A DNA stretch of 55,813 nucleotides from a virus. This document shows, piece by piece, positions 1 through 55,813 of this stretch. The stretch is taken from positions 1-55,813 of IMG/VR virus record IMGVR_UViG_3300002460_000038, one strand, 5' to 3'. The translations under genes were made by a program, and so were the position numbers. Numbering within the stretch: position 1 is the first letter of the stretch; each line of letters starts with the position of its first letter. The notes beneath the pieces were generated by a model. That model had not been told where the DNA came from, made no database searches, and worked only from the letters and a program-made list of their open reading frames with translations.

Positions 1-129
1 GCGGCCCGCCTCTACATGGTCGACCGTTGGAGCGATGCGGACAAGCGCCAGAAGGTCTTCGAGGAAGGCGTCGAGAGTCGGGCGTTGGAATTCTTTCTGA
101 GCCGGCCACTCGAGGGCGGTGTCCAGTGA
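1..129 (+). CDS. Endolysin (GH108 muramidase), C-terminal part
   Basis: Frame 1 is open from the first base to TGA at 127-129 and encodes AARLYMVDRW followed by a short tail ending in LEGGVQ. It continues, without a break in frame, the endolysin that begins at 55397 and runs off the right end with the same four residues AARL. The tail has the RALEFF stretch seen near the C-terminus of GH108 lysozymes. Joined through the shared 12 bases, the enzyme would be about 177 residues, normal for the family. The stop overlaps the GTG start of the next gene (GTGA). Confidence 0.85.
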   Translation, partial: AARLYMVDRWSDADKRQKVFEEGVESRALEFFLSRPLEGGVQ

Positions 130-539
130 CCGACGTCCTCGCCCCTGGCACGTTTCTCACGCCCTTGGTCCTGCGGCACGTCGGCGGCCGACGGTATCGC
201 GTCGAGCAGGACTTTACCTACATCACGCGCGCTGGTCGGCGCCTCGATGTCCCCGCGGGTTTCGTGACCGATGGCGGGTCGGTGCCACGCCTACTATGGC
301 CGCTCTACCCGCCGTTTGGCTCCGACTGCGACGAGGCGTACGTGCTCCACGACTACGGGTACGCCAACGCCGAACTGCTGAAGATGACGCGCGGCGAGGC
401 CGACGCGTTGATGCGCGAAGTCATGGACGTGAAGGGCTTCCGCGCGAGCGGTCGCGGCGCGGTCTTGGCTGGCGTGCGTCTCGGCGGGTGGCTCTCGTGG
501 CGGAAACATCGAAGGGCGGCTCGCAAGGAGAAGCCATGA
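126..539 (+). CDS. DUF1353 family protein
   Basis: 137 residues from a GTG that overlaps the endolysin stop. The pattern of a strand-rich N-terminus, then GFVTDGGSVPR and later VLHDYGY matches DUF1353, a small phage family of unknown biochemical role often encoded next to lysis genes. An upstream in-frame start exists, but the GTGA overlap is the better choice because it keeps translational coupling. A host-wall or lysis-related role is inferred only from position. Confidence 0.75.
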   Translation: MTDVLAPGTFLTPLVLRHVGGRRYRVEQDFTYITRAGRRLDVPAGFVTDGGSVPRLLWPLYPPFGSDCDEAYVLHDYGYANAELLKMTRGEADALMREVMDVKGFRASGRGAVLAGVRLGGWLSWRKHRRAARKEKP

Positions 540-542
540 AGG

Positions 543-887
543 GTGATCGTCTTCCTGATGGCTGGCATCAGACGATGCCACCAGGGTCGTACGGCAAAGA
601 CGACTACGGCTCACATTCGCTGGACGATCGACGGCGATGCACCGGTGGTGGGGGTCGGCTTCGAGGTCGGGGCGCTGTGGGTGTTCGGCTATCCGTTTGT
701 CGGCCGACCCGGGGTCATCGTCTATGAGCGGGACGGCGAGACGTTGAAAGGCCGCTGGACGGTCGGCGGAGCTGAGACCACGTGGTCAGAGACGCTCACG
801 CGCGCGCCGGCGAATCATCCGCCGCCTCCGCCGACGCCGCAACGCGACACGCCGAAGCCCTCCGCCGGCACCGTGCGGCAGCTCTAA
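543..887 (+). CDS. Hypothetical protein, possible frameshift near its start
   Basis: The frame from GTG 543 to TAA 887 encodes 114 residues with a plausible beta-rich core (GVIVYERDGETLKGRW) and a proline-rich tail. The best ribosome binding site (AAGGAG at 525-530) instead serves ATG 536, in another frame, whose first residues MKGDRLPDGWHQTMPPGSYG look more protein-like than the first residues of the 543 frame. The two frames would join near 600-615 after one indel. I list the frame with the conserved-looking core. Function unknown. Confidence 0.5.
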   Translation: MIVFLMAGIRRCHQGRTAKTTTAHIRWTIDGDAPVVGVGFEVGALWVFGYPFVGRPGVIVYERDGETLKGRWTVGGAETTWSETLTRAPANHPPPPPTPQRDTPKPSAGTVRQL

Positions 888-985
888 CGGGTTGGCTCGT
901 CGGCCCGGGACCGCCGCTGGGAGCGCAGACTACCCCGGTTTGCGAGGCGGTGCCCGGGCCACGGGCCACGCGGCACGACAAGGCC

Positions 986-1585
986 CTACGCCCTGGCTAG
1001 AGCAGCACTTGGGATACCTGCCGTCCTACACCGAGCACGCCATCGTTCGAGCCGTTCTTCGTCCAACCATAGGCACGCGACAGGATTCAGCCCGTCCTGC
1101 AGCCGACCAATGAACAGTGCCAGTTCGTCGGTGAGTTCAAACCACTCCTGATTGATGCGGAGATGCGCAAACCGTTCGTGAACGGCAGCCTCAAGCGCGG
1201 CATGGCACGGTGTGGCGACGAGCAGTTCGAGGGGTTCCGAAGATGACGTCTGGAGCTTTGACCGTCGTTCCTCCGGGTCGACTGAACGGCCAATCTTCAC
1301 CTTCGTTCCAGCCCTCAAGGCGTACAGGTAGCACCATCCGTCGGGGCTGCGTGGCAAGAGCGGTTCGCGCTCCGGAAGTCTCGACAAAAAATCCCAATGT
1401 CCCCGCGCCCGCTCGTCAGTGCGCCAGCGGTCGATGACTTCCAGTGGCGTGGTCAACGGAAATCGCTTGTACGTCTCACGGCCACCGGCATGCTTAACCC
1501 GTGCCTCATATCCGTTCTTCTTGATGCGAATGCCTCTTGAAATACGAGTCGTCGTCGGCATGGCTGGCCGCTTTAGCGACGGCAT
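986..1585 (-). CDS. GIY-YIG (T5orf172-type) nuclease
   Basis: 199 residues, minus strand, against the direction of all neighbours. Residues of about 85-160 show the T5orf172/MUG113 version of the GIY-YIG fold: WCYLYAL, VKIGRSVDPEERRSKLQT, a histidine-glutamate segment (AAVHERFAHLR) and EWFEL. The first 60 residues are basic and resemble the arm-type DNA-binding domain of tyrosine recombinases. The solitary reversed orientation fits a mobile homing-type gene. A second in-frame ATG eight codons in could be the true start. Specificity cannot be read from sequence. Confidence 0.7.
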   Translation of the reverse strand: MPSLKRPAMPTTTRISRGIRIKKNGYEARVKHAGGRETYKRFPLTTPLEVIDRWRTDERARGHWDFLSRLPEREPLLPRSPDGWCYLYALRAGTKVKIGRSVDPEERRSKLQTSSSEPLELLVATPCHAALEAAVHERFAHLRINQEWFELTDELALFIGRLQDGLNPVACLWLDEERLERWRARCRTAGIPSAALARA

Positions 1586-1707
1586 CTCTCTGCTTCCGTT
1601 TCATGCGCGTTCGCACCACTCGCCGGACACTATTTTCGATGCTGTCCATTTAGCTCGCCCAGAAGCATAGCCGGTAAACCATTTAGAATCAGCATCTTGT
1701 AGGACAT

Positions 1708-1730
1708 AAACTTTTTGTTGACAAAAGTTT
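1708..1730. promoter_or_regulatory. Candidate operator, 8-bp inverted repeat
   Basis: AAACTTTT at 1708-1715 and AAAAGTTT at 1723-1730 form a perfect inverted repeat with a 7-nt spacer. It covers the -35 box at 1718-1723, which is the right place for a repressor. It is AT-rich in otherwise GC-rich DNA. The adjacent HTH protein is the natural candidate ligand (inference). Confidence 0.5.
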
Positions 1731-1747
1731 AGAATCGACACGATACT
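1718..1747 (+). promoter_or_regulatory. Sigma70-type promoter for the HTH regulator
   Basis: TTGACA at 1718-1723, an 18-nt spacer, then GATACT at 1742-1747, followed at once by the ATG at 1754. The start codon lies only six bases past the -10 box, so a transcript from here would be leaderless or nearly so. Confidence 0.5.
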
Positions 1748-1753
1748 CTAGCC

Positions 1754-1993
1754 ATGAAGCTGGGGCGGCGAGAGACGATCAAGAGAACGCTGAAGGCGCT
1801 CAGGGCAACGGCCGACCTCTCACAGATGGCCGTCGCCGAGCGAATTGGCGTGACGGGAAGACGCTACTGGCTCATTGAGAACGGGTATGAGCAGCCCACC
1901 GCCACCGAGTGCAATCGGTTGGCGAAGGTGCTCAAGGTCAAGGTTGACGAACTCGGGTTTCCCTCCTGTCAGGTCGAGGCACGGGCGTCATGA
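1754..1993 (+). CDS. XRE-family HTH transcriptional regulator
   Basis: 79 residues forming a compact lambda-repressor-like helix-turn-helix. Its layout is LKALRATADLSQMAVAERIG, then the recognition helix region and IENGYEQPTATECNRLAKVL, typical of XRE/Cro proteins. It has no dimerisation or peptidase domain, so it is Cro-sized. It sits directly behind a promoter overlapped by an inverted repeat and overlaps the next gene by four bases, suggesting an autoregulated two-gene operon. The segment YWLIENGYEQPT is closely echoed in the next protein (YWRIENGYDEPT). Confidence 0.8.
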   Translation: MKLGRRETIKRTLKALRATADLSQMAVAERIGVTGRRYWLIENGYEQPTATECNRLAKVLKVKVDELGFPSCQVEARAS

Positions 1994-2503
1994 AGCCGGC
2001 GCCGAAGTACCTCACGGTTAAAGAAGCCGAGCAGCACCTGCGAGCCACCTACGGGCGCTCGTTCAAGCGGCATCTGCCTGCCGTGCGTCGGATGCCGGTG
2101 CGGGTGCAGTTGCGCACGTTGCGACTCGCCATCGGGAATCCCTCCCAGATCGAAGTCGAGCAGCTCGCACAGTTGCCGCGCGGTAAGTACTGGCGCATCG
2201 AGAACGGGTACGACGAACCCACACCAGAGGAACGCACGCGACTGGCCTTTGTGTTTCGCGTGAAACTTGCCGGCTTTGACAGTGACAAGGAACTCGGTGT
2301 GGCGATTGGCGACGAGGGACGGCCGATCAGCGCGTCGCAGCTCTCCGCGTGGTTCAGCCGCCAACCGAGGCACCGAGAACCCGCAGACCTGGCGCTTCGA
2401 ACAGCATCCCCGTTTAGGGCCAGCGCTCTTGCTCGCGCGGGCGGAAGTCACCGACGGAGCCGTCGTCAGGGTCTCGATCGAGTTGAACAGGAGGGTCGGA
2501 TGA
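1990..2503 (+). CDS. XRE-like DNA-binding protein, apparent frameshift near 2353-2366
   Basis: The frame from ATG 1990 has an N-terminal half related to the preceding regulator (KYWRIENGYDEPTPEERTRL). It loses protein-like character after about residue 122 (SAWFSRQ). From there another frame carries a natural-looking tail (ANRGTENPQTWRFEQHP onward) and stops at TGA 2501-2503, overlapping the ATG of the next gene as ATGA. The two halves join cleanly with one indel in the segment at 2353-2366. Without the shift the first frame stays open to 2721 and fuses to the KTSC gene. Sequencing error, decay or programmed shifting are all possible. Confidence 0.5.
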
Positions 2504-2721
2504 ATCGCATGGCCGTGGATTCGTCTCTGATCGCGAGCGCCGGACACGACGGGGACGCGATGGAAGTGGAACTCGCGAGCGGGCAGGTCTATCGGTACGA
2601 GGGGATCTCGCGCGAGCAGTACGACGCCTTTATGGCCTCGGACTCGAAGGGGAAGTACTTCAACGGCGTCATCAAGGGCGCGTGCGCGTCGTGCACGCGC
2701 GTGGATCGGCACGAGCACTAA
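2500..2721 (+). CDS. KTSC domain protein
   Basis: 73 residues from ATG 2500, preceded by GGAGGG-like bases. The core VDSSLIASAGHDGDAMEVEL, then SGQVYRYEGI and SKGKYFNGVIKG matches the small KTSC domain found in many phage and bacterial proteins. The function of the family is not established. The same frame extends upstream into the XRE-like gene, so a fusion of the two is the alternative reading. Confidence 0.7.
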   Translation: MNRMAVDSSLIASAGHDGDAMEVELASGQVYRYEGISREQYDAFMASDSKGKYFNGVIKGACASCTRVDRHEH

Positions 2722-2728
2722 CAACGAA

Positions 2729-2769
2729 ACGCCCGTAACGGCTGCCTGGAAGCTCCCCGTCACGGGCGT
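2729..2769. promoter_or_regulatory. Stem-loop before the 2783 gene
   Basis: ACGCCCGT at 2729-2736 pairs perfectly with ACGGGCGT at 2762-2769. There is no T-run after it, so it is more likely an RNA-stability or translation element than a terminator. It lies just upstream of the ribosome binding site of the 2783 gene. Confidence 0.4.
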
Positions 2770-2782
2770 CATGGAGAAAACG

Positions 2783-4054
2783 ATGAGCAGTGTAGCACCC
2801 AATCTCATGAACGACAACGACGACCTGACCGACGTCATCGTCGACCCGAACCAACTGACGGCGAAGATTGCCGCCTGGAAAGCCGCGGGCTTCCACGTGC
2901 TCTCTCCGGCCATCAAGTTCACCAGCTTCGCCGTCAACTTCGGCGCGAACGTGGGCGCCCTGGTCATCAGCACCGACCCGGCGATGGGCGAGTGCTACTA
3001 CGACAAGGCGGCCATGAAGGAGGACGAGCGGGCGATTGCGCGCGTCGGCCTCGACAAATTCACGCAGCTCGCCGGCATCTCGTGGTTGCCGTCCAGCCGG
3101 CGCACCGACCCGCGCACGGTAATGAACCTGTGGGAATACCACGTCGATGGCGCCTTCGTCAGCTACGACGGCACGCCGCAAATCATCACCGGGACGTCGG
3201 AAGTCGACCTCCGTGACGGCGGCGCGCAGATTGGCGGTTGGACGCCGCAAGGCTGGAAGGACCTCCTGGCGGCGAACGTGGGGAAGCCCAAGGACCAATG
3301 CACCTGGAATATCGGCGGCTGGAGTGAGCAGCGCGTGATGAATGCGCGCCGGTTCGGGCTGCGGCTGGCGGAAACGAAGGCGAAGAACGCCGCCATTCGC
3401 ACGCTCGGCCTGAAGGGCAAGTACACGCTCGACGAGCTGGCGCGGCCGTTCATCATCCTGCGCTTCCAGTACATCCCGGACATGACCGACGCGAGCGTGC
3501 GGCACATGGTCGCCGCCGCGCACATGCGCGGTATCTCGGCGCTCTACGCCGGCACGGCACACCGGGAGCTGCCGGAACACACAGGCGGGGCCGACATCAT
3601 CGACATTTCGTCGGTGCGCCGGCCAGATCCGGTGCCGGTGTCCGTGGCGCCGCCGCCGGTGGCCGAGACACCACGGGCTGATAGTGCAGCGGCCAGCATC
3701 CAGGTCTCCAAAACCGAAGACGCCGGTTCGAGTCCGGCTCAGCCCGCCACGCCACCCGCCGCGCCCGACGTCTCCCCAGCGAACGTCATCAAGGAAGTGT
3801 CGCGGGAGACGAAGGCGTACGGGGCGAAGCACGCGAAGGCGGGCCAGACGTTTGTCAAGTTCCACATCATCGACGGGAACGGCGTCGACCACGTGACCAT
3901 CCGGGAGAACGTCGGTACGAAGGCGGAGAAGTACTGGCGCGAGCGCATTCCGGTGCGTATTAAGTCCGCGCTGAACGACTTCCGCGAGCAGGAGTTGTCG
4001 GCGATTGACCCGTTGCAGACGGCGCCCGTGGCGGCGGCGGAGATCCGGCTGTGA
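2783..4054 (+). CDS. Unidentified conserved-looking phage protein of the recombination cluster
   Basis: 423 residues from ATG 2783, chosen over ATG 2771 because GGAG at 2773-2776 sits six bases upstream. The first 270 residues look folded, with a segment (AETKAKNAAIRTLGLKGKYT) like those of ssDNA-binding or annealing proteins. Residues of about 285-340 are proline/alanine-rich, and a short C-terminal domain follows. It overlaps the SbcD gene by four bases. Its position before SbcD/SbcC is where phages often encode a single-strand annealing protein. That role is inference from context; no catalytic motif is visible. Confidence 0.5.
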   Translation: MSSVAPNLMNDNDDLTDVIVDPNQLTAKIAAWKAAGFHVLSPAIKFTSFAVNFGANVGALVISTDPAMGECYYDKAAMKEDERAIARVGLDKFTQLAGISWLPSSRRTDPRTVMNLWEYHVDGAFVSYDGTPQIITGTSEVDLRDGGAQIGGWTPQGWKDLLAANVGKPKDQCTWNIGGWSEQRVMNARRFGLRLAETKAKNAAIRTLGLKGKYTLDELARPFIILRFQYIPDMTDASVRHMVAAAHMRGISALYAGTAHRELPEHTGGADIIDISSVRRPDPVPVSVAPPPVAETPRADSAAASIQVSKTEDAGSSPAQPATPPAAPDVSPANVIKEVSRETKAYGAKHAKAGQTFVKFHIIDGNGVDHVTIRENVGTKAEKYWRERIPVRIKSALNDFREQELSAIDPLQTAPVAAAEIRL

Positions 4055-5337
4055 GCGACGCCGTCACCTTCGTCCAGGTCGGCGACACGCACCTGCACCC
4101 GGGCCCGCGCCAGGCGGACCGGCTCAAGGCGCTCGACCAGATCATCGCGGAGAACGTCACGGTGCCGAACCTTGGCGCGTGGCTCTGGCCGGGCGACCTC
4201 TTCCACCAGCGCAGCACGATCGAGGACCGCAACGCGCTGGCCGCGCGCCTGACGGCGATGGCGAATCGAGCGCCCGTGGTCATTTGCTACGGGAATCACG
4301 ATCTGCCCGGTGACCTCGATGTGTTCGGGAAGCTCGCCACGACCTGGTCGATTCACGTCGTCTCGACGCCGACGGTACTCCAGCTCCCGCTGGCCAGTGG
4401 CGACGTGGCCGCAGTGTTCGTGCTGCCGTACCCGACAGAGGCCGGGTTGGTGTCCCGCGGCGTCGCTCCGGGCGCACTCATCCCGACGGCGCGAGAAGCG
4501 CTGGACGTCATCTTCATGGACGCCGCAGCCAAGCTCGACACCGCGCGCGGCTATGGCTGGCCGACGCTGATGGTTGGTCACGTCAACGTGGCCGGGTCCA
4601 TTACGTCTGCCGGGCAGCCTAACATCGGCGCCGAAATCGAACTGGACGAGGCGCTGCTCGCACGCCTCGGCCCCGGCTGCTACAAGGGCCTGAATCATAT
4701 CCACAAGGCGCAGGCGATTGCCGGCGCGCATTACCCAGGCTCCATCTGTCGGCTCGACTTCGGCGAGATCGAGCCCAAGGGCTACCTCCGCATCGACTAC
4801 CGCCACATGTCCGATGGCCGTCAGTCGGCATGGGTGCCGGTTGAAGTCGAGACCTGCCCGCTGGACGTGCCGCCCCTGTACCACGTCGAGGGCTGGCTGT
4901 CGCGCGAGGGATTCACCTTCGACGTGAAGAAGGGACCTGACGGCGCCGTGCTGGAGAAGCCCGCGTCGTGGCGCGGCTGTCAGGTGCGCGCCCGTATCAA
5001 GTTCCACGAGAGCGAAAAGGGCCTGCTCGAAATGGCGAAGGCCCACGTCATTGCCGAGTTCGCCGAAGCGATGCAGCCGGCGACCTACGAATACCAAGTC
5101 GTCCCCAATGGCGCAGTGCGAGCACCTGAAGTCGCCGCAGCGCGCACGCTGCCCGAGAAGGTGATGGCCTGGGCGGTCGAGACCAAGACCAGCCTCCCCG
5201 CGGACGTGCTGGAACTGTTGCCGGCGCTGGAACACGGCGATGCGGACGCAGTGGCAGTGGAGGAACGTCAGCGGATGGCGGCCTTGCTCGACCCGCCCAC
5301 GGCCGTTGCCGAGGAAAGGCAGGAGGCGGTCGCATGA
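4051..5337 (+). CDS. sbcD: SbcD/Mre11-like metallophosphoesterase (exonuclease subunit)
   Basis: 428 residues from GTG 4051. The calcineurin-like phosphoesterase motifs occur in order: GDTHLHPG (11-18), GDLFHQ (48-53), GNHD (81-84) and GHVN (about 176). The first aspartate and histidine, GD, NHD and GH ligands of the two-metal site are present. With the SbcC-like ATPase encoded 230 bases downstream it should form an SbcCD complex that trims DNA ends or hairpins during phage replication or recombination. Specificity is inferred from family knowledge. Confidence 0.85.
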   Translation: MSDAVTFVQVGDTHLHPGPRQADRLKALDQIIAENVTVPNLGAWLWPGDLFHQRSTIEDRNALAARLTAMANRAPVVICYGNHDLPGDLDVFGKLATTWSIHVVSTPTVLQLPLASGDVAAVFVLPYPTEAGLVSRGVAPGALIPTAREALDVIFMDAAAKLDTARGYGWPTLMVGHVNVAGSITSAGQPNIGAEIELDEALLARLGPGCYKGLNHIHKAQAIAGAHYPGSICRLDFGEIEPKGYLRIDYRHMSDGRQSAWVPVEVETCPLDVPPLYHVEGWLSREGFTFDVKKGPDGAVLEKPASWRGCQVRARIKFHESEKGLLEMAKAHVIAEFAEAMQPATYEYQVVPNGAVRAPEVAAARTLPEKVMAWAVETKTSLPADVLELLPALEHGDADAVAVEERQRMAALLDPPTAVAEERQEAVA

Positions 5338-5570
5338 GGAAGTTCTACCGTCGCCTTCGCGCCCTGCTGTCGCTGTGGTGGGAATGTCGCACGCGGCGGT
5401 GCTCGTACTTCGAGCATTACCTCGCATATGGCCCGCCTGAGCTGAGCCACATCGGCTATCACACCGCGGAGCGCTTGGCCATTCGCCACTTTAACAACTG
5501 CTCTCGGTCGTTTCGCGGCGACGGCCCGTGCCCGTCGTGCCTCGCGTGGGAGCGGAGGGTGCGCGCATGA
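5334..5570 (+). CDS. Small hypothetical protein between sbcD and sbcC
   Basis: 78 residues, coupled on both sides: ATGA overlap with sbcD and overlap with the sbcC start. It is basic and aromatic-rich with several cysteines (ECRTRRCSYFEHY, and PCPSCLAWE near the end) that could bind a metal ion. I recognise no family. The tight coupling suggests co-translation with the SbcCD pair. Confidence 0.6.
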   Translation: MRKFYRRLRALLSLWWECRTRRCSYFEHYLAYGPPELSHIGYHTAERLAIRHFNNCSRSFRGDGPCPSCLAWERRVRA

Positions 5571-8020
5571 AGCTCGAACGCCTCGAGATCAAGGGTTTCA
5601 TGAACTTCCGCGAGCCGGCGACGCTGGACCTGCGGGACATCCCGTCCGGGCTCGTCTCCATCACCGGCGTCAACGGCCACGGCAAGACGCGGTTGCTCGA
5701 CGCCGGCCCTGGCGCGCTCTACGGGGAGTTCTTCTCCCGCGACGGCAACATGGCCGAGTACGCCACGGAGCCGGACGCCTACATCGACGCGCTGTACCAC
5801 GTCGAAGGCCGCGGGTCCTACCGGGCCCGCATGAACGTGGATGGCGTGAAGGGCAACCGGGACGCCGTCCTCGAGCTGGTGCAGCCGGACGGCTCGAAGG
5901 TGCCCTTGAACGACGGCAAGGTCAGCACGTTCAAGGAGTCGGTCGGCCAGATCTTCCCGCCCAAGGAATTGCTGTTGGCGTCGGCGTTCGCCGCGCAGAA
6001 CCGGGCGGGCTCGTTCGTGTCCCTCGACCGCAGCAAGCGGAAGGACCTGTTCGGGAAGCTGCTCGGGCTGGAGCACTACGCTCGGATGGCGGCCACCGCC
6101 AAGGCGTGCGCCGACATCGTCGAGAGCACCCGGGCCCGGCTCCAGGAGCGTCGTGATTTCCTCCTGCGGGAAACGTCGCCAGCCATCTTCGACGAGCAGC
6201 AGGCTCGGGCGAACGTGCTGCAGGCGGAGCTCGGTAACGCGGGACTGGCGCGCGCCGACCTCCAGACGCAGATTGAAGGGCTGACCGCGGAACGCGCCGA
6301 CCTCACCGAGCAGGCGATGGCGCACCTGAAGTCGCTGGAGCGCATCGAGACCCTGAAGGCGACGATCGCCACGCGTACCGCCGAGCGGGAGCAGGTCGAC
6401 GTCGACCGGCGCGCCGCGCAGGACGGCGCCGTGGTGGAACGGACGCGCGCGGACATTCAGCGCACGACCACGCTGGGCAGCCTGGACGAGCGGGAGCAGG
6501 CCGAGCGTGACCGGCACGCGGCCACGGTGGCAGACCTCCGCGAGCGGATTGCCGGGAATCAGACCCTCAACAGCAAGGCGGACGAGATTCGGGCAGCGTG
6601 CATCGCGAAGGCGGACGCCACGGCGCAGCGCGAGGGGTTGCAGGAGAAAGAGCGGCGTCTCCGCGAGGACCTCGACCAGTTCCGGGACCAGGTCCGCGGC
6701 CGGGAAGGGAAGCTGCGCGAGCTGGCCACCGTCGAGCGGGACCTGACGGCCGCGCGTGAGAGCGCCCGGACGCTGACCGTTGTGAAGTTCGGCGAGCAGT
6801 GCGGCGGTGAGAATCCGTGCCAGTTCGTCGCCAAGGCGGCGGCCGACAAGGGCTCGATTCCTGACCTCGAAGTGCAGGTGCAGCACGTCGCCACGTTGCG
6901 CGAAGGCGTGGCGCTCTGGACCGACAAGGTCACCGCGGCGCAGACCGACATCAAAGCCGTCCTCATCGCCATCGCGCAGGTCGACGCCAGGCTGAAGGGG
7001 CTCGAACCGCTGGCGAAATACGAGCCGGAGCTGGCCGCCACGGAAGCGCGCATCACCGAATACCAGCGCGTGCTCGACAACGAGGATGCGGCGCTCGTCG
7101 GTCGCCTCGCGGACATCGAGGCGCAGCGGAAGGCCGTCGACCTCCAGCACGGTGAGACCTTTGCCGACATCGAACGCCGCTTCGAGGCCCGGTGTGCGGA
7201 GCTGGCGGTCCGGCGCGAGACGCTGCTGGAGGCGTCGTCGCAGGCGCACCAGGCGCTCACCCTGGCCGAGCAGGAGGCCGACACCCTGGCGCCGGCAGCG
7301 CTCCGGCTGAAGGTGCTCGACGAGGAACTGGGGTCCGCGCGTGTCGCCTGGACCACGAATGAAGCCACGCTGGCCGGGCTCGCGGTCCGCAAGGACCAGT
7401 TGACCCGTGAACGGACCGCGCTGGCGGCGAAGCGAGCGGAACTGCAGTCGGTCCTGGACCGGCTGCGCCAGGTCGAGGACCGGTTGCTCTGCTGGAACGT
7501 GTTCGTCAAAGCGTTCGGCCGGGACGGGCTGCCGACGCTGGAGATCGCGGCGGCCGGGCCGACCGTCTCGAACCTGACCAACGACCTGCTCACGGCGTGC
7601 TTCGGCCCGCGGTTCTCCGTGGAGCTCGTCACCCAGGAAGAGCGCGCGGACAAGAAGGGGCTCAAGGAGTGCTTCGAGCTTCGCATTTTTGACAATGAGC
7701 ACGGCGGCGACAGCCGCGATCTGGCGGACCTCTCCGGCGGCGAGAGAGTAATTGTCGACGAGGCGCTACGGGCCGCGCTGGCCTTGTATGTGAACAGCCG
7801 CAACGTCGCCCCAATCCGCACGTGTTGGAGAGACGAAACCTTGGGGGCGCTCGATCCTGACAACGCGACGCGTTATGTCGCGATGCTCCGGCGTCTCCTC
7901 GACCTCGGCGGCTTTCACCACATTCTTTACGTTTCCCACAACCTCGACGCAGCGGCGCTGGCCGACACGCAAATCGTCGTGCGCGACGGCCAGCCCGAAG
8001 TCCTTCGGAGGGTCGCGTGA
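5567..8020 (+). CDS. sbcC: SbcC/Rad50-like SMC-family ATPase
   Basis: 817 residues from ATG 5567. Walker A is GVNGHGKT (34-41). A long heptad-rich coiled coil runs from about 200 to 650. Near its middle (about 411-418) the sequence CGGENPC may be a variant zinc hook in place of CxxC. The C-terminal lobe has the ABC signature LSGGER (about 722), a Walker B ending in RDETLGALD, and the H-loop VSHN. It is the ATPase partner of the upstream SbcD. Stop and next start overlap (GTGA). Confidence 0.85.
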   Translation: MKLERLEIKGFMNFREPATLDLRDIPSGLVSITGVNGHGKTRLLDAGPGALYGEFFSRDGNMAEYATEPDAYIDALYHVEGRGSYRARMNVDGVKGNRDAVLELVQPDGSKVPLNDGKVSTFKESVGQIFPPKELLLASAFAAQNRAGSFVSLDRSKRKDLFGKLLGLEHYARMAATAKACADIVESTRARLQERRDFLLRETSPAIFDEQQARANVLQAELGNAGLARADLQTQIEGLTAERADLTEQAMAHLKSLERIETLKATIATRTAEREQVDVDRRAAQDGAVVERTRADIQRTTTLGSLDEREQAERDRHAATVADLRERIAGNQTLNSKADEIRAACIAKADATAQREGLQEKERRLREDLDQFRDQVRGREGKLRELATVERDLTAARESARTLTVVKFGEQCGGENPCQFVAKAAADKGSIPDLEVQVQHVATLREGVALWTDKVTAAQTDIKAVLIAIAQVDARLKGLEPLAKYEPELAATEARITEYQRVLDNEDAALVGRLADIEAQRKAVDLQHGETFADIERRFEARCAELAVRRETLLEASSQAHQALTLAEQEADTLAPAALRLKVLDEELGSARVAWTTNEATLAGLAVRKDQLTRERTALAAKRAELQSVLDRLRQVEDRLLCWNVFVKAFGRDGLPTLEIAAAGPTVSNLTNDLLTACFGPRFSVELVTQEERADKKGLKECFELRIFDNEHGGDSRDLADLSGGERVIVDEALRAALALYVNSRNVAPIRTCWRDETLGALDPDNATRYVAMLRRLLDLGGFHHILYVSHNLDAAALADTQIVVRDGQPEVLRRVA

Positions 8021-8553
8021 TCAGCCCGACAGGCTTGTGCTGCTGCGGCTGTGGTCAGTCGACGAGGATTGCCGAGTGCGCGAATTCTCGCACTGGTGAT
8101 GTCAAGGGAGAGCCGCGACGTTTCCTGAAGGGGCATCAGACGCGCCGCCCGAGTCCACCTGGAAGGCGGTTGTCCACTGGCGGGTACGTGTTGCTCTTCG
8201 CGCCTGAGCATCCACGCGCTACGACCAACGGTTCTGTCTTTGAGCACATCGTCGTCGCTGAAAAGGCGCTCGGGCGTCTGTTACCACTTGGCGCTGTCGT
8301 GCATCACGTGAACGACGAGAAGGCGGAGAACCGCAACGACAACCTTGTGATTTTGGAAAACAACTCGGAGCACAAGTCCCTCCACCGGCGAAGGCGCGTG
8401 CTGCGTGCCGGCGGGAACCCCTGGACGCAGTGGCTGTGCTCAACGTGCAAGCTCCCGAAGGATTTGACCGAGTTTTATCGCCGGAAGAACGGCTGGGTGA
8501 ACTCGGAGTGCAAGACCTGCGAGCGAAAGCGACGCGGGACGGCGGCGGCGTGA
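8017..8553 (+). CDS. HNH endonuclease (free-standing, homing type)
   Basis: 178 residues. The HNH core is EHIVVAEKALGRLLP, then VVHHVNDEKAENRNDNLVIL and NNSEHKSLHRR, with the HH pair, the central asparagine and the last histidine in place. CCCGCGQ at the N-terminus and CSTCK with CKTC at the C-terminus form two cysteine clusters, probably zinc fingers. It is clearly related to the HNH gene at 27170, including the shared tail segment AGGNPWTQ. It overlaps sbcC by four bases and lies just before the tRNA-like gene. Confidence 0.8.
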   Translation: MISPTGLCCCGCGQSTRIAECANSRTGDVKGEPRRFLKGHQTRRPSPPGRRLSTGGYVLLFAPEHPRATTNGSVFEHIVVAEKALGRLLPLGAVVHHVNDEKAENRNDNLVILENNSEHKSLHRRRRVLRAGGNPWTQWLCSTCKLPKDLTEFYRRKNGWVNSECKTCERKRRGTAAA

Positions 8554-8554
8554 C

Positions 8555-8626
8555 CGCAGGCGGGCCGGTGCCCTGTTGGGTCTCATAAGCCCGACGTGCC
8601 GAGTTCGACTCTCGGGCCTGCAACCA
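8555..8626 (+). tRNA. tRNA-fMet-like gene (anticodon CAT), short D-arm
   Basis: The acceptor arms CGCAGGC (8555-8561) and GCCTGCA (8616-8622) pair in six positions with a C1:A72 mismatch, the hallmark of bacterial initiator tRNA. The discriminator A and CCA follow (8623-8626). The anticodon loop CTCATAA matches that of tRNA-fMet. The T-arm is CCGAG/TTCGACT/CTCGG. The D-arm region is four or so bases short, so total length is only 72. It may be a functional minimal tRNA, a decayed one, or one with a base loss. From 8627 to 8840 I see no gene. Confidence 0.55.
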
Positions 8627-8840
8627 AGTTTCGGAGGCTTCATCGTCGGCAGAGACAACGGCCAGCCACGCGTCACGCAGAAAGGCTGAGAGCCGGCGCC
8701 GAATGGGGCGTGACCCTCCGAATTGATTTGACGGTGCAAGGCCGCGCTGGCTGTGCGCGGCAAATCGCAGCCGACCCGGGAACTGGCTCGTTCCCAAAGA
8801 CAACTGAATTCTGGCTGGACCTTCTGAACGGGAGAGATCC

Positions 8841-9254
8841 ATGCGCGAAACGGTCGAGATAGTGAGGCAGTGGTTCGCCGCGTATGAACCGACCGCCTTT
8901 GTGCTCGTGGGCCTGTACATCGCGCTCTGCGCCACCGCGCTGCAGCTCTTTCGGCGCGTCGACGCGAGCCTACGCGAAGGAGAGACCGATGGGTATGCCG
9001 ATCCTGCGCGCCCGCGTCAGCTCGTTGAGAACGCGCCTGCGACAGGCGTGCTGCGGGCTGACGAACGGACACGACGCACTCCTGCACTTCGAGACCGGCC
9101 GTCTGTGCATGCGGTGCACGAGCTGCGGCCACGAGACGCCGGGATGGGATCTCGTCGGCTCTCGTTCCGAGGCGGTGACGACAGCGGCTACACCGGCACA
9201 CGGCTGGTCGCTGCGCCGGAGCGCGTGACATCACGGCCGCCAGGGGCGGCCTAA
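8841..9254 (+). CDS. Small membrane protein, reading frame overlapping the next gene
   Basis: From ATG 8841 the first 48 residues look real: an amphipathic start (MRETVEIVRQWF) and one membrane helix (PTAFVLVGLYIALCATALQL). After about residue 50 the translation loses protein-like character and overlaps the zinc-ribbon gene at 8989 in another frame, with no stop until 9254. The real C-terminus may be short, with an indel hiding the true stop. Function unknown. Confidence 0.45.
   Translation: MRETVEIVRQWFAAYEPTAFVLVGLYIALCATALQLFRRVDASLREGETDGYADPARPRQLVENAPATGVLRADERTRRTPALRDRPSVHAVHELRPRDAGMGSRRLSFRGGDDSGYTGTRLVAAPERVTSRPPGAA
8989..9228 (+). CDS. Small zinc-ribbon protein
   Basis: 79 residues from ATG 8989, preceded by AAGGAGAG at good spacing. 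The segment CMRCTSCGHETPGW, together with an earlier CC pair, is a common short zinc-binding motif in small phage proteins. No enzymatic domain is visible. Confidence 0.6.
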   Translation: MGMPILRARVSSLRTRLRQACCGLTNGHDALLHFETGRLCMRCTSCGHETPGWDLVGSRSEAVTTAATPAHGWSLRRSA

Positions 9255-9267
9255 CGAGGCCGGGCGC

Positions 9268-9444
9268 ATGTCGCGCCCAATGGCAGAAGCGAGGAAGCGG
9301 CACATGAACGAGGAACAGCAGAACGCGGCAGCAGAGGAAAGCCTGAACACGCCGGTCGGCGAACCGACGGTTGAACCGAATCCTGGAACGACGGAGCCAG
9401 CCGAGGATCAGGCGGGCGAGACATTGCCCACCGAAGGCGACTAG
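9268..9444 (+). CDS. Short acidic hypothetical protein
   Basis: 58 residues from ATG 9268, or 46 from ATG 9304, which has GAGGAAG upstream and may be the true start. Composition is rich in Glu, Pro, Thr and Gln (NEEQQNAAAEES), so it is probably disordered. No family recognised. After its stop, CGAAGGG at 9474-9480 can pair with CCCTTCG at 9498-9504 in an otherwise empty gap up to 9567. Confidence 0.5.
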   Translation: MSRPMAEARKRHMNEEQQNAAAEESLNTPVGEPTVEPNPGTTEPAEDQAGETLPTEGD

Positions 9445-9567
9445 CGATTTACCACACGCGACACGCTGCGGCGCGAAGGGCTGATGTCGAGCACGACCCC
9501 TTCGTGAAAGTGAGTGTGACAGCCGGGAGAGACCGGCACTTTAGATCGAACCGCTACAGAAGGAACG

Positions 9568-9945
9568 GTGACCGACATGCAGCAGGGTGTAACGCTCGAC
9601 ACGCTTGGCGGGGGCGCGCTCTCCGAACTGTTTACAGCGGAGTTGAACCGCGTGCTGGCCAACATCGCGGACCCGAACACGGACGAGAAGGCCAAACGGT
9701 CCATTTCCATCAACGTCACGTTGAAACCGAATCGTGACCGCGACATCGCCGATGTCGAGCTGACGTGCACGTCGAAGCTCGCCGGCATCGTGAAGGTCTC
9801 CACGCAGCTCTTTATGTGGCGGCAGGGAGGCAAGTTGATTGCCGTCGAGAACGACCCGCGGCAATCGAATCTCTTCGACCCGCCGAAACCGGCTGCTGCG
9901 ACCGGCACCGTCTCGGCCTTTCCGACGAAAGACGGTGAGCAGTGA
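9568..9945 (+). CDS. Conserved phage protein of the so-called replication terminator group
   Basis: 125 residues from GTG 9568 with AGAAGGA upstream. The pattern LGGGALSELFTAELNRVL, NIADPNT and RSISINVTLKPNRDR matches a small family often labelled replication terminator protein in phage annotation, although that function has not been shown here. It overlaps the DUF2303-like gene, a frequent partner of this family. Confidence 0.6.
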   Translation: MTDMQQGVTLDTLGGGALSELFTAELNRVLANIADPNTDEKAKRSISINVTLKPNRDRDIADVELTCTSKLAGIVKVSTQLFMWRQGGKLIAVENDPRQSNLFDPPKPAAATGTVSAFPTKDGEQ

Positions 9946-10691
9946 TGGACGGTGAGGCAGTTCGAGAACTGCGGGACGGCTTTCGGAGCCCGCAAACAAT
10001 ACAGCCCGGTGACGACGGGTTCATCGCGCGTCCTGATGATTGGGCGCTCGTTGATCCGAAGTCACTTATCGCCCCCGGGCCAACCGCTGAGGCGCTGAAG
10101 GTCTATACCCTCGCCGCCGTCCGCGACTACGTCGTGGCCAACCGCGACGGCGTGGCGCTCGAGAAGACCGTCATTCACGTCGTCAGCCCGCAGATCGTGC
10201 GCCTCAGTGGGCCGCTCCAGGAGCGGGCCCGTAACCGAGAGACGTACGTCGAGGCGACCGCTCAGAACCTCACCGACGGATTCCTCGGCAAGTTCATGGC
10301 GCTCGACGAGTTCATCGTCGGGCTGATGACGCGGTTCGTGAACACCGACGAGCTCAAAGCTGTCCTGCGGCTGTTCGGTACCGTCAAGCACGAAGGCGTG
10401 AAAACGCTCGCCGACGATGGAATCACCCAGACCGTCACGGCAAAGGCGGGCATCGCGCTCGTCAGTGAGGCGCAGGTTCCAAATCCCGTCACGCTGAGGC
10501 CCTTCCGCACCTTCCGTGAAGTCGAGCAGCCAGCGTCGCTCTTTGTGCTTCGCGTCAATGGCGCGAGCACGGGGACCGTGACGGCTGGCCTGTTCGAGGC
10601 GGACGGCGTCGCGTGGCGCATCGACGCAGTCGAGCGCATCGCCCGCTGGTTGCGCGTCGAGGCGCTGTCGACAGTCGCCATCCTGGCGTAA
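9945..10691 (+). CDS. DUF2303-like protein
   Basis: 248 residues from ATG 9945 (a GTG one codon earlier is also possible). The order of segments (VIHVVSPQIVRL, FMALDEFIVGLMTRF, then VTLRPFRTFREVEQPAS) resembles DUF2303, a phage family of unknown function usually found with the replication module. No catalytic signature is seen. Confidence 0.6.
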   Translation: MDGEAVRELRDGFRSPQTIQPGDDGFIARPDDWALVDPKSLIAPGPTAEALKVYTLAAVRDYVVANRDGVALEKTVIHVVSPQIVRLSGPLQERARNRETYVEATAQNLTDGFLGKFMALDEFIVGLMTRFVNTDELKAVLRLFGTVKHEGVKTLADDGITQTVTAKAGIALVSEAQVPNPVTLRPFRTFREVEQPASLFVLRVNGASTGTVTAGLFEADGVAWRIDAVERIARWLRVEALSTVAILA

Positions 10692-10706
10692 CGGGGTTTC
10701 ATCGAG

Positions 10707-11744
10707 ATGCGGGTCCGTAGCGGCGCGTTCGGAACAGAGGCCGGTCGTGGGGGTCGTGTGTCACGGCCCCGCCCGCACCGCATTCCAGAGAGCGCCGTGC
10801 AGCGGCACATCGTCGCCCTGATCAGGAACGTCGGCGGCGAAGTGTGGGAAGCCGGCACCAAGCGTTCACGGAAGGACCACCACATGGGCACGCGGCAGAC
10901 GCCCGGCATTCCCGACGTGATGGCGTTCCTGCCGCCACGTACGCGCCAGCGGTGGGTGCTGCTGTTCGTCGAGGCGAAGGCCAGTGGTGGCCGTCTGCGG
11001 CCGGAACAGGCGCGGTTCCGCGAGCTGTGTCAGTGGGCGGACGTCGCGCACGTCGTAGGGGACCTCGACGCGGTCATCGCGTGGATGCTCGACGAGGGAT
11101 ATCTCAAGCGCGACCAGGTCGCGCACTACCGTCTCGACGGCGTCGACCCCACCGCGCGCCATAAGGATGACTTCTATCGCACGCCCGCGTGGATGACACG
11201 TGCGCTCCTGCGCCGTCGGCCGCTGGAGGATTGGGGCGGCCGCCACGTCGAACCGTGTGCCGGCGACGGCGCCATTGTCAGCGCGCTGGATCCTCGGCTC
11301 GACATCCTGACGAACGACATTGTCGAGCGCGGGACATTCGTGCCCGAGTTCCTGCTCGACGCCACGCAGCCCGAGACGTGGCGCGCATTCGCGCGCACCG
11401 GACGACTCGACGTCGTGCTGACGAACCCTCCGTTCGACGTCACGTTCGAGATCGCGCAGCTCGCCCTGGAGGCCGCCAGCATCGGCCTGGTGCTGTTGCA
11501 GCGCATCACGTGGATTGAGCCGACCGACGACCGCGGTCCGTGGCTGGCCGAGCATCCGCCGACGCGCATCATCGTGCTCCCGCGCTGGAACTTTCGCAGT
11601 CTCGACGGGAAGGGCCAGCAGGACTCGGCGCCGCCGGCGTGGTTCCTGTGGGCGAAGGAACCGTGGTTCTGCGAGCCTGGGAATGAGGTTGTCACCAAGG
11701 CGGAGCGCGACGAGCTGGTCGCCCTGGACCGGAGGCACAGATGA
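10707..11744 (+). CDS. Nuclease-methyltransferase fusion: VRR-NUC-like domain plus adenine MTase-like domain
   Basis: 345 residues. Residues of about 27-110 form a PD-(D/E)XK nuclease of the VRR-NUC kind: TPGIPDVMAFL with D70, then FVEAKA with E89 and K91, and a following glutamine region. Residues of about 155-330 look like an N6-adenine methyltransferase, with a motif I-like EPCAGDGAIV (about 182) and the catalytic motif NPPF (240-243). The two domains are separated by a short helical linker. Such a fusion could modify and cut DNA, or simply combine a repair nuclease with a methylase. The domain calls are by motif; the joint function is inference. Confidence 0.65.
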   Translation: MRVRSGAFGTEAGRGGRVSRPRPHRIPESAVQRHIVALIRNVGGEVWEAGTKRSRKDHHMGTRQTPGIPDVMAFLPPRTRQRWVLLFVEAKASGGRLRPEQARFRELCQWADVAHVVGDLDAVIAWMLDEGYLKRDQVAHYRLDGVDPTARHKDDFYRTPAWMTRALLRRRPLEDWGGRHVEPCAGDGAIVSALDPRLDILTNDIVERGTFVPEFLLDATQPETWRAFARTGRLDVVLTNPPFDVTFEIAQLALEAASIGLVLLQRITWIEPTDDRGPWLAEHPPTRIIVLPRWNFRSLDGKGQQDSAPPAWFLWAKEPWFCEPGNEVVTKAERDELVALDRRHR

Positions 11745-12562
11745 ACGTCGAACCGCTCCCCCCTGGTGAGACCGGCACCGAGCTCCACGGCGCCGACGCG
11801 ATCGCGGCGCTCGATGACGCGCTGCAGGCCATCACGCATCCCCTGACGAAGCGGGCGGTGCGGATGCGCGGCTATTGCCAGAAATTCGGCGGTGATTACA
11901 CGCTACCCGGGCCATCTGGAGAACACCTTGTTGGGATGGCACCGCTGTCAAACGTGTGGCTCGGCGTCTCCGTGGAGGACCAGAAGCACGCGGACGAGCG
12001 GATCCCGCTGCTGCTGCAGACACCGGCGGCGGTGCGGTTCATCAGCGCGGAGCCGTTGCTGGGGGCGCTAGACCTTTCCAATTTTCTGATTGCCGGTGAC
12101 TCCGACAACCCCAGAAGGGCTCTGAACACTCACGGACAGACGGGGACGTGCCTTGAGCACGGGTCGCAGCTCTCAAGCGGCAAAGGCCACGCCGGTATAA
12201 GTCCACAGGCCTCCGGGCAACGCGACCAGGGAGCGGAACGGCCGGCAGTCAGAAAACTCGATTGGGTGATCCACGCCGGCAAGTCTCGCGAATGGCTCGA
12301 CCCTGACGACGTGCGCGAATACCCTGGCATGGCGTTCGGCGCCGTTATCGCCGTGGCGCAGCTCGTCGGCTGCGTGAATGTGGAGAACCTGCCTGAACGC
12401 TTTCGAGGCCACGAGCACGCGCTCGGGCCGTTCTGCTGGTTGCTGGCAAATATCCGTCGGTTGCCGCATCCCATCACTGTCAACGGCGCTCAAGGGTTGT
12501 GGTCTCCGGCGCCAAGCCTTCTACGCGACGTGCAGGCACAACTGGAGGTCGTCGGTGCGTGA
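11741..12562 (+). CDS. Mosaic protein: DUF5131 fragment joined to an ASCH-like fragment
   Basis: 273 residues. The first half contains PLSNVWLGVSVEDQKHADER and VRFISAEPLLGALDL, typical of DUF5131 (phage Gp37/Gp68, radical-SAM related). The family's N-terminal cysteine cluster is absent. After KLDWVI the sequence switches to an ASCH/PUA-like domain end (IHAGKSREW, then FGAVIAVAQLVGC). Each part is incomplete, so this looks like an internal deletion that fused two neighbouring genes in frame. Whether the product is active is doubtful. Confidence 0.5.
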   Translation: MNVEPLPPGETGTELHGADAIAALDDALQAITHPLTKRAVRMRGYCQKFGGDYTLPGPSGEHLVGMAPLSNVWLGVSVEDQKHADERIPLLLQTPAAVRFISAEPLLGALDLSNFLIAGDSDNPRRALNTHGQTGTCLEHGSQLSSGKGHAGISPQASGQRDQGAERPAVRKLDWVIHAGKSREWLDPDDVREYPGMAFGAVIAVAQLVGCVNVENLPERFRGHEHALGPFCWLLANIRRLPHPITVNGAQGLWSPAPSLLRDVQAQLEVVGA

Positions 12563-13394
12563 ACAGTATGGCGTGCTGTTCCCGCGCTTCTGGGAAGGCA
12601 CCACCGGCCGTCAGTTGCAGGAGAAGGGCCGCGATGCGGTCATCCTCGCCGCGTACCTCGCGAGCTGCCGGCACGCAAACATGATCGGCCTCTATGAATT
12701 GCCGCTCGTGTTCCTCGAGCGCGAGCTGTCAGTGCTTCGGTCGCGGGCTCACATCCTGAAGGCATTCCACGCGCTGCAGGAGGTCTCCTACGCGACGTAC
12801 GACATGGGGACCGAGCACGTGTGGGTCCGGGAGATGGCTCGCATCAGGCTCGGCCTGGAGCCGGCGGAGACCATCAACCAGGGCGACAACAAGCACAAGG
12901 CGGTGGTGAAGCTCTACGTGTCCGCGAAGAGCAACCCGTTCCTGGCGCCGTTCTTCGATCGCTATCACGCGACGTTGCGGCTCGCGGATGGCAGAATCGG
13001 GCCGCCACTTCAACAGGTTATTCACAGCTTGCAAGGGACTCAGAAGGGGCTTAGTAGCGGCTCGAAAGGGGCTCGTAAGCCAGTACAGGTACAAGTACAT
13101 CAATCAGTACAAGTTCAAGGATCAGGTACCCAGAAACATCAACAAGAAAAAGCTGCGGCTGCGCCGCCGCTCGCGTCCGTTGAGCACGAGAACCCTGATG
13201 CGAACGTGGAAGTCATCACGGCGATCGTCGCGAAGGACCTGATCCCGCTCGGCGTCCCCGAAGACGACCTTATTGAAGCCACGAAAAGCCGGTGCGCGAC
13301 GATGCACGTCGCCTACGACAGCAGCACCGTTCGCAAGGCCGTGGACTCCGCACTGTTTCGGGCGGGACTACGACGCCGTCAGGAGACCGCGTGA
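12555..13394 (+). CDS. Replisome-organiser-like replication protein
   Basis: 279 residues from GTG 12555, which overlaps the previous stop. The N-terminal 110 residues look like the winged-helix domain of phage replication initiators (FWEGTTGRQLQEKGRDAVIL, then MIGLYELPLVFLE). A linker rich in Gln, Lys and Ser follows, then a short C-terminal helical domain. The linker is encoded by iteron-like DNA, as in the lambda O gene, where the origin lies inside the initiator gene. No helicase motif is present. The assignment rests on layout and context. Confidence 0.5.
   Translation: MREQYGVLFPRFWEGTTGRQLQEKGRDAVILAAYLASCRHANMIGLYELPLVFLERELSVLRSRAHILKAFHALQEVSYATYDMGTEHVWVREMARIRLGLEPAETINQGDNKHKAVVKLYVSAKSNPFLAPFFDRYHATLRLADGRIGPPLQQVIHSLQGTQKGLSSGSKGARKPVQVQVHQSVQVQGSGTQKHQQEKAAAAPPLASVEHENPDANVEVITAIVAKDLIPLGVPEDDLIEATKSRCATMHVAYDSSTVRKAVDSALFRAGLRRRQETA
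13040..13155. repeat. Iteron-like repeats, candidate replication origin
   Basis: Within the replication gene, CAGTACAGGTACAAGTACA (13081-13099) is followed by CAGTACAAGTTCA (13105-13117) and GGTACC (13125-13130). Then comes a locally AT-rich stretch (13130-13151) in GC-rich surroundings. Upstream, AAGGGGCT occurs twice (13044 and 13066 area). The peptide encoded is a matching VQVQVHQSVQVQ repeat. Position and structure resemble the lambda origin. This is inference. Confidence 0.35.
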
Positions 13395-13651
13395 CGGCGC
13401 GGCGCCATTCGCGCTCGTCGGTGTCGCGGAAGTGGTCGCAGGTCCGCGTCGGGCTGGTGTGCGATGAAGGCGGCCATCAGATTGAGGCTGGCGCCTGGGC
13501 GATGTTCACGCGAGCGAGCTGGCGTCAGACCGTGCTGTGCGAGACACACGCGTTGGAGCATGGCGGGTTCAAGCCGCCCAATTCGTCGTTCGGGTTCCAC
13601 GCGGAGCCAGGTGAGGACGTGCGCGCGCGTCAGGTGGGAGGCGACGAGTGA
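13391..13651 (+). CDS. Small hypothetical protein, source of a 57-bp repeat
   Basis: 86 residues from GTG 13391 (GTGA overlap with the replication gene). No family recognised. Its codons for HQIEAGAWAMFTRASWRQT (13474-13530) are repeated exactly at 16284-16340, immediately right of the insertion sequence and in frame with the downstream reading frame there. The stop overlaps the GTG/ATG of the next gene. Confidence 0.55.
   Translation: MTARRHSRSSVSRKWSQVRVGLVCDEGGHQIEAGAWAMFTRASWRQTVLCETHALEHGGFKPPNSSFGFHAEPGEDVRARQVGGDE
13474..13530 (+). repeat. 57-bp direct repeat, copy 1
   Basis: The sequence beginning CCATCAGATTGAGGCTGGCG and ending GCGTCAGAC is identical to 16284-16340. Bases on both sides of the two copies differ. 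Copy 1 lies in its native gene; copy 2 is the right flank of the IS1595-type element. Confidence 0.9.
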
Positions 13652-13875
13652 TGGAGCACACGAGCGTCATCTGCCGGGCCTGCCCGAAGGCCCTTACACG
13701 CGAGCAGGTGCGGCGGGGCTGTCGGGCGTGCTCCCGCGCCTGTGGGGGCAAGCGGTTTCGACCGTTCGCGCCGCGCCGGTGCAAGGTGTGCCCGCACCAG
13801 CTCGAAGAGCGGAACTATCTCGGCGGCAAATTGAAGGGAATTATATACTTGACTCCCGTGGCTGATTTGACGTAG
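13651..13875 (+). pseudogene. Zinc-finger protein gene, interrupted by the insertion at 13801-16340
   Basis: The first 50 residues hold cysteine pairs (CRAC, CRACSRACGG, CKVCPHQ) typical of a small zinc-binding protein. At 13801 the frame runs into a copy of DNA from 52366-52401 (LEERNYLGGKLK) and then the left IS terminus, ending at 13875. If 13801-16340 is removed, codon CAG at 13798-13800 joins TGG at 16341. The frame then continues as WQPPSGSDSRAAGSAFNPTE and on to TGA 16488-16490, giving a natural-looking 99-residue protein. The gene is therefore split rather than merely short. Confidence 0.65.
13800..13835 (+). repeat. 36-bp copy of a virion-gene segment, left flank of the IS
   Basis: These 36 bases are identical to 52366-52401 inside the 2022-residue virion protein gene. 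They abut the left terminal inverted repeat of the IS and keep the peptide EERNYLGGKLK in frame. The downstream bases differ (GGG of the IS here, AGC there). Confidence 0.9.
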
Positions 13876-13878
13876 AAT
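13849..13878 (+). promoter_or_regulatory. Transposase promoter, -35 box in the left IR
   Basis: TTGACT at 13849-13854 lies inside the left inverted repeat. After 18 bases, TAGAAT at 13873-13878 is the -10 box, and the transposase ATG follows at 13885. The first mRNA bases would be nearly leaderless. Confidence 0.5.
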
Positions 13879-13884
13879 CGTCTC

Positions 13885-14814
13885 ATGTCCAAGAGCACCA
13901 TATCGACATTTCAACTATTCGAGCGGTTCCCGAATGCCGAGTCGGCGCGGGTCTACCTCGAAAAGCGCCTGTGGCCCGCTGGTGTCGTCTGCCCGGTCTG
14001 TAAGGCTGGTGAGCGCATCACGACGCGGAAGGGCGGGTACTACCGCTGCAACGCCTGTAACGAGGACTTCACGGTCAGGACGGGGACCATCTTCGAGCGG
14101 TCGCACGTTCCGCTGCACAAGTGGCTGTACGCGATGTATCTGCTCGTCACAGCGCGCAAGGGCATCAGCAGCTTGCAGCTTGCCAAGGAAATCGGCGTGA
14201 CGCAAAAGACGGCATGGTTCCTGCTCCATCGGCTGCGCGAAGCCTGCGGCGGGCGCAACCTGAAGAAGCTGCGCGGCATCGTGGAGATTGACGAGTGCTT
14301 CGTCGGCGGGCTCGAAGGGAACAAGCACGCGCACAAGAAGCTGCACGCTGGACGCGGGCCAGTCGGCAAAACGGCCGTGCTCGGGATGCGGGAACGCGGC
14401 GGGCGCACGGTTGCCAAGCCGTCGCAGCAGATGACCTTCGACGAACTGCACGGCGAGATTCACGCGAACGTCGAGCCCGGTTCCACGCTCTACACGGACG
14501 ACCACGCGATTTTCGAGGGGTTGGACGGCCTGTTCTTCCAGCACGACACCATCAACCACACCATCGGCGAGTACGCGCGCGGGCCGGTCAGCACGAACAG
14601 TATCGAAAGCGTCTGGGCCGTCCTGAAGCGCGGGATTCTCGGCGTCTATCACCACACCAGCCCGAAGCATTTGGCCCGCTACGTGGATGAATTTACGTTC
14701 CGGCTGAACGAAGGGAACGTCAAGGTTCACACGCTGGACCGGCTGGATTCGTTCGTGGATGGCGTCGTCGGCAAGCGCCTGACCTATGCGGGGTTGACCG
14801 AATGCCAAAACTGA
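13885..14814 (+). CDS. IS1595-family transposase
   Basis: 309 residues. The N-terminal zinc ribbon CPVCKAG and CNACNEDF (about 34-58) is followed by the ISXO2-like DDE domain. Its parts are VEIDECFVGG (first Asp near 134), LYTDDHAIFEGL (second Asp near 206), then HTIGEYARGPVSTNSIESVW with the NxIES-type end. All expected catalytic positions appear intact, so the enzyme may be active. It overlaps the small basic ORF by a few bases. Confidence 0.9.
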   Translation: MSKSTISTFQLFERFPNAESARVYLEKRLWPAGVVCPVCKAGERITTRKGGYYRCNACNEDFTVRTGTIFERSHVPLHKWLYAMYLLVTARKGISSLQLAKEIGVTQKTAWFLLHRLREACGGRNLKKLRGIVEIDECFVGGLEGNKHAHKKLHAGRGPVGKTAVLGMRERGGRTVAKPSQQMTFDELHGEIHANVEPGSTLYTDDHAIFEGLDGLFFQHDTINHTIGEYARGPVSTNSIESVWAVLKRGILGVYHHTSPKHLARYVDEFTFRLNEGNVKVHTLDRLDSFVDGVVGKRLTYAGLTECQN

Positions 14815-14933
14815 AGCAACTGAAGGCGCTGGACGCCGTGGCAGACATCGTGCTTGCGTATCGACCGAAAGCGAAATCGAAACCCGCACGACGACGGAAA
14901 CGGCGAGCCGCGAAGATTGCGAAAGTGAAATGA
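14802..14933 (+). CDS. 43-residue lysine/arginine-rich protein in the IS
   Basis: ATG 14802 overlaps the end of the transposase gene and the stop is followed at once by the methyltransferase ATG at 14935. The C-terminal half is strongly basic (KAKSKPARRRKRRAAKIAKV), suggesting nucleic-acid binding. It could be an accessory factor or only a coupling ORF. No family recognised. Confidence 0.5.
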   Translation: MPKLKQLKALDAVADIVLAYRPKAKSKPARRRKRRAAKIAKVK

Positions 14934-14934
14934 C

Positions 14935-16242
14935 ATGCTGACCGTTGGCAGCTTGTTCGCTGGAATTGGCGGGTTTGACTTGGGCTTCGAGCGCAACGGT
15001 TTCGAGGTTCGATGGCAAGCCGAGCAGGACAAGAAGGCCCAGGCCGTGCTCTCTGCTCGGTTCCCAACAGCGCGCCTGTATGACGACGTGCGAACTGTCG
15101 GAGCGGCGACCGTTGAACGGGTAGACGTGATCTGCGGCGGGTTTCCGTGTCAGGACGTGAGCGTGGCCGGTCAGCGCAAAGGACTCGGCGGCGAGCGAAC
15201 GGGGTTGTTCTGGGAAGCAGTCAGGATTATCGATGAACTCAAACCGACATGGGCAGTCCTCGAAAACGTACCAGGGCTCCTTAGTTCTCACGGCGGGCGA
15301 GACTTTCACACCGTCCTGTCGGCACTGGCCGACCTCGGGTTTCGACGGGCCTACCGGATTTTGGACAGCCGATATTTCGGAGTCGCCCAACGTCGGCGCC
15401 GCGTGTTCATTGTCCTCTGTGCTCGAAGACTCGGTGATGGTGCCGAAACGGTTCTTTTTGAGTCCGAGAGCGGCGGCGGGGATTCTCAGACGGGCGCAGA
15501 AACGCGGGCGCGTGTTGCCGCCACACTTAGAGGCCGCTCTCACGGCATTGGCGTCAACATGGAAGACCCCTACATCACGTACGCGATCGGCTCCCACGCG
15601 GGCGCGGCGGACGGCGACCAAACGAACCGGAGCCATGCCAGCGGCGGGCCTGTCGGAATGAACATCAGCGAGGAAGTCGGCTATTCGTTGCGGGCAGGGC
15701 GAACGCAGAGCATTGCCTACACGCTCCGAGACAACGGCCGGAACACCAGCCAAGGGCCGGGTAACTACGTGAGCGCACTCTGCCCGGTTGGTGGCGGACC
15801 TGATGATAACGACGCTCAGGCGGGCCATTTGATCGTCCCAGAGAGAGAGCGCGCGCTTGTCGGCTCGATGCACAAACGGCACGACGACGACACGGACACG
15901 CTGATTCCGACCCTGAGCGCCAGTCTGGGGCATCACGGCCATAGCTCCCCGCGCGGCGACGGCAATGATCCGCTGGTCGCATTCGCGCTCAGGGCGGACC
16001 CCGGAGGCACAGGGCAGGCCCACAACACGACATATCCCGGCGGCGTGCGTCGGTTGACCCCGCTCGAATGCGAACGGCTACAGGGCTTCCCGGACGGTTG
16101 GACGTGCCTGTGTGGCGAAGGGTATCGAGGGTCGAGTTTCTGCACTTGTTCAGACTCCCCGCGGTATCGGCAGTTAGGAAACGCGGTTACGGTCAACGTC
16201 GCCGAGTGGATCGCGCAGCGCGTCCTCGAAGCGGACAGGTGA
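14935..16242 (+). CDS. DNA (cytosine-5) methyltransferase, IS passenger
   Basis: 435 residues with the C5-methyltransferase motifs in order. These are I, LFAGIGGFDLGFE (7-19); IV, GGFPCQDVS with the catalytic Cys at 72; VI, ENVPGLL (110-116); VIII, QRRRRVF (152-158); and X, LGNAVTVNVAEW near the C-terminus. A variable target-recognition region lies between about 165 and 370. It lies inside the IS ends, so it moves with the element. In a phage it could protect DNA from host restriction; no cognate nuclease is nearby. Confidence 0.9.
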   Translation: MLTVGSLFAGIGGFDLGFERNGFEVRWQAEQDKKAQAVLSARFPTARLYDDVRTVGAATVERVDVICGGFPCQDVSVAGQRKGLGGERTGLFWEAVRIIDELKPTWAVLENVPGLLSSHGGRDFHTVLSALADLGFRRAYRILDSRYFGVAQRRRRVFIVLCARRLGDGAETVLFESESGGGDSQTGAETRARVAATLRGRSHGIGVNMEDPYITYAIGSHAGAADGDQTNRSHASGGPVGMNISEEVGYSLRAGRTQSIAYTLRDNGRNTSQGPGNYVSALCPVGGGPDDNDAQAGHLIVPERERALVGSMHKRHDDDTDTLIPTLSASLGHHGHSSPRGDGNDPLVAFALRADPGGTGQAHNTTYPGGVRRLTPLECERLQGFPDGWTCLCGEGYRGSSFCTCSDSPRYRQLGNAVTVNVAEWIAQRVLEADR

Positions 16243-16283
16243 ATATGTGCCATACTACGCGAGGGAGTCATGTATATAATTCC

Positions 16284-16340
16284 CCATCAGATTGAGGCTG
16301 GCGCCTGGGCGATGTTCACGCGAGCGAGCTGGCGTCAGAC
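16284..16340 (+). repeat. 57-bp direct repeat, copy 2 (right flank of IS)
   Basis: Identical to 13474-13530, starting on the last base of the right inverted repeat and ending just before TGGCAACC. It again encodes HQIEAGAWAMFTRASWRQT in the frame that later becomes the type III Mod gene, so the Mod frame is open back to ATG 16270. Confidence 0.9.
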
Positions 16341-16407
16341 TGGCAACCGCCGAGCGGCAGCGACAGTCGAGCCGCCGGCTCCGCCTTCAACCCGACCGAG
16401 ATCCTGC

Positions 16408-18120
16408 ATGAGTTCAGCACGCGGTATTTTTCTGCAATGGGAAGGAAGGCGCGCATACCGCCAACGCATTCCGACGCCCCGCATTCTTGAACCCGTCGCG
16501 AAGCTGTCGGTCGGCAAGATCGACGACAACCTGATCATCGAAGGCGACAGCGTGCAAGCGATGGCGTCTCTCAAGAGCCGCTACGCCGGAGCCGTCGATG
16601 TGGTCTACATCGATCCGCCTTACAACCTCGGGAAAGACGACTTCCGCTACAGCGACAAGCGATTTCACGATCCCGACGCCGACGACAGCGATGCCGTCTA
16701 CGTGACGAATGAAGACGGCGGCCGACACACGAAATGGCTCAACGTCATGGCCCCCTGTCTGTACATGCTGTGGGAGATGCTTCGCGCTGATCGCGGCGTG
16801 ATCTTCGTCAGCATCAACGATGTCGAGCTATTTCGACTCGGGCTGTTGCTCAACGAGATTTTCGGCGAGGAAAATTGGGTTGGCACCATCGTCTGGAAAA
16901 GCGCAACCGATAACAATCCGACGAACGTCGCAATCGAGCACGAATATATTCTGTGCTACGCGAAGTCGAAGGCGACACTTCCGAGTGAATGGAAGAACCC
17001 GGACACCGAAGCCAAACGGCTGATGCTTGAAACGTATGCACAGATCAAAAAAGATGCGCCGACTCCGAAGGCGCTACAAAAGAGCTTCAGCGCATTCGTC
17101 AAAGAACACGCCGATTTTCTCGGCGATCTGGCTCGCTATCGACACGTAGACAAGCACGGCCCCTTCGTCTCTCGCCGCAATCTGGACAACCCCGGCAAGC
17201 CCGGACACAAGTTCGACGTGATCCACCCGGTCACGAAGAAGCCGTGCGCGAAACCGTATTGGGGTTGGCGGTTTACCGAAGCCCGGTTCAAAGAATTGAT
17301 GCGTGACGGTCGGATTCTCTTCGGGAAAGACGAAAAGCGCATTCCCCAACTCAAGGTTTACCTTGACGAAGTGGATTTCCCGTTGCGAAGCGTCATCCAA
17401 CTGGACGCACGAGCGGGATCAAACGACCTTGAACGGCTCTTCGGATCACGAGACGTGTTCAAGAACCCGAAGCCCGTTGATCTGATCGAGAGGTTGATCG
17501 GCTTTGCTTCAGAGCGCGACAGCATTATTTTGGACGCTTTCGCCGGCAGCGGAACGACCGGCGAAGCCGTCCTTCGCCTCAACAACCGAGATGGCGGGAA
17601 ACGCCGCTTTATTTTGATCGAGGAAGGTCGCGGCAAGAACGGGAAGGATCGGTTCTGCCGGACGTTGACCGCCGAACGTGTCAAGCGTGCGATCAAGGCG
17701 GATGGCTACGACGACGGCTTCATGTTCTACCAGACCGGCCGCAAGCTGGATCGTGGTGCGATCATTGGCTTGGAACGTGACGCGCTCGCGAATCTGATCT
17801 GCCAATCCGACGAGACCGGACGCGGGAAATCCATTACGCGCTTGACGGGCCATACGTACGTCATCGGGAAGAATCCGCGCGGCGAAGCCATTTGTCTCGT
17901 CTGGAAAGGTGCGGATAAGAGCGAAGTCACACGCGCCGATCTCGAAGGCGCAGCTTCCGAAGTGACCGCGTCGTCGCTAAAGCGGCCGTTCCGTATTTAT
18001 GGCACGTCCTGCAAAATTGCCGACGTGCCGACGAGCTTCCGCTTCTGCCAGATTCCTGATGAGATTATGACGCAGATGCACATCAACGACATTCTCGAAC
18101 CGGAACTAGAACAGGTTTAG
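16408..18120 (+). CDS. Type III restriction-modification Mod subunit (adenine-N6 methyltransferase), orphan
   Basis: 570 residues from ATG 16408. The frame is open upstream to 16270, but that part is copied DNA. Typical type III Mod features are present: LQWEGRRAYRQRIPTPRILE near the N-terminus, motif IV DPPYNLG (69-75), WLNVMAPCLYML, and motif I DAFAGSGTTGEAVL near 376-389. Motif IV preceding motif I makes it a beta-class enzyme. Base composition is less GC-rich than the neighbours, suggesting transfer. Only a 17-codon relic resembling a Res start follows, so it probably acts alone as anti-restriction. Confidence 0.85.
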   Translation: MSSARGIFLQWEGRRAYRQRIPTPRILEPVAKLSVGKIDDNLIIEGDSVQAMASLKSRYAGAVDVVYIDPPYNLGKDDFRYSDKRFHDPDADDSDAVYVTNEDGGRHTKWLNVMAPCLYMLWEMLRADRGVIFVSINDVELFRLGLLLNEIFGEENWVGTIVWKSATDNNPTNVAIEHEYILCYAKSKATLPSEWKNPDTEAKRLMLETYAQIKKDAPTPKALQKSFSAFVKEHADFLGDLARYRHVDKHGPFVSRRNLDNPGKPGHKFDVIHPVTKKPCAKPYWGWRFTEARFKELMRDGRILFGKDEKRIPQLKVYLDEVDFPLRSVIQLDARAGSNDLERLFGSRDVFKNPKPVDLIERLIGFASERDSIILDAFAGSGTTGEAVLRLNNRDGGKRRFILIEEGRGKNGKDRFCRTLTAERVKRAIKADGYDDGFMFYQTGRKLDRGAIIGLERDALANLICQSDETGRGKSITRLTGHTYVIGKNPRGEAICLVWKGADKSEVTRADLEGAASEVTASSLKRPFRIYGTSCKIADVPTSFRFCQIPDEIMTQMHINDILEPELEQV

Positions 18121-18127
18121 CCGGCTC

Positions 18128-18181
18128 GTGGCCCGTCTCGAACTCTTAGACTTCCAGCAAGCCGCCGTCGATGTTGCCTGA
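18128..18181 (+). pseudogene. Relic of a type III Res (helicase/restriction) gene start
   Basis: From GTG 18128, seven bases after the Mod stop, the frame encodes MARLELLDFQQAAVDVA and then TGA. The peptide resembles the first residues of DEAD-box restriction subunits, where a Q-motif-like FQQxAV precedes Walker A. Position directly behind a Mod gene supports the call. The rest of the gene is missing. Confidence 0.4.
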
Positions 18182-18221
18182 GGGCTGGGAGGCGATGCCA
18201 TGACGAGGGGAGTCGTAGACG

Positions 18222-18380
18222 ATGCCACGAGAATTGAACTTTCGATTAGGGCGAGGATTCATCCGTGAGCGTAGGTTGGCGCTCTCTGCGACTGGCTACA
18301 CGGCGCTTGAAGCCTTCCTCTACGGGTGGGACACGTCGTTCTACCGGCACTCGCAGGCCATGGCCGCACGAACGCTGTAA
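18222..18380 (+). CDS. Small hypothetical protein
   Basis: 52 residues from ATG 18222 (MPRELNFRLGRGFIRERR start), behind the leader GAGGGGAGTCGTAGACG. Almost the same leader precedes the next gene at 18403, which supports translation of both. Basic N-terminus, no known domain. Confidence 0.5.
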   Translation: MPRELNFRLGRGFIRERRLALSATGYTALEAFLYGWDTSFYRHSQAMAARTL

Positions 18381-18400
18381 GGGGAGGGGAGCCGTAGACG

Positions 18401-18754
18401 ATGAGCCTGTTTCAGATTGAGGGACCGGCGGTGATCTCGTTCAGCGGTGGCCGCACGAGCGGCTACATGCTGCGCCGGATTCTCGACGAAGGGCTCCAGC
18501 CTCACGTCTACGTGCTGTTCGCGGACACGGGCAAGGAGCGACCGGAAACGTATCAATTCGTGCGAGATGTCGAACGGCACTGGAAAGTCAACGTCGTCTG
18601 TGTCGCCAGGCCGGGACAGTTTACGCAGTTGATTACCGACCGGAAGTTTCTCCCGAATCCCGTGTCTCGGTTCTGCACGCAGGAATTGAAGATTCGACCT
18701 CGGTCGTGCCTCAATATGCAATCGCTGCTCACCGACATTGGGGAGGCGAGATGA
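18401..18754 (+). CDS. PAPS reductase-like PP-loop protein, C-terminally short
   Basis: 117 residues. The ATP-binding PP-loop is SFSGGRTSGYML (14-25), followed by VYVLFADTGKERPETY and SRFCTQELKIRP. This is the phosphoadenosine phosphosulfate reductase/sulfurtransferase superfamily, members of which occur in phages and may take part in nucleic-acid thiolation or nucleotide chemistry. Family members are usually 200 residues or more. Here the frame ends soon after the CTQELK motif, and the stop overlaps the next start, so a deletion of the C-terminal half is likely. Confidence 0.65.
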   Translation: MSLFQIEGPAVISFSGGRTSGYMLRRILDEGLQPHVYVLFADTGKERPETYQFVRDVERHWKVNVVCVARPGQFTQLITDRKFLPNPVSRFCTQELKIRPRSCLNMQSLLTDIGEAR

Positions 18755-18933
18755 AGCCGGAGAACGTGCGCTGTCCAGAGTGCGGCGGCGAGATGGTGTC
18801 TCGCCTGAATCGCGAGAAGAACCAGCGGTTCTGGGGGTGCAAGGACTTCCCGAAGTGCAGGGGCACGCGCGACACCGACGGCCGGTCGAAGGCGGAGCGT
18901 CAGGCGCAGCGTGGAGATGGCGATGAGTCTTGA
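18751..18933 (+). CDS. Topoisomerase-type zinc-ribbon protein
   Basis: 60 residues from ATG 18751 (ATGA overlap). CPECGGEMVSRLNREKNQRF then WGCKDFPKCRGT is the C4 zinc-finger repeat found at the C-terminus of bacterial topoisomerase I, here as a stand-alone domain. It probably binds single-stranded nucleic acid. It overlaps the following HTH gene. Confidence 0.7.
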   Translation: MKPENVRCPECGGEMVSRLNREKNQRFWGCKDFPKCRGTRDTDGRSKAERQAQRGDGDES

Positions 18934-19204
18934 GGACCGCGCTCGCGACATCGTTCGAACCTCGGTCCGCGAAGAACGGAAGTCTCGCAAGCGTCGGCCG
19001 GAGCCACGTATCACCAACCCGGACACGCACCCGCGGCAATTCGTGAACCTCACCGTGGCCGCTGACTTCCTCGGCTTGGATGAGCGGACGGTGAAGGCCC
19101 GCATCGAGCAGGGCGACCTCGAAGCCACGCAGGACGGCAAGGTCTACCGCATTGCGGTGAGCGCGCTGGTCGCGTATCAGGCACGTCGACGGCTCGCCTC
19201 GTAG
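18923..19204 (+). CDS. Excisionase/MerR-like HTH protein
   Basis: 93 residues from ATG 18923 with GGAG upstream. A basic N-terminus (RKSRKRRPEPR) leads to a winged-HTH of the HTH_17 kind: NLTVAADFLGLDERTVKARI, EQGDLEAT, then KVYRIAVSALVAY. It lies just before the 139-bp intergenic region with several palindromes, so it may control terminase transcription. An excisionase role is unlikely since no integrase is seen. Confidence 0.6.
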   Translation: MSLEDRARDIVRTSVREERKSRKRRPEPRITNPDTHPRQFVNLTVAADFLGLDERTVKARIEQGDLEATQDGKVYRIAVSALVAYQARRRLAS

Positions 19205-19211
19205 CGTTTCA

Positions 19212-19227
19212 CGTTCCACATGGAACA
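19212..19227. promoter_or_regulatory. parS-like 16-bp palindrome
   Basis: CGTTCCACATGGAACA matches 14 of 16 bases of the bacterial centromere site TGTTCCACGTGGAACA. No ParB gene is present in the window, so a host ParB, or instead the HTH protein encoded just upstream, would be the binder. Could be chance. Confidence 0.35.
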
Positions 19228-19272
19228 CGCATCATCGACATCATCAACATAATCGGTAACACCTTCCTGATC

Positions 19273-19330
19273 TGAGCCGTATTCTCGGCTCACGTAGGTT
19301 TTGCGGCTCGTAAACCTTACGAAAACCTAG
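19273..19330. promoter_or_regulatory. Palindrome cluster before the terminase genes
   Basis: TGAGCCG (19273-19279) pairs with CGGCTCA (19286-19292). TAGGTTTT (19295-19302) is the inverted repeat of AAAACCTA (19322-19329). AAACCT recurs three times up to 19336. This is consistent with an operator or promoter-control region for the packaging operon; I cannot place clear -35/-10 boxes. Confidence 0.4.
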
Positions 19331-19343
19331 AAACCTAAATCAC

Positions 19344-20135
19344 GTGCCTGGCAAAGCCTCACGCGAAAACGGGAAGAAGGGCGGACGTCCCCGGAAACAT
19401 CCGCGCGCCAATCCGCCCGAAACGCCAGCGAAACCACTCGGAAAGTGGGCGCTCACGCGCCGTGAAGAACTCTTCGTCCATCAAATCGTTACCTTCCCTG
19501 AGAAAACCCAAGGCGAGTGCTACCGCGACGCTGGGTTCCGCGTGAAGACCGCGGACACCGCGTCGACGAATGCGGCGCGGTTGCTCGGAAAGGATCGAGT
19601 CGCCCGGGCGCTCGCGGCGGCGCGCCAGGCGTTGGCCGAGCGGCACCAGATTACGCAGGACCGCGTGCTGAAGGAACTCGGGCGCATTGGGTTTGCGGAC
19701 TTGCGGAAGCTGTTCGAGGAACGGCAGGGCCGCGGCGAGATGACGGCCGAGCAGATGTACGCGTCGGCCAATGCGGACTCCGCGACGAAGGCGCCGACGT
19801 TCGCCGAGTTGCCGGCGGCGGTGCAGGCCGCCTGGAAGGCCGCGGCGGCGATCGCGGGCTCGAAGGTCAGCGGCGGGTATTTCCTGAAGTCGCCCGACCA
19901 GCTCGACGACGACACGGCGGCGTGCCTCGCCGGCATCGAGGTCGTGACGAAGAACATCGGCGACGGCGAGGTTGAGTACGTCCACAAGGTGAAGACCGTG
20001 GACAAGTTGGGGGCGCTGACGACGATCGCGAAGCACCTCGGCATGTTGAAGGACAAGGGGGAGACCCCGAACGTGGTTCCGCTGTTCGCGCTGCCAGCGG
20101 ATGCCCGGCCTGATGTGAGCGGCGCAGGAACGTAG
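19344..20135 (+). CDS. terS: Terminase small subunit
   Basis: 263 residues from GTG 19344. The N-terminus is very basic (GKKGGRPRKHPR). It is followed by a terminase_2-type DNA-binding region, LTRREELFVHQIVTF, ECYRDAGFRVKTADTAS and NAARLLGKDRV, then a helical oligomerisation region. It should recognise the packaging site and present DNA to the large subunit. The 120-residue C-terminal part is longer than in minimal homologues. Confidence 0.8.
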   Translation: MPGKASRENGKKGGRPRKHPRANPPETPAKPLGKWALTRREELFVHQIVTFPEKTQGECYRDAGFRVKTADTASTNAARLLGKDRVARALAAARQALAERHQITQDRVLKELGRIGFADLRKLFEERQGRGEMTAEQMYASANADSATKAPTFAELPAAVQAAWKAAAAIAGSKVSGGYFLKSPDQLDDDTAACLAGIEVVTKNIGDGEVEYVHKVKTVDKLGALTTIAKHLGMLKDKGETPNVVPLFALPADARPDVSGAGT

Positions 20136-20141
20136 CGGCAC

Positions 20142-20492
20142 ATGGCAGACGAGAAAGATCCGACGAAGATGACCGCGACCGAGGCGAACGCGGCGGCTGC
20201 GAGCAGCGGCAATAGCGCGCCCGCGAAGGCGGCCAAGCGCACGCTGCTCGACGCGCTGAAGAATGGCGAATCGCTCTACACCCTCCGTTTCAAGGGCATC
20301 CGCGGGATGCAGGAAGTCAACATCCTGGCGTCCAGCGCGGAGAAGGCGGAACAGGTCGGGCGCGCGTGGGTGAACCTGCAGCCCGGGCGGCTCTACATCT
20401 CGGTCCATCCGGCACTCGTCGCGGACGAGTCGATTCTGGCGCAGGTGAATCAGCCCGACGCGGTCGGCGCCGGCGCGGTCGGCAAGCGGTGA
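20142..20492 (+). CDS. Hypothetical protein
   Basis: 116 residues. The first 38 are Ala/Thr/Lys-rich and probably disordered. A compact beta-alpha domain follows (SLYTLRFKGIRGMQEVNILA, then EKAEQVGRAWVNLQPG). No family recognised. It sits in the packaging operon and its stop overlaps the next start. Confidence 0.6.
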   Translation: MADEKDPTKMTATEANAAAASSGNSAPAKAAKRTLLDALKNGESLYTLRFKGIRGMQEVNILASSAEKAEQVGRAWVNLQPGRLYISVHPALVADESILAQVNQPDAVGAGAVGKR

Positions 20493-20611
20493 ACGAGGAC
20501 GACATGAAGCGCGCGGACCGGGCGGTGATGTTCGCGGCCGCGGGGATTCTGGTGCTTGGGCTGGTGCTCTGGTCTGGCCTGGCGCTGCTCGTCGCGGCGG
20601 TGCTCCAGTGA
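20489..20611 (+). CDS. 40-residue single-span membrane protein
   Basis: From GTG 20489 (GTGA overlap) a short charged N-terminus (NEDDMKRADR) precedes one long hydrophobic helix rich in Ala, Gly, Leu and Val. It overlaps the following gene in the same way. Too small to classify; a minor membrane-active peptide is possible. Confidence 0.5.
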   Translation: MNEDDMKRADRAVMFAAAGILVLGLVLWSGLALLVAAVLQ

Positions 20612-20976
20612 TCGACGCTCGCGCGGCGTCGACCGCCCCTGATCGACCGCAGGCCCCAGATGCTGGCTTCCGGTCGGTCGGGGCGCTCATTCAGGACATC
20701 ACCGCTGCCCACGGGCGGATGTCTGCGAACAATCCCCATCGCGCCATCCTCGAGCAGTGCGGCATCGCGCTCGGCGAACTCGCCGTGCAGCTCCACAACG
20801 AGCGGTCGAAGCACCGCGCTGCGGTCAAGGCGGTCCTGGACGCGGTCGTCGACATGCGGAATGTCGTTGCAGAACATCGGAAGTGGGCAGACGGTCTGAA
20901 CTTGCCGCAAGAGTCGTTGCTGTCGGCGATTGACGGGTGGGAAGAGGCGCTGTCCGGCATCGAGGGAGTCGTGTGA
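20608..20976 (+). CDS. Hypothetical helical protein
   Basis: 122 residues from GTG 20608. Mostly helical with segments such as AVKAVLDAVVDMRNVVAEHR and SLLSAIDGWEEAL. No motif recognised. Coupled to both neighbours by overlapping stop and start codons. Confidence 0.6.
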   Translation: MIDARAASTAPDRPQAPDAGFRSVGALIQDITAAHGRMSANNPHRAILEQCGIALGELAVQLHNERSKHRAAVKAVLDAVVDMRNVVAEHRKWADGLNLPQESLLSAIDGWEEALSGIEGVV

Positions 20977-21194
20977 TGCCGAAGGTGCTCTGTCAGGCGG
21001 AGACGGTCAACGGCTGCTTCCGTGTCGTCACCGGGAGCCCGAAGGCGGGCAGCGCGCCCGTCGTCGAGCGGCGCTCGACACCGGACGCGATGGGGATCGA
21101 CGTCTGGCAGCCGGTGACGGCCGACTGTGCGCTGCACGCGCTCGAGGCCGTGGTCGGGTATTTCGCCGCGGCCGACGCGGGAGGCGACGCGTGA
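20976..21194 (+). CDS. Small hypothetical protein
   Basis: 72 residues from ATG 20976 (TGATG coupling). Segments CFRVVTGSPKAGS and DCALHALEAVVGYFAA are seen. No family recognised. It ends in the GTGA that starts the terminase large subunit gene. Confidence 0.5.
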   Translation: MPKVLCQAETVNGCFRVVTGSPKAGSAPVVERRSTPDAMGIDVWQPVTADCALHALEAVVGYFAAADAGGDA

Positions 21195-24100
21195 ATGTTG
21201 TCCTCCTGGTCCTGCTGATGGCGACCACCGCAGTCCCTTCGCAGCGACGGTTGGGCGCGGCCGGCGTCGTCGAGACCCAGACGATTGATTGGGCCTCGCC
21301 CGTTCAGCACGCCGCGTTCAAGTACGGCCCGTTCCCGCAGCTCGCGTCCGGGGGCTTCGGCTGCGTGGCCGGTGATACGCGGATCTTCGATGCGGAGACG
21401 GCACGGGAGTGGACGTTTGCGCAACTCGCCGCCACTGGTCGTCAGCCGATCGTGTTGGCGTGGACGGGCGACGGGTTCGCGTGGGTGCGCGCGAGTGCAC
21501 CTGTTCGGAAGGGCGTGGCGCGGCTCTATCGGATTCGAACGCGGTCTGGGAAGTCCATCGTGGTTACTTCCGCCCACCGGTTTTTGACCGACTCAGGTTG
21601 GTCAAGTGCTGGCGATATGACCCGTTCCGATGCCCGCGCCGGACGCCTTCGAGTGTCCGACGTCGACCCTCTGGCGTCCACTCTGGGCATTTCCCTTTCA
21701 GTGTCTCAGCGAGATGTTGACTGTTTCCTGAATACAGGCGCAGGTTCTCAATCGCGTTGTGCTGGTGATCGTCGTCAACGTGATGGACGACCTCGGTCGG
21801 CTCGAGAAATCGTCCGATGGCCGCTTCCATCACCAGTCGGTGCTCGCGCACATAGCCTGCGGCGTTTGCGTGCGGATGTTGCGGACATTGCACCAGCACG
21901 TAGCCGTCCTTATCGATTGTCCGGCCGCCCTTCCAGTCTCGATGCTTCGCTCCAGGCTGCGCGCCTCGGTTCTGCACCGGGAAGCCATGACGATGACAGA
22001 AGCGGCGCACTTGCTCAGGCTCGACTGGGAGCCGGAGGCGCTCCTGAATCTCTGGACACGTCAAGCCTTGTTCTGCGAGATGGCGGATTTGGACAAGGAA
22101 CGGCACTAGCTGGCCACGCTCTTTCATGCCTTGATTATATCGTGGAAGTGGTGGATTTGGGTGAGGGTGAATTCTATGACGTGCACGTGCCCGTCTGGAA
22201 TAACTACCTCGCGCACGGCTTCATCAATCACAACTCCGGCAAGACCTACGAAGGCTGCCTGAAGGGCCTCTGGCTCTCGGATGTGTTCCCGCGTAACCGC
22301 GGGCTCATCTTCCGGTCCGTCGCCAAGGACCTCCGCGCGACGACGATGGCCACGTTCAAGAAAATCTGCCCGCCGTCGGCGTACAGCGCGCCGGATGCCG
22401 GATGGAACCGCATGGAGGGCCTGACCCGGTTGAACAACGGATCAGAGATTCTCTGGCTCGGGCTCGACAATCCGGAGCTCGAAGACATCCTGAAGGGGCT
22501 CGAAATCAACTGGTTCCTCGGCGACCAGGCGGAAGACACTGCCGAGGAAATCTTCGACACGCTCATGGGGCGCCTTGGCCGGTGGGACCAGGCGGAGGTG
22601 CCGCAATGGCTGCTCGATGAGGAAGATGCCGCCGGTCGCCCGTGGCGCTGGCGGCATCCTGTCTCCGGCAAGCCGACGCCGCCGACCTACCCGATGCTGA
22701 CGTGCAACCCGGACACCGAGCTGCACTGGCTGTATCGGCGCTTCCATCCCGAAAGCCCTGAGCATTACGACCGCCGCCTGCCGGACCTTGACCTGACGAC
22801 GGGCCAACCGACCGGCAAGCTCGTGAGCTATCACGACCTCGGGTACCGGCTGTTTCACATGCCGTCGCTCGAGAACAAGTTCCTGCCGGCGCAGAACCGC
22901 GCGCATCTGCTTGCGCAGGATGATGCGTTCCGCCGACGGTACGTCGAGGGCATCTGGGGCCTCCCGGAAGGCGCTATCCACGTCGTCGACAAGCGGTCGC
23001 TCATCACCTTGGAGGACCAGGCGCAGGCCGACGCGTTTCTCACGTTGCTGCGGGAGACGTGCACGCTGCACCGGTTCCTTGACCACGGCGACTCCGCGCC
23101 GACCTGCTGCCTGTGGCTGGCGATCGACCGCCAGGGCAACATGTTCTGGTTCCGCGAGTACTACGTTCCGAATCAGCTCATCTCGTATCACCGCCGCGAG
23201 ATCACGACCTTGTCGCAGGGTGAGCGGTACACCTTCAATCAGGCCGACCCGAGCATCTTCAACAAGACGATGCAGAAGCACGGCGGTCGCTGGTCGGTGG
23301 CCGACGAGTACGAGGACAAGCGCGAGAGCCCGGCTGAGACCGCCATCTTCTGGGAGCCAGCCGACAACAACGAGCTCGGCACCCGCAACCGCATCAACGA
23401 ATACCTCCGCATCGATCCGGAGCGCATCCACCCCTACACGAAGGAGCGCGGCGCGCCGCGGATGTTCTTCATCGTGCGGACGGACGCGTACCCGCAGGGC
23501 GTCATGCACGCGCTTCGTGAGACCAGGGCGCAGCGGCGCCAGAAGCTCGGGACCGAGATGGGGCGCCCGGTGTTCAGCGACGAGCGCGACGAGAACATTG
23601 CCGACCACGGGTATGACTGCCTCGCTGGCGACACGACTGTGCTCACGCGCGACGGGTGGCAGCCGATTGCGTCGCTGGTTGGAACCGAGAGCGACATCTG
23701 GACGCTGGCAGGGTGGCAGCCGTATACGGACTGCCGCCGTTACCGGAGTGGGAGCGCAATGGTTCGCGTTGAGACGCGCGAAGGCGCGTTCCGCTGCACG
23801 CCGGATCATTTGATTCTGACAAGCGATGGCTGGAAACGTGCCGACGCGCTCACGAGTCGTGATACCATAGCGCAATGCAACCAGTGGTCATATCTCGGAC
23901 CATTCAATCCTTCAAGGGACTCAGGTACTACCTCTGCGGCTTCTATTTTCAGCGCGATGGGAAGCGGCTTCATCGCGCAGTGTGGGAGCATCATCACGGC
24001 CCTGTGCCAGTTGGCCACCATGTCCATCACGTCGATGGCGACAGGGCCAATAATGGGGATGGCAACCTCGTGCTTCTCGCCGAATTCACGCACCTCAGCG

Positions 24101-24589
24101 GACACTCGAAACGATCAAAGCATGAGCGCGCCGTTGCCGCAATGCAGGCCGCTGCTAAGCGATGGCACGGCAGCGACGCCGGGAAGCAGTGGCACCGCGA
24201 ACACGTTGCCGACTCCCTCGGTGCGACGTGGATCCGCGACGTGGAGCGGGAATGCAGCGAGTGCGGCCGAACATATATGGCGGCTCGTGGCGCCGCGTCT
24301 CGAAGTTACGTCTGCAGCAACGCTTGCAAGAGCGTTCGGTTTCGGCGGCTCAACCCAGGTTACGACCGTCGTTTTAAGCGAACCCGCCGATAGCTACTGC
24401 CTGAGTGTTCCAGCCCCGCACGCGTTCGCGATTGCGGGTGGCTTCCTTGTCCATAACTGCCTCCGCTACGGCACGGCCAGCCGGGCGCCAGTTGCGCGGC
24501 AGCCACCGCCGAATGCCGACCCGCGGACGTTTGCCGGCCAGTCGCGGCTGTTGAAGCAGGCGTCGCGCCAAGTGCGGGGGGCGCGATGA
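21191..24589 (+). CDS. terL: Terminase large subunit with two inteins
   Basis: 1132-residue precursor from GTG 21191 (ATG 21218 is an alternative). Removing the inteins at 21362-22234 and 23618-24457 gives a 561-residue protein of normal TerL size. The spliced P-loop would read GGFG-SGKT, followed by a Walker B-like INWFLGDQAED. The nuclease half has FLDHGDSAP and the last acidic motif DHGYD-CLRYG, split by intein 2. It is the ATP-driven packaging motor and genome nuclease. Both inteins sit at essential sites, so the enzyme cannot work until they are spliced out. Confidence 0.9.
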   Translation: MNVVLLVLLMATTAVPSQRRLGAAGVVETQTIDWASPVQHAAFKYGPFPQLASGGFGCVAGDTRIFDAETAREWTFAQLAATGRQPIVLAWTGDGFAWVRASAPVRKGVARLYRIRTRSGKSIVVTSAHRFLTDSGWSSAGDMTRSDARAGRLRVSDVDPLASTLGISLSVSQRDVDCFLNTGAGSQSRCAGDRRQRDGRPRSAREIVRWPLPSPVGARAHSLRRLRADVADIAPARSRPYRLSGRPSSLDASLQAARLGSAPGSHDDDRSGALAQARLGAGGAPESLDTSSLVLRDGGFGQGTALAGHALSCLDYIVEVVDLGEGEFYDVHVPVWNNYLAHGFINHNSGKTYEGCLKGLWLSDVFPRNRGLIFRSVAKDLRATTMATFKKICPPSAYSAPDAGWNRMEGLTRLNNGSEILWLGLDNPELEDILKGLEINWFLGDQAEDTAEEIFDTLMGRLGRWDQAEVPQWLLDEEDAAGRPWRWRHPVSGKPTPPTYPMLTCNPDTELHWLYRRFHPESPEHYDRRLPDLDLTTGQPTGKLVSYHDLGYRLFHMPSLENKFLPAQNRAHLLAQDDAFRRRYVEGIWGLPEGAIHVVDKRSLITLEDQAQADAFLTLLRETCTLHRFLDHGDSAPTCCLWLAIDRQGNMFWFREYYVPNQLISYHRREITTLSQGERYTFNQADPSIFNKTMQKHGGRWSVADEYEDKRESPAETAIFWEPADNNELGTRNRINEYLRIDPERIHPYTKERGAPRMFFIVRTDAYPQGVMHALRETRAQRRQKLGTEMGRPVFSDERDENIADHGYDCLAGDTTVLTRDGWQPIASLVGTESDIWTLAGWQPYTDCRRYRSGSAMVRVETREGAFRCTPDHLILTSDGWKRADALTSRDTIAQCNQWSYLGPFNPSRDSGTTSAASIFSAMGSGFIAQCGSIITALCQLATMSITSMATGPIMGMATSCFSPNSRTSADTRNDQSMSAPLPQCRPLLSDGTAATPGSSGTANTLPTPSVRRGSATWSGNAASAAEHIWRLVAPRLEVTSAATLARAFGFGGSTQVTTVVLSEPADSYCLSVPAPHAFAIAGGFLVHNCLRYGTASRAPVARQPPPNADPRTFAGQSRLLKQASRQVRGAR
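21362..22234 (+). other. Intein 1, in the TerL Walker A loop
   Basis: 291 codons. Block A is CVAGDTRIFD with Cys1; block B is VVTSAHRFLTDSG with the usual T-x-x-H; block F is YIVEVVDLGEGEFYDVHVP; block G is NYLAHGFINHN followed by Ser+1. It lies between GGFG and SGKT of the P-loop. About 170 residues between B and F have no intein-like or LAGLIDADG sequence. That stretch is instead the complement of an HNH gene (21564-22127). The splicing residues look intact. Confidence 0.85.
21564..22127 (-). CDS. HNH endonuclease encoded antisense within intein 1
   Basis: 187 residues, minus strand, wholly inside intein 1. A helical N-terminus (LAEQGLTCPEIQERLRL, HTH-like) precedes the HNH core: REHRLVMEAAIGRF, EVVHHVDDDHQHNAIENLRL and NSQHL, with HH, N and H in place. 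On the minus strand TATAAT (22139 down to 22134) lies six bases before its ATG, so a nearly leaderless transcript is possible. Its frame looks far more protein-like than the sense frame across the same DNA. It is probably the homing nuclease of intein 1. Confidence 0.8.
   Translation of the reverse strand: MKERGQLVPFLVQIRHLAEQGLTCPEIQERLRLPVEPEQVRRFCHRHGFPVQNRGAQPGAKHRDWKGGRTIDKDGYVLVQCPQHPHANAAGYVREHRLVMEAAIGRFLEPTEVVHHVDDDHQHNAIENLRLYSGNSQHLAETLKGKCPEWTPEGRRRTLEGVRRGHRNGSYRQHLTNLSRSKTGGRK
23618..24457 (+). other. Intein 2, in the TerL nuclease motif
   Basis: 280 codons. Block A is CLAGDTTVLTRDGWQPIASL, block B is RCTPDHLILTSDGW, the C-terminal block is DSYCLSVPAPHAFAIAGGF and the end is LVHN followed by Cys+1. 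It splits DHGYD from CLRYG. Cys1, His-Asn at the end and Cys+1 are the canonical splicing residues. The stretch between B and F translates to a Ser/Ala/Thr/Met-rich string without known motifs, because the DNA there encodes an HNH protein in another frame. Confidence 0.85.
23875..24393 (+). CDS. HNH endonuclease encoded out of frame within intein 2
   Basis: 172 residues from ATG 23875, on the terminase strand but shifted by two bases. It has an HNH core: RLHRAVWEHHHGPVPVGHHV, then HHVDGDRANNGDGNLVLL and EFTHLSGHS. After a helical stretch comes a zinc-finger pair, CSECGRTYMAARG and CSNACKSVRFR. It ends inside the intein C-terminal block. I see no good ribosome binding site or promoter, so how it is expressed is unclear. 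It is probably the homing nuclease of intein 2. Confidence 0.8.
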   Translation: MQPVVISRTIQSFKGLRYYLCGFYFQRDGKRLHRAVWEHHHGPVPVGHHVHHVDGDRANNGDGNLVLLAEFTHLSGHSKRSKHERAVAAMQAAAKRWHGSDAGKQWHREHVADSLGATWIRDVERECSECGRTYMAARGAASRSYVCSNACKSVRFRRLNPGYDRRFKRTRR

Positions 24590-24765
24590 AGACATGGACT
24601 GTCCTCGTCGGTCCCGCAGCGATTCGCATCGGGAAGTATTGGCGTCCTGTGCTGTCAGGAGACGTGTGGCTTCCGCGGCGGTTCATGACACCAGAAGCGG
24701 CCCTGCGTTATGCGGCGCAGCAGGAAGCAAAACTCGCGCGGCCGGAGACGACGACACATGGCTAA
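24586..24765 (+). CDS. Small hypothetical protein between terL and portal
   Basis: 59 residues from ATG 24586 (ATGA overlap with terL). Segments WTVLVGPAAIRIGKYWRPVL and FMTPEAALRYAAQQE look folded. The end overlaps the portal gene start by eight bases. No family recognised. Confidence 0.55.
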   Translation: MKTWTVLVGPAAIRIGKYWRPVLSGDVWLPRRFMTPEAALRYAAQQEAKLARPETTTHG

Positions 24766-26737
24766 GAAGCCCGCGCCGAAGAAGGCCGCCTCGAAGGGCT
24801 CGGCCGTGCGCCGTGCCACTGCGCCACCGAAGGACGAGCGCGAAGAGGACCGCGTTAAGGATTGGTTCGGCAAGATCCGCGGCGCCGACAAGGCGTACGA
24901 GGAATGGGAGAAGCGCTTTTCCGTCAAACGCGGCGAGGACTATTACGAGGGGCGCCAGTGGTACGGGCTGCCCGAGGCCGACGCCGACAAGCGGTATGTC
25001 ATCAACATCACCGCCGCGGCCGTCGAGACGCAGAAGCCGTCCCTGCTCTTCGACAATCCACAAATCCGGATCGAGCCGCGTCCGTCGCGCAAGGACGAAC
25101 TGAGCCGCCAGACGCTCGACGATGAAGCCAAGCTGGCCACGCAGGCCGTGCAGACGTTCATCGACGACCCGGACGTCAAGTTCATACTCGAAACAGGGCT
25201 GGGCGTGCACGAGGCGCACTTCCGGTTCGGGCTCGTCGAGGTCGGCTACACCGCCGACTTCCTCGACAACCCGCACGCGGGCAAGCCGCTGATTCCGTCG
25301 GACCCGACCAAGGCGGGCGAGCTGCCGGAAGGCGCGGGCGAGAACACCGTCGACACGGAGGCAGAGGACGCGGCCACCGAGGCCGGCGCCGACGGCGAGG
25401 CGGAGGCTGGCCCGCTGCAGCCTGACAAGGTCGTCCAGCCTGGCACCGAGCGCATCTACGTGAAGCGCGTGCCCGCCGAGTCGTTCCGGGTGTCGCTGTC
25501 AGGCAAGAACGACCTCAGCGCCAACGATTGGGTCGGCTACTTCGAATGGGTGTACGTCAGCGACCTGAAGGCCAACGCCAAGTACAAGAACACCGATGAT
25601 CTGAAATCCACCGGCACCATTGACCAGAAATACCGCCCGAGTGCCAACAGTCAGGACCTCGAAGCGAAGCACGGCATGGTCAAGGTCTGGAAGCTCTGGG
25701 ACCTCCGTGGGAAGGTCAAGCACGTGCTGGCCGATGGGCATCAGAAGTTCCTGCTCGAAGGCGAGCCGTGGAAGATTGTCCCGTTCGCCGACCTGAAGTT
25801 CCTCGAGCGCCCGAACCACTACTACCCGAAGCCGGTGGTGTTCGACTGGCTCAGCCCGCAGGACGAGCTGAACGAGCAGCGCGAGCAGGCGCGGAACCAC
25901 CGCCGCCGGTTCGAGCGCAAGTACACGTACCGCGACGGGTCGATCGAGGACACCGAACTGCAGAAGCTTCAGGACGGCGGCGACGGCACCTTTGCGAAGT
26001 CGCTGAAGGAGCACCCCATCGAGCCGGTGCCGGACGCGCCGCTCGGCGCGCAGAACCTGCAGTCTGGCGCGATGGCCGAGCAGGACTTCACGATGGTCTC
26101 CGGGGTCAGCGGGGAGCAGCGCCAGGTGGCCACCGCCGACACCGCGACCCAAGCCAGCATCATGGACTCGCGGGCTAGGCTGCGCGAATCGGCTGCCCGC
26201 ATAAAGGTGCGGAATTGGCTCGGGCAGATCGGGCGCCTGATGCTCCTGCACATGCGCGAGCACATGACGCTGCCGTTCATCATCAAGCAGCAACTCGACC
26301 TCCAGACCGCCACGCCCGAGGAAGTCCTCATGACCGCGCTGCGGTGGCAGGCCATCACGGCGAAGGACCTCGGCGAAGTCGACATGGAAGTGTCGGTGTC
26401 CCTTGACTCGCTGTCGCCCATTGTCCAGGAGACGGAGCGCGCCTCGTGGAACCAGGTGCTGGCGCTCATCGCGAATCCCGGCATCCGCCTGATGCTCTCG
26501 TTCAGTGATGCGCTGCTCCGGAAGACGCTGGACCTCTACGGCGTCACCAGCGAGCGCGACATCGTCGAGCTGAAAGGCGTCATGCAGAAGATGACGGAGT
26601 TGGAGCAGCTTGCGGCTGGCGCAGCGATGGAGGGTGGCAGTGCTGGCGTGACGGCTACGGCCGGGCCGCAGAAGCAGCCGCCAATGCTGCCTGGTCACGC
26701 TGGCGCGTTGCCTCCGCCAGCAACGGTGGTGCAGTGA
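24758..26737 (+). CDS. Portal protein
   Basis: 659 residues from ATG 24758. A lysine/alanine-rich start is followed by features of podovirus-type portals: EDYYEGRQWYGLP, INITAAAVETQKPSLLFDNP early, then FDWLSPQDELNEQREQARNH in the middle and a long helical crown region. A Glu/Ala-rich insertion lies near 185-225. It follows terL, the usual place, and would form the 12-fold ring through which DNA is packaged and ejected. Confidence 0.8.
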   Translation: MAKKPAPKKAASKGSAVRRATAPPKDEREEDRVKDWFGKIRGADKAYEEWEKRFSVKRGEDYYEGRQWYGLPEADADKRYVINITAAAVETQKPSLLFDNPQIRIEPRPSRKDELSRQTLDDEAKLATQAVQTFIDDPDVKFILETGLGVHEAHFRFGLVEVGYTADFLDNPHAGKPLIPSDPTKAGELPEGAGENTVDTEAEDAATEAGADGEAEAGPLQPDKVVQPGTERIYVKRVPAESFRVSLSGKNDLSANDWVGYFEWVYVSDLKANAKYKNTDDLKSTGTIDQKYRPSANSQDLEAKHGMVKVWKLWDLRGKVKHVLADGHQKFLLEGEPWKIVPFADLKFLERPNHYYPKPVVFDWLSPQDELNEQREQARNHRRRFERKYTYRDGSIEDTELQKLQDGGDGTFAKSLKEHPIEPVPDAPLGAQNLQSGAMAEQDFTMVSGVSGEQRQVATADTATQASIMDSRARLRESAARIKVRNWLGQIGRLMLLHMREHMTLPFIIKQQLDLQTATPEEVLMTALRWQAITAKDLGEVDMEVSVSLDSLSPIVQETERASWNQVLALIANPGIRLMLSFSDALLRKTLDLYGVTSERDIVELKGVMQKMTELEQLAAGAAMEGGSAGVTATAGPQKQPPMLPGHAGALPPPATVVQ

Positions 26738-26952
26738 TGGCTGCGCTGGTGAGTCCGGCGCCCGGAGACGAGACCGTGTTCAAGGGCGGCGCGCTGTCGT
26801 CGGCGTTCTTCACCGGTCAGATTCAGGCGTGGCGCCGCGAGCCGGCGACGACGGCCGGCTTTGAGTGGGTGTGTTTGGAATTCGAGGGGGGCGGCTCCGT
26901 GCAGATTCTCACGGGCAATCCGCTGGTGTGGATCGAGCCCGAACGGCACTGA
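26737..26952 (+). CDS. Small hypothetical protein
   Basis: 71 residues from ATG 26737 (TGATG with the portal stop). Beta-rich with segments FFTGQIQAWRREP and WVCLEFEGGGSVQI. No family recognised; it belongs to the head operon by position. Confidence 0.55.
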   Translation: MAALVSPAPGDETVFKGGALSSAFFTGQIQAWRREPATTAGFEWVCLEFEGGGSVQILTGNPLVWIEPERH

Positions 26953-26954
26953 CG

Positions 26955-27167
26955 ATGGCCTACCACAAGATTTCGCACCCGACGCGCGAAATGGCAGACG
27001 CCCACCGACGAGGCATGTTGGCAATCACGACGGAGCATCCGAAACGTCAGGCGGCCCTCGAAACGTACTGGTGCACGGTCTGCGACGCGTTTCATGTCGG
27101 CCACCGACGGTCACCGATCGCGCTGGCGCGCGTCCGGGCGCGCGGCGCACGGCTGAAGAGGCACTGA
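26955..27167 (+). CDS. Small zinc-ribbon-like hypothetical protein
   Basis: 70 residues from ATG 26955. Residues MAYHKISHPTREMADAHRRG lead into YWCTVCDAFHVGHRR, a CxxC-x-FHVGH signature common in small phage proteins that probably bind zinc. Followed directly by the HNH gene. Confidence 0.55.
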   Translation: MAYHKISHPTREMADAHRRGMLAITTEHPKRQAALETYWCTVCDAFHVGHRRSPIALARVRARGARLKRH

Positions 27168-27169
27168 AT

Positions 27170-27577
27170 ATGGGAGCAAAACGCCAATACGTGCAGATTG
27201 TCGAGCGCGTACTCGGGCGCCCTTTACCACCTGGCGCCATCGTCCATCACGTGGACCAGGACCGAGAGAACGAGCGGAACGACAACTTGTGCGTCCTTCA
27301 AGATTCAGCCGAACACGTCAGGCTGCATCGCAGGCTCAGAATTCTGCAGGCCGGTGGGAATCCTTGGACGCAGCAGATTTGCTGCACGTGCCAGCAGGTG
27401 AAAGACATCGACCAGTTCCCGCCATCCCGCCGAACGAGTAGCGGCGAATGTCATCCGTGCCTTGCTCGTCGAAGAACGCCTTCACCCGAAACGTACGACC
27501 AACGCCGAGAGCGGAATCGCCGCGCTGCCCAATCGCGCTGGCGAAAAGAACGGGAGGTGTGCCACGCCTCTTTATGA
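27170..27577 (+). CDS. HNH endonuclease (free-standing, homing type)
   Basis: 135 residues from ATG 27170. The core VQIVERVLGRPLPPGA, IVHHVDQDRENERNDNL and SAEHVRLHRR is a close relative of the HNH protein at 8017, including AGGNPWTQ and a CCTCQ/CHPC zinc pair. The end overlaps the start region of a FmdB-type gene, which has apparently lost its ATG. This fits insertion at that gene's 5' end. Confidence 0.75.
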   Translation: MGAKRQYVQIVERVLGRPLPPGAIVHHVDQDRENERNDNLCVLQDSAEHVRLHRRLRILQAGGNPWTQQICCTCQQVKDIDQFPPSRRTSSGECHPCLARRRTPSPETYDQRRERNRRAAQSRWRKEREVCHASL

Positions 27578-27884
27578 CTATCAATGCCAGCGCTGCGAGA
27601 CCGAAGAGGAAATCTTCGCCCCGATGGCCGAGCGCCACGCCCAGAGCTGCGAGCGGTGCGGGGAGCCGTTGCGGCTCATCCTGCGTCCGACGCCGCACTA
27701 CGACCCGACGCAGCAGGACACCTACTACGACGAAGGGCTCGGGGTGGAAATTACCGGCCGCGACCATCGGCGGCGCGTCATGCGGGACCTGAAGTGCGAC
27801 CACCGCGAGCGGCCGCGGCCGGGCGACATGTCGGCCCGGGCGGACCGCTGCAACGAGTTGCGGAAGGAGCGGGCGCGTGCCTGA
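27564..27884 (+). CDS. FmdB-type zinc-ribbon protein, probable ACG start
   Basis: About 106 residues. The usual family start MPLYDYQC appears here as T-PLYDYQC, with ACG at 27564-27566 six bases after GGGAGG. The zinc ribbon is CQRCETEEEIFAPMAER then CERCGEP. The C-terminal half is conserved-looking (YYDEGLGVEITGRDHRRRVM). A TTG further up (27462) is in frame but lies inside the HNH gene. Function of FmdB-type domains in phages is unknown. Confidence 0.6.
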   Translation, partial: TPLYDYQCQRCETEEEIFAPMAERHAQSCERCGEPLRLILRPTPHYDPTQQDTYYDEGLGVEITGRDHRRRVMRDLKCDHRERPRPGDMSARADRCNELRKERARA

Positions 27885-28050
27885 TCTGACCTACAAGGGG
27901 CGTTGTATTGAATCGCTGACCCGCGATGAACTACTCAAGGCACTCGTGTGGGCGTATGGCGAAATCGAGCGAATGCGCCAGGCGCGTGCCGACGACATCG
28001 AGATGGAGCGTGAGTTCGAAGCCGCGCGAATGGCGATGGGTCGTCTCTAA
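27877..28050 (+). CDS. Small helical hypothetical protein
   Basis: 57 residues from GTG 27877, overlapping the previous stop. Helical content is high (SLTRDELLKALVWAYGEIER). The final TAA shares its last base with the ATG of the next gene. No family recognised. Confidence 0.55.
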   Translation: MPDLTYKGRCIESLTRDELLKALVWAYGEIERMRQARADDIEMEREFEAARMAMGRL

Positions 28051-28475
28051 TGCCTGACGGTCTCTTCCACCAGCGCCCGAGCAACCCGCCGCCCGTCGAC
28101 CTCGACGCCGTCGTGCGCGATGTCGTTGAGTTCGAGCGGAAGGACGACACGACCGGTGAAGTCGAGCGCAACGTGACCGTGCCCGTTCGGTGGGAGCTGT
28201 TGAGTCGTGACGAGCCGTGGGCGTTACTCGCGCTGAAGGGCACGTCCTTCGAGCCTGACGGCCTCGCGGTGCCGTTCACCGTCGCACGCCGCATTCCGGC
28301 GCAGCGGGCGCTCGAGCACGAAGTTAGGGATCACGTTGAGCGTACCTGCTTGGCGCTCGCGCAACTCGTCGAGGAACGCCGCCGCGTGGGCCATTCGTTC
28401 GAGGCGGCGCCGGCCGCAGTCAGCGCGCCGGCAGCCTCGCCGAAGCGCGACCGGCGACGGAGGGCGCGTGCCTGA
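28050..28475 (+). CDS. Hypothetical protein
   Basis: 141 residues from ATG 28050. The first 100 residues look folded (VDLDAVVRDVVEFERKD, VPVRWELLSRDEPWALLAL). The tail is Ala/Pro/Arg-rich. No family recognised. It is coupled to the next gene by overlap. Confidence 0.55.
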   Translation: MPDGLFHQRPSNPPPVDLDAVVRDVVEFERKDDTTGEVERNVTVPVRWELLSRDEPWALLALKGTSFEPDGLAVPFTVARRIPAQRALEHEVRDHVERTCLALAQLVEERRRVGHSFEAAPAAVSAPAASPKRDRRRRARA

Positions 28476-28677
28476 CGTGCGCCCGCTCATCGTCGTGTCC
28501 GGCGCGCCGGAGCTGCGCAACGTCCCGCCCGAATTCTGGGCGAAGCTGTGCGAGTACGTGCGCGGTCAGAAAACCGGGACCGTGAAGTGGAACTTCAACA
28601 AGGGGCGGTTGCTTAGTCTCGGGGCGGAAGAACACCTGCACGCGCCTGGGAAGCACGAGGTAGAATCACGCGGATGA
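28468..28677 (+). CDS. Small hypothetical protein
   Basis: 69 residues from GTG 28468. Segments PPEFWAKLCEYVRGQKTGTV and WNFNKGRLLSLGAEEHL suggest a small nucleic-acid or peptide-binding fold, but no family is recognised. ATGA coupling to the following gene. Confidence 0.5.
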   Translation: MPDVRPLIVVSGAPELRNVPPEFWAKLCEYVRGQKTGTVKWNFNKGRLLSLGAEEHLHAPGKHEVESRG

Positions 28678-28874
28678 ACGTCATTGAGGCAATGGAGCGA
28701 ATGTTGGAGGACGGGCCTCCGATGTCTCAGGAGCCGCAGCGCATCGTCATGTCCGGCGCAGAGATGGCCGCGTTTACAGTGGCGTGCCAGCGCGTGGGCG
28801 TTCCTCCGACGTCCGATTACTATTGGGCGTGGAAATTGAACGACCCACTCTTTGGTGGGCAGTTTTCGGCTTGA
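28674..28874 (+). CDS. Small hypothetical protein
   Basis: 66 residues from ATG 28674. Begins MNVIEAMERMLEDGPPMSQE and ends before the promoter at 28871, whose -35 box overlaps its stop. No family recognised. Confidence 0.5.
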   Translation: MNVIEAMERMLEDGPPMSQEPQRIVMSGAEMAAFTVACQRVGVPPTSDYYWAWKLNDPLFGGQFSA

Positions 28875-28899
28875 CACCCTGATCGTCGAGGCGTAATCT
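28871..28899 (+). promoter_or_regulatory. Strong sigma70-type promoter, unit 1
   Basis: TTGACA at 28871-28876, a 17-bp spacer and TAATCT at 28894-28899. It is one of the best promoters in the window. It drives the short RNA ending at the terminator 28940-28982 and, on read-through, the scaffold/capsid operon. Confidence 0.65.
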
Positions 28900-28905
28900 C
28901 GGCGG

Positions 28906-28982
28906 TAACAATTCAGATTCGCGGGCGACCGCACCAAGCGAGCCCGGTTCCAGGAATGACCTTCCTGGGGCCGGGCTCTTTT
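28906..28982 (+). ncRNA. Putative 77-nt RNA, unit 1 (promoter-leader-terminator)
   Basis: Between the promoter and terminator lies a leader beginning ACAATTCA and containing TTCGCGGGCGACCG, both shared with unit 2 at 55021. No ORF fits. It may be a stand-alone small RNA, or the initially transcribed leader of an antitermination-controlled late operon like lambda pR'-6S-tR'. Confidence 0.5.
28940..28982 (+). terminator. Intrinsic terminator, unit 1
   Basis: GAGCCCGG (28940-28947) pairs with CCGGGCTC (28971-28978); inside it CCAGGAA (28950-28956) pairs with TTCCTGG (28962-28968). TTTT follows. The 46 bases 28939-28984 are identical to 55052-55097. Confidence 0.8.
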
Positions 28983-28988
28983 GCGTTT

Positions 28989-29498
28989 ATGGGCACATTT
29001 CAGATTCCTCTCTACGACAAGCACGACAACGTCGTGGCCCACGCCACGGTCGATGAGCAGGACTTCGCCCGCCTGAGCCACCTTCGATTCACGGCGCTCA
29101 GGACGAAGAGCGGCATCTATGGTGTTCAGTTCCGCGCGGTCAATGGGTCCACCGAGGCCACCCTGCTTCATCGACTCGTGCTTGGTGACCCTCCGTTCGA
29201 TGGTGCCGAGGTAGACCACCGAAACCGGAACACCCTCGATACCCGCCGCGAAAACCTGCGTTGGGTGACGCACGCCCAGAACCTTCAGAACCGACCATCC
29301 CAGAAGAACGCCACGTCGGCGCATCGCGGTGTCCATTGGGACCGCTGCGAACAGCGATGGGTTGGTGAGATTCGTCGCGAGGGTCGTCGTGTATGGCGAC
29401 GGTACTTTCGCGACCAGCTCGAAGCGGCGGTGGCAGTGTCTGCCGCGCGACGAGTGTTCCTGCCGTTCTCTGTTGAGAACGGCGTATTGGCGTCCTGA
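28989..29498 (+). CDS. HNH endonuclease (homing type) after terminator unit 1
   Basis: 169 residues from ATG 28989. An in-frame ATG at 28956 lies inside the terminator hairpin and is unlikely. The core LLHRLVLGDPPFDGAEVDHR, NRNTLDTRRENLRWVT and AQNLQNR is the HNH_3 type. A C-terminal AP2-like segment follows (HRGVHWDRCEQRWVGEIRRE). It looks inserted directly behind the promoter/terminator unit, separating it from the head genes. Confidence 0.8.
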   Translation: MGTFQIPLYDKHDNVVAHATVDEQDFARLSHLRFTALRTKSGIYGVQFRAVNGSTEATLLHRLVLGDPPFDGAEVDHRNRNTLDTRRENLRWVTHAQNLQNRPSQKNATSAHRGVHWDRCEQRWVGEIRREGRRVWRRYFRDQLEAAVAVSAARRVFLPFSVENGVLAS

Positions 29499-29500
29499 CG

Positions 29501-29626
29501 ATGGCCAAACGACTGCCCTACGTGAAACCGAGCGGCAAAAAGCAGACGCAGGAGTCCATGCAGGACGTGATGGCAACGCACGCCAAGCGCGGCACCTTCA
29601 AGGCGAAGGGCAAGAAAGGCAGATAG
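29501..29626 (+). CDS. 41-residue basic protein
   Basis: From ATG 29501, two bases after the HNH stop. Lysine-rich at both ends (KRLPYVKPSGKKQTQ and FKAKGKKGR). The next start is four bases after its stop. Too small to classify. Confidence 0.5.
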   Translation: MAKRLPYVKPSGKKQTQESMQDVMATHAKRGTFKAKGKKGR

Positions 29627-29630
29627 CGGC

Positions 29631-30587
29631 ATGCCTCCAGGTTCTTCGGCAGTGCTCGACGACGCAGCGGCCACCGGCACCACCGGCAGTCAGGCAACTG
29701 ACGACACCGGCACCGGGGACGCGGCAGTCGATACCGCCACGCAAACGTCGCAGCAGACCGACGGGACGGCGGGTGCGACGGATGACACCGACCCAGAAGA
29801 AGTCTCGGCTGGACTGATCTCACGCGAAGACTACGACCGGACGAAAGACGACCCGGCCGCGTTTCGCAAGGCGATTCTCAAAGGCTTCACCCAAGCGACC
29901 CAGAAAACTTCCGCCGAGCGGAAGAACCTGGCGGCCTGGTCTGACATCCGAGACGCCTTCAATGAGGATGCGCCAACGGCCCTCAAGCAGTTGGCGGAAC
30001 AGTTCGGATTCGAGATCCGTGACCCGAAGGCGGACGACACGTCGACCACGTCGACGACTGCCGCGACGAATGCGGGCGATGAAGCCGTCGCCGAGCTCAA
30101 GGAGGCGCTCTCGGGCGTCGGCCTTGACGAGCTCGCCGACAAGCTCGCCCCGGTCATTCGGAAGATTGCTGACAAGGCCGCGGGCGCCGCGACCGAGCCG
30201 CTCCGGACCCACCAGGAGAAGTTGATCGAGGAAAGCACCCAGCGGGAGACCAAAGCCACGCTGGATGCCTTCGGGAAATCGCACCCGGACTACAAGCCGG
30301 GCAACGCCATCGATAAGGCGATGGCGAAACTCTCGAAGTCGCTCTTGCCCGCCGAGGGCATGAACGAGCTGGAATACCTCGACAACCTCTACGTCCTGGC
30401 GACGAAGGACGACATGGTCAAGAAGGCCGCGCAAGAGGCGATCGACCGCATGACGAAGAACGCGCAGACGACCGACGGGAAGAAGGCGTCCACGGTCACG
30501 GGGGACAAGGTTTCGACGGGCAGACCGGCAGGCGCCGGCTTCCGTCAGGCCGCAGAAGCCGCGAGACGCGGCGAGCGCTGGGACTAA
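29631..30587 (+). CDS. Scaffolding protein
   Basis: 318 residues. A Thr/Asp/Ala-rich disordered N-terminus of about 60 residues is followed by an acidic, strongly helical body (AVAELKEALSGVGLDELADK). It ends in a basic short tail (FRQAAEAARRGERWD). This composition and position directly before the major capsid gene are typical of podovirus scaffold proteins. No protease signature is visible. Confidence 0.7.
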   Translation: MPPGSSAVLDDAAATGTTGSQATDDTGTGDAAVDTATQTSQQTDGTAGATDDTDPEEVSAGLISREDYDRTKDDPAAFRKAILKGFTQATQKTSAERKNLAAWSDIRDAFNEDAPTALKQLAEQFGFEIRDPKADDTSTTSTTAATNAGDEAVAELKEALSGVGLDELADKLAPVIRKIADKAAGAATEPLRTHQEKLIEESTQRETKATLDAFGKSHPDYKPGNAIDKAMAKLSKSLLPAEGMNELEYLDNLYVLATKDDMVKKAAQEAIDRMTKNAQTTDGKKASTVTGDKVSTGRPAGAGFRQAAEAARRGERWD

Positions 30588-30615
30588 AGGCCCCGCGCGA
30601 AGGGAGTAGGCCACC

Positions 30616-31671
30616 ATGCCTCCGTCCTCACTGACACTCGGATACGACGCAGTACTTGCGACCACGTTTTTCAACTGGTCGAAGACGCTGTTCGACACCA
30701 TCAGCAAGTCCAATTACTTCCTCTTCCACCTGATGAAGGAGGTCGAGAGTGGTTGGGATCTGATCGATGACATCGGGGATCGCGCCGCGATGCCGCTCAT
30801 GTATGAAATCGGCACGGCCGACTCGTACAGCGGCTACGACATCCTCGACGTGACGCCGACCGACGGCATCACGGCGGCGTTCTACGACTGGCGCCAGGCG
30901 TCGGTCCCCATCTCCATCAGCGGGCTCGAAGAGCAGAAGAACAAAGGCGAAAGCCGGATGCTCAATCTGCTCGAGGCCAAGACCAAGCAGGCCGAACTCG
31001 GCATGCAGGACTTCTTCAACAAGTCGCTGCTGCAGGGCAACGGCGGCTCGGCCATCACGACGGCGTACACGTCGGCGATGAACGGGTCGCAGTTCCTCGA
31101 CCCGCTGCCGCTGCTGGTGAAGTACGACCCGACGACCTCGACCACGGTGGGCAACATCCCGCAGGGGACGCACACCTGGTGGCGGAACCAGACCCTCAAC
31201 AGCACGTCGAGCACGTACAAGGCGTTCCTCAAGGACCTCCGGAAGTTGTTCAACGACAGCTCGAAGGGGCCCGGCGGCAAGCCGAACCTGCACCTCACCG
31301 ACCAGGGCGTCTACGAACTCTACGAGGCGGCGCTGGCCGACCAGCACCGGAACACCTCGTATCAGCGCGCCGACATCCCGTTCGACAACATCCTGTTCCG
31401 CGGGAAGCCGGTCACGTGGGACGAGTACGTGCCGGACGTGCAAGGCGGCTCGGCGACGCAGTCCACGACGTCCGGGACGTGGTGGATGCTCAATACCGAA
31501 TTCTGGAAGGTGAAGGTCGACAAGGACCGGAACTTCAAGGCGACCCCGTTCCAAAAGCCGGAAAACGGTGATTCCCGCGTGGGGCACATCCTGTTCCTCG
31601 GCGCCGCGGTGTGCGGCAACCGACGCAAGCAGGGCGTGGCCGGCGGGGTCGACACGACCATCGCGTCGTAA
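30616..31671 (+). CDS. Major capsid protein
   Basis: 351 residues with AGGGAG before the ATG. HK97-like features: helical E-loop region early (MLNLLEAKTKQAELGMQDFF), a glycine-rich central part, and LHLTDQGVYELYEAAL followed by FDNILFRGKPVTWDE, a pattern common in capsid P-domains. Position after the scaffold supports it. No close named relative is recalled. Confidence 0.8.
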   Translation: MPPSSLTLGYDAVLATTFFNWSKTLFDTISKSNYFLFHLMKEVESGWDLIDDIGDRAAMPLMYEIGTADSYSGYDILDVTPTDGITAAFYDWRQASVPISISGLEEQKNKGESRMLNLLEAKTKQAELGMQDFFNKSLLQGNGGSAITTAYTSAMNGSQFLDPLPLLVKYDPTTSTTVGNIPQGTHTWWRNQTLNSTSSTYKAFLKDLRKLFNDSSKGPGGKPNLHLTDQGVYELYEAALADQHRNTSYQRADIPFDNILFRGKPVTWDEYVPDVQGGSATQSTTSGTWWMLNTEFWKVKVDKDRNFKATPFQKPENGDSRVGHILFLGAAVCGNRRKQGVAGGVDTTIAS

Positions 31672-31681
31672 ATCGCTCCGA

Positions 31682-31716
31682 AACGGCGGCGGCCTGGAAT
31701 GAGCCGGGCCGCCGTT
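31682..31716 (+). terminator. Stem-loop after the capsid gene
   Basis: AACGGCGGC (31682-31690) pairs with GCCGCCGTT (31708-31716). There is no clear T-run, so it may attenuate or stabilise the capsid mRNA rather than stop transcription fully. The rest of the gap to 31792 shows nothing else. Confidence 0.5.
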
Positions 31717-31792
31717 AACTCAACGCGGAAAGACAGAGCGGAGCGCGGCCCGCTCTCTCGAGTCCGGTCAGTGACTCAGGAGGGCAGACATC

Positions 31793-32221
31793 ATGTTGTT
31801 GCAGCGAATCAACCGCGAGGACGCCGAGAAGGTGTTCGCAATTTTCTACAACGTCGCTGGGGCCACGATCACGGCGAATTACCCCGCGGTGTTCGACATC
31901 TCGACGGCGGACGGTGTCCGCGTGTCGAAGCCGGCGACGGCGACGCTCTCGCTCTTCGTCGGGCTGGCGAACCGCGACATCGCGGATTCCGCCTACGGCT
32001 TGTTCCAGCAGTTCGGCTACCGGGCGTCCGGGTACATGACGAACGACACGTCGCAGGCGATCGCGGCCGGCGACATCCTGATTCCGGTGAACGCGCAGTG
32101 GTACCTCGCGCGGTCGGCGGCGTCGGACGGCAAGAGCGGCTTTATTTATGCAGGAGAGGCCTTTGCCACGGCCACCACGCCTGCAGCCGCGAACAAAAAG
32201 GTTTTTGTCCGCGCCCTCTAG
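31793..32221 (+). CDS. Putative head decoration or minor structural protein
   Basis: 142 residues from ATG 31793 behind AGGAGGG. Beta-rich with NVAGATITANYPAVFDIS and GYMTNDTSQAIAAGDILIPV. This resembles small capsid-associated proteins encoded directly after major capsid genes. No specific family recognised. Confidence 0.55.
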   Translation: MLLQRINREDAEKVFAIFYNVAGATITANYPAVFDISTADGVRVSKPATATLSLFVGLANRDIADSAYGLFQQFGYRASGYMTNDTSQAIAAGDILIPVNAQWYLARSAASDGKSGFIYAGEAFATATTPAAANKKVFVRAL

Positions 32222-32271
32222 TAATTAGCGCGATTCAGAAACCGGGTTAGTTTACGACGAAGTTGTAGTAG

Positions 32272-32309
32272 AATACCTCCCGCTGGCAGTAGGGCTGGCG
32301 GGAGGTATT
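32272..32309 (+). promoter_or_regulatory. RBS-covering hairpin before the endonuclease VII gene
   Basis: AATACCTCCCGC (32272-32283) pairs perfectly over 12 bases with GCGGGAGGTATT (32298-32309). The right arm contains the ribosome binding site GGAGG, six bases before ATG 32312. Translation should be blocked in long transcripts that form the hairpin. A TAGAAT at 32269-32274 overlaps the left arm. Confidence 0.65.
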
Positions 32310-32311
32310 CG

Positions 32312-32929
32312 ATGGACGCGAAGAGGTGCACGCGTTGTGGTGAGACGAAGCCGGTCAGCGAGTTCTTTCGGCGTTCTGATCGCCCTATCGGCGTGCAGGC
32401 GGAGTGCAAAGCGTGTCGACTCGTTCGATTCAAGCGGGATGTCAAACGCAAAGTTGCTGAGGGTCGATGCGCGTGTGGTCGCCGTCGATTGCCAGGCCGA
32501 AGTCGCTGCAAAGAATGCGCAGCAGCACAGCGTCGAACCGATGCGACACGCCGATCGGAGCGCAGACGTCTCGGGCTCTGTCACTCCTGCGGTAAGCCAG
32601 CCGGCGGCTATTGGGCCTGTGAAGAGTGCTCGGCGAAGAACGCAGCCCGCGCGCACGGCGCTCGCATCGCTGATCGTGAACGGCTGTTTCAAGAGCAGAA
32701 CGGCACTTGTCCGATTTGCCTTCAGCCGCTCGAAGGGTTTGTTCGAAAGAAGCATGCCGTCGTGGACCACTGCCATCAATCGCAGCAGGTTCGCGGGCTG
32801 CTTCACAGCAAGTGCAATCTGCTGGTCAGCGATTTCGATCTCGCGACAGCGGAACGGCTGGTCGCTTACCTGAAACGGTACGCACCAGCACAAGGCGGCG
32901 CGGCGGCGAGCGACGTGCTCGTCACATAG
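32312..32929 (+). CDS. Recombination endonuclease VII-family nuclease
   Basis: 205 residues. N-terminal zinc ribbons (CTRCGETKPVSEF, CKAC, CACGRRR, CHSCGKP and CEEC) precede the endonuclease VII fold with GTCPICLQPL, then VVDHCHQSQQVRGLLHSKCN, which holds the catalytic DHCH and zinc ligands. Stand-alone relatives act as Holliday-junction resolvases or as mobile homing nucleases. The RBS-masking hairpin and location between head genes favour the latter. Confidence 0.8.
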   Translation: MDAKRCTRCGETKPVSEFFRRSDRPIGVQAECKACRLVRFKRDVKRKVAEGRCACGRRRLPGRSRCKECAAAQRRTDATRRSERRRLGLCHSCGKPAGGYWACEECSAKNAARAHGARIADRERLFQEQNGTCPICLQPLEGFVRKKHAVVDHCHQSQQVRGLLHSKCNLLVSDFDLATAERLVAYLKRYAPAQGGAAASDVLVT

Positions 32930-32982
32930 GTTCACCGGGTCACGCGATCTGCCGCGCTCGCGCCCTGGTGATACGGGCTGAA

Positions 32983-33006
32983 CCGGCGGGCCTTCGGGCT
33001 CGCCGG
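32983..33006 (+). promoter_or_regulatory. UUCG-tetraloop hairpin before the 33030 gene
   Basis: CCGGCGGGCC, loop TTCG, then GGCTCGCCGG: ten pairs with one G-U. The C(UUCG)G loop is exceptionally stable. Only 23 bases separate it from ATG 33030, so it may stabilise the mRNA 5' end or pause transcription. Confidence 0.5.
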
Positions 33007-33029
33007 GGAGGTCTCGAAAGGCGACAACG

Positions 33030-33266
33030 ATGGCCGGCACGATTTACGGCACGGCAACGCCCGTCACGCCCAGCGACACCGAGAACCTGCCGCGGCTGTG
33101 TACCGGCATCTACGTGGGCGGCGCCGGCGCCGTCACGGTCGTCATGGCGAACGGCGACACGGTGACCTTTGCGGGGGCCCTCGCAGGAAGCACGCTGCCG
33201 ATTCAGGCGCGGCGCATCAAGGCCAGCGGTACGACCGCGACGCTGCTCGTCGCGTTGGAGAACTGA
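33030..33266 (+). CDS. Small structural-type hypothetical protein
   Basis: 78 residues with GGGGAGG upstream. Almost all beta: TPSDTENLPRLCTGIYVGGA then VTVVMANGDTVTFAG. This pattern is common in small phage head proteins that bind the capsid surface. It precedes the radical-SAM gene by four bases, so it should be considered as a possible partner. Confidence 0.5.
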   Translation: MAGTIYGTATPVTPSDTENLPRLCTGIYVGGAGAVTVVMANGDTVTFAGALAGSTLPIQARRIKASGTTATLLVALEN

Positions 33267-33270
33267 CCCC

Positions 33271-34083
33271 CTGCAGCTTCAACTCGAAACAACGAGCACG
33301 TGCAACGCGGCCTGCGTGTTTTGTCCTTACCCGAAGATGAAGCGCGCGCACGGCACGATGTCGATGCCGCTCTTCAAGAAGATCATCGACGAAGCGACCA
33401 CGATTCCACTGGTCGACCACGTGACGTTGACGGGCCTCGGCGAGCCGCTGCTCGACCGGTTCGTCATCGAGCGTCTGAAATACGTGCGCGCGAAGATGCC
33501 TGCGGTGCTGCTCGACCTCTACACCAACGGCACGTTCCTGCGGCCGCCGATGGTCGACGCGCTGCACGCGTCCGGGTTGTCCGTGCTGTACGTGAGTCTG
33601 AATGCCGTGACGGCCGACAAGCGCCTGCGCGTGATGAAGGTCGACGACTTCGACCAGGTCATCGCGGGCATCGAGTACGCCCGGGCGAAGCCGGGCTGGA
33701 AGGTCATCGTCAAAGGCATTGTGACGAAGGACCTGATGGAGCAGGGCGACAACGAAGCCTTCGCGCAGCGCTGGGGCGGGTCCTTCAACGGCGGTGGGAA
33801 CGCCTTCCTCCATCTCGAAGGGAATTGGGCCGGGGCGATGTGGCCGATGCGACTGACGCCGCACGAGCCGTGCGGGCGCGCGCTCGGGCAACTCATGGTC
33901 CTGCAGGATGGACGGATGTCGCTCTGCTGCTTCGACAGCGAGGGGGACTGCATCCTCGGGGACCTCAATACCCAGACGTTGCGCGAGGTCTTCAACGGCC
34001 AGCCGGCGCTGGGGATTCGGGAAGCCCACGTGCAGGGGCGGCGCGCGGAGATTCCCCTCTGCGCCAACTGCACCGGGATCTAA
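33271..34083 (+). CDS. Radical-SAM enzyme with SPASM-like C-terminus
   Basis: 270 residues. No ATG, GTG or TTG is placed near the conserved start; CTG 33271, about ten bases after GGAG, is the likely start. The radical-SAM cluster is CNAACVFC (11-18). VTLTGLGEPLLD (GGEP-like) and LDLYTNGTFL follow. The tail SLCCFDSEGDCILGDLN, then IPLCANC has the cysteine pattern of SPASM auxiliary clusters. Such enzymes modify peptides or proteins, but the substrate here is unknown. A methyltransferase gene follows. Confidence 0.8.
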   Translation: MQLQLETTSTCNAACVFCPYPKMKRAHGTMSMPLFKKIIDEATTIPLVDHVTLTGLGEPLLDRFVIERLKYVRAKMPAVLLDLYTNGTFLRPPMVDALHASGLSVLYVSLNAVTADKRLRVMKVDDFDQVIAGIEYARAKPGWKVIVKGIVTKDLMEQGDNEAFAQRWGGSFNGGGNAFLHLEGNWAGAMWPMRLTPHEPCGRALGQLMVLQDGRMSLCCFDSEGDCILGDLNTQTLREVFNGQPALGIREAHVQGRRAEIPLCANCTGI

Positions 34084-34094
34084 AGGAGCGCGGC

Positions 34095-34784
34095 ATGGGA
34101 GCACTCGCAAGTATCAACGGGCACCGGGTGAAGTCGGGCGTCGACCTCTCGCGGTTTTCGACGAAGGTGCAGGACTTGTTCGGCGAGTACGTCGGCGACG
34201 TCAACCTCAATCTGGGCGCTGGGCGGAACATCGAACCGGGCTTCCTTAACCTGGATCGCAAGCCCGGTCCGGGTATCGACTTGGTGATGGACCTGGAGCA
34301 CTGCGCGCTGAACCCGGGCATGTTGCCGGGCTGGACGAAAGACGAATACGCGTGGATGGCGCGCGACAGCGTCGATTGCGTGCTGGCCTCCCAGGTGCTC
34401 GAGCACATCGTGCACATCATTCCGCTCATGCGGGAGATTCACCGGGTGCTCAAGCCGGGCGGCTATCTCTGCGCCTCTGTCCCCTACGCGAGCTCTGACG
34501 CCGCCGTCGAAGACCCGACGCACGTCCGGTACTTTACCGAACGGAGCTGGCACTACTTCGACCGTCGACTGTACGAGCGTCCTGGGCACGCTGGGCATTA
34601 CGACTCGGACGTTGACTTCTGCTTCGACATCGTGGCGGTGCATCTGATCCCGTATCCGAACGTCCAGCAGGCCGCGGCCGTCGCGGCGCAGCGTGGTGAC
34701 TTCAGTGCACTCGACAAATGGAAGCAGGACCGGCGCAACGTCATCCAGGAGATGATCGCGATTCTCCAGAAGGTCGAGGCCTAA
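34095..34784 (+). CDS. Class I SAM-dependent methyltransferase
   Basis: 229 residues from ATG 34095 behind AAAGGAG. Motif I is NLNLGAGRNI (38-47), then FLNLDRKPG and VDCVLASQVLEHI, and IHRVLKPGGYL typical of methyltransferase_11 types. The substrate cannot be inferred. It lies between the radical-SAM gene and the glycosyltransferase-like gene, suggesting a modification cassette within the virion operon. Confidence 0.8.
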   Translation: MGALASINGHRVKSGVDLSRFSTKVQDLFGEYVGDVNLNLGAGRNIEPGFLNLDRKPGPGIDLVMDLEHCALNPGMLPGWTKDEYAWMARDSVDCVLASQVLEHIVHIIPLMREIHRVLKPGGYLCASVPYASSDAAVEDPTHVRYFTERSWHYFDRRLYERPGHAGHYDSDVDFCFDIVAVHLIPYPNVQQAAAVAAQRGDFSALDKWKQDRRNVIQEMIAILQKVEA

Positions 34785-35288
34785 ATGGAGACGTCCGAAC
34801 TGCTTGAGATGGCGCGGCGCGAACCCGGGCGGCCGCTGGGGACGCCGGTCACGTCTGCGCCTCCGCCGGTACGACCGTTGACCGACCGTGCGGCCTTTGA
34901 GGCGCTCTGCATGTACGACTTTATGAAATGCCAGAAGTGCGGACGCCTCTGCACGAAACCGGAGATGGAGCGCGGTCTCGGGCGGCACGGGACCGGCAGC
35001 GTCTGCCCGTGCGGGTCAATGAAGTACGCGCCGGTCAACCCGCCGGCATGGGCGTTTCTGCTGCCTCGCGTGTTGGCCTTTGCGGGGCGGCGATTCTGGA
35101 GCGGGCTGCGTGGCTGGCGGACCGTCCGTGTGCGGTGTCAGGCGGAGGCGTGCAGCTATGTCTGGCAGGCGGTGTTTCGTCGCGGGACCGATGTCGCCAC
35201 GCTGGAGTGCCCCAGGTGCCACGCTCACGAGAGTGCGCCGGTCTCGGCGATGTCCTTCGCGGATGCGCCGTCGGAGCGCTGGGCATGA
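34785..35288 (+). CDS. Zinc-ribbon hypothetical protein
   Basis: 167 residues, starting one base after the previous stop. Cysteine pairs CQKCGRLC, CPCGS, then CQAEACSYVW and CPRCHAHE could form two zinc ribbons around a hydrophobic helix (AFLLPRVLAFAG). The ATG of the following gene overlaps the stop. Confidence 0.6.
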   Translation: METSELLEMARREPGRPLGTPVTSAPPPVRPLTDRAAFEALCMYDFMKCQKCGRLCTKPEMERGLGRHGTGSVCPCGSMKYAPVNPPAWAFLLPRVLAFAGRRFWSGLRGWRTVRVRCQAEACSYVWQAVFRRGTDVATLECPRCHAHESAPVSAMSFADAPSERWA

Positions 35289-35959
35289 AGCTCGTGTTCG
35301 CGACGCCCTCGTACGGCCCGATGGACCCGCAGGCGGTGATCAGCCAGCGGAACGCCATCATGCACGCTGCGGCGAACGGCGTCACGTGGCTGGGCGACGC
35401 CTCGCCGGACCGCATGAAGTTCGACGCCGCCCGCAATGCCGTCGTGCATGCGGTGCTTTATAGCCCGGACTCGGCGGATGCGGACGGCATTTTCTGGTGC
35501 GACAGCGATGTCGTGTTGCCGTCGCACGCGATTACGTCGCTGGTCCAGACCGGGCACGACTTCATCACCGGCATGTACTTCCAGCGCCGGGCTCCGCACT
35601 GGCCACTCGTGGCGCAGTTTGACCCGAAGGGGGGTCCAGATAAGACCGGCTCGTTTCGGTGGCTGACCCACTGGCCTGAGGATGTCGTTGGCCCGGTGGA
35701 AGGCTGCGGGTTCGGTTGCGTGCTGACGTCCACGCGCCTGCTGCGGGCGATGGGCGACGGCCCGTGGTTCACGTTCGAGAAGTACTCCGAGGACTTCGAC
35801 TTCTGCCTGCGCGCGGCCAGAGCAGGGTTTCAGCTCCACGTCCACACAGGGGTGCTGTGTGGGCACCTGGCGGATCCCGTCCCGGTGACCGTCCAGGATT
35901 TTCAACGGGTCTGGGAGCAGGAGCACAGCGATGGCGCAATTCGACAAATCCCTGCGTAG
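35285..35959 (+). CDS. Glycosyltransferase-like (GT-A fold) protein
   Basis: 224 residues from ATG 35285 (ATGA overlap). It starts MKLVFATPSYGPMDPQAVIS, has an early arginine-aspartate region, WCDSDVVLP (DxD motif near 75) and EDFDFCLRAARAG late. These match small GT2-like proteins carried by phages. It could glycosylate virion, DNA or host surface components; the target is unknown. Its end overlaps the next gene by 29 bases. Confidence 0.65.
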   Translation: MKLVFATPSYGPMDPQAVISQRNAIMHAAANGVTWLGDASPDRMKFDAARNAVVHAVLYSPDSADADGIFWCDSDVVLPSHAITSLVQTGHDFITGMYFQRRAPHWPLVAQFDPKGGPDKTGSFRWLTHWPEDVVGPVEGCGFGCVLTSTRLLRAMGDGPWFTFEKYSEDFDFCLRAARAGFQLHVHTGVLCGHLADPVPVTVQDFQRVWEQEHSDGAIRQIPA

Positions 35960-36218
35960 GGAAACGCACGTCTTTCAGGAAATCGCGCGCGAGAACGGCC
36001 GATCGCTCTGGCGCCGGATGCAGTTCAACCTCGTCCAGTACGACGGCGAGCCTGACCTGTACATCGAGCCGCGCATCCCATCGGACTTCTTGGATGTCGT
36101 CTCCGTGGAACCGGACACCCTGACGAAGAGCGACGGCGTCGGCGTGATTGCCGACATGCAGTTCTTCCAGGCGCGCCCGTACGAAGTCCACTCGTTCAAC
36201 GACAACGTCGACGTCTAG
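35931..36218 (+). CDS. Hypothetical virion-operon protein
   Basis: 95 residues from ATG 35931. Segments ENGRSLWRRMQFNLVQYDGE and DFLDVVSVEPDTLTK look folded. No family recognised. A small head-tail joining role is possible by position. Confidence 0.5.
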   Translation: MAQFDKSLRRETHVFQEIARENGRSLWRRMQFNLVQYDGEPDLYIEPRIPSDFLDVVSVEPDTLTKSDGVGVIADMQFFQARPYEVHSFNDNVDV

Positions 36219-36230
36219 TCACGGCTGGCG

Positions 36231-36887
36231 ATGACGCGGTCGGAGTTGCGGACGGAGCTCGCCCGGCGTCTGGAGGAATCCAGCAGTAGCCCGGTCTTTT
36301 TCAGCGTCGCCGACCTGAACGATGCGCTGGACGAGGGCTACATGGAGATCTCGGACGCCACCGAGTGGTACGAGGTCTGGCGGACGCTGGACCTCCTGTA
36401 CACGCGGCCGTACTACGACCTCCGCACGGTCATCAGCGATGTGGAAGTGCTGACGCCTGGCGCCGCGTTCCACGAGGACAGCAATCGGTGGCTCATCCCC
36501 TCGAGCGCGTCGGACTTGGATCGGGGCTATGTGCGCTGGGAGCGCGTTCGCTCGATTCCCGAGCGCCTCATCGTCCGCGGGCTCTGGTGGCTTGGCTACT
36601 GGCCCATCATCGGCAGCGCGACCGGCACCGTCAAGCAATACGCGACGGCGCTGCCGCCAGCGATGGAGGACGACGATACGCCCGGCTTCCCAGAGGCGTT
36701 TCATCTCGGCCTCGTGGAGTTTGGGCTGTCGGAGCTGTTGCCGCAGATCGGCGAAGTGCAGAAAGCGCTGGAGGCGTGGGACGCCTACGTCGGCTACGAA
36801 GCCGGGTTGCAGGCGTATGTCGGGGGCCGCGGCGCCGTGCCGCTGATGCAGGGATATGGCGAAAACGCTGGCAGTCGTACGCGGTGA
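36231..36887 (+). CDS. Head-tail adaptor-like protein
   Basis: 218 residues. TRSELRTELARRLEESSSSP, then FFSVADLNDALDEGYMEISD is the typical start of phage adaptor proteins, and the C-terminal half is helical (EAFHLGLVEFGLSELLPQIG). The next protein has a related N-terminus (DVLRRLNDEAQAFWTASEVD). Probably attaches to the portal ring. Confidence 0.65.
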   Translation: MTRSELRTELARRLEESSSSPVFFSVADLNDALDEGYMEISDATEWYEVWRTLDLLYTRPYYDLRTVISDVEVLTPGAAFHEDSNRWLIPSSASDLDRGYVRWERVRSIPERLIVRGLWWLGYWPIIGSATGTVKQYATALPPAMEDDDTPGFPEAFHLGLVEFGLSELLPQIGEVQKALEAWDAYVGYEAGLQAYVGGRGAVPLMQGYGENAGSRTR

Positions 36888-37926
36888 CGTGCTCCGGCGC
36901 CTGAATGATGAGGCGCAGGCGTTCTGGACCGCGTCCGAGGTGGACCGTTATCTCGTGCAGGCGTACCGCGAGCTCACGCGGACGACCCGGTGTCTGTGGG
37001 ACATCCGGTATGCCGAAAACCTGCCGGCCGGTTTCAGCTACACGGCGCCGTGGGAACAGCCGTATCTTGCGACCCTGCTCGACGCCGGCTTCGACTACGG
37101 GTGCGCGAACTACACGCTCGACGACGAACGGCGGCTGCTCACCGAAACCGACCGCATCGGGCCGGCGAACCACACGTCGCCGTTCGAAGCGACGGATGAA
37201 TGGTTGAACGGCACGAACGGCTGCGGCGCGAGCGCCGCGATCCCCGCGACGAGCACGCTGCCCAACAGCGTCCATACGCTCGATCGGCCGACCTGGGATG
37301 ACAAGGCCATTGGCGTCATGCGCCCGACCGAGGCCGCTCGGCTCGACAGCCGCTTTCAGTTGACCGAGGGCGAAGTCGAAGCCCTGGTGGTGAAGAACGA
37401 CGGCCTGCAGACCATCCGCAAGGTCCGCGTCCCAGCCACACAGGCGGACACGTACCAAATCACGGGGAAGTGGGGGGTGCTGCGCAGCCCGACAGACATC
37501 AGCGGCGCCACGGTGATCGGGACGTGGGGCATTCCGCGTCAGCTTCCAGGCATGCACCCCAGCGGGGCTGAGTCGTTTGGGCTCCCGCGTCGCCCGTACC
37601 GCGACGGAAAGAACGTGCGGCTTGAGCACTGGCGCGAGGGACGCCCCGTCTCGACGAGCAGCGATGCGTTCGAAGTTCCGGACCGCATGACGGTCTATCT
37701 CCGCGACTGCGCCATCAGCCGGTGCTACGGCCGGTCAGGTCCCGCGCAGGACCTCCGTTTGGCGAAACATTACGACGCGCGCTATCGACGCGGCGTCGCG
37801 CGCGTTGACCGTCGCATGAAAGCACAGTCGCGTATGCGCGTTGGACAGATGGGCGGGGCGACGCCGGTGCCGCGCACGCCGCCCAGACCTAAGTTGCCCT
37901 GGCAGTTCGGGCAGGAGTTGCGCTGA
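36856..37926 (+). CDS. Adaptor/tail-nozzle-like structural protein
   Basis: 356 residues from ATG 36856, overlapping the previous gene by 32 bases. The N-terminus resembles an adaptor (SEVDRYLVQAYRELTRTTR), followed by a large beta-rich middle and a C-terminal helix returning to adaptor-like sequence (LAKHYDARYRRGVARVDRRM). The final tail is Pro/Arg-rich. Probably part of the connector or tail tube of a short-tailed virion. Confidence 0.55.
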   Translation: MAKTLAVVRGDVLRRLNDEAQAFWTASEVDRYLVQAYRELTRTTRCLWDIRYAENLPAGFSYTAPWEQPYLATLLDAGFDYGCANYTLDDERRLLTETDRIGPANHTSPFEATDEWLNGTNGCGASAAIPATSTLPNSVHTLDRPTWDDKAIGVMRPTEAARLDSRFQLTEGEVEALVVKNDGLQTIRKVRVPATQADTYQITGKWGVLRSPTDISGATVIGTWGIPRQLPGMHPSGAESFGLPRRPYRDGKNVRLEHWREGRPVSTSSDAFEVPDRMTVYLRDCAISRCYGRSGPAQDLRLAKHYDARYRRGVARVDRRMKAQSRMRVGQMGGATPVPRTPPRPKLPWQFGQELR

Positions 37927-40406
37927 TGTCGATTCCTTACGAAAAAGCGGTCACCGAGGACCTCAATCTCGGCTATGGCGCCGTCGACGTCACGATGCCC
38001 GGTGGTGGTACGGCGAGCGGGGCCAAGGTCGGCATCCATACGTTCCTGCGGAACGTCATCGACGCCGTCGATGCGGGTGCCCTTGGTGATGGAATTGCGG
38101 ATGATCGCGCCGCCCTGAACACGTTGGCCAACACGACGTTGCCGGCGGCAGGAGGCACCATCTATTTCGAGGCCGGCAAAACGTACAAGATCGCCAGCAG
38201 TCTGACGTTTCCGTCGAAGGTCATGCTCTGGTTTGCGCCAGGCGCCAAATTGAGCGTGTCGAGTGGCGCCACCGTGACGGTCAACGGCTACATCGTGGCC
38301 CCAGGCCACCAAACGATTTTTGATGGGGCGGGAACGGTCGTCACCAGTAGCGGCCTCACGCCCCAGGTGTCCCCCAACTGGTTTTCCTCGACCGTGCTTG
38401 GCGAATGGGGTCCGCTGACGCGCGTCGGCACCTTCACCCTGTCTACGGCGGGCGGCGGGAGCATGGCCGCGAACACGTACTATTGCAACGTCGTTCCGGT
38501 CAATGGCCGCGGACTGGAGGGATTGTTTCCGATCGATGACGGCGTGACCTTTGAGAAATCCATTGTGGTCGGCGCCAACGGCAAGATGAATCTGTCCTGG
38601 AACGCGATTCCTGGTGCCGCCTCCTACCACGTGTACGTCGGCACCGCCAGCGGGCAGTACAAGCAGTATTACAGCACGGCCACGACGTCGATTGAAATTA
38701 CGACGACACCGAAGACGGCGCCGACGGGTCTCGCGGGATCGAAGGTGGCCGAGGTCACGTCGATTAAATCGGACGATTACCATTTCAAGGTCACCGCCAT
38801 CGATGCGAATGGCGAGACGTTTCAAGGGGATCACAACGCGATCTGTGTGTCGTTGACCGCGGCCGAGGATAAGGCGGTCCGCATCGACCTCTCGTGGGAC
38901 GCCGTCTCAGGGGCGACGGCCTATCGGGTCTACATTTCCTCGTCCGTCTGGGGCGGGTTCCGGCAATTCATCCGCTACATTCAGACCGCCTCGACGAGTC
39001 TCAGTTACACGGGTCAAGCGGTCACCGCCGGCGCGATCTTCGGCAACGGCGACTACAACCCCTCGGGGGAATTCGTCGTCGGCGCCATTCGCGCCTTGTC
39101 GGAAGGCCGGTCGTCCTTCGGGGGCGACATCATCATCGCTCCGCGGAAACGCGTGGAGGCGCAGATCGTCTTCGAGCGGTGGGACCTGAACAACCAGTAC
39201 GCCGGGTACAGCATCCGGCACCGCGGCACGGTGCATTTCGAGGTGGGCCAGCAGGGGATGTACGCGGACGGATCGACGTTCTGGGTCAGCGGCGCGTCAG
39301 GGTCGATCACCGGCGCGACCAACGCCACGCCGATCGTGATCACGAGTGTTGGGCACGGGCGGACGTCACGCGATGCGGTGAATATTTCTGGGGTCGGCGG
39401 CAACACCGCCGCGAATGCCAAGTGGACCATCACGGTGTTGTCGGCGGACACCTTTAGTCTGGACAACTCTGCGGGGAACGGGGCGTACACGAGTGGCGGC
39501 ACCTGGACGCACGACACCGGGGATCACTGGTGCGTGCGCAGCTACCGCACCCCCATCACCGACGTCCTCGCCCTCGATCGCACGCTGAACCGGCTGTGGA
39601 CGCCCCTGGAGACGCAGATCGGGAGCGTCCTCTACGGCGGCGAGTCGGCCGGGTCCGTGCTGTCGTTGCGATCGACGCGCCATGCGTCTCCCTCGGCGGA
39701 TTACGTCAACGTCTACACGGGCGGCTCCGAACGGCATCGGTTCACGTTGCACGGGGCGGCCTATTGTCTCGTCGTCGGAGGCACCGCGCCGTCGAACTCG
39801 AACTCCAATACGAGCTTCAGCGCGCAACGATCGGCGTCAGCGGATCTCGCCATTGGCGAAATCTATAATTCGGCAACCGGCGCCGCCAATAACCGATCCG
39901 CGCTAATTTTTGCTGGCAAGGATACGAGCGGGACGGCGCGCGACATCTACGCCATCATCGCGCGCGAAGTCGCCCCTGGCGCGGCGACGACGGACGGACA
40001 ACTGGAGTTTCGCGATTCTGCCGGCGACATCCAAGTCACGCTCAAGGCCGGATTTCAAATCGGCACACCGACCGGGGGCGACAAAGGCGCCGGCACGATC
40101 AACGCACAGGGCGACATCTATAAGCAGAATTCCGCTTATACCAATCCTGACTTCGTGTTTGAACAGTGGGCGACGGGCAGGATCGAGAAGTACTCCGGTC
40201 GCGACGGCGCGAAGGCCTACCAGCCGATGACGCTCGCCGACGTCGAGCAGTTTGCCCGCACGCACTGGCGCCTGCCGGGCATCTCCGATGACCCGATGGG
40301 CATGTTCGAGCGTGGCGACAAGGCCCTGGAGCTGATCGAACGCGTCTATCTCTACCTGTTCGACCACGAAGCGCGACTGCGCGCGATGGAGAAAGCAGCG
40401 GCATGA
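37926..40406 (+). CDS. Tail spike with pectate-lyase-like N-terminal repeat fold
   Basis: 826 residues. Near 50-65 DAGALGDGIADDRAALNTL is the hallmark start of right-handed beta-helix depolymerase/spike proteins. AGGTIYFEAGKTYKIASSL follows. Then come two Fn3-like modules (LSWNAIPGAASYHVYVGT and LSWDAVSGATAYRVYIS), a long beta-rich region and a helical end (ALELIERVYLYLFDHEARLR) like a trimer stalk or attachment end. Probable receptor-binding or capsule-degrading spike; active-site residues are not identifiable by eye. Confidence 0.7.
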   Translation: MSIPYEKAVTEDLNLGYGAVDVTMPGGGTASGAKVGIHTFLRNVIDAVDAGALGDGIADDRAALNTLANTTLPAAGGTIYFEAGKTYKIASSLTFPSKVMLWFAPGAKLSVSSGATVTVNGYIVAPGHQTIFDGAGTVVTSSGLTPQVSPNWFSSTVLGEWGPLTRVGTFTLSTAGGGSMAANTYYCNVVPVNGRGLEGLFPIDDGVTFEKSIVVGANGKMNLSWNAIPGAASYHVYVGTASGQYKQYYSTATTSIEITTTPKTAPTGLAGSKVAEVTSIKSDDYHFKVTAIDANGETFQGDHNAICVSLTAAEDKAVRIDLSWDAVSGATAYRVYISSSVWGGFRQFIRYIQTASTSLSYTGQAVTAGAIFGNGDYNPSGEFVVGAIRALSEGRSSFGGDIIIAPRKRVEAQIVFERWDLNNQYAGYSIRHRGTVHFEVGQQGMYADGSTFWVSGASGSITGATNATPIVITSVGHGRTSRDAVNISGVGGNTAANAKWTITVLSADTFSLDNSAGNGAYTSGGTWTHDTGDHWCVRSYRTPITDVLALDRTLNRLWTPLETQIGSVLYGGESAGSVLSLRSTRHASPSADYVNVYTGGSERHRFTLHGAAYCLVVGGTAPSNSNSNTSFSAQRSASADLAIGEIYNSATGAANNRSALIFAGKDTSGTARDIYAIIAREVAPGAATTDGQLEFRDSAGDIQVTLKAGFQIGTPTGGDKGAGTINAQGDIYKQNSAYTNPDFVFEQWATGRIEKYSGRDGAKAYQPMTLADVEQFARTHWRLPGISDDPMGMFERGDKALELIERVYLYLFDHEARLRAMEKAAA

Positions 40407-40597
40407 CGACGACTGATAACGACCCACGACAGGTGGGGCTGACGCTCGCGGACATCAAAGCGGTGATCGGGGACGAGGTCCTTGAGCAGCATCGGTTGCG
40501 GAAGGAGCTCGCGCAGCGAGACGCGCAGATCGAGGCGCTGTTGCAGGAGCTCGCGCGCCGCGATGCGAACAAGGACCGTCCCCCGGACCAGGGATAA
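40403..40597 (+). CDS. Short coiled-coil protein
   Basis: 64 residues from ATG 40403 (overlap with the spike). LADIKAVIGDEVLEQHRLRK then ELAQRDAQIEALLQELARRD is a plain heptad coiled coil. It might help spike assembly. No family recognised. Confidence 0.55.
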   Translation: MTTTDNDPRQVGLTLADIKAVIGDEVLEQHRLRKELAQRDAQIEALLQELARRDANKDRPPDQG

Positions 40598-40609
40598 ATG
40601 AGCCAGTTG

Positions 40610-41260
40610 TTACGTCCGCGAACGCAGTTGGAGGGCGGCTTCGACCGGATGCTGTCCGTGTGTCTTCACGCGCCTGTACAGCGTGCTCCACGGCACATTC
40701 ATGCGGCGGCTGAATTCGAGCAGCGACATCCGCTCGCCTTCGTACTCGACCGCGATGCTCTTGCGCGTGTTCACGCCCTGCTCCTTCATCGTGGCCCAGC
40801 GACAGTTGTCAGGCGAATAGGGGCCGTCGTTGTTGCATCGCTCAATGGTGTGTCGCCGCGTGGGTCGGCGACCCATGTCAGCGATGAACGCCGAGAAGTT
40901 GTGACGCCAGCGCTCGCACACTCGAATGCCGCGTCCACCGTAGCTCTCGTAGGCGACGTTGGATTGTGTGTAACACCGGTTCAGCATCGCTTGCCACGAT
41001 CGGTACTCTGGCGTCAGATACGCGCCGTGCTTTCGCGTGCGTGCCATGAGGACTTCGTCCTTCAGGCAGCCGCAACTCCGAGTGGGACGCGCGCCGTACA
41101 GATTTGCTCCGCGCACGATTGTTTCTCGTCCGCACGTGCAGCGACATCTCCAGAGATGGCGAGCGCTTGGAGACGGCACGCGTTCGACGACCGTCAGCCG
41201 CCCGAAGCTCTGCCCGCTGATGTCTGGTGCGCGATAGGAGGCGGGTAGACCCTTGGGCAT
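40610..41260 (-). CDS. HNH/AP2-type endonuclease, reversed
   Basis: 216 residues on the minus strand. A zinc-binding CRCTCGRETIVRGANLYGAR start, then the large phage HNH pattern: WQAMLNRCYTQSN, YGGRGIRVCERW, FIADMGRRP, ERCNNDGPYSPDNCRWAT. It ends with an HTH-like LLEFSRRMNVPWSTLYRRV. Orientation opposes all neighbours, and its ATG lies eight bases inside the start of the 41253 gene. A mobile insertion is the simplest view. Confidence 0.8.
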   Translation of the reverse strand: MPKGLPASYRAPDISGQSFGRLTVVERVPSPSARHLWRCRCTCGRETIVRGANLYGARPTRSCGCLKDEVLMARTRKHGAYLTPEYRSWQAMLNRCYTQSNVAYESYGGRGIRVCERWRHNFSAFIADMGRRPTRRHTIERCNNDGPYSPDNCRWATMKEQGVNTRKSIAVEYEGERMSLLEFSRRMNVPWSTLYRRVKTHGQHPVEAALQLRSRT

Positions 41261-44200
41261 CCTTGAACGCTCCGATTTCAGCCGCGGATGGTGCCCGAGT
41301 TACGACGCTGTTCATGCGCCGTCGAACGGGTTGCTCCGTGCGGACAATACGATTTTAGACGAAAAAGGGGTTTTGGCCATCCGCCGCGGCTCGGCGAAGA
41401 TCAACGGCTCCGCACTCGCGGATCTCGATGTGCATTCGTTGTTTACGGCGGTCCTCAGCGGCACGCGGTACCGCATGGCTGGCGCCGGCGCCGCCGTGTA
41501 CGCGAACAGCACGAGCATTGCGACCGGTACCGCCGGCTCTGGCGACATCAGCTTCGGGTCGTATCTCGGCAACATCCTGTGGGCGCGGTCGACGACGAAG
41601 AAGAAATACGACGGCACGACCGTGCGCAATTGGGGGATTGCCGCGCCGAACGCGGCCCCGACGTCGGTGGCGATCGCGGCCGATGGGAAGACGTTCGCCT
41701 CGTTCGACTCGGTGGAAGCCCCGGCCTTCGTCGTCAATGAAGACGATGGCACGGGCGCGGCGTTCGGCGCGGGCTATGACGGGACCGCCAATGGCGCGCT
41801 GATTATCAATCCGAACACGACCACCGGCCGGCTGCGTGTCACGAAGACGTTTGCGGCCGCGACGGACTTCACGACGTACGATGCCGCGCAAACCGGGCTC
41901 GACACCGACCTGATTGGGTTCTACGTCTACATCACCGAGCCGCAGTACGTCTCGTCGGTGACGCTCCAGATCGACTTCGACACCGGGACCTTTCAGAACA
42001 ATCAGTATTACTACATCTGGTGGTTCAACCAGCGCGACGAGCAAGGCAATCTGCTGACGGCCACGCCGTCGGTCGGCTGGAATTTCCTGCAGGTGAAGCG
42101 GTCCGAGATGAACCGCTACGACGGCGCGACCGCTGGGCTGAACTGGAGCACGGTCCGGGCCGTGCGCGTGGACGTGCTCCAGACGGCCGGGGGCTCTGGC
42201 GCGCAGATTCGGTTTGACCGCCTGCGCATTGTGGGCGGCTCGTCCAGCCCGCTGACCGGGCTGCAGCGCTACAAGCTGGTCGCCGTCTATAACTCCGGCT
42301 CGCAGTTCGGGAAGAGCGCGCCGACCGCCGCAAGCAGTGACATTGAGGTCACCGCGCAGGGGGTACAGCTCACCGTGGCGGCCGGCGTCATCAGTGCGCT
42401 CGATGCGCAGGTCAACGAGTTGTGGGTGTACCGGTACAACGAAACGCTCGGCGAGTACTACCGGTCCAAGGTCCACACCGGCGGCCCGTGGGGCGGGGCG
42501 CAGACCATCAATGACACGGCGAGCAATGACAGCGTCCTGACGACGAACCTGAAGATCGAAGCCACCAACACGACGCCGCCCGACACCATCGTCGGCATCG
42601 TCGGGCCCCACTATGACCGCGTGCTGTGCCTGACCGCGACGCACGTCTACCCGTCCCAGCCGCGCAACGTCGATAGTTTCGATAGCGAACAGGCGATTCG
42701 TGTCGGGGATGCCAGTGAAACGGCGTACTGGATTGCGAAGGTGCGCGAGGAACTCTACGTCGGGACCTCGAAAGACGTGTACCGGCTCGCGGGGGACTGG
42801 ACGCAGCGGCCGGACGGCCTGGTCAACGTCGCCAAGGTCCCGATGGGGCTCGGGTCGCCGCCGATCTCGGCCGCGATTGCCCAGGACGGCGACACGCTCA
42901 TTTACCTGGCCTCTGACGGCTGGCGACAGCTCGGGACGCAGGTCCCTCTCACGAGTGGGGACGTGGATCTGCTCTACCGCGGATACACCCGGCACGGCGT
43001 GTCGCCGGTTAATCTGTCGACCGGGCGTCTGAAGGCGGCCATTACCAAAGGGTGGTTCACGGCGCTCACGCCCGAAGGGGCGTCGACGACCTCGAGCACG
43101 GTGCTGCACCGCTACGTACCTGCGCTGCAGCGCTGGTATCGGCACACCTATGCGCGGAACTGGCGGTGCGTCTATCGGGAGCCGGACGGCACGCTCGTGG
43201 CCAGCGACGACGCGGGGTTCGTCTGGACCCTCGACACCGGGACGCAGGATGACGGGTCGGATGTCGCGGTTGTGCTCTGGACGCCCATCGAGGACAACGG
43301 CCAACCGAATCACCGGAAGGATGCCTGGGAGATTCGCGTCCGGGCGAACAGCGGCGGGGCCACCGCCACCGTCGCCGTGCATCTGGACGGATCCGGGTCG
43401 TCGAGCACGTCGTTTAGTGTGGCCAGCTCGGGATTGACGCCGGTCTCGTCGGCGCTCGACAGTCTGAGCCCCTATCGGCAGAGCCAACTGCGGGTCACGG
43501 GGTCGTTTGGGACGTTCCTCTGGTACGACTACACGTTGAGCTACCGCGAGCGCGCGCCCATCGTCGTGTTCGCCGAACCGAAACCGGAGGTCCGCGGCAC
43601 CCGTCGACGCCGCTTCGCTGGGCTCACGCTGGTGATGGATACGCTGGGCGGCGCGGCCTCCGTGACGCCGGTCATTGACGACGTCGCCCAGGCCGCGCAG
43701 AACGTGACGACCTCGGATGCCGTGTCGACGCCCATCACCTTCGCCAACGTGGTCGGTCGAGACCTCTGGGCAAAGATTAGCAAGAGCGACGGGTTCGAGT
43801 ACTACGCGCAGGAACCGATTGTCGTGGCGGAGTTTCCGCCCGTGGTCCGTGGCCGCCTGCCGGACAACGACGACGGCTATCCCTTCCGGAAGCGCCTGAT
43901 TGGCCTTCGGATTCGCGCCTGCACGTTGGGCGCGGCGCGCACCTTCACGCCGATTGTGGACGGGGTGAGCCTCGACACGTTCGCGCACACGTCGAGTGCG
44001 GACGACCCGGACGACATCCTGCATTACTTCACCACGCAGCAGATCGGGACGGAGGTCGCGTTCTCGGTCGATGGCAACCTCGAAGTCTACTCGTGGGGCC
44101 CCATCACGCAGCAGCGCTTCCCGCAGCCGGTCCGCGGACGCATCGCGGACAGCAATGCGGGACGGCCCGGGCCCAAGCAGATCACCGGCTTACGCATTCG

Positions 44201-44741
44201 GGCGTGCACGCTGGGCGAGGCGCGGGCCTTCACGCCGATTGTCGACGGCACGAGCTTGGACGCGTCCTCGTTCACCACGCACGCCAACGAGCCAGATGAA
44301 CTGATTCTGTCGTTCTCGACGCCGAAGTTGGCCACCGACATCGCGTTTTCGGTGGACGGTAACATCGAGCTGTACGAGTGGGCACCGCTGGTGGATGCAG
44401 CGCTGCCGGTGGGGCGCACGCTCTGGGATTCCGGGCCTGTCGACCTCGGAACGCGCGCGGCGTGGGTGCCCTTCATCACGCTCAAGGCGAAGCTGACAGG
44501 CACCCTCACCATCACGCCGTACGTGGACGACGTGGCGCAGACGGCCATCACCGTGGCCGCCCAGAGCGGCAATCCCATCACCACGTATGACGCCTATCTC
44601 ACGCGACCGGTGCGAGGGCGGCAGGTGCGCTTCGTCCTGTCGGCGAGCAGCGCCTTCTATCTTTATTGGCTGGAACCGCGGTACCGGTTGACCGGCAATG
44701 ACACTGATTTGCGCCGGACGCGACTGACGGTGGCGGCCTAA
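41253..44741 (+). CDS. Large tail-associated structural protein with internal repeats
   Basis: 1162 residues from TTG 41253, with GGAGG at 41237-41241; its first eight bases overlap the reversed HNH start. Beta-rich throughout. Near 865 and 959 a unit of about 94 residues recurs (VRGRLPDNDDG and VRGRIADSNAG, each followed by GLRIRACTLG and FTPIVDG). A third, weaker related unit precedes them (RRRRFAGLTLVMDTLGGAAS). It probably forms the large body of the tail or nozzle complex. No catalytic motif recognised. Confidence 0.65.
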   Translation: MGILERSDFSRGWCPSYDAVHAPSNGLLRADNTILDEKGVLAIRRGSAKINGSALADLDVHSLFTAVLSGTRYRMAGAGAAVYANSTSIATGTAGSGDISFGSYLGNILWARSTTKKKYDGTTVRNWGIAAPNAAPTSVAIAADGKTFASFDSVEAPAFVVNEDDGTGAAFGAGYDGTANGALIINPNTTTGRLRVTKTFAAATDFTTYDAAQTGLDTDLIGFYVYITEPQYVSSVTLQIDFDTGTFQNNQYYYIWWFNQRDEQGNLLTATPSVGWNFLQVKRSEMNRYDGATAGLNWSTVRAVRVDVLQTAGGSGAQIRFDRLRIVGGSSSPLTGLQRYKLVAVYNSGSQFGKSAPTAASSDIEVTAQGVQLTVAAGVISALDAQVNELWVYRYNETLGEYYRSKVHTGGPWGGAQTINDTASNDSVLTTNLKIEATNTTPPDTIVGIVGPHYDRVLCLTATHVYPSQPRNVDSFDSEQAIRVGDASETAYWIAKVREELYVGTSKDVYRLAGDWTQRPDGLVNVAKVPMGLGSPPISAAIAQDGDTLIYLASDGWRQLGTQVPLTSGDVDLLYRGYTRHGVSPVNLSTGRLKAAITKGWFTALTPEGASTTSSTVLHRYVPALQRWYRHTYARNWRCVYREPDGTLVASDDAGFVWTLDTGTQDDGSDVAVVLWTPIEDNGQPNHRKDAWEIRVRANSGGATATVAVHLDGSGSSSTSFSVASSGLTPVSSALDSLSPYRQSQLRVTGSFGTFLWYDYTLSYRERAPIVVFAEPKPEVRGTRRRRFAGLTLVMDTLGGAASVTPVIDDVAQAAQNVTTSDAVSTPITFANVVGRDLWAKISKSDGFEYYAQEPIVVAEFPPVVRGRLPDNDDGYPFRKRLIGLRIRACTLGAARTFTPIVDGVSLDTFAHTSSADDPDDILHYFTTQQIGTEVAFSVDGNLEVYSWGPITQQRFPQPVRGRIADSNAGRPGPKQITGLRIRACTLGEARAFTPIVDGTSLDASSFTTHANEPDELILSFSTPKLATDIAFSVDGNIELYEWAPLVDAALPVGRTLWDSGPVDLGTRAAWVPFITLKAKLTGTLTITPYVDDVAQTAITVAAQSGNPITTYDAYLTRPVRGRQVRFVLSASSAFYLYWLEPRYRLTGNDTDLRRTRLTVAA

Positions 44742-45719
44742 ATGGCGAGAATCCCCTTCTCGGTTGCCATCGGTGAGATTCAGCAGTCTTTCCGCGACGT
44801 CTGGTCGACGCTCGCGCCGCTGGCCGAGGCGACTCCGTTCGATTGGAAGAAACGCCGCCTGATCAATCTGGCTGACGCCGTCAGTAAGACGGACGCCGTC
44901 ACCAAACAGCAACTCGACGCGGTGCGGGCGCTCGTCACGGGCATCAACGAAGAAGACCAGCCGACAACCGGCGCGCTCTCTGTCGGGTCCGGGAAGGTGC
45001 GCCGCGGCGCGTTCAGCACGCGCGGTGCCGCCTCGTCGCACGCGGGGGAATGGTTCCTTGCGTCCGACCACAACAACGTGACCTGGTACAGCACCGGCGC
45101 GGCCTGGGTCTACGTGGCGGGCGTGATGTACGGGACGCTCTCGCCCGACCTGAAGCCGACGGGACTTGGCACGAACGACGCGAACTACCGATTTCGCTCG
45201 ACGGACTTCCTGCGGGAGTACCGCTGGACCGGCTCGGCGTGGGAAGACGCACCAGGGCAACCGGCGCGCGGCACCATCGCCTATTTCACCGACGGGCTGC
45301 TGCCTGGCACGGGCTGGTCGCTGTGCAACGCGACGGCAGGTGTGACGCGGTCGACGCCGACGGGCGGCACGACGACCTTTACGACGCCGGACCTGACTGC
45401 GAGCAATCGGTTCATTCGGTCCGTGGCCACGACGACGGGCGGCACCGGCGGGGCGGCGATGACGCACACGCATCAAGTGGACCCGCCGAGCACGACCAGC
45501 GGCGCGCCGAACATCAACACCACGAGCGGTGCGGGCGCAACGACGGAAGTGCAGGCTGGCTCTGGCACGGTTGTGGCGAGTTCGACCCATACGCACCTGA
45601 TGGAGAGCCATACGCACGCGACCGACATCGCGGCGTTTGCGAGCGCTGGCCCTTCTGGCACTGGCGGCGACGACGCGTTGCCGCCATACCTCAACCTTAG
45701 ACCGTATATTAGATTGTGA
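44742..45719 (+). CDS. Tail collar/fibre protein with HxH metal motifs
   Basis: 325 residues. The C-terminal part has a phage collar domain (GTIAYFTDGLLPGTGWSLCN, TPDLTASNRFIRS) and the classical end LPPYLNLRPYIRL. HTHQV, HTHLM and HTHAT supply HxH motifs that bind iron in needle-like fibre tips of other phages. Between them lies a Gly/Ser/Thr-rich part. A receptor-binding role is likely. The stop is two bases from the end of a convergent nuclease gene. Confidence 0.75.
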   Translation: MARIPFSVAIGEIQQSFRDVWSTLAPLAEATPFDWKKRRLINLADAVSKTDAVTKQQLDAVRALVTGINEEDQPTTGALSVGSGKVRRGAFSTRGAASSHAGEWFLASDHNNVTWYSTGAAWVYVAGVMYGTLSPDLKPTGLGTNDANYRFRSTDFLREYRWTGSAWEDAPGQPARGTIAYFTDGLLPGTGWSLCNATAGVTRSTPTGGTTTFTTPDLTASNRFIRSVATTTGGTGGAAMTHTHQVDPPSTTSGAPNINTTSGAGATTEVQAGSGTVVASSTHTHLMESHTHATDIAAFASAGPSGTGGDDALPPYLNLRPYIRL

Positions 45720-45721
45720 CC

Positions 45722-46396
45722 TTATAAATGGTCGTCAAATCGCACGACGGACGGCGGACGGCAATGCAGCAACCGAATGGGAATGCCCAGATTCTGCAGA
45801 TCGCGCCTGAGCATCAAGCGCACCGGCGCATCTGGGAACTCGCTCGCCATCATGCGCAGCTTGTCGTCTGTGTCTTGGCGACGTTGGCCCTTGACCTCCA
45901 CGTAGGTTTGCCAGCCGTCGACCCAGAAATCTGGCGTGAACCGGCGACCATCCGACAGCAGGAAGGACCTTGGTTCGTAGCTCCAGCGAAGGCAGTTGTC
46001 ATCAAGCCATCTGGCGAAATGAACCTCGAATCCTCCCCTGAGGCGACAGACATCGCCATTCCTGCGGCGATACTCGATAGGCGCCCGCAGTGGCTTCCTG
46101 GTGCCAGCGCTGTACGTCGCTTGGAGCTTGCGTCTAAAACGTCGTCGGTAACGCGCGTCGGTGGTGAGTCGGCGGTGATGGTGCTCATGAAGATTCGCAG
46201 GTCCGGTGACTCGATTCTTCGCGTCCTTTGGAAGCGTCCAGGTGTGCCGGCCTGGAATAGCGCTGTCGGCCAGTCGCCGCCGAATGACTCTGTCGGAACA
46301 GCCGAACCGCGCAGCGATGGCGCGCATCGACAGCCGGTCTTCGGTGTAGAGCCGTCTAATCTCTGCGTCGTCGACTGGCGTGCGGGGTCTAGGCAT
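45722..46396 (-). CDS. PD-(D/E)XK homing-type endonuclease, reversed
   Basis: 224 residues on the minus strand. The N-terminus is an HTH (IRRLYTEDRLSMRAIAARFG, then CSDRVIRRRL). The catalytic core is LRWSYEPRSFLLSDGRRFTP with DF following and then TYVEVKGQR, giving the E, PD and ExK residues of the PD-(D/E)XK fold. Reversed orientation between two virion genes suggests mobility. An EDxHD-type relative is the alternative. Confidence 0.7.
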   Translation of the reverse strand: MPRPRTPVDDAEIRRLYTEDRLSMRAIAARFGCSDRVIRRRLADSAIPGRHTWTLPKDAKNRVTGPANLHEHHHRRLTTDARYRRRFRRKLQATYSAGTRKPLRAPIEYRRRNGDVCRLRGGFEVHFARWLDDNCLRWSYEPRSFLLSDGRRFTPDFWVDGWQTYVEVKGQRRQDTDDKLRMMASEFPDAPVRLMLRRDLQNLGIPIRLLHCRPPSVVRFDDHL

Positions 46397-46447
46397 CTAC
46401 GTAACTCTACAATAATTGGCGTCCTTTCGATAGTGAGGGTATAGCTC

Positions 46448-47050
46448 ATGCCTCTTCCCCTTCTTCCCTTGGCGATTGCTGGTGCGAGCGGCTTGGTCGG
46501 CGCCCTCAGCAACCGTGGCCGGACATCCAAGTCGTCCCAGACGACGACGCAATCGACCACGCCTGAAGCGGACGGCCTCAATAGTGTGCTGATGAACCTG
46601 ATTCGCTCGCGCCTGCAGGGCAGCACGGACCTGAGCGGCTACAGCGCCGAGGGCATCAAGGGCATCAACGCGACGTACGACGACGCGAACACGGGCCTGA
46701 GCGCCGAGCTGACCGCGCGGGGACTGTCTGATTCGCCGGCTGCGGCGGCGCCGTTGTCGCGCATGGCTGCGGGGCGCGCCGGGACCATCTCGCAGTTCCG
46801 GAACAGCCTGCCGCTCGTGCAGCGACAACTGCAGGAGGACGACATGGGCATGGCGTCGCGGCTCTACGCGCTCCAGCCACGGACCGTGACGAGCACGGGA
46901 ACCCACACGACGCCTGGCAACATGCTGGGCGGTGGCCTGAGCGACATGGCGTCGATGCTCGCGTTCCTGTATGGGTCAGGTGCGTTCGGTGGTGCCGGCG
47001 GCGGCTCGCCATCCACCGGCCTCAACTTGTTCCAGATTCCGCGCATCTAG
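46448..47050 (+). CDS. Internal virion/ejection-type protein
   Basis: 200 residues. A hydrophobic N-terminus (PLPLLPLAIAGASGLVGALS) is followed by a helical body (LMNLIRSRLQGSTDLSGYSA, LSRMAAGRAG) and a Gly-rich end. Small proteins with a membrane-active start preceding the large ejected proteins are typical of short-tailed phages (compare P22 gp7). Assigned by layout. Confidence 0.5.
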   Translation: MPLPLLPLAIAGASGLVGALSNRGRTSKSSQTTTQSTTPEADGLNSVLMNLIRSRLQGSTDLSGYSAEGIKGINATYDDANTGLSAELTARGLSDSPAAAAPLSRMAAGRAGTISQFRNSLPLVQRQLQEDDMGMASRLYALQPRTVTSTGTHTTPGNMLGGGLSDMASMLAFLYGSGAFGGAGGGSPSTGLNLFQIPRI

Positions 47051-47059
47051 GAGGCCCTG

Positions 47060-48649
47060 ATGGCGGTCGACCAGATCATCAACGCATTCGTGGCGGGTCG
47101 GCAGATCCGCGACGCGCAGCTCCGGAAGCAGCAGGAAGCCGAGGACCGGAAGCTCGAGCAGGAAGGGCTTGCGCTGCGCCTGAAGCATCTGAAGCTCGAA
47201 GAGAAGCTCCAGGCGCGCACCCTGGCGAAGCAGAACCTCGATTTGATGCAGGGCTTGCCCGAGGCGCAGTTGACCGAAGGTGGCGTGTTGCCGGCGAGCG
47301 GTCCTGGGCTCGTGACCCAGCGAAAGAAGGTGACGATTCCAGGCGTCGAAGAGCTCGGCGTCGAGGGCCTGACCGTGCAACCGCAGAGCATGGAAGAGGT
47401 GCTCGCGGCGCGCGCCGCCGAGGACCGCCGGAAGATTCTCGAGATTCTCGGCACGCCGCGGGAGGTGGGCGGGCGTCTCGTGACGCCAGCCGGGCCAGAC
47501 GGGAAACCCGTCGTGCACTACGAGCCACCGAAGGAAGCCAAGGCGGTCACGTTCCGCAATGAAGTCCGTCTCGTGGACGGCCGTCGTCGTGACGTCCTGC
47601 TCGGCTCTGACGGGAACTGGTACATGCCCGGTGCCGGCACACCGTTCACCGGAAAAGTGGAACCGGTCCCAGAGAAGACTGGCGACGGTGATGGCACGTC
47701 AAAGATCACGGCCGCACAGAGGAATCAGGCGGAGCGGTGGAAGTTCACGCAACTTGACAATCTGGAGCAGGAGTACCGCGACTCTCACGCGCCAGCTGGC
47801 GCGAGCGGCACCACGATTCAGAACGCTGACGGGTCGGTGATTTCGCTCGGCGGCGGCTCTGGGCGTTCGAAGCGGTCGCCGATGCCGCCGGAAGAACTGG
47901 ACACGCGCAAGCTCCAGATCGAGAACGCGTACCGCCTGCAGGTCGGTTTGCAGCCTCACACGTCGGCTGCCGCCACGTCTACGCCCGCACTGACGACCAC
48001 GCCTGATTCCGCATCGCGCCGTACGCCTGTGGCCGCGCGTGGGACTGGGTACCAGCCACCCGCGTCGAGGGCGTCAGCGCCAGTAGCCGCCGAGCCGGTG
48101 TCCAAAGCGGCCGGCATCACGGTCATGGCGCAGGGACAGCCTTACGTGTTCGACACCCAGGAACAGGCTGACGCGTTCTTGCGGGACGTCGAGTCGGTAT
48201 CTTCTGCCCCAGTGGCTTCGGCACCAGCACCTGCGACCTCGCGTGCGGCCGCCGTGCGGCCTGCGCCTGTGGCGGCGCGGCTGGTACCCCGTCCCGCGCC
48301 CAGGTCAAAAGCGTCGGCGACATCGCCAGCGCTGGCCAAGGCAAAGACGACCAGCGCACCCGCACGGACGCCACGCGAGCCTGTGCGGCTCGTAAAAGGC
48401 ACGACATCGACGCCAGCGGATTCGTTCCGCAGCGTCGCCGAGGCCGCGCGCCGAGTCTGGGGTGAAGTCGCCTCCAGGGCCACCGGCACGCATCGCCTCA
48501 TTGCCAAGATCAACGAGGACGCGAAGAAGCACGGCGGGTTGAAGGGGCTGCTCGCGTACGTGGATGCCAACGCGGACAAGCTGCGGAACAACGGTTTTCG
48601 GGTGGAGCAGTATCGAAAAGCCATCGTGGCGAGGATGCGGGACGAGTAG
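47060..48649 (+). CDS. Internal virion/ejection-type protein, coiled coil plus linker
   Basis: 529 residues with AGGAGG before the ATG. Residues of about 10-75 form a charged coiled coil (QLRKQQEAEDRKLEQEGLAL). The middle is beta-rich and residues 300-450 are Ala/Pro/Ser-rich low-complexity. A helical end follows (SVAEAARRVWGEVASRATGT). Lying between the small hydrophobic virion protein and the giant protein, it probably is one of the proteins ejected with the DNA. Confidence 0.5.
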   Translation: MAVDQIINAFVAGRQIRDAQLRKQQEAEDRKLEQEGLALRLKHLKLEEKLQARTLAKQNLDLMQGLPEAQLTEGGVLPASGPGLVTQRKKVTIPGVEELGVEGLTVQPQSMEEVLAARAAEDRRKILEILGTPREVGGRLVTPAGPDGKPVVHYEPPKEAKAVTFRNEVRLVDGRRRDVLLGSDGNWYMPGAGTPFTGKVEPVPEKTGDGDGTSKITAAQRNQAERWKFTQLDNLEQEYRDSHAPAGASGTTIQNADGSVISLGGGSGRSKRSPMPPEELDTRKLQIENAYRLQVGLQPHTSAAATSTPALTTTPDSASRRTPVAARGTGYQPPASRASAPVAAEPVSKAAGITVMAQGQPYVFDTQEQADAFLRDVESVSSAPVASAPAPATSRAAAVRPAPVAARLVPRPAPRSKASATSPALAKAKTTSAPARTPREPVRLVKGTTSTPADSFRSVAEAARRVWGEVASRATGTHRLIAKINEDAKKHGGLKGLLAYVDANADKLRNNGFRVEQYRKAIVARMRDE

Positions 48650-51600
48650 ATGCCGCAGGCCCTCGACATCGAGGCGCTCGTCCGCAAGCACGGTGGCCGA
48701 CCGGCGCCGGCTGCACCGCCGATGGACCTTGCCGCGATTGCTCGCAAGCACGGCGGCCGGTCGGCCACGTCGGCGCCAGACGACGAACCGGCGTTCCGCC
48801 GGTGGTACGCCGACATGGCGGACCAACACGACCTGAATCCTGACCCGGACTCTACGGAGCAGTTTTACGACTATCGTGCGGCGTTCAGGGCCGACGCGAC
48901 GCCAGATGCGTCAGGACACTGGCCGTCCGATTTCAAGCGCGAGGGCCACCCGAACCTTGTCGTCGGTGGCTTCCACGTGCAGACCGGTGAACGCGTGCCT
49001 GGCACGCCGCGCGTGAGCGAGCCGGAGTTAGTGCAACTCGGATGGGACACTGAGACCGCGAAGCGGCTGGCGGCGCTCCCAGAGCCCGCAGACGCTCCGC
49101 CAGCGACGTTCCTCGAACGACTGACTGACCTCGGCATCTCCGCGCTGAAGGGTGCCATCGGCGTACCTGAGGCGGCGCTCGGGCTCGCAGACATTCCCAC
49201 GGGGGGTCGCGCTGGCAAAGTGCTTGAATCCGTCGGCTTTAACCCAAAGCTCGCGAAGAGCATCCTCGACAGCTTCTACTCGCAGCAGCAGCAGCAGGCG
49301 AACCGCTCGCTTGCGGAGGCGAAGGGGCTCGTCGACACCGCTGTCACGGCCATGAAGAACCCCTCGACGATCGTGCAGGCGGTCGTCGAATCGCTGCCGA
49401 CGATGCTGTTAGGCGCAGGCGTGGCGCGTGGCCTCGTGCGCGTTGGCGCGCCTGTCCTCGGTGCGGCGGCAGCCGGCGAAGGCGCCGTGTCGGCCGGGCT
49501 CGCGGCCGAAGGGATGCGTGGGGAGAGCGACACGGGGACGCTGACGCCGAAACAGGCCGCGCTTGCCGTGGCGTCCGGCGTCGGCACGGGTGCACTCGGC
49601 TTCCTCGGTGGGCGCATCGCGGAACGACTCGGTATTGCCGACATCGACACGCTCCTCGCTGGTGCGGTGAAAGATCGGACAGCCCGCACCAATCTCGTCA
49701 AGGGCGTCGTCTTCGGCGCCGTGCAGGAAGGCTTCCTCGAGGAACTGCCGCAGTCGGTGCAGGAGCAGGTCCTGCAGAACATTGCGCAGAACCGCCCGTG
49801 GGAGGACGGCATCGACCAGGCCGCGGTGCTCGGCGCCATCGCCGGCGCCGTGATGGGCGGCGGCGGTCAGGTGGTCAATGCTGCACGGCCCACTGCGCGA
49901 CCGAGTAGCCCGCCTGCAGACACTCCAGCGCCAATACCGACGCCGGCGCCGGCGGTTACTGCGCCAGTCGCCGCGACGCCTGGACCGACGCCTATCGAGC
50001 AGATGGCCGCGAAACACGGCGGTCGGCCCGCAGGCACGCCGTTGCCGATTCCAGGTCCTCTGCCAGGATCGACGCAGACGACGGCACAAGCTCCGGTGGC
50101 CGCGAGCGCGCCGCCCACGACCGTGGAAGCGCCGCAGGCGGCATCGCCTCAGCCCGCGGCCGCTCCGGTCGCTCCGCCCACGGTGGTCGCCGGAGAACCA
50201 CCCCGCGCGCAGCTCGAGGCGCGTGTCATCGCCGCGCGTGCGGAAGGCCGCGAGGACTACGACGCGATTGAGAAGCTGCAAGCGCTTGAGCCATCGCAGC
50301 AGTCAGATATTGCCGCCATCGCTGAGAAGCATGGCGGGCGGTTGGTCGGAGAGGGCGAGGCGGCGTCGCGCACTGCACCTACTCTGCCGTTGTCCGTTGC
50401 AGAGTTGCAGCAGCAGGCCGTCATCGCTACCCGTCAGGAGGATTGGGGTACTGGGCGCGGAGGGGGCAAGCGCATTGGCGCCGGCATGGTGGTTGGCGCG
50501 ATGGGCGATCCGCCACGCGGCATCAAGACCTACCCTGATTTCGAACACTCGCCTGGTGTGACGTCTGACATATGGGACGAGCTTCGAGTGCTCGAAGACG
50601 AGGACAAGCGGATTGCCATCGGGGCGCTGCAGGCAGGAGTGGCGCCGGACGACGCATTCCGCCTGGTGTATACGCCCGCAGAACAGCGTGACGCTGCTCT
50701 CGTTGAATTGCGTGATGCCGCACGAGTGGTTGACAGATCGTCGACGTCGACGCCGGCCACGTCAGGGAATCCCTTCACGGCCAAGGCGATCCGTGCCCGC
50801 CGAGAGTATGAGCATCTCGTCCAGCCGACGGCGCGTGATAAATCGATGGCGACGGCGTTCCCTCTTGGTACTGGCTACGGACGCAAGGGCGGTGAACGAC
50901 GGCTCGACGCGACGATCGATAAGGCGGTCAAGGCTGAAGAAGCGCGAAAGACGGCGGAGTACCTGGAAGCGCAGTCGGCTGCATTCGATCGTGGTGAGAT
51001 CAACGCGCAAGGCCGGCGCATCACGGTCGCCTCGGTGGCGCGCAGTGAGAAGCGGCAGTCCAGCCAGCAGGGCCGGGAGGCGCGCATTGCCTCCGCCCGT
51101 GAGACGAGAGGCGACAAGCCCGCGTGGGCCGTGCCGGTGGCGATCTATGCCGACGCATCTGGACAGCTCGCTGGCAGCGGTCGGAAGCTCGTCGAGTCCG
51201 ATCATCGTGCATCAGTCGAGCAGGCGCTGTCGGAGGGCCATCCTGTACCAGATAACGTCCTGGCGGATTACTCTGACCTCAAGGTCGACACGATCGACAC
51301 CGGTGAACAGCAGCCCCGCCTGCCAGAAGCCGGCGCTGTCAGGGAACAGGCCGTGCCGACGCCACAACTGGAGGCGCCGTTCTCCCTCGCCGGCGAGGCC
51401 GACACGCCTCGCGACTTCGAACAGGGCGGAGGCGGAGGCGGCGAGTCGAACGTCGGCATGTTCGCTGAGCCAGAACCCACGACGGCGCAACTGCCGCAGA
51501 CCCAGACCGACAGTCGCCTATTCCCACCGCCTGGCGCACCAGCCGTGACAGGCACCATCCGTCCGGCGGAGTTCCCGGAGCTCGTCGAGCTGGCGAAGCG

Positions 51601-54600
51601 GCTTCAGGACACCCCTGACGTCGTCAAGGCATTCCGCAAGGTCGGCAAGATGGGCGAGTTCCGCCCCGGCGGCATTCGACTCGCCGCCGAACTCTTCAAG
51701 AAAGGGAACGAGTATCAGCTCGCCGGCGCACTCGCCCACGAAATCGGACATCTGGTCGATTGGCTCCCCGACAAGACGCTGAAGCGGGGCAACCTGATCG
51801 GCCGTCTGCTCACGCTGCAGTCGTTCTTGAAGCACACGTTTACGGCGCTTGACGGCACGACGGTGAAGAATGCCGACGTACGGAAGGAGTTGATGGCCCT
51901 GTCCGACGCCTGGCGCCCGTGGAACCGTGCCACGGCGTCCGCGTCCTTCCGGGCCTACCGGCACAGCGGGAAGGAACTCTACGCCGACGCGATCTCGGTT
52001 CTGCTGAACAACCCAGGGATGTTGGAGGCGCAGGCGCCGATCTTCTATCGCGAGTTCTTTGCGGCCCTCGACCGGAAGCCGGACGTGGAGCGCGCGTACT
52101 TCGACCTGCAGGAGGTGCTCTCCGGCACGCGCGACGAACTGGTGTGGCGACGGAGGTCCGGCGTCCGCCGCATGTTCGAGGAAGGCGACGCGAAGGCGCT
52201 CGACCTCGAACGTCGGCGCGTGGAGACACTCAAGCAGCGCGGCAAGGATTTGTGGTTCCGGCTGAAAACACAGCTCGTCGACAAGAACTACGCCGTCATC
52301 GACCGCGTGCGGTCGCTGCAGAAGCAGGGTGTCCGCATCGCGGACGACGACAACCCGCTGTACCTGCTCGAAGAGCGGAACTATCTCGGCGGCAAATTGA
52401 AAGCGTTCACCGAGCGCCACTTCGCGCCGATCTTCAAGACGCTGACCGAGGCTGACGTGTCGTGGCACGCCTTCAGCGAAGCACTCTTCTACGAACGTAT
52501 CATCGCGGGCGACCGCTCCGAGCTGGCGAACCCGCGCGGACTCAGCCCGAAGGCCGCTGCGGAGTTATACGACAGCCTCAAGACCGAGTTGGGCGGTGAG
52601 CGCTCGCGCATCCTCAGCCAGTCCATTCCCGCGTTTCGAGCGGTCGTCAAAGGCGTGGCCGAGGATGCCCACGACGCAGGGCTCTACACGGATGAACTCT
52701 ATGCGCAGATGCAGGCGAATCCGGCGTACGTCTCGTTCCAGGTCCTCGACCACATGGAAGACGGTGTCACGTCGCGGGTGCACAGGCAGATCGGCACGCT
52801 CAAGGACATCGCCAACGTCGCCGACGCGTCGATCCTGAAAACACTGGTCACGTTGCGCGCGATCGAGCACCAGAAGGTGAAGCGGGCGACGTTTACGTTT
52901 CTCAAACAGCAGTACGCGGGGGACATTCATCCCGCCAAGACGGTGTGGAGTGGCAAGGGCCATCGCCCGATCGAGTCGAAGGACCCCGACCAGAAGCTGA
53001 TTACCTACTTTGAGAAGGGCAAACTCGCCGGCTACTACGTCGACCCGTACGTCGCGGCGGCACTTGAGAACGAATCGGTCGGTCAGAATTGGGCGGTCCT
53101 GCAGCTCCTGCGTGTGCCGAACAAGGTGTTCCGTCCGCTCTTCACGTCGCTGAACCTCGGATTCCAAGGGTTCAACGTCATGCGGGACTTCTGGCGCTTC
53201 TGGAAGAACGTCCCGACGATGACGCTGCCGCGCGCCATGAAGCGGTATCTCGAGGCTGTCCCTGTGGCCAAGCTGAGAGCGTTTGGTACGCCGGACCGTG
53301 CCATGACGCCGAAGGAGCTCGCCGCCTACAAGGACCTTCTCGATGCCGAAGAGGCACAGATCCTCTCGGTCACGTTTAATGATCTGATTCTCGGTCGTCA
53401 GGTCGAGGACACGCAGGTCGAGGACATCCTGGCGCGCACCGGTGTTGGTGGGTTCCGCGTGACGCCGCGGCATCCGTTCACGCGTCCATTTCTCACGGTG
53501 CTCGAGTGGATCAAGGAGACGGGGGACTTCATTGAAACGCTGCCGAAGGCGGCTGGCCTCTACGAGTTCAAGGGAAAAGGCCCCATTGCCGGCATCACGG
53601 CGGCGCAGCGGAGTTTCATCCGTCGCAAGGTCGGCAGCCCGGATTACCTCGCGGGTGGCACCCTCAAGCCGGTCAGCAATGAATTGTTTCTGTTCTCCAA
53701 CGCCATCACCCAGGCGATGCGCTCGGATCTCGAAGTCGCGACCGAATCAAAGACGCGCAGCGGATTCTGGTGGAAGACGGCGAAGCTGAATCTCTTGCCA
53801 AAGGTACTGCTGTGGGGCGCGCTGTCCGGCCTACTCGGTGACACCTTGCGACGGCTCCTGCAACGCACCAGCGAGTACGACCGGACGAACTACCTCATTC
53901 TGCCGCTGGGAGAAGACGAGCGAGGAAACACCGTGTACGTCCGGTTGCCGCAGGATGACAGCGGGCGCCTGATTGGCGGGCTGTTCTGGAAGCTCCTACA
54001 AATCGCGCGGGGAGAACCGGACGTGGTGAAAACGCTGGCGCAGGTGGTCGACTACACGGCCGGTCAGGTCCCCAGCGTGACGCCAGCGATCACGGCCGGC
54101 AAGGATGTCGTCTCGTTCGCCGCCGGCCAGAACCCCTACGATGATTTCCGGGGCCGGAATCTCTTTACCGACGACGAGTTGAAGGCACGGGACTGGCGAT
54201 CCCTGAAGAAGTTTGTCGGCTACGAATTCCAGAATTTGGGCGGCGGCATCGTCTGGAAATTCTATCCAGGCGAGCAGCGCCCTCGCGATCTGTCGCGCGG
54301 CCAGCGCATTCTCGATCTACCGGTCCTCTCGAACGTCATCGGCCGGTTCATTCGTGTGACGAACTTCGGCGAGGTCGAATCGCTCCGCGGGGCAAAGGCG
54401 ACGACAGAACGTGACGAAGCCCGGCGTCGTCTCCGAGAACGCGAGGCGGTCTACGACACCGTGCGGGCGCTTGGGGCGGCGCCGAAGCCTGGTGCGGTGA
54501 TCGTGGCAGCCGCCAAAATCGCCGGCGAGCTGTACCCAGATGACCCAAAAGAAGCCGGGCGCAGGATGCCAGAGCTCCGGCAGGCCATCAGCCTTGGCCT

Positions 54601-54718
54601 GCTGCGTGGCAAGAACAACGCGCTGCTCGACGCGCTGCTATCGGCCGGCTCAAACCGGCAGAAGGTGGCCATCATTCAGCAGGCGATCAAGGACGGTCAA
54701 GCGGCAGTCGGCCAATAA
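48650..54718 (+). CDS. Giant ejected-type virion protein with zincin motif and KHGGR repeats
   Basis: 2022 residues. RKHGGR occurs at 12-17 and 32-37 and KHGGR again near 455 and 560, each preceded by a short helix of the type IAAIAEKHGGR. Two hydrophobic Gly/Ala-rich segments lie at about 265-300 and 390-410. LAHEIGHLVDW holds an HExxH zinc-peptidase motif with H1030, E1031 and H1034. The last 700 residues are long helices resembling the polyvalent-protein C-terminal regions of other phages. Bases 52366-52401 are copied beside the IS. Probably injected into the host; peptidase activity is inference. Confidence 0.65.
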   Translation: MPQALDIEALVRKHGGRPAPAAPPMDLAAIARKHGGRSATSAPDDEPAFRRWYADMADQHDLNPDPDSTEQFYDYRAAFRADATPDASGHWPSDFKREGHPNLVVGGFHVQTGERVPGTPRVSEPELVQLGWDTETAKRLAALPEPADAPPATFLERLTDLGISALKGAIGVPEAALGLADIPTGGRAGKVLESVGFNPKLAKSILDSFYSQQQQQANRSLAEAKGLVDTAVTAMKNPSTIVQAVVESLPTMLLGAGVARGLVRVGAPVLGAAAAGEGAVSAGLAAEGMRGESDTGTLTPKQAALAVASGVGTGALGFLGGRIAERLGIADIDTLLAGAVKDRTARTNLVKGVVFGAVQEGFLEELPQSVQEQVLQNIAQNRPWEDGIDQAAVLGAIAGAVMGGGGQVVNAARPTARPSSPPADTPAPIPTPAPAVTAPVAATPGPTPIEQMAAKHGGRPAGTPLPIPGPLPGSTQTTAQAPVAASAPPTTVEAPQAASPQPAAAPVAPPTVVAGEPPRAQLEARVIAARAEGREDYDAIEKLQALEPSQQSDIAAIAEKHGGRLVGEGEAASRTAPTLPLSVAELQQQAVIATRQEDWGTGRGGGKRIGAGMVVGAMGDPPRGIKTYPDFEHSPGVTSDIWDELRVLEDEDKRIAIGALQAGVAPDDAFRLVYTPAEQRDAALVELRDAARVVDRSSTSTPATSGNPFTAKAIRARREYEHLVQPTARDKSMATAFPLGTGYGRKGGERRLDATIDKAVKAEEARKTAEYLEAQSAAFDRGEINAQGRRITVASVARSEKRQSSQQGREARIASARETRGDKPAWAVPVAIYADASGQLAGSGRKLVESDHRASVEQALSEGHPVPDNVLADYSDLKVDTIDTGEQQPRLPEAGAVREQAVPTPQLEAPFSLAGEADTPRDFEQGGGGGGESNVGMFAEPEPTTAQLPQTQTDSRLFPPPGAPAVTGTIRPAEFPELVELAKRLQDTPDVVKAFRKVGKMGEFRPGGIRLAAELFKKGNEYQLAGALAHEIGHLVDWLPDKTLKRGNLIGRLLTLQSFLKHTFTALDGTTVKNADVRKELMALSDAWRPWNRATASASFRAYRHSGKELYADAISVLLNNPGMLEAQAPIFYREFFAALDRKPDVERAYFDLQEVLSGTRDELVWRRRSGVRRMFEEGDAKALDLERRRVETLKQRGKDLWFRLKTQLVDKNYAVIDRVRSLQKQGVRIADDDNPLYLLEERNYLGGKLKAFTERHFAPIFKTLTEADVSWHAFSEALFYERIIAGDRSELANPRGLSPKAAAELYDSLKTELGGERSRILSQSIPAFRAVVKGVAEDAHDAGLYTDELYAQMQANPAYVSFQVLDHMEDGVTSRVHRQIGTLKDIANVADASILKTLVTLRAIEHQKVKRATFTFLKQQYAGDIHPAKTVWSGKGHRPIESKDPDQKLITYFEKGKLAGYYVDPYVAAALENESVGQNWAVLQLLRVPNKVFRPLFTSLNLGFQGFNVMRDFWRFWKNVPTMTLPRAMKRYLEAVPVAKLRAFGTPDRAMTPKELAAYKDLLDAEEAQILSVTFNDLILGRQVEDTQVEDILARTGVGGFRVTPRHPFTRPFLTVLEWIKETGDFIETLPKAAGLYEFKGKGPIAGITAAQRSFIRRKVGSPDYLAGGTLKPVSNELFLFSNAITQAMRSDLEVATESKTRSGFWWKTAKLNLLPKVLLWGALSGLLGDTLRRLLQRTSEYDRTNYLILPLGEDERGNTVYVRLPQDDSGRLIGGLFWKLLQIARGEPDVVKTLAQVVDYTAGQVPSVTPAITAGKDVVSFAAGQNPYDDFRGRNLFTDDELKARDWRSLKKFVGYEFQNLGGGIVWKFYPGEQRPRDLSRGQRILDLPVLSNVIGRFIRVTNFGEVESLRGAKATTERDEARRRLREREAVYDTVRALGAAPKPGAVIVAAAKIAGELYPDDPKEAGRRMPELRQAISLGLLRGKNNALLDALLSAGSNRQKVAIIQQAIKDGQAAVGQ
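52366..52401 (+). repeat. 36-bp source copy of the IS left flank
   Basis: Identical to 13800-13835. Encodes EERNYLGGKLK inside the giant virion protein, where the reading frame continues undisturbed, so this is the native copy. Confidence 0.85.
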
Positions 54719-54740
54719 CCGAAAGATGCGAGGTCACGTC

Positions 54741-54974
54741 ATGGCAGATGGTAAACACGAGTGTTCCAAGATTGAGATTGAGCCAGCCGAAAACGGCGGC
54801 TTCAGCGTTCGCAAGTTCTATTGGCAGAAAGAGAGCACGGGCAAGCTCGGTGGAGTCATGCCATACATGGAGCCGAAGACGTACGCATTCAGCACGTTGG
54901 AGGAACTGTCCTCTTTTCTGCATAGCTCGTTTTCGTCAGGCGACAAGAAGGGCCGCGTCGTTCAACGGCAGTAA
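54741..54974 (+). CDS. Small hypothetical protein
   Basis: 77 residues from ATG 54741 behind GAGGT (ATG 54726 is an in-frame alternative). Segments CSKIEIEPAENGGFSVRKFY, then YAFSTLEELSSFLHSSFS suggest a compact alpha/beta domain. No family recognised. It lies just before promoter unit 2. Confidence 0.6.
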   Translation: MADGKHECSKIEIEPAENGGFSVRKFYWQKESTGKLGGVMPYMEPKTYAFSTLEELSSFLHSSFSSGDKKGRVVQRQ

Positions 54975-54985
54975 CGCTTTCGACC

Positions 54986-55014
54986 TTGTAAGTCGGCGAT
55001 CGGCAGCGTAGAAT
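54986..55014 (+). promoter_or_regulatory. Sigma70-type promoter, unit 2
   Basis: TTGTAA at 54986-54991, 17-bp spacer, TAGAAT at 55009-55014. The arrangement matches unit 1 at 28871. It drives the short RNA and, on read-through, the lysis genes across the contig junction. Confidence 0.6.
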
Positions 55015-55020
55015 CGGCGC

Positions 55021-55095
55021 ACAATTCAATTTCGCGGGCGACCGAATACCACGAGCCCGGTTCCAGGAATGACCTTCCTGGGGCCGGGCTCTTTT
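55021..55095 (+). ncRNA. Putative 75-nt RNA, unit 2 (promoter-leader-terminator)
   Basis: Begins ACAATTCA and includes TTCGCGGGCGACCG as in unit 1, then the same terminator. Only the bases between the leader motif and the hairpin differ. Conservation of leader, spacing and terminator, but not of the promoter spacer, suggests the RNA itself or its leader is selected. Confidence 0.5.
55053..55095 (+). terminator. Intrinsic terminator, unit 2
   Basis: GAGCCCGG (55053-55060) pairs with CCGGGCTC (55084-55091), with the inner CCAGGAA/TTCCTGG stem, then TTTT. Identical to unit 1 over 46 bases. Confidence 0.8.
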
Positions 55096-55133
55096 GCTTT
55101 CTGGCCCACTGCGCGGCACGCAGGGACCCGGAC

Positions 55134-55400
55134 ATGGTTGATCACCCCGACGCCGTCGAGACGATTCCAGTGACCGCCACGCCAACCGATTGGGCACGTA
55201 TCGTTGCGACCGTCGGCGTGCCTTCGCTGATCTCGCTGCTGCTCGTGTGGTTTTTGGTGTCCGGCATCGTGAGTGATGTCCAGGCGATGCGCACGGAGCA
55301 CCAGGAGTTGAGGTTTTACCTTCGCGCCATCTGTGTCAACACCGCCAAGACCGAAGCCGAACGCGCGGCTTGTGTCCTTCCGCCACCCCACCAGCCATGA
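55134..55400 (+). CDS. Holin-like single-span membrane protein
   Basis: 88 residues from ATG 55134. An acidic N-terminus, one membrane helix (VGVPSLISLLLVWFLVSGIV) and a charged helical tail. It directly precedes and overlaps the endolysin gene (ATGA). A one-span holin or an inner-membrane spanin are both possible. The tail has two cysteines but no lipobox. Confidence 0.6.
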   Translation: MVDHPDAVETIPVTATPTDWARIVATVGVPSLISLLLVWFLVSGIVSDVQAMRTEHQELRFYLRAICVNTAKTEAERAACVLPPPHQP

Positions 55401-55813
55401 CGGTCGACCAGATCATCGACGGCATCCTCGAGCGCGAGGGCGGCTACGACGACCATCCCTCCGACAAGGGCGGCCCTACGAACATGGGTGTCACGGCCGT
55501 CGTGCTCGGCGAATGGCGCCATCTCGGCCGAGCGGCCACGCGTGAGGAAGTCAAGAATCTCCAGCCTGCCGAAGCGCGAGCCATCTGCCGAGCACGGTAC
55601 ATCGCCGGGCCTGGCTTCGAGCGGATTCCCTTCGAACCGCTCCGCGCGCAGCTCTGTGACTTTGGGTACAACTCCGGACCCGCGCGGGCGATCCGCTGGC
55701 TGCAGCGCGTGCTGCAGGCTCCAGAGACCGGCGTGCTCGACGCACTGACGCTCGCCGAGCTCGGGCGACATGACGCGCACCTTGTGAACGATGCGCTCGT
55801 GGCGGCCCGCCTC
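55397..55813 (+). CDS. Endolysin (GH108 muramidase), N-terminal part
   Basis: 139 residues from ATG 55397 to the contig end, completed by 13-129 after circular joining. The GH108 signature LEREGGYDDHPSDKGGPTNM followed by GVT lies at residues of about 11-33, with the catalytic Glu of the EGGY motif. FDYNSGP appears as CDFGYNSGP. It cleaves the glycan strand of peptidoglycan and needs the upstream holin-like protein to reach it. No signal peptide is visible. Confidence 0.9.
   Translation, partial: MTVDQIIDGILEREGGYDDHPSDKGGPTNMGVTAVVLGEWRHLGRAATREEVKNLQPAEARAICRARYIAGPGFERIPFEPLRAQLCDFGYNSGPARAIRWLQRVLQAPETGVLDALTLAELGRHDAHLVNDALVAARL

Follow-up and report, generated by a model that had tools for sequence, protein, structure and literature searches.

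The large terminase subunit gene (terL) of the IMG/VR virus record IMGVR_UViG_3300002460_000038 raises the question of where an intein can keep its homing nuclease. We analysed the whole 55,813-nucleotide stretch of this record, hereafter the window. The initial annotation had described a first intein in TerL with splicing blocks at both ends, a sense frame open for 291 codons and, instead of an in-frame endonuclease, a complete HNH protein encoded on the complementary strand. Its coordinates for the intein and the antisense gene proved exact (Table 1), and the sense frame is free of stops from C1 to HN/S.

Intein 1 lies within the Walker A motif of TerL, GGFG|SGKT, with Ser as the +1 residue. 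The splicing blocks are borne out by matches to Pfam Intein_splicing (E = 1.9e-9) and NCBIfam intein_Nterm (E = 6e-6) and by a full catalytic set, comprising C1, T69..H72 of block B, D273 of block F and H290-N291. Among 43–45 relative inteins, C1, H72, D273, Y282, H290 and N291 are invariant or almost invariant. The start codon of terL is uncertain, GTG at 21191 being one candidate within an open reading frame at 20930-24589. The extein is 54–57% identical to four TerLs (L167, L168, L170 and L173), all of which are without both inteins. By its catalytic residues, its Hint fold and its in-frame position at a conserved motif that also has intein-less alleles, the element is an intein; it is not a canonical full-length one, as it has no in-frame endonuclease domain.

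Table 1. Positions of terL, its two inteins and the genes hidden within them, numbered along the window.
Feature	Position	Strand	Basis
terL, large terminase subunit, with two inteins inside	21191..24589	+	open frame; extein homologous to intein-less TerLs
Intein 1, 291 codons, C1 to HN/S	21362..22234	+	Pfam and NCBIfam matches, splicing residues
N-terminal part of Hint splicing domain, intein residues 1-105	21362..21676	+	pLDDT 94-98 to about residue 80; PDB matches
Sense filler, intein residues 106-254	21677..22123	+	mostly pLDDT <57; low identity in relatives
C-terminal part of splicing domain, intein residues 255-291	22124..22234	+	pLDDT 92-98; Y282, N291, D273/H290
HTH + HNH_3 homing-type endonuclease gene, 187 aa	21564..22127	-	Pfam HNH_3 E 4e-8; pLDDT 91.5
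HNH core, residues 95-139 (EHR...GRxL..EVVHHVD...NxxxN..H)	21711..21845	-	residue conservation
TATAAT box, 6 nt before HNH ATG	22134..22139	-	sequence; -10-like boxes over-represented at equivalent positions in relatives
Intein 2, 280 codons, C1 to HN/C, in TerL nuclease motif DHGYD/C	23618..24457	+	intein_Nterm 2.6e-5
Second hidden HNH_3 gene, inside intein 2, shifted frame	23875..24393	+	HNH_3 E 5.5e-12

Predicted structures agree with this division. AlphaFold modelled the Hint domain of intein 1 confidently at both ends, with pLDDT values of 92–98 for most of residues 1–80 and 261–291. Confidence drops from about residue 80 onward, reaching 71–83 by residue 100, and residues ~106–250 form no fold in the model, with blocks mostly below 57. 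Rows from the phage collection were left out of the alignments behind these predictions. The best solved matches to the splicing domain are mini-inteins, the Mtu RecA intein giving a TM-score of 0.90 by target. The sense middle also returned no domain match; it is not a conserved domain, in keeping with the claim that it is not an endonuclease. The antisense open reading frame does encode a complete HNH protein, modelled confidently throughout, whose core carries the catalytic residues of an HNH_3 homing endonuclease. R106, E112, V113, V114, H116, D118, N124, N128, N135 and H138 are invariant among 49–51 relatives, and all 51 antisense HNH proteins scanned match the HNH_3 family. The nearest solved fold is the homing enzyme I-HmuI, with a probability of 0.97 but an E-value of 0.075; searching PDB sequences with the HNH protein gave chance matches only.

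The arrangement recurs far beyond this virus. In the first IMG/VR relative (L004), an intein occupies the same P-loop and the antisense HNH protein is 42% identical to that of the window. We scanned for viral relatives using four aligned HNH proteins as query and analysed the best 80 of at least 438. In 79 of these 80, all collected by similarity to the antisense HNH so that the share applies to such loci and not to HNH genes overall, the HNH gene lies antisense to a long open reading frame and is nested in an intein. Antisense nesting, which had been called rare, is therefore the rule in this HNH clade. The remaining locus (L088) keeps the antisense element but has one sense stop within the overlap, attributable to decay, recoding or sequencing error and suggestive of occasional decay or sequencing error. 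Nine isolated phages carry the intein with its antisense HNH gene: eight Pectobacterium/Dickeya phages and Pseudoalteromonas phage PHS3. Five loci in bacterial genomes, including Acinetobacter and Enterobacter cloacae, are also nested antisense, and prophages of Enterobacter, Acinetobacter and E. coli carry the arrangement. Of the weaker HNH relatives from bacterial genomes (L101 on), most are non-nested, indicating that antisense nesting is specific to this HNH clade. Dozens of unrelated phages with the same two-way design point to a genuine, widespread type of mobile element, not an oddity of one genome.

The geometry of the overlap is constant. In all 88 antisense cases, window included, HNH codon position 1 lies opposite sense codon position 1; one locus with another register and no intein (L121) was left out of the set. 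Both intein junctions could be resolved in 58 of the 64 non-redundant loci, and the insertion sites resemble G|[ST]GK[ST] in 53, fall after GK in 8, and are D|[CT]G[LM]GK of SNF2/DEAD-type helicases in 3. The intein is always at a P-loop, either at one of two TerL positions or in an SNF2-like helicase (L055, L071 and L079). A tree of HNH proteins groups the helicase copies in a single clade and shows at least three switches between the two TerL positions; non-nested relatives are placed weakly, at three points. Searches of viral contigs that used the sense intein protein or an intein alignment as query gave nothing usable because the sense middle is unconserved. One HNH subclade (L005, L006, L082, L095 and L100) has a C-terminal HNH extension, SPYLLGT.HHLEKA..., that is antisense to the N-terminal splicing block, so that two conserved stretches lie on the same DNA.

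Which of the two frames is under selection can be read from their stops and codon positions. As a null model, we shuffled synonymous codons within each HNH gene, holding its protein and codon usage fixed. Across the 64 non-redundant loci there were no sense stops, compared with 442 expected, whereas the other two antisense registers contained 474 and 740 stops, compared with 474 and 637 expected. For the window locus alone 2.4 sense stops are expected, and their absence is only mildly unlikely (P(0) = 0.047). Comparing sense and antisense codon sites across relatives, as the initial annotation had proposed, we found that the HNH third position varies most, the mean differences at HNH positions 1, 2 and 3 being 0.22, 0.17 and 0.45 in 22 independent pairs. 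The opposite pattern, a conserved sense domain over an antisense frame broken in relatives, had been raised as a counter-possibility; relatives show the reverse, with HNH amino-acid identity exceeding sense identity in 22 of 22 pairs.

The close pair L100/L175 illustrates this shift within a single intein. Over intein codons 111–290, there are 9, 39 and 4 changes at sense positions 1, 2 and 3, and 39 of the 52 changes in the overlap are at the HNH wobble position, whereas over codons 1–70 most variation is at sense position 3. In the overlap, 44 of 180 sense residues changed, compared with 14 of 179 HNH residues. From codon-position rates and paired identities we conclude that the HNH protein is under purifying selection and that the sense insert is kept free of stops but is otherwise nearly free to vary. 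It is a disordered filler of which only the open frame is preserved, within an intein whose splicing residues are invariant. The strong constraint on codon choice that had been proposed thus holds for stop avoidance but not for the sense amino acids.

Relatives also carry expression signals for the antisense gene. A Shine-Dalgarno 5-mer lies upstream of the antisense start in 45% of loci, compared with 3.4% of shuffled sequences; the mean of the best sigma-70-like scores is 8.69, compared with 7.70 ± 0.10 for shuffled sequences and 7.80 on the other strand; and an exact TATAAT occurs in 13 of the 64 loci, where 3.5 are expected. These promoter-like and ribosome-site signals fall within the code for the C-terminal splicing block. 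For the HNH gene of the window, a full sigma-70 promoter was not significant and no clear ribosome site was seen, leaving the TATAAT near the ATG, which, as a guess, would suit a leaderless HNH transcript.

The element has moved between genomes. Precise empty sites, GFG|SGKT, are present in Escherichia phage PHB10 and in a prophage of E. coli ET729. The copy in the Enterobacter cloacae prophage (L100) has TerL flanks that for the most part share 91–95% identity with those of intein-less PHB10. The L100 intein is itself 85–98% identical to that of E. coli MEI003, with TerL flanks mostly 61–75% identical, demonstrating movement between backgrounds. Mobility is thus observed for relatives, through diverged terL backgrounds and site changes on the tree, rather than for the window copy.

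Such loci are poorly served by current gene calls. In the RefSeq record of MEI003 (L175, NZ_CP071263.1), the antisense HNH gene was annotated instead of terL, which is consequently listed as a pseudogene 'missing N-terminus'. In PHS3 (L006), the annotated TerL begins inside the intein and the antisense HNH is a separate gene, the true open frame being 708 codons long. The Pectobacterium/Dickeya phages have a 754-codon open reading frame labelled 'hypothetical protein' in annotated records. RefSeq mis-annotation of this sort is likely systematic for this element, which explains terL genes annotated as truncated, pseudo or hypothetical in E. coli MEI003, PHS3 and Ymer-group phages.

Intein 2 of the same terL is non-canonical too, and belongs to a recurrent family. 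Its match to Pfam Intein_splicing (2e-6) is below the curated cut-off. Among 19 viral relatives of its HNH protein, 15 are nested in the same frame, mostly visibly inside an intein at the same type of site, and 12 of these, the window among them, have no sense stop, compared with ~30 expected. An uncultured huge phage (L014, LR756508.1) has a methylase intein (1561-3912) that likewise hides a 294-aa HNH gene (1934-2818), which uses the other same-strand frame, with 0 sense stops compared with 17 expected. The window contains two more HNH_3-like genes, at 8017-8553 (+) and 26861-27577 (+), whose products share 42% and 32% identity with the antisense HNH in the core region; the open reading frame lists for the window show no long frame across either.

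Taken together, these data indicate that intein 1 is very probably a working intein whose homing function has its own gene on the opposite strand. Translation of the sense frame would yield TerL with a Hint splicing domain in which the former place of the endonuclease is taken by ~150 unstructured residues, and we propose that these residues are there solely because the underlying DNA is required by the antisense HNH gene. By homology, intein 1 should excise itself after translation and restore the Walker A motif. Expression of the antisense strand would be separate, relying in many relatives on a promoter-like sequence and a ribosome site of its own within the code for the C-terminal splicing block. 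The HTH-HNH nuclease would then cut or nick intein-less P-loop alleles of co-infecting phages or prophages, as its homology suggests, and repair of the cut allele would copy the whole intein. A possible advantage is early or steady expression of the nuclease, independent of the late terL transcript, a timing that again is suggested by homology.

We weighed this interpretation against other explanations of the locus. HNH proteins beside terminases can be packaging factors, and the element is found mostly in terL genes, so the HNH protein might be a domesticated factor that works with TerL (like HK97 gp74) and is kept near terL by nesting, with no role in homing. We consider this unlikely, given that the HNH-intein unit also occurs in the SNF2-like helicases, that relatives with the closely similar terL flanks described above are entirely without the element, and that intein and HNH travel together, the nearest fold of the latter being I-HmuI. 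It is about as improbable that the intein is dying, with HNH and splicing both defunct and the open frames recently inherited. The sense stop in L088 would fit such decay, but the catalytic residues of both proteins are invariant in very diverged copies, and there is the evidence of movement.

High GC lengthens chance open reading frames, and the mildly unlikely absence of sense stops in the window alone would allow the antisense frame to be a by-product of GC-rich sequence coding for a functional intein domain. This idea is already contradicted and we give it almost no weight: the arrangement is seen at GC contents of 0.38–0.71, every antisense protein scanned matches HNH_3, and it is the antisense frame that is conserved, opposite a sense insert without predicted fold. 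HNH_3 enzymes are also common in group I introns, so the gene could in principle be part of an RNA intron that is itself inserted in the intein. A group I intron at the locus was rejected on finding no Rfam intron match in 20500-25000, and the sense frame is stop-free throughout, with junctions at the protein level (C...HN/S), making this reading similarly negligible.

An intein with a separately encoded antisense nuclease changes the picture of how inteins can carry homing function. We lean, with some reserve, toward the broader view that these inteins of phage P-loop ATPases form a distinct and ancient class of mobile elements whose nuclease gene has been relocated onto the opposite strand, under a promoter of its own, uncoupling its expression and evolution from those of the spliced protein, and which jumps between P-loop proteins and positions; together with intein 2, they raise the possibility that out-of-frame nuclease genes are the usual architecture of terminase inteins. 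The loci also provide many natural examples of full-length antisense overlap: each product has a recognisable function, the register is constant across very diverged copies, and the codon-position signature reveals the selected frame. Because isolated phages of Pectobacterium and Pseudoalteromonas carry the element, the arrangement is directly testable.

A 2025 preprint by Gosselin et al. reportedly concerns actinobacteriophage inteins with 'non-canonical architecture'. Among the 5.39 million open papers searched, outside that preprint, we found no description of an intein with an antisense nuclease gene. To that extent the arrangement is undescribed, as had been suggested, but there is a precedent for an out-of-frame HNH gene on the same strand with no splicing domain. 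This is the ShiLan domain, or Pacc40 insertion, a hidden out-of-frame HNH gene in phage DNA methylases, which its authors read as actively homing but could not assign to an intein or intron (Arsenault, Gosselin and Gogarten 2025, PMC11855218); the word 'antisense' is absent from that paper. ShiLan and intein 1 both have an out-of-frame HNH gene in an insertion that leaves the host frame open. However, the ShiLan HNH gene is on the same strand and has no splicing domain around it, whereas intein 1 combines the opposite strand with a complete Hint domain. Intein 2, with a splicing domain and a same-strand HNH gene, is not of the ShiLan type either.

The other of the two closest precedents that we found is provided by group I introns whose endonuclease gene lies on the complementary strand, as in Porphyra rDNA (PMC2585584). 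There, too, a homing gene is antisense to a self-splicing host element, but the element is an RNA intron, the enzyme is of the His-Cys box type and no open sense frame is required. I-HmuI resembles the antisense HNH protein in its HNH core, its Pfam HNH_3 assignment and its fold, but is encoded on the sense strand of a group I intron. Finally, canonical inteins share with intein 1 a Hint domain, a conserved insertion motif, a homing nuclease and both empty and filled alleles; in them the nuclease is part of the intein polypeptide, whereas in intein 1 it is encoded separately, on the other strand.

Follow-up and report, generated by a model that had tools for sequence, protein, structure and literature searches.

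In the textbook mobile intein, the nuclease is a domain encoded in frame with the splicing parts, and fractured genes with split inteins, reportedly described by Dassa et al. in 2009, are said to hold a free-standing endonuclease between the two halves. The nearest published case to the locus analysed here is not an intein: in ShiLan (Arsenault et al. 2025, PMC11855218), an out-of-frame HNH insertion lacks a splicing domain and is presumed to be retained in the protein. The same paper cites an actinobacteriophage intein preprint on 'non-canonical architecture' (bioRxiv 2025.01.02.630785) that, as cited there, may cover overlapping cases. Here we analyse a 55,813-nucleotide stretch of viral DNA (IMG/VR record IMGVR_UViG_3300002460_000038; hereafter the window), in which the second of two inteins in the TerL (terminase large subunit) gene is most probably a mobile, cis-splicing mini-intein overprinted by an HNH homing endonuclease with its own translation start.

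The TerL gene occupies positions 21218–24589 of the plus strand, with the start placed by us at the ATG at 21218 in a frame that is already open from 20930. Its assignment is supported by relatives on viral contigs (53–80% identity) and by a match of the middle extein to the phrog_979 terminase large subunit (E = 2.2e-7). Intein 1 (291 codons, 21362–22234, plus strand) interrupts the P-loop of the Walker A motif (GGFG^C...HN^SGKT) and matches Pfam Intein_splicing (1.9e-9) and TIGR01445 (6.2e-6); antisense to it, an HNH open reading frame of 187 amino acids (21564–22127, minus strand) matches PF13392 (4e-8) and phrog_10730 (2.6e-31). Intein 2 (280 codons, 23618–24457, plus strand) lies in the C-terminal nuclease motif (DHGYD^C...HN^CLRY) and likewise matches Intein_splicing (2e-6) and TIGR01445 (2.6e-5). 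The frame is open from 20930 to 24589, and intein 2 of the window is thus neither fractured nor split.

Intein 2 begins and ends as CLAGDT...FLVHN^C and has its splicing residues intact, namely C1, T61 and H64 of the TxxH motif, H279, N280 and Cys+1; C1, T61, H64 and N280 are invariant in 24 homologues. AlphaFold assembles a confident HINT fold from residues 1–88 (23618–23881) and 242–280 (24341–24457), mostly with pLDDT near 95: values are about 96 up to residue 80 and 82 at residues 81–90 in the N-terminal half, and 81–98 in the C-terminal half. A Foldseek search with this model matched the NrdJ-1, DnaB, DnaE and GyrA inteins (E = 1e-5 to 1e-4). The overprinted part between the halves (approximately residues 91–241, 23888–24340) is modelled in the intein frame as a disordered linker, with pLDDT below 50 nearly throughout. 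Close relatives have the site empty: an uninvaded TerL (L257, 80% identical) reads PDHGYDCVRYG uninterrupted, with the +1 Cys already in place, and the site is also uninterrupted in L255, L256 and L258–L261.

The putative homing endonuclease is encoded on the same strand at 23875–24393, in frame −1 relative to TerL, as 172 amino acids followed by a stop codon at 24391–24393, so that the first ~50 bases of the C-terminal splicing half are dual-coding with the HNH C terminus. The protein matches PF13392 (HNH_3; 5.5e-12) and, over residues 1–158, phrog_15471 (6.3e-30). Residues H51, H52, N60, H73, H77, C127, C130, C147 and C151 are conserved among its relatives, and the four cysteines, the zinc ligands, are invariant. 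AlphaFold models the protein as well ordered (pLDDT 90.2); the phage enzyme I-HmuI is its only solved relative by profile (E = 3e-4) and also its best fold match, albeit a weak one. An earlier note on this DNA, made from the letters alone, had described a 280-codon intein with canonical ends and a low-information middle, and a 172-residue HNH protein with a zinc-finger tail in a frame shifted by two bases; the searches of both frames that it proposed returned domain matches in each, and the intact splicing residues, the disordered middle and the invariant cysteines bear out its description. Some loci have D-x-L-R-Y-like DNA upstream of the HNH start, and in some loci a similar DALRY/DTLRY stretch belongs to the intein's own conserved block. 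An I-TevI-like operator, in which a homing-site mimic precedes the HNH start, was considered and rejected: the upstream match of loci to their own empty sites is barely above background (6.66 versus 6.44, p = 0.04), with no excess of high scores.

That both frames are genuinely constrained is established by the family rather than by the window itself. In the window alone, the intein frame stays open in 50% of synonymous permutations (P = 0.50), and an open −1 frame is unsurprising in such GC-rich sequence. Across the first 66 open loci, 243 intein-frame stops are expected and none is observed, against 1040 in the third frame, and an open intein frame is expected in only 5.7 of the 66; free-standing HNH relatives have 1–12 stops in their −1 frame. 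Within the overlap, pairs that are 60–75% identical in HNH conserve 65% of the HNH frame versus 39% of the intein frame, and the most variable sites are third codon positions of the HNH frame. Identity in the intein frame slightly exceeds its synonymous null (0.328 versus 0.276), which leaves a small amount of additional constraint or common ancestry to be accounted for. Overall, the results support a model in which selection acts on the HNH frame and the intein frame serves as filler free of stops.

The arrangement recurs beyond this phage. Same-strand HNH genes overlap TerL inteins in 149 non-redundant clusters, of which 116 are open at −1, 11 are open at +1 and 20 are fractured; one of the remaining two is mixed open and fractured, and the other is fractured with mixed offsets. 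No in-frame HNH with an open intein occurs among the 149. Terminase_6N was found in 47 and Terminase_3 in 14 of 63 N-exteins scanned, and the architecture is shared by the sequenced genomes of Rhodobacteraceae phage LS06-2018-MD07 and Acinetobacter phage Highwayman. As a check on query bias, we sampled loci by N-intein alone rather than by the nested HNH; the 80 loci obtained (63 open and out of frame, 10 fractured, 4 mini, none in frame) give the same picture, which argues against ascertainment bias, and contain no in-frame HNH of the kind that the earlier note had named among its refuting cases. A scan of genome contigs with the HNH protein of one locus (L010) found no loci, and a search with a profile of closer HNH relatives recovered 59. 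With more than 100 distinct phage sequences sharing it, the arrangement is an established, largely unannotated design and no oddity. Some related TerL genes (L036, L061 and L065) carry P-loop inteins with in-frame LAGLIDADG-like motifs.

Intein 1 belongs to a parallel class. In 79 of 81 loci of its HNH family the nuclease is likewise antisense within a long open frame, and 55 non-redundant loci of this class have no stops where 401 are expected. The proposal that two inteins of one TerL solved the same packing problem in two ways stands, and the pair, one intein with an antisense and one with an out-of-frame HNH gene, recurs in another phage (L176). The companion claim, that HNH genes persisted only where the frame for splicing remained open, proved too strong: the frame is open in ~128 of the 149 clusters, and ~20 are broken into split inteins with a separate C-intein open reading frame, as in the relatives L001, L043 and L070. 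Invasion of mini-inteins by HNH genes is a plausible evolutionary direction; the HNH family tree, in which free-standing members, nested members and members between split-intein halves are all interleaved, is unrooted.

We infer translation of the HNH protein, splicing, cleavage and homing from these sequence features, as follows. The first ~90 and last ~39 codons of intein 2 would encode the HINT domain in the TerL frame, and the DNA between them would encode the HNH homing endonuclease from its own start in the −1 frame. Translated in the TerL frame, that DNA would yield only a disordered linker, in which no stop is allowed and which would leave with the intein on splicing; splicing is predicted to occur in cis because the intein frame is unbroken in the window and in most relatives. 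The nuclease would presumably cut TerL alleles that lack the intein, at the conserved D-H-x-x-D-x-x-R-Y codons, and repair would copy the whole intein into the empty allele, a route by which it probably copies the intein into other phages.

Could the HNH protein instead be a packaging accessory that partners terminase and was overprinted by chance, with no homing activity? HK97 gp74 is an HNH protein reported to work with terminase, and free-standing members of the present family lie directly beside TerL in several other phages, making a packaging role conceivable. A 2025 paper (PMC12613952) also counts HNH proteins among the components of packaging machines. We nevertheless regard this explanation as unlikely: seven TerL relatives (53–80% identical) show neither an HNH nor an intein match on the stretches examined, so that the HNH protein is dispensable for that TerL, its only solved relative is a homing enzyme, and conserved codons have been invaded at several TerL sites, as would be expected of homing. 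Very unlikely, too, is the idea that the HNH gene is decaying and that the intein frame is open as a consequence of high GC content. The neutral frame statistics of the window would suit such a relic, as would the absence of the second zinc-finger pair seen in longer relatives, but every conserved HNH and zinc residue is present, the structure model is confident and the short form (172–177 amino acids) is shared by several other intact members such as L068, L072 and L107.

Programmed −1 ribosomal frameshifting out of the TerL and intein frame, with no separate HNH start, would account for the predominance of the −1 offset over +1, yet a clade at +1 exists beside the −1 loci, and the starts themselves argue for independent initiation. 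HNH starts are ATG in 64 of 66 loci; in the HNH frame, a stop precedes the start by no more than 10 codons in 47 loci and by no more than 4 in 32, the window among them, and this leaves almost no room for slippage. Shine–Dalgarno pairing is stronger at HNH starts than at other ATGs (p = 5e-5), and the ribosome-binding site of the window copy is weak (duplex energy −6.4). We accordingly give frameshifting little credence. Least probable of all is an unspliced insert tolerated by the host protein. Published out-of-frame HNH insertions that lack a splicing domain offer a precedent (PMC11855218), but the HINT domain of intein 2 is complete, down to C1, TxxH, the penultimate His, Asn and Cys+1, and the intein splits a conserved TerL nuclease motif. 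No Rfam family, group I introns included, matches at the gathering threshold across the TerL region (20900–24700), which also argues against a group I intron as carrier of the HNH gene.

With the overprinted mobile mini-intein as the preferred reading, we lean towards regarding these loci as a class that has gone unrecognised: overprinted inteins whose splicing and mobility functions are read from different frames of the same DNA, either on the same strand at −1 or +1 or antisense. The class would extend across phages from several phyla of bacteria and include an archaeal genome bin, with the splicing frame kept open by selection, and would be an evolutionary neighbour of, and perhaps a route to, fractured genes with split inteins. 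Splicing and mobility would then be uncoupled as proteins and locked together as DNA, such that a frameshift breaking the splicing frame would damage an essential phage gene or force a split intein. The loci form a large natural collection of overlapping gene pairs, for which free-standing and split relatives can serve as controls, suited to work on the origin of gene overlaps and the constraints on them. They also point to a possible path towards split inteins, important tools in biotechnology. They also matter for annotation, as GenBank records either show a long TerL with the nuclease missed or call the nuclease and truncate TerL.

Compared with known systems, intein 2 resembles canonical large inteins in having a nuclease between two HINT halves with a presumed role in mobility, and differs in that the precursor polypeptide does not include the nuclease. 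The HNH homing endonuclease I-HmuI resides in an RNA element, a phage group I intron, whereas the carrier here is a protein intein. As in fractured genes, splicing halves flank a separate nuclease open reading frame, and the fractured loci in Lactobacillus phage CL2, L040, L043 and L070, which carry the same HNH family, look like the type attributed to Dassa et al.; in the window and most relatives, by contrast, the intein frame runs on without a break and the nuclease gene overlaps it instead of lying between two genes. In ShiLan as in intein 2, an insertion that is open in the frame of the host gene holds an HNH gene in another frame; both have zinc fingers beside the HNH, and both show a sporadic spread suggesting homing. 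Intein 2 is distinct in being a complete intein within TerL, and overprinted TerL inteins recur in more than 100 sequences with nucleases on both strands.

The terminase large subunit (TerL) gene of this 55.8-kb virus record is a single open frame (20930–24589, likely starting at ATG 21218) that holds two inteins. Intein 1 (21362–22234) splits the Walker A motif (GGFG^...^SGKT) and intein 2 (23618–24457) splits the C-terminal nuclease motif (DHGYD^...^CLRY). The Pfam intein splicing model hits intein 1 at 1.9e-9 and intein 2 at 2e-6, the latter scoring under Pfam's own cut-off; both inteins also exceed the cut-off of the NCBIfam N-terminal intein model. Each contains an HNH_3 ORF: antisense in intein 1 (21564–22127; HNH_3 4e-8), and in intein 2 on the TerL strand, in the −1 frame relative to TerL (23875–24393; HNH_3 5.5e-12, phrog_15471 6.3e-30). 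Another HNH_3 ORF of the phrog_15471 family, apparently free-standing, lies downstream (26861–27577, +), and one more HNH-like ORF is present at about 7861–8550 (+).

Structure prediction from an alignment of homologues gathered in this analysis models intein 2 as a two-part HINT domain, with pLDDT mostly near 95 at residues 1–88 and 242–280 and <50 nearly throughout residues 91–241. The model matches mini- and split inteins of known structure (NrdJ-1, DnaB, DnaE and GyrA; E from 1e-5). For the HNH protein, the model averages pLDDT 90.2; a profile search recovers a single solved relative, I-HmuI (3e-4), and I-HmuI also ranks first, albeit as a weak hit, in the fold comparison. Because confidence is low in the middle of the intein and the HNH model is ordered, what an earlier note described as a low-information Ser/Ala/Thr/Met string reads as a predicted disordered linker, with the DNA's real fold in the other frame.

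The same arrangement, at the same −1 offset, occurs in Rhodobacteraceae phage LS06-2018-MD07 and Acinetobacter phage Highwayman from a phage collection, at insertion sites a few codons from that in the window; annotation of both loci shows a long TerL only. Scans of viral and genome contigs, with loci classified over six frames using our own N-intein, C-intein and HNH profiles, identified 189 TerL inteins with an overlapping same-strand HNH, forming 149 non-redundant clusters (below 90% identity). The intein frame is open in 116 clusters at −1 and 11 at +1, and is fractured, with a separate C-intein ORF, in 20; one further cluster mixes open and fractured loci and one is fractured with mixed offsets. 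None of the 149 combines an open intein with an in-frame HNH. The N-exteins are terminases, matching Terminase_6N in 47 and Terminase_3 in 14 of 63. To escape the bias of a nested HNH query, a second sampling used the N-intein alone and recovered 63 open out-of-frame loci, 10 fractured loci with HNH, 4 mini-inteins, 1 large intein without HNH and no in-frame HNH, so that this TerL intein normally has its nuclease out of frame.

In an uncultured Clostridium MAG, one terminase-like ORF (L162, 1331–4732) is interrupted by two inteins, one at a Walker B-like site and the other at a nuclease motif I-like site; both contain an HNH of their own on the same strand and out of frame, and the ORF's separate exteins have no Pfam match. 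L148 (2618–3583) is an overprinted intein in a contig titled Candidatus Nitrosotalea. This contig is binned with an ammonia-oxidising archaeon, which could mean that the design extends across domains or that the binning is in error. In L036, L061 and L065, a first (P-loop) intein has in-frame LAGLIDADG-like motifs and a second an out-of-frame HNH; both nuclease styles therefore coexist in one gene. Seven loci in Selenomonadaceae and related rumen MAGs (L141, L143, L146, L147, L149, L154 and L168) contain several tandem stretches matching the HNH family and no intein match.

Selection was analysed at 66 non-redundant open loci by shuffling the synonymous codons of each HNH gene separately. The intein frame contains 0 stops where 243 are expected, the third frame has 1040, and 5.7 of the 66 loci would be open by chance. 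Free-standing family members beside TerL have 1–12 stops in the −1 frame and 2–37 in the +1 frame. Locus pairs with 60–75% identity in the HNH frame are 39% identical in the intein frame, their most variable codon positions being HNH third positions, and intein-frame identity (0.328) is little above the synonymous null (0.276). Stop avoidance and higher HNH-frame conservation across the family thus show that the HNH protein is maintained and that the main requirement on the intein frame is freedom from stops; the window by itself is uninformative, as permutation of a single locus gives P = 0.50 for an open intein frame.

The HNH could be expressed by frameshifting or by separate initiation. 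ATG starts (64 of 66 loci), close upstream stops in the HNH frame (median 5 codons; 4 in the window) and stronger anti-Shine–Dalgarno pairing than other ATGs in these loci show (mean −5.3 versus −3.3, p = 5e-5; −6.4 in the window) favour separate initiation on sequence grounds.

The antisense arrangement of intein 1 is likewise recurrent. Among 81 loci carrying its HNH family, window included, 79 have the antisense HNH inside a long open frame, all in one and the same phase, and the remaining two loci are truncated at contig ends; 55 non-redundant loci contain 0 of 401 expected stops. This antisense HNH sits at the P-loop in Pectobacterium phage Sabo and Pseudoalteromonas phage PHS3. In PHS3 (L254, KX912252.1) the TerL frame is open from 1116 to 3242 through the P-loop intein and GenBank lists TerL at 1116–2291 and an antisense HNH at 2384–3094, an annotation truncated by the overprinted nuclease. 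One locus, L176, resembles the window in combining an antisense HNH in the P-loop intein with a same-strand out-of-frame HNH in the C-terminal intein. At L093 (2558–4648), the C-terminal-site intein has an antisense rather than same-strand HNH, and its intein frame is broken.

In seven TerL relatives (53–80% identical) the C-terminal site is intact, and the sequence stretches examined contain neither an HNH nor an intein match, consistent with recent gain. Open, fractured and free-standing loci are intermixed across the HNH tree, requiring 20 changes by parsimony; nested Highwayman, for instance, adjoins free-standing BP10. The best-supported branches alone force several changes, and one or two origins are required for the +1 class. 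Invasion of mini-inteins by HNH genes, as the earlier note proposed, fits these data, but retention only where the splicing frame stayed open does not, as breakage of the frame is a viable alternative. Among the near-identical TerL inteins L291–L295, L293 alone has a frame break between its halves, which could reflect a very recent fracture or a misassembly.

Our search of a library of published papers found none on HNH genes overprinted in TerL inteins. An actinobacteriophage intein preprint on 'non-canonical architecture', cited in PMC11855218, may anticipate part of this finding. Fractured loci, with separate C-intein ORFs that have plausible starts, resemble fractured genes with split inteins. 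The nearest published case found (PMC11855218) is the ShiLan domain of a phage methylase, in which the HNH lies out of frame and no splicing domain is present, whereas intein 2 has a HINT domain.

Follow-up and report, generated by a model that had tools for sequence, protein, structure and literature searches.

The genome of the uncultured phage analyzed here (a stretch of 55,813 nucleotides, referred to as the window) contains two copies of a compact unit in which a predicted promoter is followed by a short conserved leader and a strong predicted terminator, one copy before the capsid genes (unit 1) and one before the lysis genes (unit 2). This layout is best read as a switch that is off until something permits RNA polymerase readthrough. 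Since a promoter aimed at its own terminator can supply downstream genes only via readthrough, we interpret the unit as a late promoter that is attenuated and relieved by conditional antitermination, a reading to which we assign a probability of roughly 55%. The original prediction described in unit 2 the leader start, motif and 46-bp terminator of unit 1 with a different promoter spacer and different inter-motif bases, and a check of the sequence found all of these elements in place (Table 1).

Table 1. The two units and their adjoining genes (positions in the window).
Feature	Positions	Strand	Remarks
Unit 1 promoter	28871-28899	+	TTGACA 28871-28876, 17-bp spacer, TAATCT 28894-28899; sequence prediction
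Unit 1 leader, ACAATTCA-GA-TTCGCGGGCGACCG	28908-28931	+	ACAATTCA 28908-28915; 14-mer motif 28918-28931
Unit 1 intrinsic terminator (predicted)	28939-28984	+	46-mer as in unit 2
HNH endonuclease gene	28989-29498	+	begins 11 nt past unit 1 hairpin
Scaffold-like gene	29631-30587	+	59% identical in G001; scaffold by position
Major head protein gene	30616-31671	+	phrog_9953
Unit 2 promoter	54986-55014	+	-35 TTGTAA 54986-54991, 17-bp spacer, -10 TAGAAT 55009-55014; sequence prediction
Unit 2 predicted RNA 5' end, ACAATTCA	55021-55028	+	6 nt past -10; start inferred from spacing
Unit 2 leader motif, TTCGCGGGCGACCG	55031-55044	+	contains GGCGACC
Unit 2 intrinsic terminator (predicted)	55052-55097	+	46-mer identical to that of unit 1; hairpin 55053-55091, then TTTT
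88-aa ORF	55134-55400	+	directly 3' of unit 2; putative holin, by position only; no family match
Endolysin gene	55397-55813	+	phrog_315, 1.2e-26; frame crosses record ends to about base 130

Unit 1 lies 3' of the terminase (19344-24589) and portal (24710-26737) genes and 5' of the genes for an HNH endonuclease, a scaffold-like protein and the major head protein. Since terminase and portal are upstream, the late genes that unit 1 can control are limited to those downstream. The HNH gene had no homologue in the related loci compared, G001 included, and its frame has an in-frame ATG within the loop of the unit 1 terminator (28956-28989). Unit 2 lies 3' of a gene for a 2022-aa protein and an 87-aa ORF, and 5' of the 88-aa ORF and the endolysin gene. 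The two ends of the record (1-12 and 55802-55813) have 12 bases exactly in common, and the endolysin ORF spans the junction; thus this "linear" record probably represents a full circular map, and the late operon probably runs on from base 55813 to base 1. In unit 2, the bases AT separate ACAATTCA from TTCGCGGGCGACCG, eight bases separate TTCGCGGGCGACCG from the hairpin, and the hairpin itself is GC-rich, with 17 bp and a 5-nt loop. In both units the predicted terminator hairpin begins at +33, ahead of the adjoining genes, and is followed by a short U-tract (TTTTGC).

Several other features of the genome were recorded. An IS1595-family transposase gene (13885-14814) is flanked by a perfect 57-nt direct repeat (13474-13530 and 16284-16340), and a 40-nt repeat at 98% identity is found before the transposase (13796-13835) and in the 2022-aa gene (52362-52401). 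A gene for an Xre-type repressor (region 1705-1993) is preceded by a AAACTTTTTGTTGACAAAAGTTT palindrome with promoter-like bases. Lastly, a gene of the structural region coding for 529 aa and the endolysin gene are 92% identical over their initial 25 bases (47060-47084 and 55397-55421).

The original observation is correct and exceeds what chance would give. The two unit hairpins are the top two among all 45-nt plus-strand folds of the window (-34.8 kcal/mol, against a background mean of -12.6 and sd of 4.2 kcal/mol), and the unit leaders fold more stably than their shuffles (z of -6.2 and -5.5). The pattern TTGnnn-16..18-TAnnnT occurs five times on the plus strand and twice on the minus strand in 55.8 kb, and two of the five plus-strand matches are the unit promoters, 8 nt (unit 1) and 6 nt (unit 2) before ACAATTCA. 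The 14-mer TTCGCGGGCGACCG is not diagnostic by itself, because with two mismatches allowed it has 3 matches in the window against 3.1 expected, and a motif search of bacterial genomes gave many chance matches. Similarly, chance hits were among the matches listed in a loose-pattern scan of genome contigs, and blastn of the 80-nt unit against cultured phages and plasmids returned short chance matches only. Among 122 occurrences of the motif in the compared loci, leader, arm, hairpin and T-run come together only in the window and G001. In an Rfam scan of the window at gathering score the unit matched no family; only a tRNA was found.

A repeat search of the window aligned 80 nt of the two units at 89% identity, and the 46-mer terminator is identical in both. 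Compared without gaps, the 60 nt before ACAATTCA are 25% identical (13-40% when shifted by -2 to +2) and the 60 nt after the 46-mer 35% identical. Since the flanks are at chance level, the shared part is this small block alone. A very recent duplication of a large block, the outcome that was to overturn the original prediction, is contradicted by these unrelated flanks and by orthologous units at the capsid-operon position of other uncultured phages. The argument that the transcribed part has outlasted the promoter holds both between the two copies and, at GGCGACC, across four viruses. The 46-mer is the same in units 1 and 2 while that of G001 differs, and thus copying or conversion between the units is likely.

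Comparison with other viruses indicates that some phages conserve the unit as a cis element at their capsid operon; the copy at the lysis genes has so far been seen in this phage only. G001 (7.6 kb) has one unit, with TTGACA-17-TAACCT, ACAACTTA, the same 14-mer and a related hairpin, and order and spacing of promoter, leader and terminator match those of units 1 and 2. Its unit adjoins the scaffold gene, which is followed by a capsid gene 84% identical to that of the window; the portal is 56% identical. In L138, and in L139 with the same stretch, the corresponding position before scaffold and capsid is occupied by TTGATT-17-CACACT, ACAGCATTTTAGCGGGCGACC and a terminator that differs in sequence. 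L158, from G006, has a capsid 37% identical to that of the window and TTTAGCTAGGCGACCGTACACAACGA before its terminator. GGCGACC is exact in all five aligned units of these four viruses (units 1 and 2, G001, L138 and L158), and is kept in the leader although the terminator sequence has changed, with compensating changes in the stem. RNAalifold found both-side changes at 8 of 19 predicted pairs, all eight in the terminator stem. Base composition alone would produce GCGGGCGACC within 45 nt of L138 with a probability of about 2e-4 and GGCGACCG in L158 with one of about 3e-4. L223 and L225 have GGGCTACC in place of the motif, and the leaders of L140 and L184 are longer, with ACAATTCA or ACAAGTTCA. 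In L206, L211, L231 and L250, the 3' arm of a hairpin before the scaffold gene holds a GGAGG-like ribosome site, followed by a T-run and ATG.

The distribution of the unit bears on the proposal that one control signal governs both head and lysis genes. Among the phages compared, the proposal fits this one alone. In G014 (44.4 kb), the capsid unit before the scaffold gene is the strongest terminator site of the record, and no strong site was found before the holin and endolysin genes. G006 has one copy in 29.6 kb. G002-G005, which are related to our phage via the 2022-aa protein and, as far as tested, are not relatives in the capsid region, have no copy of the unit.

A survey of capsid loci points to the same place. 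Of 102 loci, 20 were removed by judgement as repeats or near-repeats, leaving 82; from one batch of 80 loci, 64 were used, the others being repeats of loci already included or L217, which has almost no upstream sequence. In 10 of the 82 loci, the capsid gene is preceded by a strong terminator at a distance of 750-1249 nt. Strong hairpin-plus-T sites on the coding strand number 10 in 162 bin-loci at that distance and 21 in 3950 elsewhere (odds ratio 12.3, Fisher p 1.5e-7), where the 500-nt interval was picked after examples had been seen and some of the 82 loci are still related. Since 72 of the 82 loci are without a strong terminator there, the trait belongs to some lineages. The exact heptamer GGCGACC is present in only 3 of the 10 loci with a strong upstream terminator. 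Strong terminators form another cluster, of 11 sites, 1500-2250 nt beyond the capsid start.

Regulated readthrough, as with AlpA, Q and GafZ, is the use for which such a layout is known, and antitermination is the best reading, though an inferred one. In lambda, a promoter-proximal terminator has the late genes behind it. Lambda-type late promoters (Q/qut; families 21Q, lambda-Q and 82Q) likewise have a promoter, an early terminator and the late genes after it (PMC9371919); in contrast, our phage has no detected Q homologue, has its conserved element in the transcribed leader and, instead of a single late promoter, has two copies, before the capsid and before the lysis genes. AlpA, the structure of which is reported in PMC9371919, lets polymerase bypass terminators that begin at +54 (alpB) and +26 (PA0807) (PMC7969949). 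The Pseudomonas aeruginosa system (PMC7969949) resembles ours in having two promoters, one of them for lysis genes, with terminators that start 26-54 nt into the leader; it differs in that the AlpA site lies between -10 and -35, no AlpA homologue was detected in our phage, and the controlled genes are not the same. GafY/GafZ in the Caulobacter gene transfer agent cluster provide antitermination of capsid-type genes from a proposed site between -10 and -35, and their terminator consists of three 150-bp repeats after the first gene, whereas here a hairpin lies 33 nt into the leader (PMC11150451).

For Q and AlpA the loading site lies between -35 and -10, as is proposed for GafZ, with a -10-like pause sequence after the start for Q and AlpA (PMC9371919, PMC7969949, PMC11150451). 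The -35/-10 spacers of our units are weakly alike; GATCG is present in those of unit 1, unit 2 and G001 and absent from that of L138. Judged by eye, -10-like bases early in the transcript are AACAAT and CACAAT (units 1 and 2), CACAAC (G001) and CACAGC (L138), a fair pause sequence in the window's two units and a weaker one in G001 and L138. Because conservation is poor in the spacer and constraint is strongest in the transcribed leader, loading may differ from that in the Q, AlpA and GafZ systems.

Leader RNA elements also precede terminators at lambda nut/boxB and HK022 put. Here too a leader element lies before a terminator, and CGG-GCGA-CCG could form a GNRA-like mini-hairpin. We rejected a boxB-like mini-hairpin as a conserved feature, since the sequence is kept and the structure is not: the outer pair is broken in two of the five units and each of the next two pairs in one, and RNAalifold found no both-side, compensating change among the five. 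A literature search, mostly below full-text level, found no account of such a unit before a capsid operon.

Start site, termination, factor and timing enter our model as follows. We postulate that a host-type RNA polymerase begins at ACA, transcribes a leader of about 32 nt containing GGCGACC and then runs into a strong intrinsic terminator, so that a short transcript of about 75 nt results. At the late stage of infection, polymerase would be let past by a phage factor that probably loads either close to the promoter or on the leader. Readthrough would then switch on the operon for scaffold and capsid from unit 1 and, in this phage, also that for holin and endolysin from unit 2. GGCGACC is a candidate loading site, pause or RNA-binding site. 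A more specific and rather doubtful form of the model makes GGCGACC, which lies within the first 25 bases of the transcript, a new kind of antitermination loading signal, recognized either as nontemplate DNA or as the RNA of a paused complex. The signal would let a phage factor load and pass the terminator, and would then have been copied here, tying lysis to capsid production.

Antitermination is favored by the matched anatomy, the strongest folds, the shared place at the capsid operon, the compensating changes, the invariant GGCGACC, the enrichment at capsid loci and the published parallels. It is weakened by the missing factor homologue, the weak likeness of the spacers, the short U-tracts and the weaker pause sequence in relatives, and also by the 72 of 82 loci without a strong terminator there, the post hoc interval, the heptamer in 3 of 10 loci and the lack of a lysis copy in G014.

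The main rival to antitermination is a fixed, leaky attenuator and insulator, in which the hairpin blocks readthrough from genes upstream and passes a constant fraction of polymerase from a constitutive promoter, thereby setting dose without a phage factor. The short TTTTGC tract in both copies, the differences in terminator strength and sequence among relatives, and the presence of only small hairpins 5' of the scaffold gene in other relatives are consistent with such leakiness. However, a fixed attenuator leaves the invariant leader heptamer unexplained, and a promoter upstream of a terminator would mostly be wasted; we consider this reading somewhat unlikely. The product could instead be the short RNA itself, which would act in trans as a phage sRNA of about 75 nt with two source loci, its conserved core pairing with a target or binding a protein. 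A discrete promoter-to-terminator unit, a near-identical RNA from two loci and a conserved core would suit an sRNA, but those relatives that carry the unit have it directly 5' of the scaffold-capsid operon, suggesting a role in cis, and an Rfam match is absent; this we regard as improbable. We think it more improbable still that transcripts pass the hairpin and carry it as a 5' stabilizing structure or translation-control leader that protects late mRNA. Hairpins do sit just before start codons, as with the HNH ATG, and overlap a Shine-Dalgarno-like stretch in L206, L211, L231 and L250, but T-runs come after the hairpins and the window hairpin leaves the lysis ribosome site uncovered. Lastly, a small functionless block duplicated through recombination, with which the identity of the 46-mer in both copies and its difference in G001 would agree, is barely credible given orthologous units with compensating changes in other viruses, and is contradicted for unit 1.

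Our antitermination reading calls for a phage factor. No homologue of Q, N, P7 or AlpA and no member of an antiterminator family was found among the phage proteins scanned. A zinc-ribbon ORF and an HTH_17 ORF (18751-19204) lie directly before the small-subunit gene of the terminase, a position at which late regulators are usually encoded. The candidate regulator is the small HTH_17 ORF (18932-19204) directly 5' of that gene, a weak lead as the late factor. At the corresponding position, G014 has a weakly HTH_17-like ORF (E 0.011, short of the curated cut-off and without direct alignment), and a PDB search with the ORF of our phage gave no convincing relative.

If our reading is correct, a promoter, a GGCGACC leader and a terminator before the scaffold-capsid genes would provide a sequence handle on late control in an uncultured phage group, the capsids of which are distant kin of those of Mx8. 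The unit would also offer a definite starting point in the search for a new antitermination factor, and would show that a late switch can be reused for lysis timing inside one genome.
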